The notes under the pieces were generated by a model, which was given only the letters and a program-made list of their open reading frames with translations, did no database searches and was not told the origin of the DNA. DNA of 64,000 bases from Cyclospora cayetanensis (Eukaryota; Apicomplexa; Conoidasida; Eucoccidiorida; Eimeriidae), in NCBI RefSeq assembly GCF_002999335.1, contig NW_020312062.1, positions 60,400 to 124,399 on the forward strand, given 5' to 3'. Position numbers and translations under genes: made by a program. Below are positions 1 through 64,000 of the stretch, piece after piece. Positions within the stretch are counted from its first letter, which is position 1. The number at the start of each line of letters is the position of its first letter.

Positions 1-544
1 GAACGAAGACATTCAGTTTGGGGCTAGATACTAGACAAAAGCTGAATGGCAAGCACACGAGCACATGCTGTGAGTGCCCTTTGGCAGCTTCTCCCTTAAA
101 TTTAAGAACAAAGCATCTTTATACCTTTTCTACGTGGACGAATTACAGGCCAATGTTGAGGCTATGATCGCGTGATCTTCGATAATCTAACCCAGTCGTA
201 CAAACAGATTCTGACATACCACCATCTGCGGGCGTGCCTAGTTGTCACCTCAAGTGATTGGCGGTGCTGGTGGAGGAGTGCTGCAGTTGGCAGTCACAAG
301 GAAGCAACATTTGCCTGGTATTGCCTGCTCAATTCTTTTCAACGCTCATTTCATGACATACTTAGGGCTAAGTGGCATGGCCACTGCTGGCAGAAGTGGA
401 TGCTGGGTTTCGGACCCCTTGCTCTGGCTGAGGCGTTCGACATTGGCAAGAGCGATGAGTGTATTATTATATCACCTAGTCTAACTCGTTTCAAAGGAGG
501 ACTTTTCTTTCTGGAGGCGCCATATAAGGACAGTCTTTTCTGTT

Positions 545-1834
545 TTGGGATTTGTATTCCAGCGGGCACGTAGTAGTGACCCGGCCTTTGGACCTGTGTC
601 TTGTTCACTGAAGTCTGATGCTATAACGCTGGTGCACGCCTTGTCGACTGGAATTTTGGAGTATGGGTGGATAGTTTGCCCGCTGCTTGCAAATGTGACC
701 ATCGATCTGCCCCAGCTGGCTGTTATTCGTCGCTTCCTCCGAGCCCACTTTTCCGTACCATCGACTGACTGGCGCACCATCCGAAAATGCCTATGCTCTC
801 TTAGAGCGAAAATTCCCTGCTCGATGCCTTCTATCAACATAGCCATTTGCTCGCAAGCCTCCTCATTCACTCATACCACGCAAATTATAGAGGTAAGTGC
901 TTTGCTGCCTGTGACGCCAGTTGCCTTCCCAAATATAAAATTATCGGACCACCGGCAAGCACGCTCGATCCGCTACCACACCACACTGATCAAACCTTTT
1001 CGATTCATGCTTTTCTTGGTTATGTTTTAGCTAAAGGCCAACTCTAAAGGCATGGACTCTGTCAAGCTCTTCTACCACGCGGAAGATATCTCCCCAAAGA
1101 ACCTTCGCGTTGTGAAAAGGACCCTGCAGGCCCAATTGCGGGAGAGAGCCCGCCTCGAGCTTGCACACCTGAAGGCTGCCAGTAATTTGCCAGACAATAA
1201 AGATATCTTTCCGCATAAGTTGCTAAGCAGCACTGCGTCAGGGTACCCCACTTCCCACGGCCAATGCCGAAGCTGCGCCAGTAGGGAATGGCCTCTCGCA
1301 GGCTCAACACATGGCATGCAGGACAAGCGATTAACAGCTCTAGAAGGTAGAGCATTTAGAGAGGATCAACATTCTGTGACGAAGAATGTAGCATGGTTGA
1401 GCGCATCCAGTGCCCCCAAACCCACAGGCCTTGTTGCTGCCTCTTCGACGGTAGCATCCTCTCCCGTACTCAGGAAGAAGGTCGTGCTGCAGATACACTC
1501 GGCATTCAGCACGCTGCAGTCTGCGCTCGTGTCGGACACCTCCTCCAGTTCCTCATCCTCCTCTATTGAAGAAAAAGATTCACAAGTGACTGCATATAAA
1601 GCAGCTTCAGTTCAGAGACGAAGCTGCTTGATGCGCAAGAAGAACAGGTGGTTTTCCTGGAGGTCGCGATCAAGGGTCGGATGGGCACCGCTCGTTGATT
1701 CAGCAGAGTATTTCCAATGCGTTCCCCCGTTAAAGTCGATAGTTCCACTTGGATGCATCGAGCTTCGATCACCCACTGCAAGAGAAACTAGATCAGCTGC
1801 AACTAGCTCGGCAGTAGCATTGGAGAGAGAATAA
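545..1834 (+). CDS. Unidentified protein, 3' part of a spliced gene
   Basis: I do not recognise this protein. Two exons join cleanly. The first is open to 892, where GAG meets a strong GTAAGT donor. The second starts at 1031 after a pyrimidine-rich TTTTAG acceptor. Both junctions are phase 0, so the frame runs on to the stop at 1832–1834. The first exon may really begin near 613, after an AG. The second exon holds a basic, helix-prone stretch (KRTLQAQLRERARLELAHLK), a run of eight serines at about 1543–1566, and a Ser/Arg-rich tail. Earlier exons probably lie in 1–544 and beyond the left edge; open frames exist there (for example 242–484) but I could not place junctions. The opposite strand also has long open frames at 481–870 and 1612–1962. 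I prefer the + strand because of the matched splice sites. The gene faces the 3' end of tRNase Z. Confidence 0.5.
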
Positions 1835-2404
1835 TATGTTCTGTGCACAAATTTCGAACTTTCATCAGCAGAAGACATAGGAAAGGGTAGGTGATGAACA
1901 TCAGCGACAAGCGGCACCGCTGCATCAGTAGTGGACAAGGCAGAAAGAAAGGTCCCACACAATACAAGTAGCAGCTGCTACTACGAGTGATAACTACAAA
2001 CTTCTGACAAACTAGTGAGGAACCATTTATGCCAGTATGGGAAACTGGACCCTCACGCTGAGTGAAACCCGTTTTGTAAATCCTTTGCTACATACGAGGC
2101 CCACGTGTCCTGGCATTGTCTGTAACATGAGTGCAGAGTTATATCGCTGCAGCAGTAACTCTACTAGGTGGTCCGTGCAGGATAGCATCGAAACCGATCG
2201 TAACTAGTCAAGTGCATCTATATGGAACACGCTTGGCATGTAAAGCCTCCAATCCCTATGTTTGCTACAAACGCTGCCATGCTGTCGCAAACTCGCCGTG
2301 CAGCTCCAAAGAAACTGGCCGCCGTTGCAGCTATATACCCCCGTACCCACAGGTACTCCCTCAACGTAAAGCAGGGCATCATCCCTCAAGTCGTTTGGGT
2401 AGCA
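1835..2404. other. Convergent intergenic region
   Basis: This lies between the stop of the + strand gene and the 3' end of tRNase Z. It probably holds both 3' UTRs. I see no convincing coding exon, RNA gene or repeat. The short open frames here lack splice support. Confidence 0.4.
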
Positions 2405-5400
2405 TTAGGAGCAGCTGGTGGATTCGACCTCTGAGGAAGCACCACTGAAAGGCCGTCCCACGCTGCTGTCACTAGTAAGCGGGAAGGCATCGGGGCATCG
2501 GCGCCTTGCAGCTGCTGCTCTATCTCGTAGGCGCGCCTGCGAGATCAATTGCGCACCAAGTAGATACCCCATTTCCATCACAAATAAATTCCGATTCCCC
2601 GACGGATAGAGGCAGGGCACGTGTATCGTAAAAATATAGCAATCTAGGCTGCAGCGAGCATATTTACTGTGCATGGCTACCCACCTGGCTTCGTTTTCAA
2701 CGCACTCCATAGTCAACACGCTTCGTAAGGCAGGATCCCCACGGTAGCGCTGGGAAAAGTGCGTCAGTAGCAAACGAGATGCACCCACACGGGCAGCGAA
2801 GCTGCGGAAGCACGCAAGATTCTATAAGCCACACGACGTCTGCCGGGTATTGAAGTGTCACCAATAAAGACACCATGCCCTCGACTCTTAGCTTTATAAT
2901 GATGTATAGCCGTATTTTCAGAGCCTTTCAACCTGTGACCGGTAAATGGCTTGGAAACTGGCCCATGGTTATCCCGGCCTCTTCACATTCAGACAAAGAA
3001 GTATCATGCAAAGCCCGAAAGGGAACCTTGTTTAGCCCACAACGCAAACAGCGATAACTGAAGCATTTGGGGTTTCGCACCTGCCAGCCATAGCAGCAGA
3101 GGAATGGCCTCGCTCGAAAGCAGCTTCACTCGCTGTCTTCACCTGCCGACCCATAAGGTCTGTGGTGCTGCGCGAGTCCTGTTCCCCGTAGCCACAGGCC
3201 GGAACGGCTTCTTGCGCTGAGCTAGGTTGAACCATAGGTAACAACGGATCTAAAAACGTCTCTGATTTGCTCGAAGTTCCCTTGGTACCACTCATTGTGG
3301 CTTCGTGCACCTGCAGCACCACTAGCATAAGCAGCAGCAAGCGCATGTAGTCCCAACACAAAGCCTCTCAGTGGCCACTCGCGATCCCCAATATACCCTC
3401 AAGCGGCCGGATGGGGGCCTCCACACCTGGTGTTTTTGTTCGCGGGTGTAAACTTTTTTCAGACCACAACCTATGCCTAGTGCTCACCACGATATCGGCA
3501 CCCTGTGCAAAGGGCAACAACCGTGAGGGGTCGCAGGTGTCAAAGGCGAAGCAGATCTTCCGGGGGTGAGCGGCATGCAAGAATATGTCTTTCGAGCCCA
3601 CGAGTGTTCCATCGGGAAAACTGAACGTCTCGTCATTTTTCAATTCCGACAGAAGCTGCAGCAGAGAACAATGTAGGAGAACGCAGAATAGTGCTGCTGT
3701 TGAAGACGGCCTTTCTGTTGCGTCTCCGCACCTGCTTCCACCCCATGCGACAGCGCGCTGACCGAAACCATGTTACGCATGCAGTCAAGATTCCTAATTG
3801 GTACAACTTGGTGCATGGTACAAGCAAAGCTCGGAAGCGCCTGCCCCTACATGTGCCCCGTAAAGGGGTAAAGATGTAAGGGTGACTTGTGAAGGTTATT
3901 ACCTTGTACACGGCCTTGGGCTCGCCTCGCAGCTGCGGCCACTCCTTTGTATCCGCAAGTCGCTGAGCATTCTTGGCAATAAGGGGATCCAGTAGTTCAG
4001 CTCTAAGTCGAGGCCTGCCCCCCTTTTCCGCCAAGACGTACCCGACGCATGGCACCAGATGCTGAGCACAGCGTGGCAGTGCATTGCACCGGCGTCCACA
4101 CACAGGGATGCAAACCCGAAGTCCCAGGCAGAACCTCTTTTAAACCTCCGGACCTGTTACATTAGCCACTGCGCTTTATCTGATAAGCTGTCGTCAAAAA
4201 GTGAGGAGTGTTTAGGCGCTGCCCCTGTAGCTTAATTGGCCCATATTGCCCATCACGCCGAGAAGGGGTAGCCTGGCATGTTTGTAGTCTAGTTGAGATT
4301 GCAAGGTTATACGCCTACCCTTATTGGTGCCGCTGTAACAACGATTCCCGCATCCTCGAAAACCGTGTAGCTCCCGTCCGCGTTCGGCTCAATATCGGCT
4401 CTCCCAGAAACCTCCGAGGGAGCCCTAAACAAACGAAACCACAGCACGACAGTATATTGCAAGGGCAGCACCTGGCATAGCTGGTCCTGCTGTTGTATCG
4501 TGCCACCCAAGCGCTTATATGCACGGTGCACCTATGGAATTCTCGCGGCCGCGCCACATTATATCAACTTGCCCTTAGCACCCTGTCCTGTAACATGGTG
4601 CCACCCACAAGGCACGCTCCCCTAACAACCTCAGCTAGTTTATTGCTCCTTTGTGCTACAGCTATCGCCATGAGGCAGGCATCGACACTGAAGCAAGCAC
4701 CATTATTCACAAGTAGTATACACCTAAGTGTTTGGGATCGTTTGCCAAAGAGCTTCCACTGAAGCTCACAGGGGCAGCGTGGGGAGGCGCAGGAGCCGCG
4801 ATCGCCTATGGTGCAGATGCGGAATGCCCCGCAACTCCACGACGGAGAAGGAAGGTAGCCGACGTGCACTTGTTCCCTGCGGACATGCGCATAAATCGGT
4901 TCCCTTAGCGTGCTAGTCACCGAGCCTTCGTGGCAAAGTGCGAAGCGTTGAAATCACTTGCAGTTGCGATGTCGCCGCACGACGCCTGCTGCGCGAGAAG
5001 CAACAGCATCCACTCCAGCTCAACAAGCTTCGAGAGGTGCAAGCCCTGAGACATCGGACCAAAGCACTACATCCCATACTCCCTCCTCAAGAGCCACTTA
5101 CGTGGAGGATGCAGCGAAGGAGGCTGCGAATGCCTTCGGGTCCCACGATCTCAATATGTCTGGGTCCTCTGCAAGGGGGTCAAGCGTAATACAGAAGGGG
5201 CAAACGCAGCACGCAAGGCTTCTGTAACGACCTTTGCCGCTGGCGGCGCTGTTTCCGTCCAAAAGCTGCACTAGGAAGTGTATAGCCACAACCCGGGTGG
5301 AACGCAGCGCATGCAGGGATTTTCGGAGTAATTTACGGTAAACTGCAAGCGTACTCCTCGGGGTCCTGAGCGATTTGGGAGAGAAAGGCGGGAAGACCAA

Positions 5401-7046
5401 GGCAGTGGTCACCGTGCAGATGGGTTACAAACACTCGCTGCACTACCCCCATGCGCCTCTGCAGAAACACACACGAACATGCACACACAGGACCTGCAGC
5501 CCTAGCTGGGAGAGTGCCATCAGCATCCACACCTCTTAGCATCTCGCGTCTTCACTGCACACCCGATACGCTCGCATGGACAACCCCTATGGCGAACCCG
5601 CCCCCCAGCTTGCTGAAAGATGCAGCATATATATATACATACGGGACTGTCCCTCAGCCAATCAGCGAGGGGAAGAGGGCGAAGAACACACCCTCCTGGT
5701 TTCCTGCTGCTGCCGCTGTTGGGCAGCAGCAGCAGCAGCAGGCGTTCTTTTCGCGATGGTCTCAGCAGCGAGAGCAAGAGCTACTGCCCGATGCAGCCTG
5801 CTGCCAAGCCCTCCTGCGTGCCCTTCTTCTACAGCAACGGTGTCCGTTGCCGACTCTCTCCGCGAAACAGAAGCAGCATGGGTAGGTGAGGGCCCTCCCC
5901 CGCAGTCGAAAAGCCAAGCCGATCCATCCCCACGTGAAAAGAGAACGCAAGAGGTCCCTCGAGTTGCCTGCAATGCACCGCCAACCGCCACATGCAGCAG
6001 CAGCAAAAGCCACGAGTGCAGCAGCACAATCTTGACGGCCTTTTTCTCAGCGGCAGCGCTCGCACCCGACCGCGTGGAGGACACATGAGTAGCGCCAACG
6101 CAGCATCAGCTAGTAGCCGAGACAGCCGCAACATGCCAGCCTTAGTAACAAGGCCCAACAGCAACTGAATAAAAGAACGCCAAGAATAACACAGCGCATC
6201 GAGAGGGTCTGGTCGGAAAGAAAGAACACACAGCACAAATGAAGTGGCCGCAGCGAACCTCACCGAAGCCTGCATCGCCCCTGTGCCGAGAAAGTTCAAG
6301 GACCAGCTGCCTTTCTGTTGCTGCCCCCGAAGACGCAAGAGCAGTGGCCGGTCGACCAGCAGCTTCCCCCTGCCGCCGTTGCCGCTGCGGTGTACGTACA
6401 CCACGCCTTTGGCCTCTGAGGCGTCCCTTAGGCCGAACGCGTTCGCCACTTTCGTTAGGAAAGAGACGCGGGCTGTCTCCACCGCATCGGGAGTACTGCC
6501 CTCCGGCCACACAGATAGAGAACTGTTGCCGCTGCTGGTGGTACAGCCGCCGCCATTCGCCGATCGAGGAGCTAGAGCAGTAGCGGTAGCAGCTATGACC
6601 TCCCGAAAAGCGGCTTCTATCTCCTCAGCAGCGCTTGGAGCCGGACTGGGAGAGAACACTCCCGTGGCGTGGCTAGCCCCAGTACCTGCTTCTTCCGCTG
6701 TGGATGCGGCCTTTACTGCTGCCGCTTCCAAAGACGCCGTCTCTGTCTTTCCGCGCCGGCTAGAGGCCGCAAGCCTTGAATAGCCTGTCTGTGCAGTTAC
6801 CCGGGAGACTCCGCTGGGCAAACTGCCCTGAGGAACTCCTCCATTTCCTGTCTGAGACTGAAGAGAGCGCGCAAACACCCTACGGGGGCCCCTGAACGCA
6901 GGTATCCTCTCTATAAGAGAGCCGACTGGCGAAACCCCAGGAATCGACGACACGGAGAAACCTCCTGCCTCATGCAGCAGCAGCAGTAGGGGCAGCAGCA
7001 GCAAAGACTGCGTTTGCTGCTGGCGCCGCAACCCTGCGCGGCCCAT
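2405..7046 (-). CDS. tRNase Z (ribonuclease Z, tRNA 3' endonuclease)
   Basis: This zinc-dependent metallo-beta-lactamase-fold endonuclease cuts the 3' trailer from pre-tRNAs. Its motifs appear in order along the − strand. LNFLGTGAM ends exon 1; its donor after position 6264 joins 5967, giving ATRGTSCVLF and then WLFDCG. The zinc-binding HLHGDH lies at 5405–5422, followed by GLPAF. RKICFAFDTCDPSR (3368–3643) carries the later ligand Asp. ERGHSSAAMAG splices near 3081 to FAARVGASRLLLTHFSQRY near 2800. The start at 7044–7046 opens a Leu-rich hydrophobic leader followed by about 180 Ser/Ala-rich residues, so the enzyme may go to the apicoplast or another organelle; that is inference. The usual DCGEGT reads DCGGG here, with an unclear junction between 5540 and 5890. 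The exons between 3.6 and 5.3 kb, and the C-terminus after HFSQRY, are less certain. Confidence 0.88.
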
Positions 7047-7629
7047 TGGAAGGTCGAGACATCTGGGAGCAGCTCTGCCTTAGATGTCTGTACACCCCAG
7101 AGCTGCAAAGCGGCTAGCACGTAGCTGCCAAGCAATATCTTTTTCGAAGAGGAATGCAGCTAGCAAGCATTCAAGCTGCACATTCGATGAGGGCCTCCTA
7201 CAGAGGGCCCCTTTCTAGCGCTATCGGTACCTCCTCCTCCCCCCGCCGCTGGCTGCCACCGTGAATACTGCGCACTCCCCCTTTTCGCGGAGATCCTGAT
7301 AGAATATGGGTATTATTAGGCCTGTCGCGCTAAGTCTTTCTTGCAGGGGTGGCCCCTGTGCGCACACGCAAGGATCCTTTGTATTCCCTCCGAGCACGGA
7401 GCTGCCAACCCTCCCCGGGGGGGCCCTCAGCCGGAACGCAGCACAAATGAGCTAAACCGTACTTAAGGCTGTAAATTTGGTATGAGGTGTTGTTCCTAGG
7501 GAGGCCGTTTCGTAGGTTCTCCCGGTGAGAACGGCGGCAGCAGCCGTTGTATCCTCGCGCCGCGGCAAGCCGAAGAGCACCTGTACAGCTTGTGATGGAA
7601 ATTCGCGAGGGGAGCGTCCTGATGGGCAG
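7047..7629. promoter_or_regulatory. Shared upstream region of tRNase Z and the RRM gene
   Basis: The two genes diverge from this 583-bp stretch, so both promoters and 5' UTRs should lie here. The RRM frame stays open upstream of its first ATG, back to 7525, but has no earlier ATG. I see no recognisable promoter motif. Confidence 0.4.
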
Positions 7630-9002
7630 ATGAACGTGCAGCAGCCGATGCTGTGGCACCCGCTGCTGTTGCTGATCTGCCTCTCTTTGCTGCAGTTGCA
7701 GTTGCCTTTAACAGCAACAGCAGCGTTGCGGGTCGAAGACGGCCGCAGCTGGCGGGGATGCTGTGAACGTGTTGTTTTTTCCTTTACTGGGCCGTTCTTT
7801 CCGTGTTTGGGTGGCTACAGCAGCACACAGAGCAGCAGCGTCAGCAGCAGCAGCAGCAAGCTCTTCTCGAGAGGGCGTTTTAGACTGCATCCGCAGCTGC
7901 GCGTGAGGCACCTGTCTCGAGATAGCGGCAGCAGCCACCTGTTAGAGTTATCACGGCAAAGGCTGCTTCTTGAACGCGAAGGGGAAGTCGATGCATACTG
8001 GGAACGCCCCCTGCGTCCCTTTCCAGCAGAGGGAGAACTGCATTCCCAACGGAAACGCAGCAAAGGGCCGCCACCGGCGAGTTTACTTCCATTGCCCATG
8101 CAGGTGTACAGACAGACCAAGCAGCTTATCAGGAAACACAGTGGCACAAGGAACAACAAGCGTGTGCTTCTGCTGCGGGATCGCCTGAAACTGCTCTTGC
8201 AGGAGCAGGCACAGCAGCTAGAGAGGCCCCCGCAGCCTTCCCTTGCAGTCCTTCGGAAACTCTGGGATATTGGCTCAAATGATTCCCACTTACAGCAGCA
8301 GCCTCCGCTGAAGCAACAGCAGAATGAAAGAGAGAATGCAAAGCTGCAGGAGCGCCTCACGAGGCCCCTAGGGAGTCGGCGTCTGTTTGTCTGCGGCATA
8401 GACTTGAGAGCCACGGGCACGGATCTGGAGAATCTTTTCCAGACCATCACCGACGGTCCTGTATTTGCACGGCTCAGAAGAAACAAAGGTTCGAGTGACA
8501 ACCGGCACCGCAGCGACACATTCTGATTTTCGGTATTTCCTGACGTGCAGCTTTCATTAGCCAGGATCATGCCGGTGCTCTATCAGCCCGCTCTAGGGCA
8601 TATGCACATCATCCCTGTGCTACTGATGCTTGAAATTTCCACCTTTGTACTCTCCGTGCATATGTGCCTACTGGCCTCGCAGTATTTCGGCTGACTAGCC
8701 TGCCGTCATCCACTTCGCGTGTTGCGCGCTTCGCTCTGCCGGTGCATGCAGATGGCCGTCATTTGGGTTTCGGCATTTTGGAGTTCGCTTCTACTTTGGA
8801 TGCCACGCGCGCCCTCTTGCAGCTCAACAACATTCGAATCGGAAACTGCAACATTCGGTTAGCAGAGGCCCTCGCACCTCGTCGGCCTCTCGAGCTGCAG
8901 CAGGAGGAGGAGCAGCAGCAGCACCAGAGCCAAGGTGCACGCTCCACTCGACAGCGCAAGAGGACACGATACGTCCATCTGTACCCTCTCCCATGCGAGT
9001 GA
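7630..9002 (+). CDS. RNA-recognition-motif (RRM) protein with N-terminal leader
   Basis: This is a probable RNA-binding protein. The first ATG (7630) is followed by a strongly hydrophobic segment (LWHPLLLLICLSLLQL), like a signal peptide. A Ser-rich and Arg/Gln-rich stretch follows, as in apicoplast transit peptides. The single RRM spans an intron: RRLFVCGID (RNP2-like) through FARLRRNK in exon 1, which ends at 8488. Exon 2 starts at 8683 and has HLGFGILEF (RNP1-like) and LNNIRIGNCNIRLAEA. The junction is phase 1 and keeps the frame. The C-terminus is Gln/Glu-rich. The stop at 9000–9002 is provisional: an alternative donor near 8933 (CAAG/GTGCAC) could lead to an exon at about 9020–9094, which ends in a good GTAAGT donor. 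Its role in organelle RNA metabolism is inferred from the leader and from the divergent tRNase Z gene. Confidence 0.75.
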
Positions 9003-9775
9003 GCTTCTCTTCGCGTCAGTTTTGTTTGCTCCGTGTTGGAAGGCATGGAGGAACGCCTGGAGGGTCTCAGCAGGAGGCCCTGTAACGTCCCCTGGTAAGT
9101 TTCAGGGAAATTCTCTTTTAACGAAGAGTGCAGGGAAGGGAGAAACCTTGCGAAGACCACTCGCGTGCTGCGTTAAAAAGGAGAACTCGACTACTGCAGC
9201 GGCAGAGCCGCGCCATTGTGTTTGGAAGCCTTTTCTGATTCTCTAATGCCTTTGCTTTGTAGCACCGTGTGCAGCAGCGCCTTGCATGAAAAAAAGGAAA
9301 GCGGGAATCGAGTCGCTTCCGTTTTAGCATGCTTTTGTCCGTGTCACAAGCAAGTGACGTAGGCCGAGCTGGTGAGCAAGAAGGCTAACTGCAAGGCGAG
9401 GGGATAAGCAGTGAGTGTAGTACAGGGGATTGGCGGGGTGGTTGGCACACGGTGTATGGCCAACCCATAGGGCGAGAAGCGGAACGACTACCGCTGCTCA
9501 GAATTTCCAGTTAACCCTGCAAAGGCCAAAGCGAGCCCTTTCTGTCTATTGAGAGAGAGCGCATGGATTAGGTTTGAAGAGGAAAGCTTTACTGACTCGT
9601 TCGGGGGCTTAGGCTACGGGAAACTCGGCTCTTTGTAGGGCCTCCCAGTTGCAATGAAATGGCAGAACGTCTTCGCCGAAAGGCTTTTTCGGGGCCCAAG
9701 GTGCCCGAGCATTAACTACGATATCTCTCCTGCTCTTGCATATCCGCACGCCAGCTGTCCCTCAATGTTTGCTTT
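9003..9775. other. Intergenic region with a possible extra RRM-gene exon
   Basis: It lies between two convergent genes. A candidate exon at about 9020–9094, with an AG before and GTAAGT after, may belong to the RRM gene. The rest looks like 3' UTR and spacer. Confidence 0.3.
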
Positions 9776-11781
9776 TCACTTCTCGCTTCGGCCTGGTCGC
9801 TTAAAAATACTGGAGAATCGCGACACCAAGCGTGCACCGAGGGCCCCCGCTTCCGCAACTTGGTCAGGTGGTCCTGCCACTACTGCCTTTTCACCCGGGG
9901 TGTAGCTTGAGGCCCCATGGGATTTGTAGGAATTTGGTGACGCAGCGAGATCGCTAGGGGTTTCCACTGCAATAGCGGCCTTAGGGGACCCTGCTGCAGC
10001 AGCGAACGTCTTAAGGGAAAGTGTTGTAGGACTCTGGAACTTACCTGGCACTGCTACACCGCAAGAGGACCTCCTCTGCGTGCCTCTGCAATCAGCCGTC
10101 ATGTACGAGGGCGGCCCACTGTTGGACTGCACCTCAGACAGCAAGAACCCCTTGGAAGGAGCATTTTCCCCTTCTAGCGACGCTGCCAGTGATGTCGCAG
10201 CCGCCGTCCGCGTGTCTTCCAGTGTAGTCTTTCGCGTCTGTCGATAGCCTGGCGTTGCGGCAGTAGCAGGTTGCTCTTGAGCAGGCGGAGACATGTCCGC
10301 AACAACTCTCTTAGGTACTGTGTTCGGGGCTCCTAGAGAAGGAAGAAGCGGCCCCATATGCTTGCTAGCGACAGCTATAGCTAAGGCACCAGCGGCCCTT
10401 GAAGTACTGGGAGACTGTGATGCCGTCTTCACTGGAGGAGGCTTTCTTGCGAATGACGTCTGTGGCCGGTCTGCTGGTGTGGCTCTTGGAGCCACCGGCT
10501 TTGCTGCTACTCTTCCAGGCATCGCCACCGTCGTGCGTGCACCTGTTACAGTGGCTGCTGGTCTTAATGGACTAGCAGGTTGCGCAGGCTTAGGTGTAAC
10601 GTTAGTTGCGGGAGGTGCAGCAAATGCAGCCGGTGATAGTAATTTTGCCGTTTCTGGCCTCAGGCCTGCAAGGGCCGCTCGAGAGCCCGATGCCTTTGGG
10701 GCAGAGCCGCCCGAAATTGACTTGGTGCTTGTTGCTGCGGCGGATACTGGCAGCCTCGCCACTGCCGAACACCTTTGGATAGGGGAACCTGGGGTGGGGC
10801 TGCCAAGCCCCATGGATGCAAGTAGCTGACTGGAGGGTGGTGTGCCCCTTGAGGTGGCTTTTGTAGTTCCTGTCGGGGCATTGGAAACTCGAGCGTCTGC
10901 CCTGCGGGGGGCTTTGCGCATCTGAGGACCGGAGTGTTTTACTTCTGTCGCAAGTGTACTTCCTGCGTTGGGACACACTTGTGCTCGAGAAGCGGGAGAT
11001 CCTGGTTCAAATGTTGCTGCACCTGCTGTCAACGCGCCCTTTGCTACGGCTGTTGGTGTCTCCAGCTTTTTACCAGGTAGCTGTTGCTGAAGCTGCAAAA
11101 GTGTCTGTGATACGTTAAAAGTAAGGGGGGATTGCGCTGCAGCATGCATGGATTTCGCCTCAGGCTTCACAGCTGTCGAGGCATTGCTACAAGCCTCAGT
11201 CGACTGGAGCACAAGTCTCATAGTTGCATCTTTAGGACGTAGTGGCGTAGGGACCCCTTGATCCTCAGGAGTGAGAGCGCCAGATGCGGGAGTGCTGTTT
11301 AGCCGCCCCAATCGCGCACTACTGAGTGTGCTGCAACTACTTAACGACGACTTCAAATTGTGCCTGGCTTCCTGGTTTGCCCGTATTTCCGATAGACCTT
11401 TCGCTGGAGCTAGACATACGGTAGGATCAGCAGCACAACCCGCTGCTGTAGCTTTTGCTGCTGTCTCCTCCGCGGGACGCCATGCATCGCGGTGAGCGGC
11501 TCCAGCACCTGATGGGAAGCCACAGGGGGCATCAAACAACGATCTTCAAAAGACAAGGAGCTAGATATGTTAGCGACAAAGCCAAAAAGTAGGGGGTCGT
11601 GGGCGTGCACTGTTGCATCGTTCGAACCTTTTTGCATCGCTTCTTGTTGCTCTAACTGTAGTAAAAGACGTTTTAGCTCATTTCTCCAGACATTCGAGGA
11701 GACTTCGATGTGAGGTCGCACAGAAAAGATCTCAATAGAACCATCCTGGAGGCAACCCCAACACTTAGGAGCCCAGAGCAT
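9776..11781 (-). CDS. Pro/Ala/Ser/Thr-rich protein of unknown function
   Basis: A long open frame (11539 down to 9776, about 587 codons) is rich in Pro, Ala, Ser and Thr, with many Lys/Arg and short SP/TP motifs. It looks disordered and phosphorylatable, and I see no known domain. This frame has no ATG at its upstream end. It overlaps a second frame that begins with a real ATG at 11779–11781 and contains NELKRLLLQLEQQEAMQK, a short coiled-coil-like segment. A small intron near 11510–11470, with a CAG/GTGCTGG donor, would join the two, giving a protein of about 650 residues. The C-terminus is basic (RFSSIFKRPGRSEK). The start lies only about 150 bp below the methyltransferase stop, on the same strand. 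Function unknown. Confidence 0.6.
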
Positions 11782-11927
11782 ACTGCTTTCCTTGGACAGC
11801 GAGCTGAGTCTTTTACTAGGAACTCTTCTATGCTCTCAAACATCAATGCGTATTACAACTACATATGAAGCTTTGCTTATCAATTCCGATGCTGTACCAT
11901 GGCAATGCACAATCTAGGCCTGAAACT

Positions 11928-13455
11928 TTATTGGCCCAAGAGTGGAAAGTTGTGAAGTAGCGGCAAGTTCTTGGGGTGTCTAACCAGGTCTGTGGCCTCA
12001 TGAATGTCTCTTGCGCTGTCTGCAATCGAGCGAAACAGCGACTGGGAGCATTTTTGCTGAATGCTGCGCTGGTTGTCGAGGTGCTGAACTACGAGGCATT
12101 GGCCCAGCTTCTCAAGGAAGGCCTCTTCAGCCTCAATGTTTCGCCACACATGAGCTATTATGCACTCCTGAATCAAAAACAAAATAGCGACCCGCGAGTT
12201 GAGACATGGGAGGAGACTAGCCGAATGGCCGTCTTGTTGGAGGGCGTAAGATGTAACCGGCAAAGGGACTGCCATGCAATTATGCTGTTGGGCTCATCTT
12301 CTTCAAATTTAGTCTGTTACGTAGTGCAGCTGTGGCAGCATTGCCAACCGTAACAAGTGGAATATGGCTTTATAGAGAGCATCAATTGTGTAACCCATAT
12401 TCTATTTGAAATTTTATACAGGTCCTAGCGATTTTGGTTTTAGCCACTGTGGCCTCCAGCAAGACATGTCCATGACTATTACAAACACGCGAGCGCGTTC
12501 ATCATATGTGAGGCCGTATTCACTACACTTTACACCGACCGTGTCATTGTGGAGGAGCTCGAGGAGATATTGCAGCGTCTGCCTCCGGGCAGGTAGACTG
12601 TGCAAAAAGTCTGTGACCAGCACAAAGTCAAATGCTCCTTTGTGCTCGGCATTGTTCCGTAGGCTGTATGCACGGATCTGCACCGCCCATCGCAGCAATT
12701 CTGGAGAGCCAACATATAAGTGTGCTGGCATTTTGACTGCTCTTGGTGGTTTTATTGTTGTTGCTGCATCCGTTAGACCAGGACCTCAACAACGGGGCAG
12801 CGTTATCCAGAGCTGTTGGGGAAGTGTAAGATTCTATATCTGCCCAGCGGGACACACCGGGTGGCATTTGGAGAATTCCGAATTAAACGTCGCTACATTG
12901 TGCTGTAGGAGCGTCAAGCTGGGACCCTCTTCTTCGCAGGCATGCGCCTCAGCCCCCAACAATGCCGCAACCATGGAAACCAGTCCGCAGCCTAAAGTGT
13001 CACATACTCGCTTCTGTCCTCGTAGTCAGCTTGGCCATTTTGCGTATTGAAAACTGACTTTTGAGAGCCAGACTCTTATGTCTACCTTCATGCTTCCGTG
13101 ATTTGCGCTCTACAACTTGAATTCCCCAAAGGGTTTGTGCTATAGAACTTAGCAGTTACACCTCAAAACTTACACTAAGCACTTTCGGCGTGTGTCTGCG
13201 CTTACCCGCACCCACTTCAATCGTTTTACGGCCTTTTAAGGGAGTCGTGTTAGTTGAGTTTGCCTGGAGCTCCAGATACTTCCCGAGGAACACAGGCGCG
13301 GGGCCCACCTGGGTGGCAGCGGGGCCCCACACAGACTCTTTTATATACAAAAGATCCTTTGGAGCACCTGGGACCTCCCCAGACTGATAGACGTAGAAAC
13401 GAGGGGCTTGCCAGGACCCCAGGGCCAAAGGGACACCCGAGCCCCTGCGCAGCAT
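11928..13455 (-). CDS. METTL21-like protein-lysine methyltransferase (predicted)
   Basis: This is predicted to be a seven-beta-strand SAM-dependent methyltransferase of the METTL21/FAM86 type. Exon 1 (13206–13455, from an ATG) contains SVWGPA and ends in the first half of the SAM loop, EVGAG. A phase-1 junction to 12991 continues it with CGLVSMVAALLGA and LTLLQHNV, matching the family pattern of a Gly-rich loop followed by LxLLxxNVxxN. A later exon (about 12510–12731) has ELLRWA, GAFDFVLVTDFL and LTYDERAR. It joins at phase 0 to a last exon (11928–12167) with WRNIEAEEAFLEKL, the usual acidic stretch followed by FL near the C-terminus. The junction between exons 2 and 3 (12731–12850) does not fit in phase, so a small indel or unusual splice is possible there. 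The substrate is unknown. The TAA stop overlaps an AATAAA sequence. Confidence 0.72.
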
Positions 13456-14351
13456 TTTCGACCAGCGACAAAACGAGCAAAATCTAATTTAATTGCAACT
13501 TGCCATATATCAAACACATCTAAGTCAAACAGCAAAGGTGAACAGCCAAGGGAGTAGGAGGAAATCAAAAGAAAAAGTCAATGCGCCAGGGGCAGAAGTG
13601 ACCCTAGCTTGGGCGCTGGCTGGGGTCACCTTCCATCTGTGGTAAGATGGAAGGTACTCGTTTTCCTATGCTCCTTCTACGTGGATCAAAGGTCAGAGCA
13701 TTTCGCATATAATGTTACTTGTGAAAATTTGGCACATCAAGATCCCCGGGTTCGAAGCCGTAAATCGTCAAACCCGAAAGCCGTGCGTTGCGCAGACAGG
13801 GATCGCTCGGCCCGAGCCAAAGTTGCGAGCACCCCTTCTGCCGAGGGGATACACTCATACCAACTCCAAAAAGCCCTTTAAGGCAACTTGAAGAGCAACG
13901 CTTCAGGAAGAAGAGCTAACTTAATATATATGGAAAGCCTGGGTTCAAGGGGAGAGCTTGATGAACTCAGTACTCCCTTATATGGAACCGTTCTGGCTGT
14001 AACAGCGTAGAGCTCGAAATAATTAAGAATTGCAGCAAGCACGGATCAGTGCAACAGACAGGGTGCCTGTCGATGAGCCAGTCCGTGTTGTTATACACCT
14101 AGAGCAGGCCCTACCGATTGAATCCCGTGTACGCTTGTATCCAAATATGCCCAGCAGGAGCAAAACGGACAAACCCTCCTATATGCAGTGCCTTTGACGC
14201 AATAACCCTTAAATGCCCCCGACCGCAACCCTCTAAAAGGGAGATCCCACGAAGTGTTCGGCCGTAGCAGGTCGATTTTCAGAGGGCATTGAATATTTCA
14301 AAACGACTTTTAGGGGAGAAAAGTCGTTTCGAGAAAATGCGTCAGGAGGCG
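13456..14351. other. Intergenic region
   Basis: This covers the upstream region of the methyltransferase and the 3' end of the next − strand gene. It holds no exon I can support. A sequence resembling a tRNA B box near 13748 does not fold as a tRNA. Confidence 0.3.
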
Positions 14352-17324
14352 CTAAGTGCAATCGTCCAGGTGCGAAGCCTTTAAGGGATTTTCCTGAAAT
14401 TCTTCACAGCCAACTGGGCGCGCGCTCAATCTGCTTTGGAGCGTGTTTGCAGTGCCTGCTGAGGGTGAAGTGTGCCTCAGTGAAGCCAGCCTAGAGGTTT
14501 CTGCCAAGCAGCTGACTCGGTGTTCCTGGGAAGTATTTATCCGTGAAGCGGTCTTCTGAGAGTGTACTAAATGGGCACTGGCGTGCCGCCTTATGGCAGA
14601 TCCCGTTGCTTGGGCCAGGAGGCAGCCATTCGAGCTTTGTCTCATTCGGGGTGTGTCGCTAGAGGGAGTGTCGTTTCCTGTTTGGAAAGACACATGGCGT
14701 ATCTGCCTCAGAGGGGGCTTCACTGGGGGCACTGCAGCCGCAGCCCCCCACGAAGCGGTAGCAGCAGCCGCAGCTGCGCCTGCCGCTGCAGCGCGGGTTG
14801 CTGCAGCACCACAGGTAGCCTGTTTAAATGGAGTGCTCCTCCGAAAACCCTTTGAGGCCTCTCTAGAGGACCTGCCCGGGATGTCCAACCCGTTGCGAAC
14901 CGAGGGCCCCCCTGGAAACTCGAGGGAACCTAGGCACGCGGTCGACACAGCTTGGGGGGAAGTGCATGGATTCTGCAACACGAGAGTGAAGGATGAACCT
15001 GTATTCTGAAGCTGCTGGGCAAGCCTTTCCGGCTGCTTCTGCTTTCCTTGGGGCTGCAGTTTTTGCTGCTGCCCCAGTGTTTTTTTCTTTACCTCAGGAT
15101 GGTGCTGGGCATTGTTCAGTAGGCTTTGCCCGCAAGGCTGCTCTTGATCAGACTGCTCCTTCTGGATCGATCGCTGTTCGGACAGAGACAGCCTCAAGTC
15201 AGGCAGCGGTGGATCCAGGAATGTCTCTGGAGAGTAGAGACGAGGAGACCCCTCGACAGGAGACAACCAACAGGTTGAAATCGAAGACCGCCTCCCCAGC
15301 ACTTCAGGGCTTGCCCAAGGACTGTGGCTGCGACTCCTGTTGGTGTGCCTGATCCTGCCGCCTCTGCTGCAGCACTCTCGTCGTGAAACTGCTAAAGTTC
15401 CAATATAGGCTGAGCCTGGTAGCCTCCACAACATGAAAAAGTGTAGCAGCTGCTGCTGTACCTCGGCAAGAAACATCAAGAGCTGTCGTAAGCAATGGCG
15501 GGCCGCATCCCACCGTTGTACGCCCACTCTCTGTACTGCTTTCACCGTCCGCTGGAGCTGCCAAAAAAAAGTCATCGGATCAACGAAAGCCTGCATGACT
15601 CCGACTGCAGCAGCCCTTCTTAAAGCAGCTGCCGATCGCAGAGGCCAGCACATCCAACCCCCCATAAAGGCGTGAGGAAGAACTGCCAGACTAAGTGCAT
15701 AGCCTGTCTTGAGAGCGCCTGCTAAAGCTGTTGCGGCAAACGTGGCTGCCTCGTTGAGGCCAAATAGCACAAATCTCTGAATTCCAGTGTCCCAAGAGCT
15801 GGTATTTGCTGACGGCAAGGGAAAGCGCAGCACTAGAGCTGAAGTTGGAGGGAAATATGCAACAAAGGCAGCAGCAGCACAAGCTGCCAATTGAACGGAT
15901 GAGGCAAGAAACTCCCAGGCCGTGTCCGTTATTCGCTTTATGATTCTTGCTGCTGCCGCTGCTGCCCCATATATTGCTGCTGCTGCTGTGGACTCTCTTG
16001 CACGTGTTGCTGGCGCTGCAGTATTCCGCCGCTGCGTGAGCCCTACGGAGACTGTCGAATGGTTTTGGTGCTTCTCTGGCGTAATCATCTGTGGCAGCTT
16101 TTCCTCGTCTCCAGCACTGTGACCAGCAACGACTTCAGCAGCGGCAGCAGCCGCCGCCATATCGTCTTGGAACAAAGGTGCAAGTTTGGATTGTGCTGCA
16201 TGCAGGTCCGAGAGGCAGACAGCCAGAGCCGCAAAAACAGGGTTGCAATCTGGAGAAGGGCTCAAGATTGCGTGATCCTGCACGTGGTGTGCTTGGGTTA
16301 CTTGCTGGTGCTGTTGAAGCTCTTGGTTGGACTGCTGCAAACCGCTGTCCAGGTGACGCTGCAGCACTGCAGATTTTGTGACAGGTGCAGTTGAGCCCGC
16401 TAAGGCTTCAGTACGTATGAGCGTGGGGTTAATCGAACTTTCTTTCTTTGGCGCTTCTTGAGTGTCCGTTGATGCCAACGTTCGGTCATGGTTTTCAGAG
16501 CGAGCGGTGGCAACACCCTGCACTGGGGAAACTTCGCACGTAAAATTCGAGTCTGGGGTCTTCCCCTCTATTGACTCGCGGGTGTAAATACCACGATCTT
16601 GGGGGTGTTGCTGCACAGCGTCCTGATCTACTACGCTCTGACTCGGCTTGTCTTCAGCCCGTACTTCCCCCGGATCTACTTGCGAGCTTTTCACGAGCTC
16701 CTCAACAGTTGCTCGTGAGCGTTCAAGCCCCCAGGCTGGGTTGGAGCCTCCAGTATCCTGAACGTCGCAGGCTTCAGCAAGTCGTCGTGCAGAGAGGGAC
16801 AAGGCAGTAAAGCCTAGACCTCTGGAAATGAGAGACAGCAAAGCTGCATCTGCTCTCAAGGCTGAAATGGCGCCCACTCGCAGGGCTTCTCGCATGGAAG
16901 CACAGCTGCTAGGAAGAGAAGATGCGTAAAATCCCCACAACAGCCTCAAGTGCAAACGGGCCTGAGGGTCCTTAGGCAGCCATGGAGGGCCTGCATTCAC
17001 GCAAGTCCAGCAGGAGGTGGGAGCTCCACAAGAGCCACAGACTCCAGGAATCCATGACCAGGCAATGGGCCCCATGTGCCATGAGGGTAAGGCTGAACGG
17101 GGTCCTGCTACCGGCCCCGCCGCTACGGGCGAGTGCCCAGTGGATACTGATGCTGCTGGTATTCCTGCTGCGGGTGTTGCGTCTGCTGAGGCAGACGGAC
17201 GCGTTGCTCTTGCAACTTCAGATGCCACAGTCGTGGCAGGTATTGGTGTCAGTGATCGCGCCACCATATTTGCTGAGGGGCTTTTTGCCTTCACGGCTCT
17301 GCCGGGCCTTCGAGAAACCATCAT
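14352..17324 (-). CDS. Large Ala/Gln/Ser-rich protein of unknown function
   Basis: One open frame of about 990 codons runs from the double ATG at 17319–17324. The frame is open a little further upstream with no better start, so a short upstream exon is possible. I do not recognise it. The first third is Ala/Pro-rich with a Cys cluster (WSWIPGVCGSCGAPTSC). The middle is Gln- and Asp/Glu-rich. Hydrophobic stretches around residues 480–570 (QLAACAAAAFVAYF, EAATFAATALAGAL, YALSLAVLPHAFMGGW) could be membrane segments. The last third is Gln/Ser/Arg-rich with alanine runs (AAAAGAAAAAAT) and looks disordered. Long alanine runs and weak conservation are common in coccidian proteins. Function and location are unknown. 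Confidence 0.6.
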   Translation of the reverse strand: MMVSRRPGRAVKAKSPSANMVARSLTPIPATTVASEVARATRPSASADATPAAGIPAASVSTGHSPVAAGPVAGPRSALPSWHMGPIAWSWIPGVCGSCGAPTSCWTCVNAGPPWLPKDPQARLHLRLLWGFYASSLPSSCASMREALRVGAISALRADAALLSLISRGLGFTALSLSARRLAEACDVQDTGGSNPAWGLERSRATVEELVKSSQVDPGEVRAEDKPSQSVVDQDAVQQHPQDRGIYTRESIEGKTPDSNFTCEVSPVQGVATARSENHDRTLASTDTQEAPKKESSINPTLIRTEALAGSTAPVTKSAVLQRHLDSGLQQSNQELQQHQQVTQAHHVQDHAILSPSPDCNPVFAALAVCLSDLHAAQSKLAPLFQDDMAAAAAAAEVVAGHSAGDEEKLPQMITPEKHQNHSTVSVGLTQRRNTAAPATRARESTAAAAIYGAAAAAARIIKRITDTAWEFLASSVQLAACAAAAFVAYFPPTSALVLRFPLPSANTSSWDTGIQRFVLFGLNEAATFAATALAGALKTGYALSLAVLPHAFMGGWMCWPLRSAAALRRAAAVGVMQAFVDPMTFFWQLQRTVKAVQRVGVQRWDAARHCLRQLLMFLAEVQQQLLHFFMLWRLPGSAYIGTLAVSRRECCSRGGRIRHTNRSRSHSPWASPEVLGRRSSISTCWLSPVEGSPRLYSPETFLDPPLPDLRLSLSEQRSIQKEQSDQEQPCGQSLLNNAQHHPEVKKKTLGQQQKLQPQGKQKQPERLAQQLQNTGSSFTLVLQNPCTSPQAVSTACLGSLEFPGGPSVRNGLDIPGRSSREASKGFRRSTPFKQATCGAAATRAAAAGAAAAAATASWGAAAAVPPVKPPLRQIRHVSFQTGNDTPSSDTPRMRQSSNGCLLAQATGSAIRRHASAHLVHSQKTASRINTSQEHRVSCLAETSRLASLRHTSPSAGTANTLQSRLSARPVGCEEFQENPLKASHLDDCT

Positions 17325-19715
17325 GATAGCGGCGCTGAATGCCGCAGTTGCGGATGCTTGTAGCCCATCAAGCGCTGCTCGATCATGCGACAGTCCCGTG
17401 GCTATAACAACAAAAGTACGCACATATGACCCTCATGGGGAGTTGTTTCGTCTGCGGTTGGTCTTTTATATGTGGTGTTCCCTTGCCGGAGTCGAGCTCT
17501 ATGAGCCAGCAGCCTCCGTGATCCACTGGAATGCATTACATGTCTGATGAATATTTTTTTGACTTGAAATGGCCTCCAGTGGAATCGCTCAAAGGATAAG
17601 GCACAAACGTATGCGTTCGCCTTTTCGGCTTGCGACCACGCCAGCAGGGCAATGGAGTGATGTGAGTCCTAAAACGGATTTAGGCTCATTCTTTGTGTCC
17701 CCTGTTATCGGAAATGAAAAACGCGGCTTTTTGACGAAGCATCAAGAATGAGGGAACGGAGGACGTAGATGATGAAAGAAACGATCAGACTCTGGTGTGT
17801 GGCCCTTGGTGACCCAAGCAGATTAGCAAATTCTGCGATACCTGTCAGGATAGGCACACTAGGGTACGTCCGGAGTCTAATTTTCCTTTATTTTAGCTTG
17901 TATGAGATATTTCAAAGAGGATATGAACAAAAATTGTGGCTTTACACGGGGCAGCGGAGAGGAGTGGGCTCCTCTACGGCCGCGTAGAGTAGGGCCCACA
18001 TCAGCCGCACATTGAAGAATCTGTAGGTGAACAGAGCCTCCTTACGAGCGAACTCACCCTTTACTAGAGCATATTACCATAGCTACACTATAATAAAGGG
18101 CATTCTAAGTAATTCTTGTGTAGGGCGGCGATAAGCATGACATTGTAGCCACGCCTGGCAAGGTGATTGGTCTCGCCCATGTTGCCACCGCATAGTGCGT
18201 ATTGTTGCTATTGGTCCTGTCTTCCTTATCTTTAATGTTGCTACTGATACTATCCCGGGCTATGGTACCTCTAAAGCACGATTTTGCGTAGGTGTAATTT
18301 ACTGTTGCGCTGCATGATTCTAGACAGCTAGCAGTGGAGGAACCGACAATTCGTCTTTTTACGGGACTCGCTGAGATTGACCTTCCTAGGCGAGAGTGCC
18401 GTTCCAAGAACCGATACATTAAATCTATCACTGCTGCGCATCATCATATCCCAACCATTTGCTCCGTGGATGCCCCTATTTCTATTAGCAGAACACTACC
18501 ATTAATCCCGCTTTGTCCTAGTGCGACCCATAGATGGCAACTGGAGCACAACTTATCGCCGGCAGCCTCCATCTCTTGACGTCCGCCCTTCAAGAGCTTC
18601 TGTGTTCCCTGAAATCGTTACATCTCCTCAGACCAGCAGTACACATACTTATGTATGGAGCCTCGAAAACGATTGTTTGAAAGTGCGCATGACATCAAGC
18701 TAAGATCCGATGATCAGGTTCTATTTCAGTCATTTACGAAATGAATGAGTATTGCACTTGTTGTGAAGCCTCTGCAGCGGCCTGTTGGGCCCGTGATCTG
18801 TGATTTGATGTCCTAAATAATATCGGTAATGCGCATTGCACTCAGTTTCAGCTGGTACTTGTAGAGAATCTGTTCGCAGATATCTCCAAAACCGCTTTTC
18901 CCTGTACTATTGTTCCCCCGCATATGCTGTTCCATCATGCAACAGCTCTTCACTGTACGTGAAGGCAGAGAGGCTTTCGTAACGGTGTGAATAAGCAGGT
19001 CTCACGCACCGGAGAAATTACTCCCTATTGCGCACATTCGTCGAAATTCTCCTACCTAAACGTCTGATACAGTACATTGACCTTCGGGTTCCTACTCTAC
19101 ACTAACCCAAAAGTTCACTTTACTGAACGAGACTACAAACGCCCTTGCTTTTTCTGTTTTGATGTGATTCACTTATGAAGCTCCCTTTACTTCCTATGCA
19201 TCGATATTAGATTTACGCACCTACGTTGATGTATAGCTTATCTGATCAATGCAAATATTACAAACAATACATTATATAGGGTCCGCGTGCCTTGATGCAT
19301 CCGCCTACATACAAGAAAATTCGCTGGTTTCCCCTCAATTTCGATCCATCACAAATGATATGCACTTACAATCGATCAGAAAAATAATAATTGAATGCCA
19401 TAAGGTGGTCGCGTGGTCAAACTTTATGGTGAAACCGCATTATCGCGCTGCTACTTCGCGCGAAAATGTACGTTTTATTGGGCAGAACAGTGCGTAAATT
19501 TTTCTTTCCGCCGTTTCCTTTCGTCATATGAACTACACGTAAATACACTGCGGTAGGTGACAATTATCGGTTCAAAACACTCTGATGGCTGTAGGATCTG
19601 CTGTATAGCGTCCTGCAGCCTTTAAAACACGTTCAGACCTGGAACTGCACCATGATGCTGCACAGGAAACGAAGGATAGAACGGCACGCGTATAGGTGTT
19701 GTACGCAGGCAAGCG
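17325..19715. other. Repeat-poor, AT-richer intergenic region
   Basis: About 2.4 kb with no exon, RNA gene or tandem repeat that I can support. Open frames are short and without splice support. The base composition is visibly less GC-rich than in the 28–42 kb segment. Confidence 0.4.
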
Positions 19716-21227
19716 TCATTTACAGGTGCAAGGATTGCACGTAAAGGGGATAAATTGGCTGTACTTTTCTTCCATGTCCGCAAGAACAGGTTCTCCCTTA
19801 TCCGACTTGCACACATCAATCGAAACTTCAATCTTGCCTGCAGCGTTGACGCATCACAGAATTGCACTTCCGTGTAGTCTGCCTCGATCCATACATTATG
19901 AAGATAGTGCTGGCAACAGTTCACACACGCATAATTCACAGTGCGGGCAGAGCACGTACCGGGGTTAATGCTGGGGTCGCCGCCCTCGACTGGACGTAAT
20001 TCGGCAGTAATGTGGTGATATTTCTGCAAAAGCATTCAGCAATAGGCCTTATAATAGTCTGAAGAGAAGAAAGGGAAAGCATGCAAGTCTCGTCACCTCC
20101 ATAATCCTGAAAGACCCTCAGCAAACCAAGTGCCCCAACAAGTGTCAACAGAAAAGTGTGCACCCTACAGCCCAAAGTCCAACGATTCGTGCACATACCT
20201 TGCAGACATTGACCTCAAAGCCTTGAGAGAAACCAACTCCCATGAGTGAAACATCTTTGAACGTTTTGTCCCCCTCGGTGCAGTTTGCTATAGTGACCAC
20301 GCAAAGATACAGAATGAAGCGCTTTGAAGGATCTGCGATAGGAAGAACCAGCTTCTCGCCATTGAATGCGCACATGTATTTACCCGCAACCAGCTGTCCT
20401 TTTACCGCATTTGTGCGGTTGCGCGTGTGGTTTACAACCTGCTCAAAAGCGTAATGAGCAACGACTGCCCCAATGAGCAAACGGTCAAACACACAAACGG
20501 CTCTTAGCTTTAAGTAAAAAGGTTTAAAGTCTATGGATGAGATTTCTTACCGTGTTAAGGTCATCGCCTTCAAAGAGTCCCACGACAATGAAGTACCTTT
20601 CATCTTCTTCCTTGACAGCCTCCAGCTTCACTTGCCTGCAAGTGGGGACCACCATTTACCTTGTTGAGACAGCTGGACTATGTGTGTGTGTAGCGCACAA
20701 ATGGTGAGGAAGGTGAATGCAGAATACTCAAGTTTCTAGTTTCGGGGTTCCTACACAAAATAGCAAGCCCTATCACTCTTAAACATGATCATTGGGCCAG
20801 GCAGGCGCAATCACATTTTTGTAGTGCGGGTATTAACCAATGCCCTTCCTTGCCATTTTGCTTACTTAAGGCCACCGATGGTGACAATAACCTTTTCCCC
20901 AGGTTCATTTGAATCGCTTCCATTGCCGCCGCCTGGGCTTGTGGATTTAGTTGCACTACCGGATGCTTTCCACTGGCCTTTACTTTCACCCCCGGCTGCG
21001 CCCTTCTGACACGCAGCTGAAGGGCATACACAAACAGATTTTATTCGTAAAATTATAGTCTGGAGAAAACGAGTCGCAGTGCGCAGTGCACTGTCATGTA
21101 GGGGAGGGCTCGCTGTAGGCATTCAAAATCGAATTCAACGGGGATATAGAGCCTGGGTGCGCTTGTCTCTGACTTACGCACCTTGAAGGCCCCGAAACTG
21201 GCCGCCGTAAGAGGGATTGTACGACAT
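19716..21227 (-). CDS. Six-exon, 235-residue protein of unknown function
   Basis: Six exons can be read: 21182–21227, 20866–21016, 20551–20635, 20199–20438, 19960–20023 and 19716–19837. Each internal border is GT–AG, and the total is 708 nt, exactly 236 codons including the stop, so the model is self-consistent. The protein starts MSYNPSYGGQFRG. A Gly/Ser/Lys-rich linker follows, then about 160 residues of alternating hydrophobic pattern that look like a beta-sandwich (EKVIVTIGGLK, RYFIVVGLFEGDDL, FILYLCVVTIANC, IEVSIDVCK). It ends in a Cys-bearing tail, FIPFTCNPCTCK. There is no signal peptide, membrane segment or amino-acid repeat. A C2-like or other beta-sandwich fold is a guess. The C-terminal cysteines could be lipidated or bind metal; that too is inference. 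It lies alone in a gene-poor stretch. Confidence 0.72.
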
Positions 21228-22666
21228 CCTCGCAAGAAGTAGTGGAAGGACCACGTGACAGTCGCGACAGCTGGGCGACACGTTAGGGTTTCAAAACGCT
21301 CACTTCAAGGCTGTACAGGCTTGGAATCTCCCCAGAAACCTGAAATAAGAGGATAAATGATGCAAAATAGGCGGTAGTGAGAGGAAGCAGTAAGAAGTGG
21401 TGACAGGGATGAAGGCATCAACAACGCACAGAGGCGCGTGTCTATGGGCACTCACACTGACCTGGTGCAGTGGTCATCATCCGTCCGTTGTCCTCATGGA
21501 ACATGTTCCAGCTATTTTTTGCATAATTCTGGATGATTTACATACTCGGCGGTAGTCGAAAGTCTCTCAGAGCTTCGATTGTCGCTTTACTCACTGTTGC
21601 ATCCCAGGTCACGGTGAAGTTCAGTGATTGTGGCTGAGAAAGGCGGTACTAAGCGTTTTACGCGACTTTTCCATAATGTAAGCACTTATCATATACAGAA
21701 ATATGTGCTACAGAATCTGAATCTGTGAACCATATTATCCCATATTTCCTGTTGTCGATTAAACGGCAGCAATGCTCTGCCACACACAGTATGCATCAAA
21801 GTGTGTTGGAAACATTCCAGTGGTAAGGGAAGAGGAAGTGCGGTAGCACACGCACCAAACTCTCTAGTAGTCACTCTTCCATACCGTGGATTGTATAAAT
21901 AAGGAGTCCTGGGTTACATTCCTACGGGTTCCTACGTAGGAGCGAGGCCCCTGCAGCAGGCTTCGCACCCCTGGAGCACTTCGTATTGTACCACATAGGT
22001 CTTATTAAGGATTAGCATTGCCTGGCAGTGGGCCTTTTGAATACCTTATGTGTTGCGGCTAGCTCAGTACGATAAGAAGCTATTGTGTGTGTGTGTGTTT
22101 TCATGCGCACGCGCGCGGTACATTTAATGTGTAGCTAGCTGTCTGCTCGGTGCTAAAAGGGTACAAAACGCGCATCCTACCTATCGCTCGCCTCTTGATT
22201 CGGAATGTTGTTGGAGGCAGGGACTGCAAGGAGCTCTTCCGGAGTAACGCTCGGTAGCTTTAAAGCTTTTAAATGTGTCTGAAATATTGTGTCCCTCCGG
22301 AGACCATATATGGAGAGTTGAGCACAAACCGAGTCAAAAGCCTCATAGAAAGCTAATGGGTGTTCCTTCTAAGGCTCTCTCCATTTTCGTACCCTCGCCC
22401 CACACAGTTACGGCAAGAGGGCAGACGTCCAGCTTCGATGAACGCTGCTGTACTCCCTTATGCACTCCCAAAAGTTACAAGTTGGAGCACACATCATCTA
22501 CGGCACTGGCGTGCAACATTGATTCTTATAATATTAAGCTCGCGCTACCCTGCAGTGAATGGCATTTACGAGCGACCATGCCAACTAGTCGGTTCTTTAC
22601 CGATCCTTAGATGAATATAACTAGTGTAGTCGGGACGCTCCATCTATGGTTTCGGGTGGACGAACT
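21228..22666. other. Intergenic region
   Basis: Upstream of the 235-residue gene and downstream of the next − strand gene. It has a short (GT)n run near 22084 and a GCGCGCG stretch near 22110. No exon is supported. Confidence 0.35.
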
Positions 22667-25600
22667 TCAGTCCAGCACCAGGGGAAACTTGGTGACAGCT
22701 GTTTTCTTCCATAAAAACTCCTTCACCTGCCCGATATCGCTCAGACTATCTGGCGTGAGAAGAAAGGGACAGCTAGTGTGCGCCTTGTCGCACGCTCAAC
22801 ACCCTCCAGGCTTTCACAGCTAGTTCCACATAGCATGCAGCACCTACCGATAAAACATTGAGCATTCGTGTTCCCAGCCGACAATATTTTGCAACACTGA
22901 AAAGTTTCCTGCCAGATAAACCAATTCGTCAGTTCTTCATTAGTTCTTGTCTGAAAATACCTATTTTTGTAGACAGTGTTTAAGTGCAGCTTAGCCCGTA
23001 CATCTTTCCCCGTCCCCATCTAGAAAAGCCTGCCATCGCTTCACCTACTTGATCGTCGAGAGCACCTGCCTGAAAGACCGCTATAAAAGCTCCCGGCGAA
23101 TCCAGATAGGCAAAACCACGAAAACATTGCAAATGATAGATATAAATGTGTGCTTTAACTGCCGAAATGAAATCGACACCAAGAAGGACATACACGTGCC
23201 CAAACTGAGCAAGGGGCCACACCAACACGACCCCTGCTGCGCCATAGTTTACTGTTGTCAAAGCGTTAGACTGTGTGAGCCCCCTGCTGTGAGACACACT
23301 GGACAAGCCAATCGTGTGTAGGGAAATGGAATGCACAGTTATTGAGAAATGACTTCGCGCCTTATGGAGAACTGTCTAACGAATGGATGCAGGATTGTCG
23401 ATTACAAGTGTCCTAAAGGCGGATGACGTATAATTTAGAGACTCACTGACTTAGGCTGCTTGCATGTGAATTCGTGTGCATGGAGCACTCCAGCAATGAT
23501 GCAGGCAGCTGTATCGTAAAGGCCACGGGCAGGGAAAAAAAGTATATCAAACAACGCAAGGTGTACCGCATATAGCGAGTAGCGTGGTGGACCAAACAGA
23601 GTGGCGAATCCTCCCGCATCTGCCAACACCTGCAAATGATCCTCCGTTCCTAGGACTGACTGAGAAGTCGCCAGTGTGGACAGCCTTCCATCACCTCTTG
23701 ATGGACTGACAATATCTAAGTTATCTCGCTGCTGCCCTTTAGCTGGGTCGTTGACAACTCTAAGCGACAAACATGTATACTCGAGCTTGTGTGTGGTAGC
23801 GCGACAGGCCGCTTTGTACCCATCAACTGGCTGAATGAGAATGTGCAAACTTGCGTTTGTTAAGTCAAAAGTTGGAACGAATGTCGATCCGCGTATCTCG
23901 CAAAGTGATTCGCCAAAGCAGGGCATCAGGAACTAATGCTGCGCAGTCATGATGTTCAGGGGGTTAGAACTACTACGCATAGACGACTATTCCGCTTTTG
24001 TGGCACCAACCTCGGGTTATACACTCATGCGCTGGTCGACTCATGCACTGCTTCTTATCAACAGAACATCTGCTTGTTGCTCGTTGTCCCCTTGGTGCTG
24101 GGGGTCTTCGGATAGCTGGATCAGGGATTACCTCAAAACATATGCTGCCCACCCCTAGTTCCCCAGCCTGCAAGCAGCTCGTCAAAATTCAGCATATTTA
24201 CTGTTTCCATTTTAAGAATTTATCATATCTAGTGCCCCGTTGCCTCTGTGTCAATCAAAGTATGGAATAAAATGTCGGATGCAGAGTTCTTAGGACGGCA
24301 TGCACACTCGGAATAATCTTCTGTTACTGCGCCGCTGAGCTGCCCGCCTGTAGAGTCTGCGTCCCCACGTTGAGCTACCGATTTCAACCCGTTCACCGTA
24401 GAGGAAATAAGCATTGTTGAAAAGACCAGGACACGCTTTTCCCAGAGCTTTCCGCAAGAGCGACTTCCACAGCGCGCCGCTGTGCCCGCACACGCTCCTT
24501 TCCTTGGCCTCCCATGGCATACTTGGGATTTAGTCACGGTGAACGGGTCCAGCACAGGACCCACGCACCATGTTCATACCATTCCATTCCAATGCTAAAC
24601 AGCATTTAACTAACGTAGCTTTCCCAATGCTTGCATTCTGCCGCGCTTCAGCGAATGTGAGACTTAGAGACTGCGCTAACAAGCGAATAAGAAAACTCCA
24701 CTTATGCACCATATTCTCTGGCAGAAGGTCCCTTACCAGTGCCATGTAGTGCTAGATGCGCTTAACCATTGAGGTGAATTTTTAGCCGCGCGAACTCGAC
24801 AAGTAATGGGTTTCCAACTGTGATTCTCTGTTTTGTGAAGCCCTTGTCCCTTTGGGGCTTTCCGTTTCCCTAATGCGCCTGCTTTGCTCTCCAAGCAGCC
24901 TGAGGGCCTCATGCCAACTCCTGCTGTTCAAGCTCTTTGGCACTTCTGTTTGCGTTTTTAGGTCCAGATTATATGCCCATGTTCCCCATAATAGAAAAGG
25001 TGTACTGTAGGCTGACTGTCCAGGGCTGCTCAGGGGCATGGATTCCCTCTGCCTTTCTCTTTTTGTTTGCATTAGACTGGAGGGTAGGAGGCCTGCTCGC
25101 ATATCCCCGCTATCCATATGTTCTGCATCTCGACTTTGGTTTTGCTTCCAACCGAAGATGTAGCAATTGTACTCATTTGCTACAAATATCTCAAGTAGTC
25201 CATCCTTTTGCGAAAGCCCACCAACCGGCTCTATTTTTTCTAAGTATCTGCCTAACCTGCGACCACTTGCCAAGAAACTTTTGAAAGACCTAATGTAAGC
25301 CACTCATAAGGCGGTTGTTCTTCGACGGTGTGGCTGTCAAGAACATACGTTCCATATTTCTCGATAGCAGTCTACTGGGCACTTCCGCTCATTGGATTTT
25401 CTGAAATTCTCCCATAGCTTCCTGCTAAGTTGACCCCGGCAAAACCTAAAAGTCCCAGGTTGTATTGGAGCTTGAACCGTACTAAACCTCCTGCAGCTAG
25501 GTGACTTCCTCTATATGCATAAGTCTACCACTGATATGTTTTCACCTTGATAAGCATGACACAAGGAATACTATGTGCTCTTCACATGGGGGCTACATAG

Positions 25601-25979
25601 CGAAATACATCTCCAACTGGCTGCTGAAAGCTTTAATTTCTTGCTTGTCCTAAAGGCGCTCCTAGTCATCTGATTGGCATAGCCCCTTACACGCATCCAC
25701 ACAAACTTGTTCGGGCAAGGAATATTTCAGGGCCATAAACGGGGGTTCTACTGCGCTCAAACGAGCTTGCAAGTCGGGCTCTGCTGCCCCAACAGGCGTT
25801 GCGACACCTTCCCCTCTCATTGCCAGAGACTTTACGCGTACTGTTGCGAAAATCAAATTGTTGAGTTGCCTAAATGACGTTATGAAATTCTGACAACTGG
25901 TGCTAGGAAACTGGATATCCCACTTTATCTGGAGCCACTGGATGAGCGGGGAACTGCTGCACTGAACCACAAGGTGCAA
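22667..25979 (-). CDS. Multi-exon protein of unknown function
   Basis: The 3' half is well supported by matched splice sites. An exon ending AGALDDQ has a GTAGGT donor near 23034. A phase-0 junction leads to an exon with TRTNEELTNWFIWQETF that ends near 22849 (TTTATCG/GTAGGTG). A phase-1 junction leads to the last exon, with SLSDIGQVKEFLWKKTAV and the stop at 22667–22669. Further upstream, GELGVGSICFE (about 24130–24166) joins IRGSTFVPTFDLTNASLHI near 23890, and the frame continues with RYSLYAVHLALFDILFF. GHSGALWKSLLRKALGKA (about 24470) is also coding-like. Frames at 24782–25303 and 25662–25979 may be 5' exons of this gene or of a neighbour. I do not recognise any domain. The start codon was not found, so the left half of the protein is tentative. 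Confidence 0.5.
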
Positions 25980-27990
25980 CCAACTGTATCGCTCCAGTGA
26001 AGGTCTTAGGGGAAGGCTCTTTACTGCAACACCAATACAAACTGAGTAGAAAGGTATTTAGCGCACCTGAGAAGGCCTTCCGCTCTTCTGAATAGCGCTT
26101 CCAGCTTTACCAACCTGAGGGTAGGGCGGCAGCTAGAGTGTGCTTTGCTGCACCTTCTAAGCACCCACCGAGTATTCATAGCTCGTTGCACATGCCTCTA
26201 ACGCACACGCACACAACATTGTTTTCTTGTGTTCCAGCTAAAAGTGCGCTTCAATAAAAATATGCACGAACAGACCATGGTTAAATGCTGCCAGAGTTGT
26301 AAGCCATTAGTGGGCTGTACAGCACTGAAGTACCATGTACTACAATAGTTATTCCTAACTAAAGAGTTGGTACAGAACTGACTTTCGGATTTTCCGATCG
26401 TATACATTGCTTAGTTTAGAGTACTGTTAGATCAATATAAGAAGGCGTATAGTTCAATGTGTGTGCATTTGGTGCTATGTGCAATTAGCTGTGAATGTTT
26501 GAAGTACCTAGAGGGTGCATCTAGGACGCATCTTAGCTGTGCCTGCGACGTCATATCGGAGAGTATCAGATACGGGGGCAACGGAAGGGGGGGAACATTT
26601 TAATGAAGATTTAATTACTGACCATGGAGTTTATGTTGAGTGTGGAGTTAAGAGGGGGTCTCTACGTAGGGCTTGGACTGAGCATGACAAACTCCACTAG
26701 ATAGAGCACCTTTAGCTCAGATCTATTTAAGAACTGCGTGTAAAGCTGGGTTGTTATTGATTCTGCTTGTTGTGTTAAAAAGATTTCTGTATAGAACGAC
26801 AGTGTAGCGCTTTGTTAAGTGTCTCTGTAGGGAGGTCGTTGGCGCCAAACGCAATGCAAAGCTTCGTGGGAATTTGTTGACTTTACTCAAGAGGCCCCAC
26901 CCCCGTCTCTCTGCTCTGACCTTTTAGGGCTTCCGCACGAGGGAAAGCAGTTTCTATGGTTGGCATTGCTTGCCCTCTATGCCGTCTAGTTGTATCCCGC
27001 CTCGGGCACACGGGCAAGGGCCAAGACCACCTCGCAAGAACAAACCCATGCGAACGGCATACCTAAGTGGTCGGTTCTTTCTTAGCTTTAAGGGCGTATA
27101 GCTAGTGCAGTAAAAAGAGCTTCAGTATGCTTCGATTGCTACGATCATGCGCTGTGTTTTTGAACACGGGGTGCAGCCTCGCCGAAAACACGGTCCATGT
27201 TGCACAGCCAGGCCTCTCAAGGGCTGCTTGACAGTATTCTAGCTGCGTGCACCTGTTCTAAGAATCATGCTGCTGATAGGCACGACTCTCTGGGTCTGTC
27301 CGATGGTACATGTACGGTGCAGAGAGTGTCCTGTTGCCTGCCTGTTCAGTGGGCAAGGGCTTAACCTTAAGTGGTTTGTGGGGTCTGTCTTCTGACTGGG
27401 TCCAGTTAAAAGTTCAGGAGGGAGCAGAGCAGTGCACACTGAAGCATATTCAGGGCATACGTTTTACGCTTGGAGAATTGAGCTTCGAGTTGCGGCGACC
27501 AGACAGCCCAGTGTGCAGAAGGGAGGACAGGGGGAGCTTCGTGTTGATTGTCATTCAGTGTTGAAGGAACACCACTAGAGAAATATCAAAATAAATCAAG
27601 CAGTGTGAAGATGGGTGTAGGGACTGGGGTTTGATGCCCGCGGCCGCCTCTCCGCTTAGCCAGTCCACCGGGCCAGATGCATCGCGTCTATCTGCTGCTT
27701 GTCAGACCTATACCGGGAACCCTAAAGCTTAAAATTAAAATCCTTTGGTGCTTAATGCTGTCTCTCTTGCTATTTCTTCGCCTGACTCTCTCTAAGTCCT
27801 GCTGCTAAGGCGTGCCCCTTCCACCTTTTTGGAAGGCTCCCCCCGTTACGCAGTTGCTGGTTCTTTCCGGAGCCCAAGGGCCCCCGGGGCCCCCGTCGTC
27901 ATTCTTAACGCTCATATCTTTAGCTCAGCAGGCGCGGAAGGCCGATTTAGATCTCTCCTGGAGGTGCTTCACCCAGGCTACCCGGCAGCG

Positions 27991-28018
27991 ATCTGCCCGC
28001 ATGTACATGCGGGCAGAT
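27991..28018. repeat. Perfect 28-bp palindrome
   Basis: ATCTGCCCGCATGT is followed at once by its exact reverse complement, with no spacer. The flanking bases do not extend it. It lies about 320 bp upstream of the RING-CH/FHA start codon. Confidence 0.95.
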
Positions 28019-28148
28019 GGTCATGCCACTCTGAGTGTTCCTTGGCTTTAGTTGTTTTCTCCGGGGTCCCCACGGAGGCTTCGGGGGCCCTAAAGCTAAT
28101 CTTCGGGCGTGCCCTGTTGACGCAGTAGCAGCACCAAGGGGAGGGGGG

Positions 28149-28184
28149 CCCCTATAGGGTTTGCCGTCCCTATAGGGTTTGCCG
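28149..28184. repeat. 18-bp direct repeat, two copies
   Basis: CCCTATAGGGTTTGCCG occurs twice with a period of 18 bp. Each copy holds the small palindrome CCCTATAGGG, beside GGGGCCCC-type sequence. Confidence 0.85.
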
Positions 28185-28265
28185 CCCGTTGCGTTATTGT
28201 GAGGGGCCCCATAGGACCATAACTGCGGGGGCCCCTTATTGCAATACGGTGTGTGCTCAACATCT

Positions 28266-28333
28266 GTGCGTCTCTGTTTCTCTCTGTCTCTCCCTCTGTC
28301 TCTCTCTCTCTCTGTCTCTCTCTCCCTCTCTCG
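28266..28333. repeat. CT-rich microsatellite
   Basis: A run of TCTC/TGTC units ends two bases before the ATG of the RING-CH/FHA gene. It is probably 5' UTR or promoter sequence. Confidence 0.9.
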
Positions 28334-28334
28334 T

Positions 28335-31300
28335 ATGAAGAGCTCGCTGCTCATGCTTTCTGACCAAATGGCGGAAGCCGGGGGTTCCTTATTGCACGCG
28401 CGCACTTCTGGAAGCAGCAGAAATGCAGCCTTCGGAAGCCCTGGTGTCGTACCAGCGTCGTTTATCGTGCCGCTTCTGGAGCAGGGGGAGTCTCCCGAGC
28501 AGCAGCAGCAGCAACGGCAGCACCCTGTCACCATCGCTCTCGGCAGCAGCAGTGTCTCGAGGAGCGCGCCAAAGGGAAGGCCTTCCCCTGTGACTCAGAC
28601 ATCCAGCACAGACGGCGGAGGCACCCAAGGGGGTCCTTCGGGGGTTACCTCTAAGGCAAGGGCGTATTCCATGTACATCAATTGCACGACATGGGCAAGC
28701 GATAGCCACGGGCTGTTTGACTACGAGTCGAGGAACGTCGCCAAGAAGACATATAGGATCAGTTGCATGCGTGAGTATGCGGAACCTGTCTGGCGATGTT
28801 TCTGCGGGCGTTGCAGCTCTTGCCCTAGGGGAAGGGGGAAAATCTTTGGGCTTTCATGGATCGGATTGGATTAGATTGGGTTGGCATGTGCAGGGAGGGG
28901 TTGGGGGGTTCGGGGGATGCTCGGGAGGAACAGCCACGTGCTGCAACCGTAACGGAGACTTTGCTGCGGTTCTGCCACTGTCTCTGACTGTGCTGAGGCA
29001 GCTTCTGCAGTTGCTTCTGCGCGTGGGCTGACCTCTATTATTGCCCTCTCTACCGCTACTTCAGGGGGTCTAGGCTCCTACGAGGGTTTGCGCTTCCTCT
29101 CCTCTTTGCATGCGGTGTCTGAGGTGCAGTGTCTTTATGTGCACTGTCTGACGGGCAGTGTCTTTATGTGCACTGTCTGACGTGCAGGCCGCCCCCGCTC
29201 TTCATGCCTTTTACGTTTATAGCACTTTTTCGCCGCCTTTGGGCAGTCTTGCGTGGCGTGTTGGCTTGCTGACTCTATGGAGTCTGTGCAGTGTGTGTGT
29301 GCGGGCGTGTGTCGCTGCCCACGTGGTCTCCTTTTCGTCGCCGTTCGTGCATATTTTTGGTGTCGTAGGGGGGAGGAGGGGGGCATGCCTTCCGGTTGCC
29401 TGAAGTCAGCGACTAGAGGAATCTGCACGTCTGATGGCGCCGTCTCTGACTCTCAGGCCTCTCCCCCGTTGTCTCCATGCTGCTGCTTGTGGGGTGTGTT
29501 GCGTTTTTCGGGCATAGGGGACGCATACTGCTGCATGCGCGTCGGCAGCGAGGTATCGGTTTGTGCGGATGAGGAGGCTGCCGAACTGCTGCAGAGCAAC
29601 AGACATCACGACGGCTTGGAAGCGAGGGCTCTCCTGAGGATCGCTTGGATAGACGGTGCCTACTGCGTCTTGCCCCCTCCAGCCGTCAGTTCTCCCGCTG
29701 CAGCGACTGCGAGTGCTGCTGTTGGCACGTCGGATGCCGCTACCCCTGTACCGAGACAGCAGCAAGAGCACCAAGATCAGCATCTTGTGCAGTCTCCCGA
29801 CGGGGGCTTGCGAGATGCTTCCGTCGCTGACATTTACGCAGACAACGCAGGAGCAACGGCTACAGCGGCTGCGAGGCACCTAGAACGCGAGCAGCAGGAC
29901 GGAGCAGCAACAGAAGGAGCAGAAGGAGCAGGAGCAGGAGGAGCAGAAGGAGCAGGAGCAGGAGGAGCAGAGGCAGAAGGAGCAGGAGGAGCAGCAGAAG
30001 GAGGAGCAAGAGGAGCAGCAGAAGGAGGAGCAGAGGCAGCAGCAGCAGGAGCAGGAGCAGCCACACTCCCTGCAGGAAATACAGTTCCAGAAACCGATAC
30101 ACCACGAGACACTGCAACACCCCAAGGCGTCAACGCCCCTCTCCCTGCAGCAGCAGCAGCGTCTCTAGGAATTCCAGCTCCTGCAAGTGCTCCTTCTCCT
30201 GCTCCCGCGGGTGCTCCTGCTGCTCCTGCTGCTCCTGCTAGTGCTCCTGCTGCACCCCCCCCAGCGTCAGCAGCAAGAGCATCGCTACCAGCAGCAAGAG
30301 GTGCTGTGTCGAGGGGAGGAGGCTTGAGTGCTCAGCCCGAGGTGAGACCTTCACTGTTCGCCATGGCTTCGCCAGCTCACGCTACAGCAGCAGACGCTGC
30401 GAAGCTTGGCAGTACGCTTCGGAAGGGAGCGAGCCTATTGCTGCGTCTATCCAATGTGCATGGGGGGTGAACGTGTGGATACGTTGCTGCAGTCCGATAA
30501 GGTGTGGCTGGTGGTTCGGAGTCTACGAGACTGCGGGGGAGTCCGTCTCTCAGAGGGTGACGTTCTGAAGCTGGGGAGATTCAGACTCAAGGTGAAGGAG
30601 GCCGTTCTTAACCAGCAGCAGGCACTCTTAGCAACTGCCAGGTATACCTGCACACGCCCATATTACACGCAGCTGCATCCAACGCACCCACACAGCCAGC
30701 CATGGGTTTGTAAGGCAACACAGATCTTAACGGGCTTTTCTTCAGCTGGCCCCACACGGGCGTCCGTTGGTATACCGGTGTACAAATGCAGAATGCGGAA
30801 TAAGCCTGAATACGTATGTTTTTCTAGTGGAAAGTCCGTCTGTAGGTAAAAGTCGAGGAGGGTTTGGGGGGAGTTGTTTTTTCTGGTTGGTGTTGGTGGA
30901 TGCTTGTGCTGCATCTCATGCGCTTCATACTGCTGAGACATGCGTTGTGCATTTGCTGCACTTTATTCGCTGCTGCCTGTCCGATTGCAGGCAGCGTCCT
31001 CACCTGGGGGATGCGGATGACTGCGAGACGGTTGCTCCTGAGCCTGAGAGTGCAGCTGTGGCAGCAGCAGCGGTAGACATGGGCTTTGAATTTGGAGAGG
31101 GGGGAGTCTCTCAGGAGGAGGCTGTGGCGATGGGGGCAGCGGAGGAGGACGGTGCAGCGGCGGCGGCGGCGGCAGCAGCAGCAGCAGCAGAAGGAGCAGC
31201 AGCAGCAGCAGCAGCCCTTGCTGCAGTTGCTGCCTCAGGGCCTTGTGCCACTCCTCCCCCTCAAGAAGAACAGCAGTCAGTCTACGCGGCAATGCCCAGC

Positions 31301-34300
31301 AGAGACGCCTTCGGCTCTTCCCCCGTTGCGACACAAGCAGCAGCAGCAGCAGCAGCAGCTGCTGCTGCTGCTGCTGCTGCTGCTGCACTCCCCCCGGGGT
31401 CGCCGCTAAGGGCAGTTGCTGCAGCAGCTGCAGCAGCAGGCAGCCGAGCAGCCCTGGCAGGGCCTCTTTCGCGATGCGTTTCTGAAGGCTGTCTCCTCAC
31501 GCCGAAGGGATCGGGTGCAGGGGCGGAGCTCTTCTATGAGGGGGGTGAATCAGCTAGTCATTCGTTTGATGGTGAGCCAGCCTTCCACGACCACCAGCAC
31601 CGCTGGCTGCCGCAAGTTTGTTTTGGAAAAGGCAAAAACGGTCGTTCGGAGGCTGGACCGTTGCAGTTTTGCGACTCGTTTTTTCTTGGGTTGGTATGCG
31701 GCAATGTGCTTTGGGGGGTTTTGTCATCTGCTGCTTGGGACCTTTTTTCTTTCTCTCTCTTCGCGCATTGCAATACTGCCACAACACCTGTGTGTGTGTG
31801 TATGTATGTGCGGGCTGGTTTTTGCGGTAGGCGCTGCTTCGATGAGTATTCGCCCTCTCAGCGCTGCTGATGCACGAGCGAGCAGAAGGTTAGGCAGAAC
31901 CCTACAGCTCAAACTCCAGCAAGCGCATCGCGCCACTATCAGCACTTCAAAAGGCTTTTTGTGCTGGCCTTTGCGCTGCTGCTGCTACTGCTCCTGTAAT
32001 TGTTGTAATTGTTGGTGTTGTTGTTTTCCTTTTGCTCGCTGCAGTTGGTGTTTGGGAGGCGGGGTAAGGCTGATGGAACGGGCAGGGGGGTGTTATATAT
32101 ATATATATATAATTTTTTTAAAAAAATAGTGCATGCCTGGCCGCTTTGGCGACCCGACGTTCCCCCGTCCCCCACGGCTGTGCATGCGCCTCTTCCTCAT
32201 GCGCGTCGCTGGAAGTGCTGCTTTCGCCCGTTGATTCTCTCGTGTATGGGGGGTTCTGAAACGCATGCGCCTTGTTAATGCGGCTGCAGCAGTCTCTTCT
32301 CGCGTCCCGCTTGCCGCATTTGCCTCTGCGAAGCCGCTGAGGATGAGGATCCTGACGCCAACCCTCTCGTAGCTCCTTGCCGATGCAAAGGTGGGCAGTC
32401 AAATCGCGTATCAATATATGCATATAGATATTTAACTGCTGATGCCTATTTATGATTTAATTTTGACACACTAGGCACTTGCGCCGGCCCCGCGGGGGGC
32501 GGTGGACCTCCTCGTAGGCTGTGCTAAATTGGAAGTCGGAATAAGTGGCATACTCCGATGCCCTTATTGATGTAGGCGGGTGTCGTATCATGTACTGCAG
32601 ACGGAGAGCTTCATGGTCGTAGGCATGGCCGATAGCATCTCAAACCGTTCTCCCCGCTAGTCAGAGACGTGGCCAGAGCGTTGGGGGTAGAGCATGTGCT
32701 GCTGGCTGCGGCTGCTGCTGCTGCTGTCTCTCTTTCTCCACAGGAAGTATGCAGTTCGTGCATCTGCAGTGTCTTCGTACCTGGATGGAGGGCCGCCTCA
32801 ATATTCGCAATGTAAGCTGCCTGTTGAGGCGCCTCGAAAGGTGCTTTGTTGCAGGCTGGCGCAGCTTCGGGGAAAGGGGGGCTTACTGGTAGGCCATCGA
32901 CGTATAAAGTAGTGGGGCACAAGAGTCAGAGATCGTGCCTTGTTGTGGTATGAGCCGTTGCTGCATTCTTCTTCAGGATGGCTCGACAGTCGGCTACTTC
33001 CTGCGCTCTTTGGACTGTGAGGCAGCCGCCTGAAGCTGAGCTATCTAGCCATGCTAATAATAGCTGTTGGATTCTGTTGCGTTCGCTCCTGCTGCTGCTG
33101 AGACGTTCCCCCTAGGCTAGTGGTGGTAGTGTGATGGTGGTGCTCTTTGCCGGTGTAGGTGAGCTCTGCAAGGCACCCTATCCCTCTCTTGTGGAAGCCA
33201 ACAGGAAGGTGATCGAACTTTTCGCAATACCAAGACCCCAGTACCCCTACTTCATTCTTGGTAAGTCTTTTCCTTCACCGCGCGTGCTGTGGTGTTGTGC
33301 GGCAGGTAGGCCTATATGTATGTGTATATGCTGTTGGGAGTGTTCATGGATGTTTAGTTGGGGGATGTTTCTCTGGCTAGACGCTGGTGCACTGTGGAAG
33401 GCTACGCGACTAGCGACTAGACAACGCGTAGAGGGAAGGGTTGGCTGCTGGGCAATTGGCGAAAAGGAAAGGACGGGGAGAGGGGCGGGGGGAAGGGGGG
33501 AGTACGTATGTCACCACTGCGCCTTTTAGCGACGATGCGGGTTGTGTTATCGCAAAAGCGTTCGGCTTCAAACCACTTTTGCATGCAATTTTTGGTTGAA
33601 CACAAAGGGTTGTCATTGGCAGTGCATGGTTTTGTGCCATCTCCTCACGAGTTTGTCCGTTGAGCACTTTTTGCATGCAGCTTTTTGTTGAAGGCGTGGG
33701 CTAGTCATCGGCAGTGCATGGTTTTGTGCCATCTCCTCACGAGTTTGTCCGTTGAGCACTTTTTGCATGCAGCTTTTTGTTGAAGGCGTGGGCTAGTCAT
33801 CGGCAGTGCATGTTGTTTTTGCCCTCTCTTGACGAGTTTGTCCGTTGAACACTTTTTGCATGCAGTTTTTTGTTGAAAGCGTGGGCTTGTTATCGGCAGT
33901 GCATGTTTTTGTGTCCTCTCTTCACGAGTTTCTCCGTTGAGCACTTTTTGCATGCAGTTTTTTGGTGTGTTTTGGGGCGGCTTTTTCAGAGCCTCGCACA
34001 ACGCAGCCGGCGCCTGCAGGTGCGACTGCCCGTGTCAGAGGCCTTCATGTCGTGTCTCTGTCGAACCGACGTGTTGCTCGGCTGGGGAGAGGGCACGACT
34101 CTGACGTTCGCCTCAGCGACATCTCTGTTTCCAGATTTCACGCCATCATCAGGCACCAGCAGGTAGCGTTCAAAGGAGCGGGTTAAGGGTTTAGGGTAGG
34201 AATGCTGCTTCTTGTGTGGCGATCTTTTGAGGCAGAGGCAGCACTGCTGCTCGCTCACAGACGTATTCGCAGAAACTGCTCTGTCGTAATGCGCGTGTAT

Positions 34301-35095
34301 AGGGGGCGTTTTTCCTGGAGGACCAAAGAAGCAAGTTCGGAACCTTAGTGGAGTTGAAGAGGCCCCTTAAACTCGAGAGATGGATTAGCGGGGTTTCCTT
34401 CCAAGTAGGCAGTAGACAGGCGCCCTTCACCTGCCGTTTGGCCTTTCTGTGCTTTTAATTGTCAGTGGCCAAGTGTCGTATTACTCCGCCTTCTCAGCGC
34501 ATGCATCTCCTAAACACAGCTCAAGCACGCTCTCCACCCGGTTGTGCCCTTCTGTCTGCGCCCGCTGTCTGCTTCCCACACTCTTAAACGACCCTGTTGC
34601 TCTAGCTCTGTGCTCCTCTCGGTTGGGTTGGCACTGTGTTGCACGAAGCGGATCACCATCTCTATCTTTCTCTTTCTTGCCCTTCTCTCTCACTATATAT
34701 TTAAATAGATAGATATATAGATATATGTAGATATACATACGACGCACGCAGCCCCTGCTCCTGTCTTGAGAAAGGAAGGGGGTGTACTGAGAGTGTCTTT
34801 CTGGGGTCCCCTGTTGGATCACCCCGTGGCAATTGCGAGACAAATCTTTCCATGGCTGGTACGGCCTTATCGTGTGTGTGTGTGCGTGTGAGTGTGGCTT
34901 ACACATCTCTTTAAGCGGGTTCTCGCACCTGTTACATTGTGTGTGCCTGTTCGACTGTTTGTATGTCTTAAGGTTGGTCGTACTGTCATTTCGATTTCAA
35001 TTCGCCGCCAATGGAGGATCTTGCCTGCCTGCTTGCGCTCTCAACGGAGTCTTGACTCTGGTACCCTTTACGTGACTGCGAGGAGCTGCCTGTAG
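28335..35095 (+). CDS. RING-CH (RINGv) plus FHA domain protein, predicted E3 ubiquitin ligase
   Basis: This is predicted to pair a membrane-type RING-CH ubiquitin ligase module with a phosphothreonine-binding FHA domain. Exon 1 (28335–28770) joins 29518 in phase. A long exon with Gly/Ala/Glu repeats ends in VRLSEGDVLKLGRFRLKV at about 30590. Exon 3 starts at 30991 and is alanine-rich. RING-CH: CRICLCE through APCRCK (32312–32390), MQFVHLQCLRTWM (32744–32811), a 40-nt exon (32977–33016), then CELCKAPYP (from 33159), giving the C4HC3 ligand order. FHA: LGRGHDSDVRLSDISVSRFH (33990–34162), FFLEDQRSKFGTLVEL (34303–34404), then VGRTVISISI (34973–35095, stop). All these junctions keep phase. The frame breaks once, in six G's at 30462–30467. 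The exons between 31.5 and 32.3 kb are unclear. The domain order suggests ubiquitination steered by phosphorylated partners; that is inference. Confidence 0.85.
29126..29183. repeat. 29-bp direct repeat, two copies, intronic
   Basis: GCAGTGTCTTTATGTGCACT with its following bases is repeated at 29126 and 29155, inside the first intron of the RING-CH/FHA gene. The copies are nearly identical. Confidence 0.9.
29897..30062. repeat. GGAGCA-rich coding minisatellite
   Basis: A purine-rich array of GGAGCA, GAAGGAGCA and related units encodes Gly/Ala/Glu-rich residues in the RING-CH/FHA protein. Read on the other strand it gives false leucine-rich frames. Confidence 0.85.
31336..31381. repeat. 46-bp CAG/CTG palindrome in an alanine run
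   Basis: A (GCA)n tract turns directly into (GCT)n, making a perfect inverted repeat centred on AGCT at 31357–31360. Both halves encode alanine in the RING-CH/FHA frame. The CTG side runs a few bases further (to 31386). Confidence 0.9.
32093..32112. repeat. TA microsatellite
   Basis: Short (TA)n followed by a T/A-rich stretch, in an intron of the RING-CH/FHA gene. Confidence 0.85.
33573..33962. repeat. About 92-bp tandem repeat, roughly four copies, intronic
   Basis: The motif GGCAGTGCATG recurs at 33618, 33710, 33802 and 33895, giving periods of 92, 92 and 93. Each unit also carries ACTTTTTGCATGCA (shortened by a T in the first) and CGAGTTTGTCCGTTGA-type sequence. Copies two and three are nearly identical; the outer ones have diverged. 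The array fills much of the intron between the RING-CH and FHA exons. Confidence 0.93.
34692..34740. repeat. ATAG/ATATAG-rich microsatellite
   Basis: Degenerate TATA/GATA units in the last intron of the RING-CH/FHA gene. Confidence 0.8.
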
Positions 35096-35103
35096 AGCCG
35101 CAA

Positions 35104-35772
35104 ATGCGGCAGCAGAGCGCAGCAGCAGCAGCACAAGCCGTGACAAATACGGGGGTAGCACGCGGTGGGAGAGGCCGTAGCGGGAGGTCGTCTTCTCTTT
35201 TTGGCCTCAGGCTAGGATTTGTGCTTCCCTTCGCATTCAGTCGCATGCATGTGATGTTTGCGTCTGCGTGCTGGTTTCTTGCCTTTTCCGCAGACGTTCG
35301 ATTTATTGACTCCGTTGGTCCCCAGGGTGTATCGAGCTCCCTGGCAGCCTTCAACTGGCATTCGCTGATAGGGGGGGGTACAGCAGGGGCCCCCTCAGGA
35401 AGTTCGCGTATCTCTGCCCTTGTGCACCGGCAGACTGCTGCAACTCCCAGAGGCCAGCATGCACCGGCAGCGCTTGGCGGCGCTGCTGCGGAGGCTCAAA
35501 GTGGGGTTGGCGGGGAGGCAGGCGAAGACGATCAACAGCAGCAGCAGCAACAAGCGCATTCCGAGAGGGCCTCTGGACAGCAGGGAGAGGATTCTTTTGA
35601 AAGGATGCCGAATCCGCAGTTCAACAGCAGCGACGCTCCAGCAGCCAGCGTGCAGCAGCCGTCGTTGCGGCAGCAGATTCATCAGTTGCAGCAGCGTGGA
35701 GCCTTGAGAGCCTCGCAGGCTAGTCCAAGGGTCAGTCGATCTCCCGCAGCAGTGATGAGGGCACTTGACTGA
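35104..35772 (+). CDS. Gln/Ala/Ser-rich open frame, possible alternative 3' exon
   Basis: This frame starts just after the RING-CH/FHA stop at 35095. From an acceptor-like TTTTCCGCAG at about 35292 it reads VRFIDSVGPQG, then a Gln-rich, Ala/Ser-rich disordered tail (QQQQQQQ near 35540) to a stop at 35770–35772. It could be an alternative or true last exon of the RING-CH/FHA gene, but I found no strong donor in matching phase. A separate small gene is also possible. The FHA fold already looks complete without it. Confidence 0.35.
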   Translation: MRQQSAAAAAQAVTNTGVARGGRGRSGRSSSLFGLRLGFVLPFAFSRMHVMFASACWFLAFSADVRFIDSVGPQGVSSSLAAFNWHSLIGGGTAGAPSGSSRISALVHRQTAATPRGQHAPAALGGAAAEAQSGVGGEAGEDDQQQQQQQAHSERASGQQGEDSFERMPNPQFNSSDAPAASVQQPSLRQQIHQLQQRGALRASQASPRVSRSPAAVMRALD

Positions 35773-36902
35773 GACAGCGGGCTGCGCTCATGACTCCCTC
35801 AGCAGGAGTCACCATTTTATTTCGCTTTAGGGCATATCGATCGAATGTAGCAACACTATAGAGAAGGCCTCCCCGCTTCCTCCCTATGCGGCAGACGCCC
35901 TCTAGGGTATGTCCATTCCGTAGAGAAGGGGAGCTTCGTAATCGAAAGCCTCTTAAGGGCTGCGTTAGGGCCCCTTAGAGGCTAGAGGGGTGCCCTGTAG
36001 GGCCCCTTCCCAGCTTCCGACAGAGTAGAGTGGATTTTGTAGATAACAAGTTCGGGGGCACTCTCAACATGACAGGCTGCAGAGGACGCCATTTGTGTGC
36101 GTGGTGTGTGTGCTCCGATGAGTGGTGGGGACGCCTTCTAGAGACGACCACTTGCGTTGGAACGTGCTCTTGCCCCTGCCAGTGCAGTCTGTGCTTGCAA
36201 CGGAATTGCCCTCATATAGTTAGTACGCAGGTGCCCCATCGGGCGTTTTCGGGGTGCACCTGTTTCTACGATTTTATTCGCCGCGTCTATCTTCGGCCGG
36301 AGGGCTGATGTGGGGTCTGCCGCGTTTTCATTTGGATATGTCCAGAATGGAGAGTAGACGGCCGCCTCCTCGCCCCCCTCGGAGGCATGCATGATTAACT
36401 CGCATCCTTGCAAAAGGCTTTAAGCAAACGCTTGCATGTATACGGTACCTCCGCGCGCGGAAGTGATTGGTGCTACGCAGCAACTCCTCAAGGACCGTAT
36501 TAGGTGTGTGGGGGAGGGGGATTTTAGTTAGGTGTTGGGGGGCGAGGGGGATTCTAGTTAGGTGTTGGGGGGGCGAGGGGGATTTTATTTAGTGTTGGGG
36601 GGCGAGGGGGATTTCATTTAGTGTTGGGGGGAGGGGGAGTCGGCAGGCGCGGCGGTTAAAATGCCTGCTTGCTTGCGTTCCTACAGTCTCCCCTCCGCCC
36701 TTTGTTTGTTGTGGCCATTGAAAAGCCAAACTCAAGAGTCTGTGCGCCTGCATGCGGCCCCAAAGAAATTTTACTGTCGTTCGCGTGTGAGCTATGGGCA
36801 GAAGGGTGTGGGAGCTACGCTGTGCCTTGAAAGGCAACGAGGGGGTCAAAAAGAAGCAGCAGCTCCCGCTTGCTCCAGTCGCTGTAGAGTGCGCAGTCCT
36901 CC
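35773..36902. other. Convergent intergenic region
   Basis: Between two genes that end towards each other. It is rich in GGGCCCCTT-type motifs (35940–36010) and holds a G-rich minisatellite near 36510–36640. No exon is supported. Confidence 0.4.
36511..36640. repeat. 30-bp G-rich minisatellite, four copies
   Basis: Units of GAGGGGGATTTTAGTTAGGT type followed by GTTGGGG recur at 36521, 36551, 36582 and 36611, with a period of 29–31 bp. Each unit has several runs of four or more G's on the + strand. It lies downstream of the 3' end of the − strand gene at 36903. Confidence 0.9.
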
Positions 36903-37606
36903 TTACGGGGGTACTTGTGAAGCTGCTCCCTTCAGCAGCGCTACTGCTGCTTCTGCCGCCTTCCGTATCTGGGGATGCCTGGCAGAATTGCCCTTCCTGG
37001 GGACCTGCGAGGTGTATGCCCAAATGCCGCACAGCAGCAACTGCATGCGCTGCAAGTGCTGCTGCTCCAAATCGCCGTTAGTGGCCTCTAGGATGTACAG
37101 GGATGCAGCGTGCAAGAGCAGAGAGGCAAGAGTGAACTGGCGTAAGGCCCCCCCCTGACGCTGCACATTCGGCGATGCCTCCATAGGCACCTGATGCCGT
37201 GAATCTTGCTGCTTAGGATGCTGCAGCGGGCAGCAAAAGGGGCAGCTCTGCAGATTAAACGGCGGAGGAGGGAACCTCAGCACCCGCTTAAGCGTCTGTA
37301 TCGAACTCTGCTGGAAGGAACCTCCGGCAAGGGCGCTTTCTAACTGCTGCAAACCCTCCTGCGGCAGTAGCAGCTGCAGCAAAGGCTGCATGCAAAATTC
37401 CTCAAAGAGCTTCGCCGCTGCGCGCCTGCTGCTGTCGCTGCTTCTCATGGTGCAGTCCTCGTTACAGTTCACAGGAGAAACAACAACACGCGTAAAGAGG
37501 AGGGCGCAACAAACCAGCAGCAACAGGGAAGGGGGAGACAAAGGATCTCCCTTCTCTCCTTGCTGGGATTCCTGCACAAAGAGAACCTCCCAAGGCCTGT
37601 CGCAAA

Positions 37607-37656
<50 letters not shown>

Positions 37657-40600
37657 GCGTACACCTGGAGTTCAAGTAAAAAGACTCCCCGCATCAGGTT
37701 AAGCGCGCTCGCTTCGTCTCCCTTCCTACAACAGGCAGCAGCAAGAGACAGACAGGGGTGATTCGCAGCCTTCCGGAGTAGGCTCAGAGCTTCCTCAATG
37801 TCTCCTCCCCTGCCACAAGCGAACGCGTCTGCTGCTGCTGGTGTTACTGGTGCGGCTGCTTCTTCTTCTGCCGTCGCGTCCAAAGGCGATGGAAGGGACG
37901 CTATCTGCAGCAAAGCCATTGTAGCGAAGAGACAGCGACTGCCTCGTGTATGCTGCTGCTTGCGGTCCTGCTGCGTGTTGTGCAGCAGCTCTTCGCGCGT
38001 CTGCTGCCGCTGTTGCCGCTGCAGATCTGCAGCAGCCAGACACACTGAGGGTGATAAGCCCGCAAGAGTTTGTGTTACTGTCTGCGTTTGTTGCAGCCGT
38101 TCATACTGCGGCTGCTGCGTCAGTTGCTGCTGCCTCAGGTACGTCTTGAGTTGAGGACGGGCACACCTCAAGACTCGCAAGCCTGCTGCTGCTCCCCTGT
38201 TCGCTGCAGACGCAGCAGGGGGCAGTGAAGCGCAGCAACAGCAACAACATCCAGGATTGCAGAGAAGGCTGTGAATCGTGGGATTTCCAGGAAGTGGTGT
38301 TTTTTTTGTTCCCAAGGCGTCCTCTAGGGGACCGCTGCGCGCAGTGGTCAGCTCTTCTGGGAGACACGGGGGGAGACTGCTGCCTGATAAATTCTCCTTA
38401 GAGCCGATCTGATCGAGGCTGCTGTAACTGCAGGGGTTCTCCTGCTGCGGCGTATCCAGGATCTGCTTCCCAGCGTCTCGCAACAGCGCCGTCTCGAAGG
38501 GGCCTCCAGTCTTAGTCGCGAGCGGAGCAAAGACTGCGCCTCCTGCTGCTTTCTCTGGAGGGATATGTTGCGCTGCAGACTCTGGAAAGGAAGTTGCGGG
38601 GAGGTCATGCGAGGTGTCTGCTACTGCGCCTCCTTCTGGAGTTTCTAGGGGGAATTCTCGCGGCTTGCTTGGAGGCAGGGGGAGGGCCCCTTCCGGTTCT
38701 CCGCTCCCCCGCGGCTGGGGTGGGCGACTTTCTGCTATCGCGGCAGCTGCTTCCGATTCAAGACAAGGCATTGCTTTGAAAGGCGCCTTTTCGCTGCATC
38801 CCCAAGGGCTCTCGCTGGGAGAACTGCGCTCCGCTTCCGAGGCTTTAGGCCCCTCCTTCGCCGTTGCTGCTGTGCTCGCAGTCGCCGCTGCTGCAGCGGC
38901 TGCTGCCGAGCATTCGGGAGTGCGCGCCTCCATTTGCGCCTTTTTTTCACCTGCTTCAGGCCCCCCAAGAGGTCTCTGCTGCAGCCTCCTGTCTCCCTGC
39001 GCAGGAGGAGAGCTTCCTGCAGCTGCAGAAACAGGCGGCAAGCCCGCTCCTGGCTCCCCTGTTGGTGATGCTGCAGACTCTTCTTCGCATCTCTCCTGTT
39101 CCCCAGCGGCAGAAAGGCCTTCCACCCCACTCGCCGGGCTAGGAGGCGCTTGTGTTTCCAAGTCTTCCGACTCCATTCGTGTCTGCTCCGAGCTGCTGCT
39201 GACTGTGCTGTTGTTGGCTGTTGCCATTGCGGCAGCAGGAGAGGCCTCCCCGCCTGCGGCTGCAAGGCTGGGCAAGGCTTCTTCCGGAGTCTCGCGAGGC
39301 GCAGCAGCAGACGCAGCAGCTGCTCCTGCAGAGGAGTCTGTGGCTGCCTCTGCCTCTGCCTCCGACGCTGCCGCTCTTGCTGCTGCCTTGCTCTGAGGCT
39401 GTGCTTCCGCAAGGCTGTGGTCCTTCAAGACTTCCCCGCGCAGAGCCTCCGCTGCTGTGTTTTCTTCGGCGGGAGCAGCCGCATCTGGAAGCCTTGCTCT
39501 TGTCACCGCTGCTGCTTGCCCGCTTGCAGCACCAGGCATCGCTGCTGCTGCTGCCCCTGAAGCTCTTGGAGGCTGGACGCCTCTTGGGGGCGAATCGTTC
39601 AATCGTCTGCGACGGAGGGAGAGCAGCTGGCGCGTCTCGCAAGGAGGCAGCCGTTTGAGAGCGGCACACCCCGATCCTGCTCCCCAGGATCGAACTGCTG
39701 CAGTTCTTGCTGAGGGAAGATTCGCACGTCCTCGCGAAGACGCTGCTGGAGCAATAGCCAGACTTGCACCAGCTGTTGTTGTTGGCGAGGATAGTGGTGC
39801 GGAATCTAGCGTTGGAAGATGGGAGGCTGAGCGGCTCCTTCTTCGGAGTGGCAGCCAGGGGGCTCTCGCAAAGCCTCTTCTCACTCCTGCTGCTGTTTCC
39901 GTCACTGCATACTGCTGAGGAAGCGCCGCAGCGGGCAGGTTGGGGGTAGACACTGACCTCCGGAGGCGAGGATAGGCTGTCGCTCTTGCTGCTGCTGCTG
40001 CTGCCGCTGCAGCCACTTCCGCAGTCGATATTTTTGTCGGCGTAGGCAGCAACTCGCTTCTGGAGGCTTGAGATACCCCACCAGGTGCTCTATCCGCTTG
40101 GTGCTGCTGCAGTTTCTTCTGCATGTTCTGACGGCTGTGCAGCATTGGGAAGGGGGTTCTCCTCACCGCTGCAGACTCTCCTCTCGCTGTGCGTTCTGCT
40201 GCTTGTGGCAGCCTTCCGAGGAGCTGCCGATTGCTTGACGACGCGAAGGAAGAAGCAGATCTTCCAGCCGCGGCGTCTGACGCACAGGCTGCACGTGCAC
40301 GGAAGCCTCTCCGAGAGACCTCCTGGGCGGGAGAGGCTCTGAGCAGATTCTCTTCAGCGGCTGCGGCGAGTGCATGCGCAGCGCTGGAAGCTGTTTCCTC
40401 CGGTGTGTCTCGAGAAACAAGCAATTCAGGCGCAAGAGGACTGACCTCCCGATGAGCAGCTGCTGCCGTCAGCGAGGCTAGTCGTTCTACAGATGATGGC
40501 GTTGGATGCAGCAGAAGGAGGTTTGCTGAGGGTGGCCTTCTGTGCGGCGAGGCATTCTCTTCTTCAGAGACAAAGCCTCCAAAAGCAGGTGTCTGCAAAC

Positions 40601-41675
40601 ATGAAGGCAGGGATACTCCTTTATCCCCCCCAGGAGAAGACAGTACTGGCTCCTGTTGTCGTTGCTGTTGTTGCTGCAAAGCCTCCTGCTGTTGCTGCAA
40701 AGCCTCCTCCTGCTCCTCCTGTTGCTGCAAAGCCTCCTGCTGCTCCTCCTGTTGCTGCAAAGCCTCCTGCTGCTCCTCCTGTTGCTGCAAAGCCTCCTGC
40801 TGCTCCTCCTGTTGCTGCAAAGCCTCCTCCTGCTGCTGCTGGCATGCGTCGCGCAGCAACCGCTCCCGCGGGTGCGTTCCTGGAGCAGCTACTGACTGCG
40901 CCTGTGTCTTGACAGGGGCAGTGTCTCCCGTTTCCACTGCCGCCGCTTGGGAAGAGGAAGGGGCACTGTAGGGACTGCTGCAGCTGAGGGGAGAGAACGG
41001 ACTTCGATAATCAGAAGGCGACGAAGGTAAAAACTCTAAGGGCTGAGTGTCGCACAGAATTTCCCTCTGCATCCCTGGCCTTGCCTCTGCCAAATTCTCC
41101 GCTGCCTCGCGCAGGGATGTCGCTGGATGAGCAGCTACGGGAGGGGGAGTTGCTGCTGCGTAGCTGCTGGGAGGCCTAGGCGTACCAGCATCAGCGATGC
41201 TCCTGAAGAAGGCGCGAGCAGCTGATAGGGAAAAGGAGGAGTCTCTTGGCCGCTTATGAGAGAGAGAGGCTGCACTCCGGGTTAGCCTGAGAGCAGCTTC
41301 CTGTGGAGGAAGACTCCTCGCCAGTGGCGTGCGAGACAGAAGACGGCCCCCACAGAAGCTGCCTTGTTGAGGATTCTCCCAAGGAGTCTGGTGCACTCTG
41401 CTTGGGGTGGGCGTTCCTGCCGTTCTGTCTGCTACGGAGGTGGGCGCAAAGCCCTCTCCTGGAGAGGAGGCCATCCTGAGCGCTCCAGCCGTTGCCGGTG
41501 CAGCCGCAGCTGTTTTTGGACTCCAAAGAGAGGCGTTCAGAGCATAGGCTGCAGCTGCAACGGCAGCACGGCGCCAGCCGCATTGCCAGCACGTGCAGCA
41601 GGGTGGGGTTGTTGTTGTGTTGGGCGGAAGAAAAGATAAATTCGAGCGAGCGTGGCAGGTAGCTAGGCCCCACAT
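36903..41675 (-). CDS. Very large Ala/Gln/Pro-rich protein with homopolymer runs, function unknown
   Basis: A single open frame of about 1,590 codons. The first ATG is 41673–41675; the start of MASSPGEGF at 41474 looks at least as good. I recognise no catalytic domain. The N-terminal third is Ser/Pro-rich. It contains a decapeptide array of the type QEALQQQEEQ (40667–40845), which should form a coiled coil. The middle is Ala/Ser/Glu-rich and looks disordered. Then come a short Cys run (CCCCCCA), RLQQTQTVTQTLAG and a 15-Gln run (37608–37656). The last 250 residues are less biased (LLQLLLPQEGLQQLESALAGG, LRFPPPPFNLQSCPFC, LASLLLHAASLYILEA) and may fold as helices. The repeat content is typical of Eimeria proteins. 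It is convergent with the RING-CH/FHA gene. Confidence 0.65.
37608..37656. repeat. CTG/CAG trinucleotide run (poly-Gln)
   Basis: Uninterrupted CTG on the + strand, read as CAG (Gln) in the − strand protein at 36903–41675. Confidence 0.95.
40667..40845. repeat. 30-bp coding tandem repeat (QEALQQQEEQ)
   Basis: GTTGCTGCAAAGCCTCCTGC with CTCCTCCT-type endings repeats about five times, mostly at 30 bp. On the − strand it encodes the heptad-like units EEALQQQ/EEQQEALQQQ. All three + strand frames also lack stops here, giving false frames rich in Leu. Confidence 0.92.
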
Positions 41676-42209
41676 ATACAAGCATCCATCCCCCTTAAAA
41701 CAAAGGTAGGAAATAATTCGGCTTAATGAAGGCTGTCAAGGGGCCCTGGAGGCCACCCCAGGGTTCTGCGCGCTGCTGGTGCTGAGGCGTTCCTGCGGCA
41801 GGAGAGGGGCCCCCTGTTGCGGAGAGGAGTAGTAGGGAGCGCAAAATGGATTTCTGGTTCGATTGGCTCTTTATTTTTTGCGGGATCCACATGTGCTTTG
41901 CGGTCTCTGAATTCCTGGAGTGATTCACGACACTTGAGAGGGGCCCCTTCAAATAGCAGCTGCCCTTCCCACACGGGAGCCTTGTCAGTCTCGTAGTGTG
42001 TCTGTCCATCTGATGGGCTATCTATCTCTCTTGTTGAGTTTAGTTTATTCTTTGGTTTTTGTGTATCCACTGGTCTTCACCATCAGAGTGCCCGCCGTCG
42101 CCCTCCTGGTTGCCTGCAGCCGCCTTGTCGGCTGTGCAGGGGGCAGTTGTTGATACGAAGAGCGCAAGGAGCTCTTCTTGGTGATATTCCTCTTCGATTG
42201 AGTCTTTCT
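41676..42209. other. Divergent intergenic region
   Basis: Between the − strand giant gene and the + strand coiled-coil gene. Both promoters should be here. The − strand frames at 41695–42070 have no splice support. Confidence 0.4.
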
Positions 42210-43019
42210 ATGGCGCTTCAGTCTCCTGAGGACAGGGGGCCCCCAGTAGGGGCCCCAGAGTGCTCCGCTGAGAAGTCAGACCTCGATCACTCGTCCCAGA
42301 GCAGCCTTCCACAGCCTCTGAGGCATTCTAGAAACTCTGAAAGCGACAATCCCTGAGCACCTATCTACGAAGGGCACATCGGGGGGCCTCAAAATCGGAC
42401 TTTCTGTCTTCTGTTGCATGCAGTTTGTCATCGGCGGAACTTGTCGAGAGGATTATGCAGCTACAAGAAGAGCTCTCAGGTAGGTAAGGCTGCTGCAGCA
42501 AGCGTGGGCATGCACAGAAGCCTCATCAGACAAAAGGAAAAGGGGGCGAGAGACGGGTAGAGGCCGGAGCATAGGAGGCACAGCTCGAGGAGAAGGGAAT
42601 CCCGTTGCGCTGCCTCTCTTAAATCTGCAATGGGAACCTGCCAAGCCTTGAGTCGCCCCCTGCTTACAGGGTGTTACATAGGATGGTCTAGACTGCTGAA
42701 GTCGCTGCACGCCCTCTGATGCGTCTCTATCGCTTCAGATCTTTCCTACCAGGTAGAGGCTGCGCGGCTCTCAAACAGCACCCTCAAGCAAGAGAATGAA
42801 TGCTTGCAGAAGAAAATACTGCGCATCAAAAACCAGCTGGCAGCAGTGCCCCTAGATTCCCAACAACTGCCGCAGCATCAGCAGGGAAAGCAAGAGGTTG
42901 CGGCAGTTCTCTCAGAAGAGGGGGAACCCTCTGCCACAACGACAAAGCGGACAGAGAGCCCCCATAAGGCGGAGGAAACTGATGAGACTAGGGCTTCTTC
43001 TTCAGATTTGACTGCGTAG
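42210..43019 (+). CDS. Small coiled-coil protein, resembling SCOC
   Basis: Three exons are likely. The first starts at ATG 42210 (MALQSPEDRG), but its donor is unclear. The second is 42424–42479 (LSSAELVERIMQLQEELS, ending in a GTAGGT donor). The third is 42739–43019 (DLSYQVEAARLSNSTLKQEN, then ECLQKKILRIKNQL, stop at 43017–43019). The core is a leucine-zipper-like coiled coil of about 50 residues, and the third exon ends in a Ser/Thr/Glu-rich tail. The pattern of hydrophobic positions and the small size recall the short coiled-coil protein SCOC, a Golgi and ARL-binding protein in animals. That link is tentative, since coiled coils resemble each other by chance. No repeats or membrane segments are seen. 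Confidence 0.55.
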
Positions 43020-44123
43020 AAGCCTCAACTCATTGGCGTCTTTTCTGGAGTGAACCCTAGATAAGCTTCCTCCATGCAGAAGCGCACCGGCTTGCTGTCC
43101 GCAAACAGCTTCACCACACGAGGCTCTCCTCCGTCGTCAGGCTAAAATTTCTTCGCACATATTCGATATCCAAGCGTTTCTCAGTTGGTTTGCTTACAAG
43201 GGCCACGCGGAAGCGGCCGCGAATTGTTACACCTTATCTGAGGTCTCCGTAGGGAGGCACGCACATTAATCTAGTTTCGAGATACAAACTTGCTATAAAT
43301 TACTGAATGTTCCTCGGAGAGCCCATCGGTTCCCCTGACAGGCGCCTCTTAGAGTTCCCGACATAACGGGAGAGGGACAACAAAGGTGCGCGTTGCTGGA
43401 TCCCTTAAGCACTTAGTGCATTAGAAGCTAGTTGCGCACAATACTCCGCACACACATATTTACACACACATATATTTACACACACACTCACACACACGGT
43501 GATTTTTACCGTACTGGCCCCATGTCCTTCTGCAACAAAAAATACAATCGGGCACCACAAACAGTCAGAATTCTGCAAAACCTTGTTTGAGTATGCGTGG
43601 TATAGGTGAGAGCCTTTAAGTGCAGCTTAGCCCGTTGTTGTAGATAATGCTCTAAGGCTGCCAGTGTACATGGCAGGTGGAGGGAACCCACGGCAGGAGA
43701 CACGCAAATTCAATAAAGGGCCGGAAGCCCTTAAAAACGGGTTTTCTTCAAACACGGGGGGCTGCCATGGGGGAGCCTGTTGTGCCCCCGACTCGAGGGT
43801 GGCTCGTCTCCTCTGTCTCTGAGGAGTTTGTTCTTAACAACAGGATCTCCTCTGCGAAGGGAGTATAGGCTTCGCCAGAAGCAAGTGAACTCTGCAGAGG
43901 GCCCCACGGGCACCCGGGGGACGTGTGAATGGCCCGTGGGAGCGAAATATATTAAAACGATAGCCCTGTCTAATTTTTTCAGGGATGCCTACAGACATAG
44001 GAGCCTTAAAAAGGCTTTTCCTTTAGATTCCTTCAGTGTAGAGTGAGCGCAGGTGTAACGCCGTAAGGCTGTGTCTTCAGTGATATGGACCTTCTCCGTC
44101 TTGGAGATCTGGTCGTAGAGTTG
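43020..44123. other. Convergent intergenic region
   Basis: Between the coiled-coil gene and FabG, which end towards each other. It holds a CA-rich microsatellite at 43448–43497. The + strand frames at 43677–44046 have no splice support. Confidence 0.4.
43448..43497. repeat. CA/TA microsatellite
   Basis: Runs of CACACA broken by TATTTA units. Confidence 0.9.
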
Positions 44124-46752
44124 TTAGTTGGACCCGAACAGCATCCCCCCATCTATGGGGATGACCTTGCCGTTGATGTAGGCTGCCTGGTCTGAAGCGA
44201 GGAAGGCGGCAAGGTCAGCAACCTGAAGAGGAGAGCGCGCCAGGCTAAGGTAGGAGGAGGATGAGTGGGCAAGTACGTCGATCGGTAGCACCTCACAAAA
44301 GCACAGAAGTAAAGTGCGTAAAGGGGTCAACAGACGGAGGAGGGAGGGGGCAGAGACGGACTGCATGACAGAGGAGGGGTGACGGGGAGAGGGGCACGAG
44401 GCTTCCCGTCGGAGTGACAGCGTGTTTTTGGACAAAATAGATGGGACGGAAGGTCACAGAAGAGGGAGGGGAAAAAAGTCTGATACAGCCACGAATGGCT
44501 ATTCTATGCACGAAGAAAACAGAAACCCGCGAGCACAGGCGAGGGCCCCCGCGAATAGGCACATCGAGGGCATGCCTCATTGAAGTTCTAACTTGCGAAT
44601 CTATTTCAACTCCGCTGCTGCTGAGGGCGTTCAGCGCAACCAGTAGCGCGTGGGCTTCCTTGAAAAATGCGTGAACGAGGGCCTTGCCCCTTTGAGGCGT
44701 GCATGTACAGAATGCGTATCTTTACACCAGCAGTTCCCTGCACGCTAGGCCTACCTCCTGAGGGGTCCCCAGGCGAGCTGCTGGAATACTTGCCAAGGTG
44801 GCTGCCTGCGCACAAAATACCAGAGACCTTAAAACGCCTGTAGGCATCATCTATGTCGCAAGGTATGGCTGCCACTTCGTGCTTCTTGCTTAAACCCCGA
44901 GTTCGAAGTCGCCTGAGAGTTTCTCTGTCAACGTCCCTCCCCTCCCGCAGTCTGCGTCTGCGTGAATTCTTGCCTTAGCTGCGTCTGTCATTCTGTCCGT
45001 CATCTCAGACTTGATAAAACCAGGCGCGATGGCGTTCACTGTGATGCCCCTGTTAGCGTATTCCTTGGCAAGAGACTTTGTAAAACCGATGAGACCCGCC
45101 TTAGAGGCCGCGTAATTCGCCTGGCCTGCATTTCCCCCGACTCCAACGACTGAGGCCATGTTGATGATCCTACCGAACCTGCAGGGAGAGACAAAGAAAG
45201 CCTGAGATTGCAGGAAGTTTTGGTGGGCACGCCGACGGCCAGGCAAAGAAAGGGAGTGGCTCTACGAGCACGAGAAACACGTAGCCTCTAGTACGCGCTG
45301 AGGCGGATCGGGATGCATTTGAGGAGGGCATGAAAGTGTTTTGGAAAATAGTGTGTCAACAGCGAAAGCCTATATTAAAGGACGCTGAGAAATCTCCAAG
45401 TCGTCATCTTGACAATGACAGAAAAGAGAGACAGAGAGACAGGGAGAGGGAGACAGAGAGAGGGAGACAGAGAGAGGGAGACAGAGAGAGGGAGAGACAG
45501 GCAGTCGAGGACGCATGCAGGCAGGGAGGGAGCGTGCAGAGGGATAGAGAAGCAGACACCGCGAGGCTAGTGCAGATGCAAAGAGTGAGCGAGTTGCAGA
45601 AGGAGGGGGATATCGGGAGGAGAAGCACTACGTCAGTGGGTAGACAACTTAGTGGGTCTTCTACAGATGGAGGTAAAAGTCGCCTTGGGAAATGCAGCCT
45701 CCCTAAGCAAAGCCCGAAGGAACGGCGAAAGTGCCTCAAGAGGTACTTCCGTACAGTGGACTGCGCATGTTCGCCTACCTATTTTGTGTCATTCTCCGAA
45801 TGATCGGGAGCGAGAAGTAGTATGCGGAGTTGAGATTCGTGTTGAGGACATCTTGCCAGTCTTTTTCCTTCATCCTGATGAATAGCCCGTCCCTGGTGAT
45901 GCCTGCATTGTTCACTAAAATGTCAATGCGTGGATATTTGGCGAGCAGCTCTTCACAGAGGCTAGCAACCGCCTGACCGTCCGCTACATCAACACCGTAG
46001 CCGACAGAATCGGCCCCTAGAGAGCGCAATTCTGCGGCTGCCGTGTCGCATGCAGCCTGCACGACAAACCACAGAGCGTTTTAACACACGATGGCTCCAA
46101 CCTGCAGTGTCAGAGAGTGAGTGAGTAAGTGAGTGATATATATATATATATACCCAAGACCTCATATTCATCCGGAAGACACTTTTGGATGTGCGAGAGG
46201 AAAGAGCTTGAGCACGTGCATCCAAACTGACCTGATCTCTCGCGACGCACACGACTGTCTCTACGCCACCCTTGGCGAAAGTCTTGGCGATGGCAAGGCC
46301 GATTCCCCTGGAGGCACCCGTGACAACAGCCACACGGCCTTCCCCCTCTGCCCCTCCCCGAGGCCCCCCCCCAAAGGTTAGGGGATACGCATAGCACCGC
46401 GTATCGCCTTCTCTTGTGGTTGACGGTATGCCTGCCTGTAGTAGACCTTGCGCCAAGCCTGAATACGCCGCTGGGGAGGAGAAAGAGGAGGCGGAGGCAG
46501 CGGAGGGAGCCAGGCTGCCCTGAAGGCATCACACACACTCCATGGAGGTCAGTATATATATCTTGCAAACTGTGCGGCAGCCGACATGCATCTGGGGTTC
46601 GTCGATATGCGGTGTGAAACTCGACATCTCTGGCGTACCGGGTTTGCCAAAAAGGCAGCAGAGCGCCGAACGAAGCAGGGAGCTCCCAAAACACCCTGGA
46701 GAGGAGAAATAAGGAGACAAAAGGCCCCTAAGACAGGCGAGATGACGCGCAT
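44124..46752 (-). CDS. FabG: 3-oxoacyl-ACP reductase FabG (type II fatty acid synthesis, apicoplast)
   Basis: FabG reduces 3-ketoacyl-ACP to 3-hydroxyacyl-ACP with NADPH. The short-chain dehydrogenase signature is complete: [12 protein letters not shown] (cofactor loop), [26 protein letters not shown] (catalytic Ser), YAASKAG (catalytic Tyr and Lys), NAIAPGFI, then [16 protein letters not shown] (44755–44805) spliced to [20 protein letters not shown] (44124–44222, stop at 44124–44126). At least five introns interrupt it. The start at 46750–46752 gives [18 protein letters not shown], a signal-peptide-like leader. A basic, Ser/Arg-rich stretch and about 60 Ala/Ser-rich residues precede the enzyme, a bipartite leader as on nucleus-encoded apicoplast proteins. 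The junction after the leader, near 46560–46517, is not exact. It lies 840 bp downstream of pyruvate kinase II on the same strand. Confidence 0.93.
45425..45500. repeat. GA-rich microsatellite
   Basis: GAGAGACAG/GAGGGAGACA units inside a FabG intron. Confidence 0.9.
46137..46152. repeat. TA microsatellite
   Basis: Short (TA)n run in a FabG intron, next to GTGAGTGAGT-type units. Confidence 0.85.
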
Positions 46753-47590
46753 CTTGGCCAGGCTGTAGCGGTACGAGCAAGGGTTCTTAATATTTACTGG
46801 GGTAGGAGACAGTACAGCTGAAGATTCAGACCCAGCAGGAAGCCAGGAGACAGGCTTCTTTTACATGCGTGCCTTTAAAAAGTACACTTCAAGAGAAACT
46901 TGACTTCAGGGTACTGAATTTCGGATTTGATTTCCTGCAGTTTCGGGGCGTCGGCTGCGGGGGGAGGCGCTGTGCAGGGCTGGCTGAAGCTGGGGATTTG
47001 TGGTCACCGTTTGTATCGTCGCATTGTTTCACATTTTGAATACCCGCTTCCTTTTTCCTTTCATCGAGTTTAGCGGTATTTAGTATAAAGGCTCGTGCGA
47101 TTGCTACGAAACAACAGCGAAGGGGCGTGCACAAACGCACACTAGCATCTACAAGACAGCAGCACGAGCAGCAAATGTCCGCATGGAAATTGCCACTCCG
47201 CATGTTTAATGGCTTAGCCGCCTCTTTAGTACTATTAACAAGCTTGAAACGAACTAGTGGAAGGGAGGCAAAGACCAGTCTTTCGTCAAGTACAGTGATC
47301 GTTCAGCAAGCACGGCGCTGTTCGCGGTACTCTGATCTCCCCAAGTGTTTAGCCCGCGGTCCGTGTAGGCCGCCCTAGGGGGCCCCTTCCACCGCGCCAG
47401 TGCCAAAACTGTAGGTACCACTGACTTGCATACGCTATACTCGGCAGAACGTAAGTCCCTGGCTAACTCCCCGAGTTCGCCTGCTGAGGGCTACAAGTTG
47501 AAACCTCAGTTCCAGCTGCTGCGGTAGACTGTTGCCCCCCTATTGCGAGTGTTTTTGTTACGGGTTCTTTTGCTGCTCTTGCATGGATTT
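46753..47590. other. Intergenic region between pyruvate kinase II and FabG
   Basis: Holds the 3' UTR of pyruvate kinase and the FabG promoter. No coding exon or repeat is supported. Confidence 0.4.
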
Positions 47591-50027
47591 TTATGGGCTG
47601 CCCGCCGTACACACACTGAGGGTTTGCACCTCTGCTGCGTTCGCATCAGAGGCCTGCCCTGCTTGGGCATCCGCTTTTTTGGAAGGGCCCGCCACTACTA
47701 AAAGATCCTCGGGGCTCTTAGAAAATCCGTCTTCCCGCGCTTCCCTCTTTGCTGCGTCAATCCAGCCTTCGGAAATGCCCGGCTGTACGGGGGTGCCTTC
47801 GACGGAGGCCCCCAGGAATAGGGGCTGCACGCCCCAGTAGAGTTGCAGCTTCCGTGCAACACGCGGGTCGTCTGCCGCGGCAACAATGGGGGCTCTAGGC
47901 CTCAAAGAAGAGAGGATAGAGGCACTCTCACCCCCGTCACTCTTCGTTAGAATTGCGCTCGCACCAATCACCTGGCTCATGACATGGGCCCCCCTAGCCA
48001 CCGCTTCGTAGACCTTGGGCGACGCGTGAGACGGCCTGCTTCCCGGGCTGTCCTTGAGGCTTCCTTCCTCCTGGTGACTGCCGTAGGTAGCCGACTCCGA
48101 CAAAGATCCTCGGCGCAAACCCTCCCCTGCGAAGTGGTCTGCAGCAGCGGCTGCCGCAGCAAAGGCTCTTGCAGCTTCGGGGGACCTAAGGGTGTTATGA
48201 GTCCAGAGCCTCTCCTGCCGTTCTGTTTCGGTTAATATCAATCGCTGCATTCTCGCAATCTGAGCTCCCCTGTCACTGGCTGCGGTCTCTCCAGAGAGCA
48301 TTACAGCGTCTGCGCCGTCAAAGACAGCGGCAGCAATGTCGGTCGCTTCTGCTCTGCTAGGCTGCGGGTTCAACATCATGCTCTCCAGCATTTGTGTGGC
48401 CACAATGACAGGCACACGGGTTCTTCTCGCCGCTTCAATAATCTCCTTTTGTGCTCCTGGAACTTCACCGGGGTGCAACTCTAGGCCAAGGTCACCCCGC
48501 GCCACCATCAAACCGTCGGCTGCCGCTGCGATCTCCCCCAACCTTCTCAGTGCCTGTATTTTCTCAATCTTCGCAATCAGCGCAGGACAGTGCGAGCCAT
48601 GGGGGGGCCCCCACATTGGGGGTGGACCTATGGGGGCCTCCGAGGGCACCCCCATAGCCCTCCAGGATGAGGGATCCCCCTGAACTTGAGCTTCATGGGC
48701 GGTCCGCAATAAGGTGCGGAGTTGATAGATGTCGGCAGCAGTTTGGACAAAGGAGAGCGCAATAAAGTCAACACCCCACGAGGAGACCATCGCTGCAATC
48801 GCTTTATCTTTCTTGGTGAGAGCCGAAATAGCGAGGGTAGAGTCCGGAAGAGACACCCCCTTCTTACTTGATATAGGGCCGCCTATTTCGACAATGCAAC
48901 GAACCCATAAATTTTCTCCCTTCTCCTCTTTCGACTCATCATAGTCCTGTTCTGCCTGCTGCATTAGCGCGCGCGAGAGCTCAACAACCCTCAGATTAAT
49001 CTTGCCATCATCCAGTAGCACGCGATGTCCAACCCGGAGGGCCTTCAGCACCTCTTGTTGCTGAAGCGGAGCTCTAAAGAGGCCCCCTCGGGCTGCCCCC
49101 GGAGAGTCTCCGGCATCCAGAAAAATTTGCTGCCCTCGTTGCAGCGATTGCTGATCCGGATCGAGGATACCTAGTCGAAGCTTCGGTCCAGGAAGATCTG
49201 CAAGAACGGCGATTGGCTTGCCGTGCTTCAGCTCAAGCTCCTTGATGTAGCAATACTGCTGGTACTTTTCAGTGTAGAGGCCATGAGAGAAGTTCAGGCG
49301 GAACACATCAACACCATTAAGGTATAGCTGCTCAATCTAAGCCACACACCACAAAGCAGCTGGCTGCAAACACACTGCCTACAGACGAGGTGCCTGCAAC
49401 GATGGCTGAAAATCAACACCCATTGTGCGTTGTCTGGTAAAACTCGTCTGCACACAGTGACTCTGTACTGCGTGTACACCCCATTTAAAGCTCGTAGTAA
49501 CGGTAGAATCACAAGGACGGCGGGAAACTAGGGTTTTTTGTGTGCCCTACCTGCTCTTTTTCCCATGAGGCCGGCCCGATCGTAGCCACCTGCTTTGTCC
49601 TAGTGAACTGTCTCCTCAACAGCACACTTTCGGATGCCGCTGCTGCAGCAGCGGCTGGTGCTACTGCATGCGGGGCTCTCGCTGCAGCAGCAAGGCCGCA
49701 TGCCCCCCGAAAACACAAAAACGAGGATGCAGAGTCTCCCTTGAGAAAGGCCCCAGGGATCCCCCCTCCCCGGGGTTGTACAGCCCCTAGGAATAGAGAG
49801 GGGAAGCTTTTTCTTCCAGCCATGTTTGCAGATGCCTCTATCCGCCGTCGTTGCTGCTGCTGTCGCGCGGAAGGAGCAAGCCTCAGAGAAGAAAGAAGAT
49901 GAGGGCCCCCCAAGATGCAAAAGGACGGGGGAACAGGCACCCTACGGATGGATTCCACGGCAATAATACGGAAAAAGCAGTAGATACTCACTAAACAAAG
50001 GCAGTTCCGGAACCCCCACAGACTCAT
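47591..50027 (-). CDS. PyKII: Pyruvate kinase II (organellar, predicted apicoplast)
   Basis: Pyruvate kinase converts phosphoenolpyruvate and ADP to pyruvate and ATP. There are two exons. Exon 1 (49551–50027) ends KQVATIGPASWEKEQ with a GTAGGG donor. Exon 2 (47591–49336) starts IEQLYLNGVDVFRLNFSHG; the junction is phase 0 and restores the family's N-terminal motif. Family hallmarks follow: ADLPGPKLRLG, VDFIALSFVQ, ALIAKIEK (the catalytic Lys), MVARGDLGLEL, VIVATQMLESM and DAVMLSGETA. The model is about 740 residues, longer than cytosolic enzymes. It starts MSLWGFRNCLCLVSIYCFF, a hydrophobic leader, and continues with a Ser/Arg/Ala-rich stretch of about 110 residues. In Toxoplasma the second pyruvate kinase is organellar, including the apicoplast, which fits. 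The C-terminal domain carries an acidic/Ser insert (about 47990–48200). Confidence 0.93.
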
Positions 50028-50248
50028 TTCGCTCGTAAGTCCCGGTTGGTGCTAGCTCTTCTGCTGCGCTGTCTGCAGTAGCCCCTACGTCTATGGGATG
50101 CTGGAAGGCTGGCAGAACAGAGGTTGGAAGATACGCAACACACTGTTTGAATTTTCGAAACAGCAGGGCTTTCTACGGCGGCTTTTTGGTGGGGAGCAAA
50201 GGCCGTAGCCAGGGGGCCTCTGGGGCCCTCCTGGAGGCAACTGTAGTC

Positions 50249-50675
50249 CTACTCTTGTCTTGCATCGACTGTAGCACCACGGGGGCAGGTCTGTACACAA
50301 TGGAAAGCCGAACCCAAGTAAGGGATAATTGCAGGCATTAATGCTGCCGAAGGCTGCGCGACAACTTCAATTTCACCCCAGGCAGGCGCATGAGGATCTA
50401 TGCAAAAGGCAACGCTCATTGGATCGATCTCAGGCAGTAGTACATCGCCCTCCCCCAGGGCGCCCCCCTTCTCCCCCAACCCCATAAAAGAGATTGTAAT
50501 ACTTGAGCTTTAACGGAAAAGAGACGACAGGAAAAGGAAGCTGTTCAGGGGGAAGTACACCTGAGTATGTTTGCCCTCTGAGGCATCTAACAAGCTCAGG
50601 GTAAGAGGGTCCAGTGCTCTGCACAGAGCATCCTACTTCAGCTATGGGGTTCACCACCATTTTATTCACAACCAT
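50249..50675 (-). CDS. Small protein of unknown function, frame broken in a G run
   Basis: From ATG 50673–50675 one frame reads NPIAEVGCSVQSTGPSYPEL, then GVLPPEQLPFPVVSFPLKL and KYYNLFYG. At about 50460–50490 that frame turns into low-complexity Gly/Arg. A second − strand frame takes over with GEGDVLLPEIDPMSVAFC and APAWGEIEVVAQPSAAL, down to a stop at 50249. Both halves have ordinary protein composition and together give about 140 residues. The switch falls in C/G homopolymers (five and six C's on the + strand at 50473–50477 and 50463–50468), so a one-base assembly slip is the simplest reading. A donor near 50295 (CATT/GTGTAC) could lead to more exons towards 50030. I recognise no family. 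Confidence 0.45.
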
Positions 50676-50717
50676 GTTGGCGTCTTCTCTCTCTAGCCGA
50701 GGTGTATTTTGGCTCAA

Positions 50718-51134
50718 TAAGCTGTGAAGCTATTCACGGGGTGTCACCTAATGATCGAGGAAGTCCGTACAGGGTTCCTCGCCCTAATTCTTTTTGTGAT
50801 CAACTTTTTGGATTGAAGCCTGTGTAAACTCCAACAAACGGTAAAAGAAGAGCTGAAGGCAAACGTACTGCAAGCAGACGGGTGTAAACCTTGCAACCCG
50901 TCCTCAAAAGGGCTTCGTTGTTGGCTGCTTCTAATCCTTATTGAAGACTAGCTAGCTGTAGCTTCGTATCGGGTGTGCAAGAGTCTGACGACTTAATGCG
51001 AGAAACAATGCGCATAGGGGCCAGGGATCCTGAGGCTGCGTGACGGAAAGTAGTACCCCTAAGCGTGACAAATTTCACCTGGCACCATGCCAAAGGGTAA
51101 CGCCTAACAACGCCTCAGGCAGCGCAGAGGCAAC
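50718..51134. other. Intergenic region
   Basis: Spacer between two − strand genes. Nothing recognisable is seen. Confidence 0.3.
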
Positions 51135-52755
51135 TTAACGCAAGTAGTATGGTTCTAATTGTCTAGCGCACAACTGCTTATTTAAGGTCTGACAGTTCTT
51201 CACCACCGGATCGGCGCTGAGGGGATTTGGGGGGCTTCTACGTGGGCTTTCAATGTGACTCTCTGACGCCCCGGGAGAAGTACATCTTCGAAGAGGCTCC
51301 TCCGGAGGCGCATAAAGGCGGCTCTCTGACAGGCCGCTTAAACAAAGGATGGGGAGAGGGGCCTGTTGTTCCGTGCGACATGATACGGATGAGAACTTCA
51401 AGGTGACTGAATTGTCCGGCAGCCCCAAGCTGCTCTCCCCTAAATGCTGGGAAAGTCGCACACGGAAGGCTCCTGCTCTCAGAAGTAGGAAGGAGCGGTG
51501 ATAGAGGCTTGTCAGCGGCGGTGCCCTCGCCTCTTTACCGCTTTTATGACGGAGGTCGATCTCCTGGCGTAACGCCTGAAACGAACAAGGGCAACTGCCT
51601 TTTCTACTGCTGCAGCTGGTGCTGTTTCTAGCTTTCTTCCTTTTGATGCTGCATGAAGAAGACCAAGGTTTTCGGTTAAGTGTCAACTTACACCGCTGTG
51701 TAGAAGGCCTCCTTTGCACTCTCCACTCCTTCCAGGAAATGAGCAGACTCCTGAACAGCAGCACCAAGCACAATAGCAGAGCATGCAGCAGCAAAGCAGC
51801 GGCAATATTAGCAAAAGGGAACTCAACTGAAGTGCTAGCAAAACACAGGATCATCCGCAGGCGCGGCAACTTACTTTTCTCCCTGCTACCACGCCTGGAG
51901 AAGGGCTAGCAGGATTGCAGGACGCAGCACTACCAGATGAATGTTCCTCGGCTCTCACACCCCGTCTCCCACCCGTCGGTCTGCTGCCGATGGCATAGTT
52001 CCTTTCATACCTAAAGGCGGCATACCAGACGAAAGAAGGCCACGCTCCTTTATACACTAGTCTATACTTTCCTTCAAGTCTCGAAGTACTCACAAGGGGC
52101 GCTGAATCGTCCCCTCTATAGTATGTGGTCTTATGTGTGATTCCTCTGCTATACTCAAGGTTACCTCCACCTGGGTATGAGCCCCCTGTAAGGCTTTAAA
52201 GGCCTAATTAAGAGTATGTTAGTAGCCTTTTAGAGTATGTGCATATATTTGGTGGGTATTGTTGTTTCACCATGTATCAAACGTCTGCACGAGGCTTAGC
52301 CTTAGACCATTGAGCGTCTCATCAGTCTGTCGCGCTTGGCTCTTGAGGGAGCAGTAGAGGCTATAGTGAGACCGAATGCTCTGTATGCGATAAACGGACA
52401 CGCATGCGGAGCAGAACAAACAGACTGTAAGCATTCTTAGGTAGGGGGAATGCAGGGACTTAGCGAAGGAGTTTGGAAGACAGCTAGAACCGGCAGGATT
52501 TGAGATCAGGAGTAAAAGATAAAGAGGTATTAGCTTGCCATAGTCAGTCAGTGTAGCAGCAGCAGCCATAGCGACAACCAGCAAGTAAGAATACATTGCA
52601 ACACCGAGGAAAGCAACAGATCCACAAACACCAGCAAAGTGGGGCGCCGAATAGAGCTGACAGCTTTGAGGTGACGGATCTCTTTGAGTAATGCGAACTC
52701 TTCGGCGTCTACCAGACGAGGACTTCCCGCGGTGTCTGCCTGCTAGGGGCGTCAA
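51135..52755 (-). CDS. Putative multi-pass membrane protein, spliced
   Basis: Open frames at 52267–52755, 51851–52093 and 51135–51869 look like exons of one − strand gene. The first has MYSYLLVVAMAAAATL and LIPLYLLLLI, then MLTVCLFCSACVSVY and a polar stretch with RSHYSLYCSLKSQARQ. The last has ANIAAALLLHALLLCLVLLF, a fourth hydrophobic segment, followed by a basic tail. A small exon ALRQEIDLRHKSG (about 51530–51570, TTTCAG before, GTAAAG after) may extend it. Membrane segments followed by a helical, charged tail recall BAP31-type ER proteins, but no signature residue supports this. Several junctions do not fit in phase, so treat the exon order as provisional. Confidence 0.4.
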
Positions 52756-52927
52756 ATGCAGGCAAAAGGAGCCAACATCTGGCCAGCCACCACATCGCTA
52801 GTTGTGCCCCTCTGACTCTATCTCGCTCGCGCTCGCTCTCTCTCTGCCTCTCTTAGCTCATTTGGCGCATTATCTGACTCCTTTTGCTTCTCTCTGTTCC
52901 CCGTTTTATATGCTTTATTGGTGTTGG

Positions 52928-55900
52928 CTACTTTTCACTCGCTTTCCCCCTCCCTGTGTTGCTCTCATCAAAGTCATATCTGTCCATGTCGGGGTGCACG
53001 CTCAGGATTTGAAATTTCACCGGTTGAGTGGGCTTTCCATGTTCCTCTTTCCCTCCGACTTCTTCCCTGAGGCTTTTCAGCTTGTCCCTGAACGCCAGTA
53101 TTTCCTGAAGATATAGGTTTTGGCAACATAAGTCGCACAGCATCCCCATGGCAACAAGTCACAGTTCTTATATTCCAAGCAGCTCCGAGCCTTGCTTCAT
53201 GTTCCTTTGTAGAATCTTGCTTCGCTCTCTATCGATGCCCTATTCTTTCTTTGGTGCTTCCTCCCTTCCCTATCACTTGGCGTCTTGCGTCTGTGAGCCT
53301 CTATTGCTGTCTCAGTCCCCTTTTGTGCATGTGATTTTTTTTCTAGCCTCTGATGCGCTGCCAGTAGGCACGGCACGTGGAGGACGCTCATGAAGCCAGG
53401 CGCGGCTCTAGCCCGTCGATGCGCGTGGGCGCCCCCCCCTTAAGCTATTGGTGAGCTCTCCTCACCTGACTAAGGACCTTCAGCTGCGTCTTCTCCTGCT
53501 GCTGCTGAGCCTTCAAGGAGACCAGAGACAAATGCAATTGTTGTCCCTGCGTTTCTTTGAACTCTTTGAATGCACGAACTCTGTCGATAGCAGTGGGTGG
53601 CTCCAAAGAAGCTGCACTGGCGTTCCCACGCGGAGGACTGAGCACAAATACGCACACCTTACGTCCCAATCGTGTGCCGAGGCCCTAAACCTTTAGCGAG
53701 CAGTTTCGCGAGGTTGTGAGGCCGCAAAACAGTAATTGTTCGCTGGATGCGCAAGCCTTCTTCCGAGCCATGCATGATTATCTTGTAAGTCGAACAGCTG
53801 GAGAGCTGCACACCTCCTAATTGCTTACTCGCTGCATGTTGGCTGCCTGGTTTCTTTGGCTTTTTGCGTGTGGCATATTTCGGACTGGTCTGGGTCGATT
53901 CCTAGGGAGTGACCACCTACTGAGGGATCCTCATATCCCACCTCTGAGTGAAAGGCACCTGCACTCTATTGCTACTGTTGAGGCACTTTTCGTGCGCTTA
54001 TGATAGTGGGGCTGCTGCTGTGTGGGCTGTAGTGTCTCGTATGGCTGTTACCGGTGTGGTTGTTCGGCGCACAGGGGTTAAAAACTGCTTGTGTAGCACC
54101 GCACTTTAATGACGCCTCCTAAGGTCCACAAACATTGAGCTTTGTACTCTGCAGCTCACTTTGCACTGGCTTCGGCGCTAAGGAGGGTGCCCCTTGTGGG
54201 CTCCCCTGTTGGCTCGCCTTGCTCTGTTCTTTCACCGACTTTGCTGGCGCAGTGGCCCCTACTGCCTTTGAGTTCCCCGCGAGCTCGAGGGCCCCCTGGT
54301 GCCCCACCGAGTTCTCGCTGTGTGGGACAGAGGCGGCAACAGACCCTGAATATGAGGCTTCTCGCCTGATTGCTGCTGTCGTCTCTTGAAAAATGGAGCG
54401 AATCACGTGCAGAAGCTCCTCCATTTTCCTGCAGAAGTTAATGAAGAGTCTATGGCAGCTACGGTGGCTCTCCATAAACAAGGACATCTGCAGCAAAAGG
54501 CGAGCTATCCTGTTCATTCTGCTGCTGGTACTGCTAGTGCTGCTGCTGCTTCTGCTGTAATACCTAAGTGAGCTAAAGGGTATTGCTTCTTGTTCGCCAT
54601 TCAAGAATAGCGTAGCCTCCTTCCGCATCTCCTCGATCTCTTCCGGGCTAGGTGCTTCGAAGGACTGAGCCACAAACCCTACCACGTAGTGCTTCTCCTT
54701 AGACTCGAAGAGAGAAACATGAATTCTTACACTGGAAACCCCAAGCCAGAAGCTACAGACACACAAAAATCCGTGTGGTGCAGTGGATTTCCCAAGTCCT
54801 AGTCCCTGTAAAGCAGCCCAGTTAGAACACCCTGGAGTCTAAATGGAACCCCCGGCATGAGAGCAATTGACTTTGAGCTTTCTAGTTGGAACATTATTCC
54901 TAGTGAAGGGTGTGCGTGACCTGAGGTGGCTTCCCCAAGAGAGCGTTGCTTATTTGCAACTCCTGCTTGAGACGCGCAACTTCCTTTTCAAGACGTTTGA
55001 CCACATCCAACGGGTCCACCGCCAAATTTACCACAGCCTTATTGGCTACCTGAGGCAACGCCTCCTTAGGGCTGCACATCAACTTTCGTATCGACCCAGC
55101 ATTGCAGCTAGCTTGCATGTCAGCTCGCCAGTTAGGCAAACCAGCGGCCACTGGCAAAGAGACCGAAGGCCTCCAAGCCACCCAGAGGTCACGATGAAGA
55201 ACAAGGAAATCAAAGACTATGAACAGGAGGGATATAACTCGGGGGAAGTCAAACAAAAGGAAGGAAATATGCAACAAGAAGGAGTCAAAACGAAGGGTGC
55301 TGATTAGAAAAGAAAATCAGTAACCAAGAGGAGCGCCAAGGCACGAAAAGGCAGGGTCAAAGCTACATTGGAAGGGACAGATTAGCGGACCCGCATCATC
55401 CGCAAGGAAAACCGCAATGTGGAGAGTGTTTCCTCGAGGTGTTCCTTCTCAGGCCATATGTTTGCTATCAAGCACGTATTGCTGTTTCCTGCAGCAGTAG
55501 TCGAACAGATTTGCAGTTGCAGCATACTCGACGACGCGGGCTCTATGGGCACCACCAGTCTTGCGGATCGCCACACGGAAAAGCATACGCAGCTGTGAGT
55601 ACGGCCAGTATTAACAGTTCTAACCGTCGGTAAAGGACCGCACATAGCCCCAAGCTAAAAGCCTTACTGCCTGCTTACCCCCAATCGTATCCTTCAGTAA
55701 ATGTGTCAGGCGGGTTGACCGGTAAGGGATGTGTTCTCTGCCTTTCTCTCCAAGGGCGACCACCACCTGAGTAGACACCACAAATTCTTTGTCTCCAAAG
55801 CACAATGCATACCAAGGGTGCCCTAAAGGAAAAAACTGGAGTACTGTTTGCGGCATTATTGTCCAATCTTTACATCCTAAACAACGAGCGTCATGCGGGT

Positions 55901-57594
55901 AGCCCACCATTTCTAGAAACGAAAGGCTTTTGTTAATAAATGCACTCTCCTTGAGGAGCACTCCCTCCGTTTGCGTTTTCTTGGGCCTCTCGCATCCAGC
56001 GAGATCCACAAAATGCAACTTGCTGATTTTTGTGGCTTCTGCTGTATTCACCGTGCTTTTGCACTGTATATAGACCGTAAAGATGCAGTGACTCCTGCTG
56101 CTCTGGGAGTTGATCCCGTGGGAGGAGACAGAGCGGAGGCTCGACCCTAAGTAAAAGTAGTTCAACGCCTCAGACACTGACCCACAAGGACGCTGAGACA
56201 GCCCACGAACCGACAATCCACCCCGGGAGTCCTCCTGGATCTGCAAAGATACACACTCCACAGACAACATACAGCAAGCCTGACTATGGAAATGCATCAT
56301 ATGTCTTCGCAGAATCCGTCAACCACTACGCACTTCTACCCACAGACCAACGTCCGGTCCTTCGCCATAGAACATGTGACAGGAATTCGCTTGAACGCGA
56401 ACCTTAGCGTGCTGCCCCTCGTTCCTGCTCCCGAGGCATACTATGATCATAGAAAACAAGCATATCTCTAAGTTTTACTGGCCTGAAGCTCAGTGCCGGT
56501 TTGTCCCTCTAGTCCTCCTTCGGCCAGCAGATCAAAAATGAGTTCGGAGTAGATTTCACAGTAGGACACACAGAGGGAGAACTCTATCCCCGTTTGTTCT
56601 TCCAAGAGAGAAAACAAAGAAGAAATCGAACGGGGAATGATGCCTCTCAAATCAAAGCTCCGCAAACTCCCACACATCGTGTATGTCTTCCCCGCGCCGG
56701 TCTGCAAACGTGCAACCCCCAAAGGAGTCCTGCATCCCAATCCAAAACCTTGAAATTTTAAGTTGCAGGTCGTGAGTTTCGCTGCGTCTGCACTGCATGG
56801 CGAGATTATTTATGGAATGCTTTGGACTGGGACACATTCAGGAGATGTGCCGCGGAATCGGAATCCACGGCAACCGATGGCGACAGCAGAAGTGCACAAA
56901 AAGGCGAAACACGTCAACCACTCACAGTCACTGCGGAAGAGCGATAAGTACGGTCGAAACTCAAAAAGCAGACCAACGCACTAAGGGCTGTAAGCTCGCA
57001 GAGGGTAGCACGGCGACAAGGACAGAGAAAGATACACCATGATTTGCTGACGGATGAACGTATTCGCGGTTTTGCGTGCGCTTGAGGACTAAGCTAGGAG
57101 TCCGGCAGAGCGAAACAAAGATAAACTAAGACAAGCGCTGGTGTATTTGAGATGTCAACGCAGAAGGAATCAGATAGGCGAACAGACAAGTAGCACAGCA
57201 GGAATGAGTTTCCATAAGTTATTAGATATATAAAAACGAAACCAGAGATTAGGGAAAGAGTCCAAGAGATGAGACAAGGAAAATGTCCCGCAATCGGGAT
57301 TGCCCTTTTCCCAGTTGGAGTATCGTGCGTTTGTTCGTCCACCTGTCCATAGGCCATAACTGTGCCATTGTAGCCTTCGACTGCTCCCTGCAAAATCTTG
57401 GGCAGACACTCGTTGAAGACAGTTTCTTGGGATGCATTGTGCAGCACCTTATTGAACCTAAACTGGTAAGACTCGTGCTTCAGTGGGACCTTAACCTCCA
57501 CGGCCTCCTTTTCTTCATCCACTGAGAACAGCTCCGAGCTGCTGGAGGCGAAGGGACGAGTCCGTACGACCACTCGCACGTTCGTGGAGAGCAT
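52928..57594 (-). CDS. Kinesin-9 family motor protein (KIF6/KIF9 type)
   Basis: A microtubule motor with an N-terminal ATPase domain. From ATG 57592–57594 it reads NVRVVVRTRPF, then YNGTVMAYGQ. This splices to TGAGKTYTM (P-loop, about 56680–56710). Then come GIIPRSISSLFSLLEE, the switch I SSRSH and switch II DLAGCERPKKT; most kinesins have DLAGSE. INKSLSFLEQVVVALGEK follows across an intron, then IPYRSTRLTHLLKDTIGG, and LSTLRFSLRMMRV closes the motor. The neck is VKRLEKEVARLKQELQ. The kinesin-9 tail pattern appears as RVRAFKEFKETQGQQLHLSL (53445–53669), ending LSQ/GTGAGG. It joins at phase 0 to the last exon, EILAFRDKLKSLREEVGG, with its stop at 52928–52930. The INKSLSFLEQ motif and the tail place it in kinesin-9, an axonemal family, so it probably acts in the microgamete flagellum. 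The tail also carries a serine run near 54540. Confidence 0.88.
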
Positions 57595-57759
57595 TCTACT
57601 GTAGTCGTGAGCGCCGTAGAGGTCGTCTATCCTTAGCGTTCCTTTTTAGCCTTATGTGTACTCCCTGCTTCAACCCCCGCCCGAAAAACTCGCTTGCCAA
57701 GCCTCTTGGGCTAGCTATATGCTTCTCTTGCCCACTCTTTCTGGCGTTTTCTCTGTCAG
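57595..57759. promoter_or_regulatory. Short divergent promoter region
   Basis: Only 165 bp separate the kinesin-9 start from the open frame of the + strand gene, so promoter elements may be shared. CTCTTGC-type pyrimidine-rich sequence is present, but no clear motif. Confidence 0.35.
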
Positions 57760-60105
57760 GTGTTTCTGAGAGTCACTCCTGTGTCTCTCTTGTCCTTGGC
57801 TGCGGTACCAAAAGTAGCGGATGTCAGCTCTAACTCTCGTACGCAGAACTCTGCCTCCCTCTCCTCTTCGGCTGCCGCACTCCGTCTCTTGGTCACCACG
57901 TTGCTTCACCTGCTCCCATGGGCAGAGGCGCATAGGTTCTTCCGTGTCGATCCGCCACCAGCTACTCGGCTAGAGCCCCTACCGAGCAAACTTGAATATC
58001 CTCTGCATATGTCTGCCGACCCCAAAAGTCTTTTCGAAAAAGTAGCTATCTCGGAGCCTGGGAGGGCCCTTCAGACGGTAGGCAAAGGTGTCCTAAAGGG
58101 TGTTTTCTCAAGCTATAGCCCTTGCCTTTCCTAAAGGTTTATGCGGTACGGAAGAGGGCCTCGCACTATGCAGATTATCCTTTGCTTCCTTGCTTCTCCT
58201 CGATTCCGACTGAGGGGTCCCCCGCCCATTTTAGTAAGGCTTCACGGCCTTCTGGGCCAATGGACAACACCCCTTTGGAGAAAATGTAGGAGGTTTTTAT
58301 CTTGCAAATATATTCGGTCTCACCTATCCATTCATTTGCAGAAAACCGAACACTGCTGACTTGCTGAGATGCTCCTAGGCCTATGTGCCCCCGTGGCCCC
58401 GTAAGGCCGGCCCCCAAGTGCTGAGGGACTCCGACAAAAGCCCCCACGAGTGGAGGCAGAACACAAATCCCTTCAAGAAAAACAATACAGAGTGAGGACT
58501 AATTCAAGACCTCGAACAGTTCACGATCGCAGTGGGAAGGCCAAAGTTGAGGCACTAGGGCGCAAGGTCACCTGAAGATCGACACCCCAGGTCACCATCA
58601 GCATCCATAGACGTGGTGCCCTCCCCTTAATCCGGAACCTAGGTATTTAAGGAATAAATTGAAAAGGGATGGAGTCAAGGGAAAGTGAGAGCAGCATGAC
58701 CAATGCAACGGAGTATCAGCAAACCCTAGGCCCACGCAAAGCCCAGAGAGCCTCGACGCCCCAGGGGGCTCCAGGGAGCACTCCTATCGTATCCCGTAGG
58801 CCAGCTTTTTTCTCAGCAAGACTCCTGTATGACTATCAGAGCCTTTTAACTAAGGGTGCCTACATGGCTGGAGGAAGCTTACTTCCTGCGTGTCTCGCCT
58901 CTGCCTGCTCACTACGGCATTCAGGATCGGCGGCTTCAGGGGCGGCCTTATACGGGCCACTAACGTCATTCGCGTCCAAAAAGGAATGCTCAGTGAGGTC
59001 GCAGCTATACTACGCAGTGTCCCCTCTGGCGGTCGTTGGTGGGATGCCACCGCGCTATTGAGCGGCCTTCTAGTGGGATTCACCTCCCCGGCCGCCCCGC
59101 TGGACCATCAGCAGCTGTAGACTGCGAAATTGGCACTCAAACTGGCAGCATGCACGCCTCTTCTGTGTGTCTCTCTAGCTCCCTCTTTCTGGTGCTGCAG
59201 CAATGGGCGAAGAAGCACAACGCCATCTGTCAGGGGGTCCTAACCCGAAATGCGAAAACACTACCAGCCCCACAAAGCGAGAGCTTCCTAAAAATGGTGG
59301 CTGCTGCGCACAACAGTGAGCGATCCCTGCGGAGTATCTGGAGTTATATTGCCGCTGCTTGTATGGGGGGCCCCTACGGCGCTTCTGTTGCTCCCAGAGC
59401 CAATCCCCCATCCCCTGCCCTCCGTCACAGCATTCTCTAGTTTCCTTGAGGGCCATAGTCTCTCTCCATGCCTTGCGTCTGTCCTTTCGCCACTTGGGCT
59501 TGTACTGCACTTTGGCGGTTCCGCCTTCATCTCTTCAATCCCGTACCCCTTTCGCATCCCTGTTTCCAGCGCTCTCATTAATGCAACTTGCTGCATCCTC
59601 CAGCTTGCTTTTGCACTGCCACATGGCGGTCTCGCAACACCTCCTCCCTTCCTCCCACTCTCCGCAAATACTCTGTCTCCCTCTGTCTCCCACAGGGCTG
59701 CGTCTTCTGTGCCTGGTGCCTCCATCTAAATCCATTAGGGCCACAGTATGTCTGCGTGAGGACGTTTCGTAGCTCTCTGTATCTCAGTTTGCGTTTCTGT
59801 ATTGTGCTGCTGCGTCTTGATTTTAAGCAAGATTCTCGCTTGTTCAATTTGCAGATCAGGGACCTTTCGACCCAATAAAGGGCACCCGGCGCCGCATCGA
59901 GGGGCCCGTTCGTGAGCACCCACCAAGAGCCCCTTTGGAGGGCCCCAGAATCGTATCCTATCGTGTTCGCCCTGACCTTTCTACGCCACGTAAGGCAGCC
60001 CTTGACCACGTCGCTGAGGCAGTTGCTCCGGATGCATCGCTCACTGCAGCGACCTGGCACCTGTGCGCTGCGCTGTGCAGGAGAGCACTACAATCCCGGG
60101 TTTAG
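57760..60105 (+). CDS. Unidentified spliced protein, possibly membrane-associated
   Basis: Several exon-like stretches line up on the + strand, but I do not recognise the family. The first has a hydrophobic leader, LRLLVTTLLHLLPWAEAH, then FRVDPPPATRLEPLPSKLEY and SLFEKVAISEPGRALQTVGK. Next is RPAFFSARLLYDYQSLLTKG (from about 58800, after TCCCGTAG). Then comes a Gly/Ala-rich stretch near 58930–59060, and QWAKKHNAICQGVL with AAHNSERSLRSIWSYIAAAC (59200–59370). The last clear exon starts after TTTGCAG at about 59853. It reads QGPFDPIKGTRRRIEGPV and PRKAALDHVAEAVAPDASL, with a stop at 60103–60105. A further exon near 60142–60305 (AEEAHEFPSLQEGSVA) may replace that end. The hydrophobic and Gly-rich middle, with no charges, suggests membrane contact. 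Junction phases were not all checked. Confidence 0.42.
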
Positions 60106-60632
60106 CCGCAATATTTTGGGGGGCTTTTTTACTTCTTAAAAGGCAAGCCTTGGCAGAAGAAGCACATGAATTTCCCTCTCTACAAGAAGGGAGTGTTGCA
60201 ACAAAAGGGGCTCGTCTGTATGGCAAGGAAATCAAGCTGCCCGATGTGAGGTTCCTAGGGGATCCTTTTACCACAGTACTGGCGCCCCTCTATGACACGA
60301 GATAGCCATATTCCAGTGTGCAGTGTAAATTTTTATGCACGTGCGCGGGGTGTTAGTTCCGGCGCCGAGTGTACGGGAGCCTCCAAGAACGTCCCTTCTG
60401 AAGGGACTTCCCCACACGTGGGTTTTGGGTGGGTGTCCCCCCGACTGTCTCGGAGGGCCCTGAAAAACGCAGACAGACGTGGTAAAGGTGTAGCACTATT
60501 AACGACGGAACAAAAGGACAGCTTCAGACGGTGGAAGAGGCAGGAAGGACCGGCGGAGGCACTGGCAGAGGCAGGCGCAGTTAGGTACACGGGGCAGCGC
60601 ATAGACAGAAACAAGGGAGCTTCGGCGCAGGA
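60106..60632. other. Convergent intergenic region with a possible last exon
   Basis: A frame at 60142–60305 ending LAPLYDTR may be the last exon of the gene to the left. The + strand frame 60292–60978 is mostly Arg/Gly-rich and overlaps ORP exons on the other strand, so I do not call it. Confidence 0.3.
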
Positions 60633-63480
60633 TCAGTGCATGAGACCCTGTAGGGGTCTCAATGCGCAGCGGGGGTGTGCGTGCGTGTGCGTGTATGTGT
60701 GTGGGTGTGTGTTCGCCGAGGAGTGGGGGGATGGGAAGGGAGGGGATGGGAAGGGTGCCTGCGCGAACATATCAGCTTCCTCTCTTTGGAGTGCCTTTTG
60801 CCTTAGCCGATTGGCCATCTCCTCATATCCTAGAGAGAGCAGCAATCCCTCGGGGCGAAACCTGAGTCAGCACACTGGAGAGTCGCACACCTTAGGCACC
60901 CAACAGAAGCAGCACCAGCAACAGGGCATGGTACGCAGGACGCTAAAGGCAGCCGTAGACGGCCTTCTCGCATGCTAAAAAGGGGGGCAGGAAGCGCCTC
61001 AGTGGCCTTTGCCAGCGCCGGAGGCCCCTTCATCAAGGCTTCTGGGCAGCGCACCTGCTGTCTATCGGAAGGGCTTCTTCATCTGGGACTGGCAAGAGGG
61101 AGAAGCTCTGGGGAGTGCAGACATTCCAAATTCTTGAGCAGACAGCAAAAGAGACGCAGGAACAGCACGGTTCAAGGAGAGCCTGTCGTCGATGCTTTTC
61201 CATGGAAATCTGTACGTTGCAGTGTCTCTGTAACTGCCCACGAAAGCGCGCTGAACCCTAGATGATTTTAGGATACACACAGGGCACCAACGGTTTAAAC
61301 GCGAGACAAGCACCCACGGATAGGCCTACAACTCCGGGTTGTTGTGAGCACATGCAACGGAGACGCGATGAAGCACATGGATGCAAAACGGCTGCATGCA
61401 CGCCTATGTACGCCCCGTGTTGCAGCAGCAACAGCATGAGGCGCTGACTCACTCTTCTCCATTCCAAAAGATGCGATCAGTGTAGGATCCGGTGATGACT
61501 CCCAACACTTGTGAGGACCCCTCTTGAGGTTTCCCAACGGCCCCTTCCGCTTCTTTTTGCTGCGAGTCTTTTTGTACCACTTGCCCAAACACCTCATCCA
61601 GAGGGCACTGGGGGATGAAGGCCCCCTCAGAGCTTCGGAGAGGGCCTCCAGGGGGCCCTATGGTAAGGGTGCAGGCAAGACCAGGCCCCTCTACATGCAG
61701 AGGCCCCTGCCAGTAGAACAGACGGGGGCCCCACAACAGTCCCTGGATGTGGAGCTTTGGGAGGGAGAAGGAGTAAGGGCCTTCGCCAGCAAATGACACA
61801 GTCACTTTACCTCCCACAGAGACTACGCAGCGGTTTTTCTGCGCAGCAACAGACATGCAATGCACGGGCGCTGTACGATCAGGTGGGGCCCCGAAGGACT
61901 TTTTGACCTAGAGGGGCCCCCACTGAAGGAAAAAGTCAAATCTGTAGGGAGGGGCCACAGAATGCGTGTGTTCATCCAGAAGCACCGCCACACAGCCATA
62001 GCTCCAGAACGTCACTGCTTCAGACTAATGGGTGGAGTCGAAATAGCTGTGTGTGCGTCTCTGAAACTTACACTTCTACGAGCCTCATAAGGCACATACG
62101 TTGCACACACAGCAGCCGATCCCGTATAGGGGCATGTGAGGGAGGCCTTAATGAAGCGCCAAGGGCTTGCTCACCTGGTAGTACGTAGAGAAGGACATGT
62201 GACCCCAAATCTGCAGATGGGCACCCGAATCTGAGAGGCAGATGAGAGTAGTGGGAGGCAGAACCCCTGTTTGTTCCGCATACACCAGCCATCCTCCGAG
62301 GGGGCCCCCCAAATGAACACGGCGGGCCGGATGGGGTCCCTGCAGATGGCCCTGAAACGTCTCCCCTAAGGCAGCAGCCAAGGGAGGGGCTTGCCAGCAG
62401 GCTGAAGAAAGAAGCACAGCACACAAAGGCTAGGCTCACATGCCAGGTGTCACGCAAGAAATTTACGCATGTAAAGCCACAGATACGAGGGTCCCCTGCC
62501 GGGGCACGCGTCACCCATATAGCGACGATTTATGCACAATTTTCTGCGCGGAGGCGAATCGGCAGCGAGTCCTGGCAGCAACACTGTACCTCGGTGTAGA
62601 ATTGAGACGGCAAAGGCGAGGGTAGCCTTGAATTTCTGGAGGGGGCCCCCCACTGCTGCCGGGTTTAGGAGGCCGGGCCCCTGGGCACAACAATCCGGGA
62701 GCAGCAGGAGTAGGGAAGAAGGTCGCAGGGCCCCCGTGGGAAGGGGGACAGACCGAGGCAGAGGCCCCTCTGAATCTCACACGAGAAAAAAGTCCTTCAA
62801 ACCGCAGGCTCTAAACTCTATAAACCCCAGAAACTAGACAGCTTGGGGGGAATGAGATGGCCGCCTGCTGGAGTGCTATATATATATATATGTATGTGGT
62901 ATATTTTTTGGCATTGGGGCTGAAGGCTCCGATGTGTTAAGCTTGCGCATTCGTATATGTATGCATGCATGCATGCAACGTCAAAGAATCAGCTTTGCAC
63001 TTGAAAGCGAAGGCAATCGATATAGGGCATACGAACCTGGGGGGAGATCAGCTCGCTGCCTGTGCAGCAGTTGCAGTAGGAGGCACCGCTGTCTGCGGAC
63101 AATCGCCGACTCCTCCTGCTCCAGGGCCCCCTGGGGGCCCCTTCGCCACCCATAAAAAGGGTACGGGCTGCGCATGCACGTCACAGCAGTAGATATGCCG
63201 ACGCAACTCCCTCCTGCTGCGTTTTCTGCAAAGGAACGGCAAAAAACCAGCGCGAGCCGAGGGGGGCGTAGGGGCATCAACTCACCTTGCAAATTTTTGA
63301 ATTTCCGCCGCACGACGCTTTGCAAGTGCCCTTGCTTCTGGAATCTTAAGGACCCCTGCGGCCTCATAAAATTGCACTAGCGACTCTACAAGGTACTTAG
63401 GGGAACTCCCGTTGCCGTACTCTTGCCCGTCGGGCATCGCGCATAAAAGGCCCTTGGCGGAGGTCTGCACGATCCACGTG
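60633..63480 (-). CDS. Oxysterol-binding-protein-related lipid transfer protein (ORP)
   Basis: ORPs carry sterols or phosphatidylserine against PI4P at membrane contacts. ORD motifs appear in order on the − strand: LGETF (62354–62368), WLVYAEQTGVLPP (62253–62279 and just before), then HLQIWGHMSFSTYYQ with a GTGAGC donor. A long exon (about 61449–61865) has GKVTVSFAGEGPYSFSLPKL and VITGSYTDRIFWNGEE. The C-terminal signature is split by a phase-matched intron: LPIDSR near 61050 joins FRPEGLLLSLGYEEMANRLR near 60869, then QKALQREEADMF. The hallmark EQVSHHPP is altered: both histidines are missing. The stop at 60633 follows a Pro/His-rich stretch written by a TG/CA repeat, so the true end may differ. 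Exon-like frames at 63040–63180 and 63282–63480 (YLVESLVQFYEAAGV) may be the N-terminus. Confidence 0.75.
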
Positions 63481-64000
63481 AGACACACGTAAAAACACAC
63501 AAATATATATACACACATACAAATATATATATATATATGTATACACAAATACATATATATACATATACAAATATACATACACACAAATACATGTACACAC
63601 ACAAATACATGCACATATACAAACATCTATACACACACAAATATATGCACACATACAAATATATATATATATATATACACAAATGTATGCACATATACAA
63701 ATATTTACACAGACAAACACACACACACACACACAAACACAAACACAAACACTCACACACACAAACACACACACAAACACGCACACACATACCCCTATAC
63801 ACCCACACATCTGGACACATCTCTTTCTCTCTCTCTCTCTCTCTCTGTCTCTCTGTCTCTCTCTCTTTCTCCCTCTCTGTCTCTCTCTCCCTCTCTCTCT
63901 CCCTCTCTCTCTCTCTCTGTCTCTCCTTCTCTTTCTTTTTCTTCTTCTCTCTTCCTTCCTCTCTCTTCCTCTTCCTCTTTTTTCTCCTCTTTTTCTATCT
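63481..64000. repeat. Microsatellite block at the right edge
   Basis: About 320 bp of AC/AT-rich units (ACACAAATATATAT type) run into a pure AC stretch near 63715–63780, then about 180 bp of TCTC/CCTC pyrimidine units to the window end. Long open frames here (for example 63282–63820, − strand) consist of Cys/Val/Tyr from the repeat and are not genes. Confidence 0.95.

What the first reader, a model, noticed from the sequence alone, without database searches (positions are those of the whole stretch)
28335..35095. RING-CH ubiquitin-ligase module joined to an FHA phosphopeptide-binding domain
Seen: a full C4HC3 RING-CH ligand set (CRICLCE, APCRCK, HLQCLRTW, CELCKAPYP) spread over four phase-matched exons, followed by FHA signatures (LGRGHDSDVRLSDISVSRFH, FFLEDQRSKFGTL, VGRTVISI) over three more. 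Known: RING-CH domains are E3 ligases, and FHA domains bind phosphothreonine. Inferred: a ligase that chooses targets by their phosphorylation. I see no flanking transmembrane pair, which many RING-CH (MARCH) ligases have, so this may be a soluble regulator. This is the best candidate in the window for an under-described system.
Basis: partly seen in the sequence, partly recalled or inferred. Interest (0 to 1): 0.75.

Follow-up and report, generated by a model that had tools for sequence, protein, structure and literature searches.

The report
Coccidian RING-CH plus FHA ligase gene
This parasite gene encodes a probable ubiquitin ligase that also carries a phosphothreonine-reader domain; it belongs to an old protein family shared by malaria parasites, Toxoplasma, dinoflagellates and ciliates, for which no functional study turned up.

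Summary
Four phase-matched exons give a complete C4HC3 RING-CH domain and three more an FHA domain (Pfam RINGv 50.2 bits, FHA 46.7 bits). The gene is larger than stated: about 12 exons, 28335-35774, roughly 1,045 codons, with one junction (31571 to 32293) not fixed. Orthologues in Besnoitia (71% identity over the core), Toxoplasma, Plasmodium, Vitrella and Cardiosporidium keep the whole order on one chain; transcriptome-derived members hold both domains. So it is one gene of an alveolate-wide family that databases already name: a new member of a known kind. I found no functional study. Best reading: a soluble RING-CH E3 whose FHA selects a threonine-phosphorylated target or partner; neither step is shown. 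New details: a conserved N-terminal beta domain ending in an FHA-type hairpin (possibly a second, degenerate FHA); Phe in place of the usual FHA loop Asn in 121 of 121 aligned rows; a conserved acidic C-E-T(-V-A-P-E) motif in the variable linker of the window's branch; an ancient paralogue in the same genome. The boldest open reading, a phospho-switched ligase with an internal threonine ligand, is untested.

The parts
28335..28770 (+). exon 1: start codon, low-complexity N terminus, then conserved MYINCTTWASDSHGLFDYESRNVAKKTYRI (first strands of the N-terminal beta domain); a second possible start lies at the conserved MYINC
   Evidence: ORF and GT donor; exon 1-2 stretch 49% and 51% identical to P0002 and P0001 over 86 residues
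29518..30341 (+). exon 2: continues the N-terminal beta domain (to LLRIAWIDGAYCVL), then a Q/A/G-rich variable linker
   Evidence: AG acceptor, GT donor, phase-matched; matches P0121, P0002, P0001
30493..30641 (+). exon 3: SDKVWLVVRSLRDCGGVRLSEGDVLKLGRFRLKVKEAV, the last strands of the N-terminal domain, an FHA-type terminal hairpin
   Evidence: splice sites and phase; lies in a stretch 70% identical to P0121 over 70 residues (exon 3 and start of exon 4); raises the Pfam FHA score when placed behind the FHA body
30991..31571 (+). exon 4: acidic and poly-Ala linker; 3' end uncertain
   Evidence: AG acceptor in phase; end at 31571 is out of phase with the next exon
31016..31042 (+). D-D-C-E-T-V-A-P-E motif in the linker (Thr codon 31028-31030)
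   Evidence: ET-x-AP in 19 of 120 listed relatives, 18 of them among the 26 relatives of the window's branch; sequence checked
32293..32390 (+). RING-CH exon a: CRICLC to APCRCK (zinc ligands 1-4)
32744..32811 (+). RING-CH exon b: HLQCLRTW (ligands 5-6 and the Trp)
32977..33016 (+). RING-CH exon c: ends inside the Cys codon of ligand 7
33159..33260 (+). RING-CH exon d: ELCKAPYP (ligand 8), then the segment leading to the FHA domain
33990..34162 (+). FHA exon a: LGRGHDSDVRLSDISVSRFHAII
   Evidence: open stretch around it scores 25.6 bits against FHA, cut-off 20.7
34303..34404 (+). FHA exon b: FFLEDQRSKFGTLVELKRPL
34973..35060 (+). FHA exon c: VGRTVISISIRRQW, last strands, then LPACLRSQRSLDS
35294..35774 (+). 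last exon: DVRFIDSVGPQG and a Q-rich, disordered-looking tail to the stop codon
   Evidence: phase-matched AG acceptor, open to TGA; the match to P0002 and P0013 runs on into it

Best explanation
One protein-coding gene of a coccidian apicomplexan (organism inferred from the relatives; the assembly is unnamed). It encodes a soluble RING-CH (C4HC3) ubiquitin ligase of an alveolate-wide family: N-terminal FHA-like beta domain, variable linker, RING-CH, then FHA. Most likely the RING-CH binds a charged E2, while the FHA pocket (Gly-Arg, Ser-Arg, His, with Lys-Phe-Gly in the last loop) binds a threonine-phosphorylated substrate or adaptor, so that a kinase decides when the target is ubiquitinated. 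Shown here: gene structure, domain identity, family membership and conservation of zinc ligands and most phosphate-pocket residues. Inferred: E3 activity, phosphothreonine binding, and the link between them.
For: Complete zinc-ligand set in 121 of 121 aligned rows, with the RING Ile (115) and Trp (116) mostly kept. RINGv and FHA above the curated cut-offs in the window protein and in 8 of 8 relatives scanned. FHA residues G135, R136, S150, R151 invariant in 121 of 121 and H153 in 120. RING-CH homology to solved RING-CH domains (2d8s, Doa10) and FHA homology to GarA, OdhI and other FHA chains. Same order on one protein in Besnoitia, Toxoplasma, Plasmodium, Vitrella and Cardiosporidium, and both domains on one chain in transcriptome-derived records such as P0006 and P0036. 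Hydropathy maximum 0.81 from the RING to the end. RING/FHA among the E3 architectures listed for P. falciparum (PMC2408969; the passage does not say which gene).
Against: No activity, binding or localisation data. The Asn of the usual NGT turn is Phe in all 121 rows, so the peptide-backbone contact of typical FHA domains is changed. No RNA evidence for this window itself. One exon junction does not fit. The absence of a membrane anchor rests on hydropathy only: 4 of 120 relatives have a stretch of 1.6 or more, and so have 5 stretches of the window's own poly-Ala linker before the RING.
Confidence: 0.62

Rival explanations
1. The FHA domain is a structural or dimerisation module that does not bind phosphothreonine; the RING-CH ubiquitinates targets chosen by the N-terminal domain or the tail.
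For: NGT Asn replaced by Phe in 121 of 121. The structure model couples the N-terminal domain and the FHA closely: FHA chains align over model residues about 4 to 391 in 49 of the 50 rows listed.
Against: Arg, Ser, Arg and His of the phosphate pocket are invariant or nearly so (120-121 of 121) across apicomplexan, dinoflagellate and ciliate rows, which pure scaffolding would hardly demand. I recall, without a call, that the NBS1 FHA has Tyr in this place (SKYGT) and still binds phosphothreonine.
Confidence: 0.2
2. The protein is a phospho-reader whose RING-CH no longer works as an E3 (zinc-bound scaffold).
For: No activity report came up in the papers I could search (ten searches, listed in the report).
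Against: All eight ligands invariant in 121 of 121; Ile and Trp positions, which in RING domains contact the E2 (recalled), are kept in 115 and 116 of 121.
Confidence: 0.12
3. Two neighbouring genes, one with RING-CH and one with FHA, wrongly joined.
For: The window has no transcript data, and some exons are short.
Against: Besnoitia carries both on one chain at 71% identity over 98% of the core; relatives from transcriptome collections (eukprot, mmetsp) do as well; the intron between the RING and FHA exons, 33261-33989, is in phase.
Confidence: 0.02
4. A MARCH or Doa10 orthologue that lost its membrane helices and gained an FHA.
For: Best solved RING-CH matches are 2d8s ('cellular modulator of immune recognition', a MARCH protein by recall) and Doa10; Ponts et al. 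list PFI0470w against yeast SSM4, that is Doa10; one Symbiodinium member is named MARCHF7 in the database (P0037).
Against: The PDB matches to these cover only the RING-CH; no hydrophobic segment from the RING onwards; the N-terminal segment and FHA recur through the family. No tree of RING-CH domains across families was made.
Confidence: 0.04

Closest known systems
Alveolate RINGv-FHA proteins (Toxoplasma forkhead-associated domain-containing protein P0002, Besnoitia P0001, Plasmodium 'FHA domain protein, putative' P0013)
   Same: Same domain order, same N-terminal signature, 47-71% identity over the RING-FHA part, same linker motif (ETVAP or ETAAP)
   Different: Window protein has its own poly-Ala/poly-Gln linkers; otherwise an orthologue
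P. falciparum PFI0470w (named FHA domain protein with a RING finger, PMC2536677; in the E3 table of PMC2408969)
   Same: Probably the malaria orthologue: an FHA name, a RING, and placed beside the RING-CH protein SSM4 (inference)
   Different: Its sequence was not seen here; the 2008 table gives it no T. gondii homologue, whereas P0002 belongs to this family
CHFR / RNF8 / yeast Dma1-Dma2
   Same: FHA plus RING in one ligase; phosphothreonine-guided targeting (recalled)
   Different: There FHA is N-terminal and the RING is C3HC4 (recalled); here a C4HC3 RING-CH precedes the FHA, and an extra N-terminal domain is present. P. falciparum PFL1620w is listed against DMA1/DMA2 and would be the member of that kind
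MARCH (RING-CH) ligases and Doa10/SSM4
   Same: C4HC3 RING-CH domain
   Different: No hydrophobic segment after the RING; substrate module is an FHA
GarA / OdhI
   Same: Nearest solved FHA sequences; known to be switched by an internal phosphothreonine (recalled)
   Different: Small bacterial regulators without a ligase domain; an internal ligand is only hypothesised here

Membership tests
RING-CH (RINGv) domain | C4HC3 zinc-ligand pattern and Pfam RINGv above cut-off | tested here: met
   50.2 bits, cut-off 21.6; eight ligands in 121 of 121 rows
RING-CH (RINGv) domain | ubiquitin ligase activity with an E2 | not testable with these tools
   needs an assay
FHA domain | Pfam FHA above cut-off | tested here: met
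   46.7 bits, cut-off 20.7
FHA domain | Gly-Arg, Ser and His of the phosphate pocket | tested here: met
   121, 121 and 120 of 121
FHA domain | Asn of the NGT turn | tested here: not met
   Phe in 121 of 121; aligned to Asn of GarA. Some accepted FHA domains also lack it (recalled)
FHA domain | phosphothreonine binding | not testable with these tools
   needs a peptide assay
Alveolate RINGv-FHA family | N-terminal W-x-x-D-S-H-x-L-F-D-Y segment, KLGR hairpin, RINGv, FHA with K-F-G | tested here: met
   all present in the window. In the 120 listed relatives my patterns find the N-terminal segment in 89, the hairpin in 83 and the RING in 118; partial records were not set apart. In the tree the window groups with the Toxoplasma branch (support 0.915)
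MARCH ligases | transmembrane pair after the RING-CH (position recalled) | tested here: not met
   19-residue hydropathy maximum 0.81 from RING to protein end; before the RING only poly-Ala stretches of the linker reach 1.6-1.73; hydropathy only, no dedicated predictor
CHFR/RNF8/Dma ligases | FHA N-terminal to a C3HC4 RING (recalled) | tested here: not met
   canonical FHA lies after the RING, and the ligands are C4HC3
Tandem FHA protein (N-terminal domain as second FHA) | FHA fold in the N-terminal domain | tested here: inconclusive
   strand order like FHA, hairpin adds 7-12 bits to the FHA score, but no Pfam hit in the domain, hhalign probability 16% over 11 columns, Foldseek nothing at E 0.001 for the second model

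The most novel reading that the evidence does not exclude
The protein is a phospho-switched ligase built on two FHA-type folds that flank the RING-CH and exchange their last beta hairpins, so that both ends of the chain and the RING form one body. In the apicomplexan/chromerid branch the conserved linker threonine (acidic-C-E-T, mostly followed by V-A-P-E) is an internal ligand: when phosphorylated it occupies the FHA pocket and locks the ligase, much as GarA and OdhI are switched; dephosphorylation or a competing phospho-substrate frees it.
Probability: 0.1. Interest if true: 0.72.

Novelty: new member of a known kind. Interest (0 to 1): 0.4.

Why it matters
A ligase that reads phosphothreonine would connect kinase signalling to protein turnover in apicomplexans. 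The family is spread over apicomplexans, chromerids, dinoflagellates and ciliates, and my ten paper searches brought up no functional study of it. The invariant K-F-G loop and the conserved linker threonine give specific residues to test, and the ciliate relatives allow the test in a harmless laboratory organism.

Tried and rejected
Frame shift at 30467: first suspected; rejected once the 30342-30492 intron was found. No base was changed.

Gene end at 35095: rejected.

N-terminal domain as a recognisable FHA by sequence: Pfam finds nothing in it (8 relatives; the P0006 domain alone, E up to 10); hhalign between the N-terminal domain and the FHA gives 16% probability over 11 columns, above ten column-shuffled controls (0.2-3.4%) but not significant.

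Hairpin exchange by co-variation: mean-field coupling analysis of 163 of 218 proteins (the rest failed the anchor patterns or were too short before the hairpin), effective number 107. Control hairpins were mostly not recovered: the fraction of random blocks scoring as high was 0.33 and 0.53 for beta5-beta6 and 0.53 and 0.046 for beta10-beta11 (N-terminal domain, FHA). The key pairs were FHA beta1 with N-terminal beta11 0.027, FHA beta1 with its own beta11 0.49, N-terminal beta1 with its own beta11 0.84, N-terminal beta1 with FHA beta11 0.24; the beta7-beta10 pairs (0.086-0.27) do not tell the arrangements apart. With such controls the lean to exchange counts for nothing firm.

Identity of the Toxoplasma gene number: several FHA proteins appear in interaction or phosphosite lists (TGGT1_287980, TGGT1_202840, TGGT1_267600, TGME49_262780); none could be tied to this family, so nothing is claimed from them.

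RING/FHA in PMC2408969: the passage does not name the gene and could mean PFL1620w (listed against DMA1/DMA2), so it is not used as proof that this family was recognised.

Non-alveolate members: among the rows listed, those that name an organism are alveolates; the rest are unnamed metagenome or transcript records, and only the best 120 of 384 and of 1183 hits are listed, so absence elsewhere is not shown.
Full report
Observation. The window lies in a 43.2 Mb, 392-contig assembly without a name. Their splice sites are GT-AG and their phases agree: 32293-32390, 32744-32811, 32977-33016, 33159-33260 for the RING-CH and 33990-34162, 34303-34404, 34973-35060 for the FHA. The spliced core scores 50.2 bits against Pfam RINGv and 46.7 bits against FHA (cut-offs 21.6 and 20.7).

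Gene limits. Comparison with orthologues extends the gene in both directions. Upstream, exons 28335-28770, 29518-30341, 30493-30641 and 30991-31571 encode a conserved N-terminal domain and a variable linker; downstream, 35294-35774 encodes the tail. Exons 1-4 give 663 codons and exons 5-12 give 382 codons and a stop, both without internal stops. The exon 4 to exon 5 junction is one base out of phase as modelled and is left open. The intron 30342-30492 removes what looked like a frame change.

Family. A search with the core found 384 proteins at E 0.001 or better (120 listed). The best is Besnoitia besnoiti (71% identity over 98% of the 231-residue region, E 1.2e-103); others named are Toxoplasma, Neospora, Vitrella, Cardiosporidium, Plasmodium species, Hepatocystis, Platyproteum, gregarines, Chromera, Symbiodinium and Tetrahymena. 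A search from an unnamed metagenome member (P0116) gave 1183 hits at 1e-10 (120 listed), the named ones from Blepharisma, Stentor and Protocruzia adhaerens (the last by its taxid), all ciliates. No Eimeria or Cyclospora record is named among the rows listed.

Paralogue. The same genome holds a second member on contig C21, about 300-4600, with its own N-terminal segment, hairpin, RING-CH and FHA exons. In a FastTree, midpoint-rooted tree of 121 rows (window, C21 paralogue pieced from exons, 119 of 120 listed hits; P0112 dropped for want of a RING pattern match) the window groups with Toxoplasma, Neospora and Besnoitia (0.915), while C21 groups with gregarine, Chromera and unnamed proteins (0.994), beside a branch with Symbiodinium. 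The duplication thus looks older than the coccidia. Support for the whole branch that holds the window (27 rows) is low, 0.312.

Active-site conservation. On the same 121 rows all eight zinc ligands are invariant; RING Ile is kept in 115 and Trp in 116. In the FHA, Gly-Arg and Ser-Arg are invariant and the His is kept in 120. The last loop reads S/A-K-F-G-T/S: the Lys-Phe-Gly is invariant, so the Asn of the common NGT turn is replaced throughout. The alignment to GarA confirms the position. I recall, without a call, that NBS1 has SKYGT and binds phosphothreonine, so the change need not abolish binding.

Soluble protein. A 19-residue hydropathy scan of the whole model gives a maximum of 0.81 from the RING to the end; before the RING only five stretches of the poly-Ala linker reach 1.6 (maximum 1.73). 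Toxoplasma and Besnoitia reach at most 1.07 and 1.03, and 4 of 120 relatives reach 1.6. There is no sign of the MARCH membrane pair, by this proxy.

Linker motif. 34-40 residues after the KLGR hairpin, 18 of the 26 relatives in the window's branch carry E-T-x-A-P in an acidic setting (window: DDCETVAPEPE, 31016-31048). Of the other eight, P0029 has DTVAP, P0022 has CETDIP, P0096, P0101 and P0107 have CETRRS, and P0020 has CETED, so an E/D-T is there in 24 of 26; P0023, which has only 118 residues before the RING, and P0024 have no such site. These placements were made by eye. One listed protein outside the branch, P0105, has ETFAP. It is a candidate phosphosite or docking site; I saw no phosphorylation data for it.

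Literature. PMC2408969 (passages and section 9, parts 1 and 2 of 3 read) names RING/FHA among the P. falciparum E3 architectures without saying which gene, and its table places PFI0470w beside yeast SSM4 with no T. gondii homologue, and PFL1620w beside DMA1/DMA2. PMC2536677 (passages) names PFI0470w an FHA domain protein with a RING finger. Together these point to PFI0470w as the malaria member, by inference only. PFI0470w occurs in three papers of the library (of the third, PMC2821373, only the listing was seen). Other passages seen: PMC11321763, PMC9241511, PMC7018656, PMC8698288, PMC8409312; none of the passages describes this protein's function. Searches; most subscription papers are not held, so a functional study may exist outside the library.

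Verdict. A real, well-supported gene and an orthologue of a known but apparently unstudied family. The mechanism, a phosphothreonine-guided soluble E3, is the best explanation, with each functional step still to be shown.

Noticed in passing
G000 contig C21, about 300-4600 (locus L017): A second RING-CH/FHA gene of the same family, of the subfamily that includes gregarine, Chromera and, further off, dinoflagellate proteins.
   Followed up: partly
window 33577-33964: Tandem array of a 92-base unit, 4.2 copies, 90% matches, inside the intron between the RING-CH and FHA exons.
   Followed up: no
window 47594-49336, - strand: Pyruvate kinase (Pfam PK 241.9 bits and PK_C 66.4 bits), much of it in one open frame.
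   Followed up: no
window 36903-41735, - strand: Open frame of 1610 codons, rich in Ala and Gln runs, just downstream on the opposite strand; no Pfam match at E 0.01.
   Followed up: no
P0121 (Cystoisospora suis record): The deposited protein has the N-terminal domain and linker motif, but no RINGv or FHA domain is listed and its tail is low complexity, probably a truncated gene model.
   Followed up: partly
P0037 (Symbiodinium microadriaticum record): A member of this family is named MARCHF7 in the database, although it has an FHA domain and no hydrophobic stretch: probably a name copied from the RING-CH alone.
   Followed up: no
G000 contigs C385, C373, C336, C190, C12 (two), C70: Seven further FHA matches in the genome besides this gene and its paralogue (best 66.0 and 50.7 bits, on C385 and C373); not examined.
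   Followed up: no
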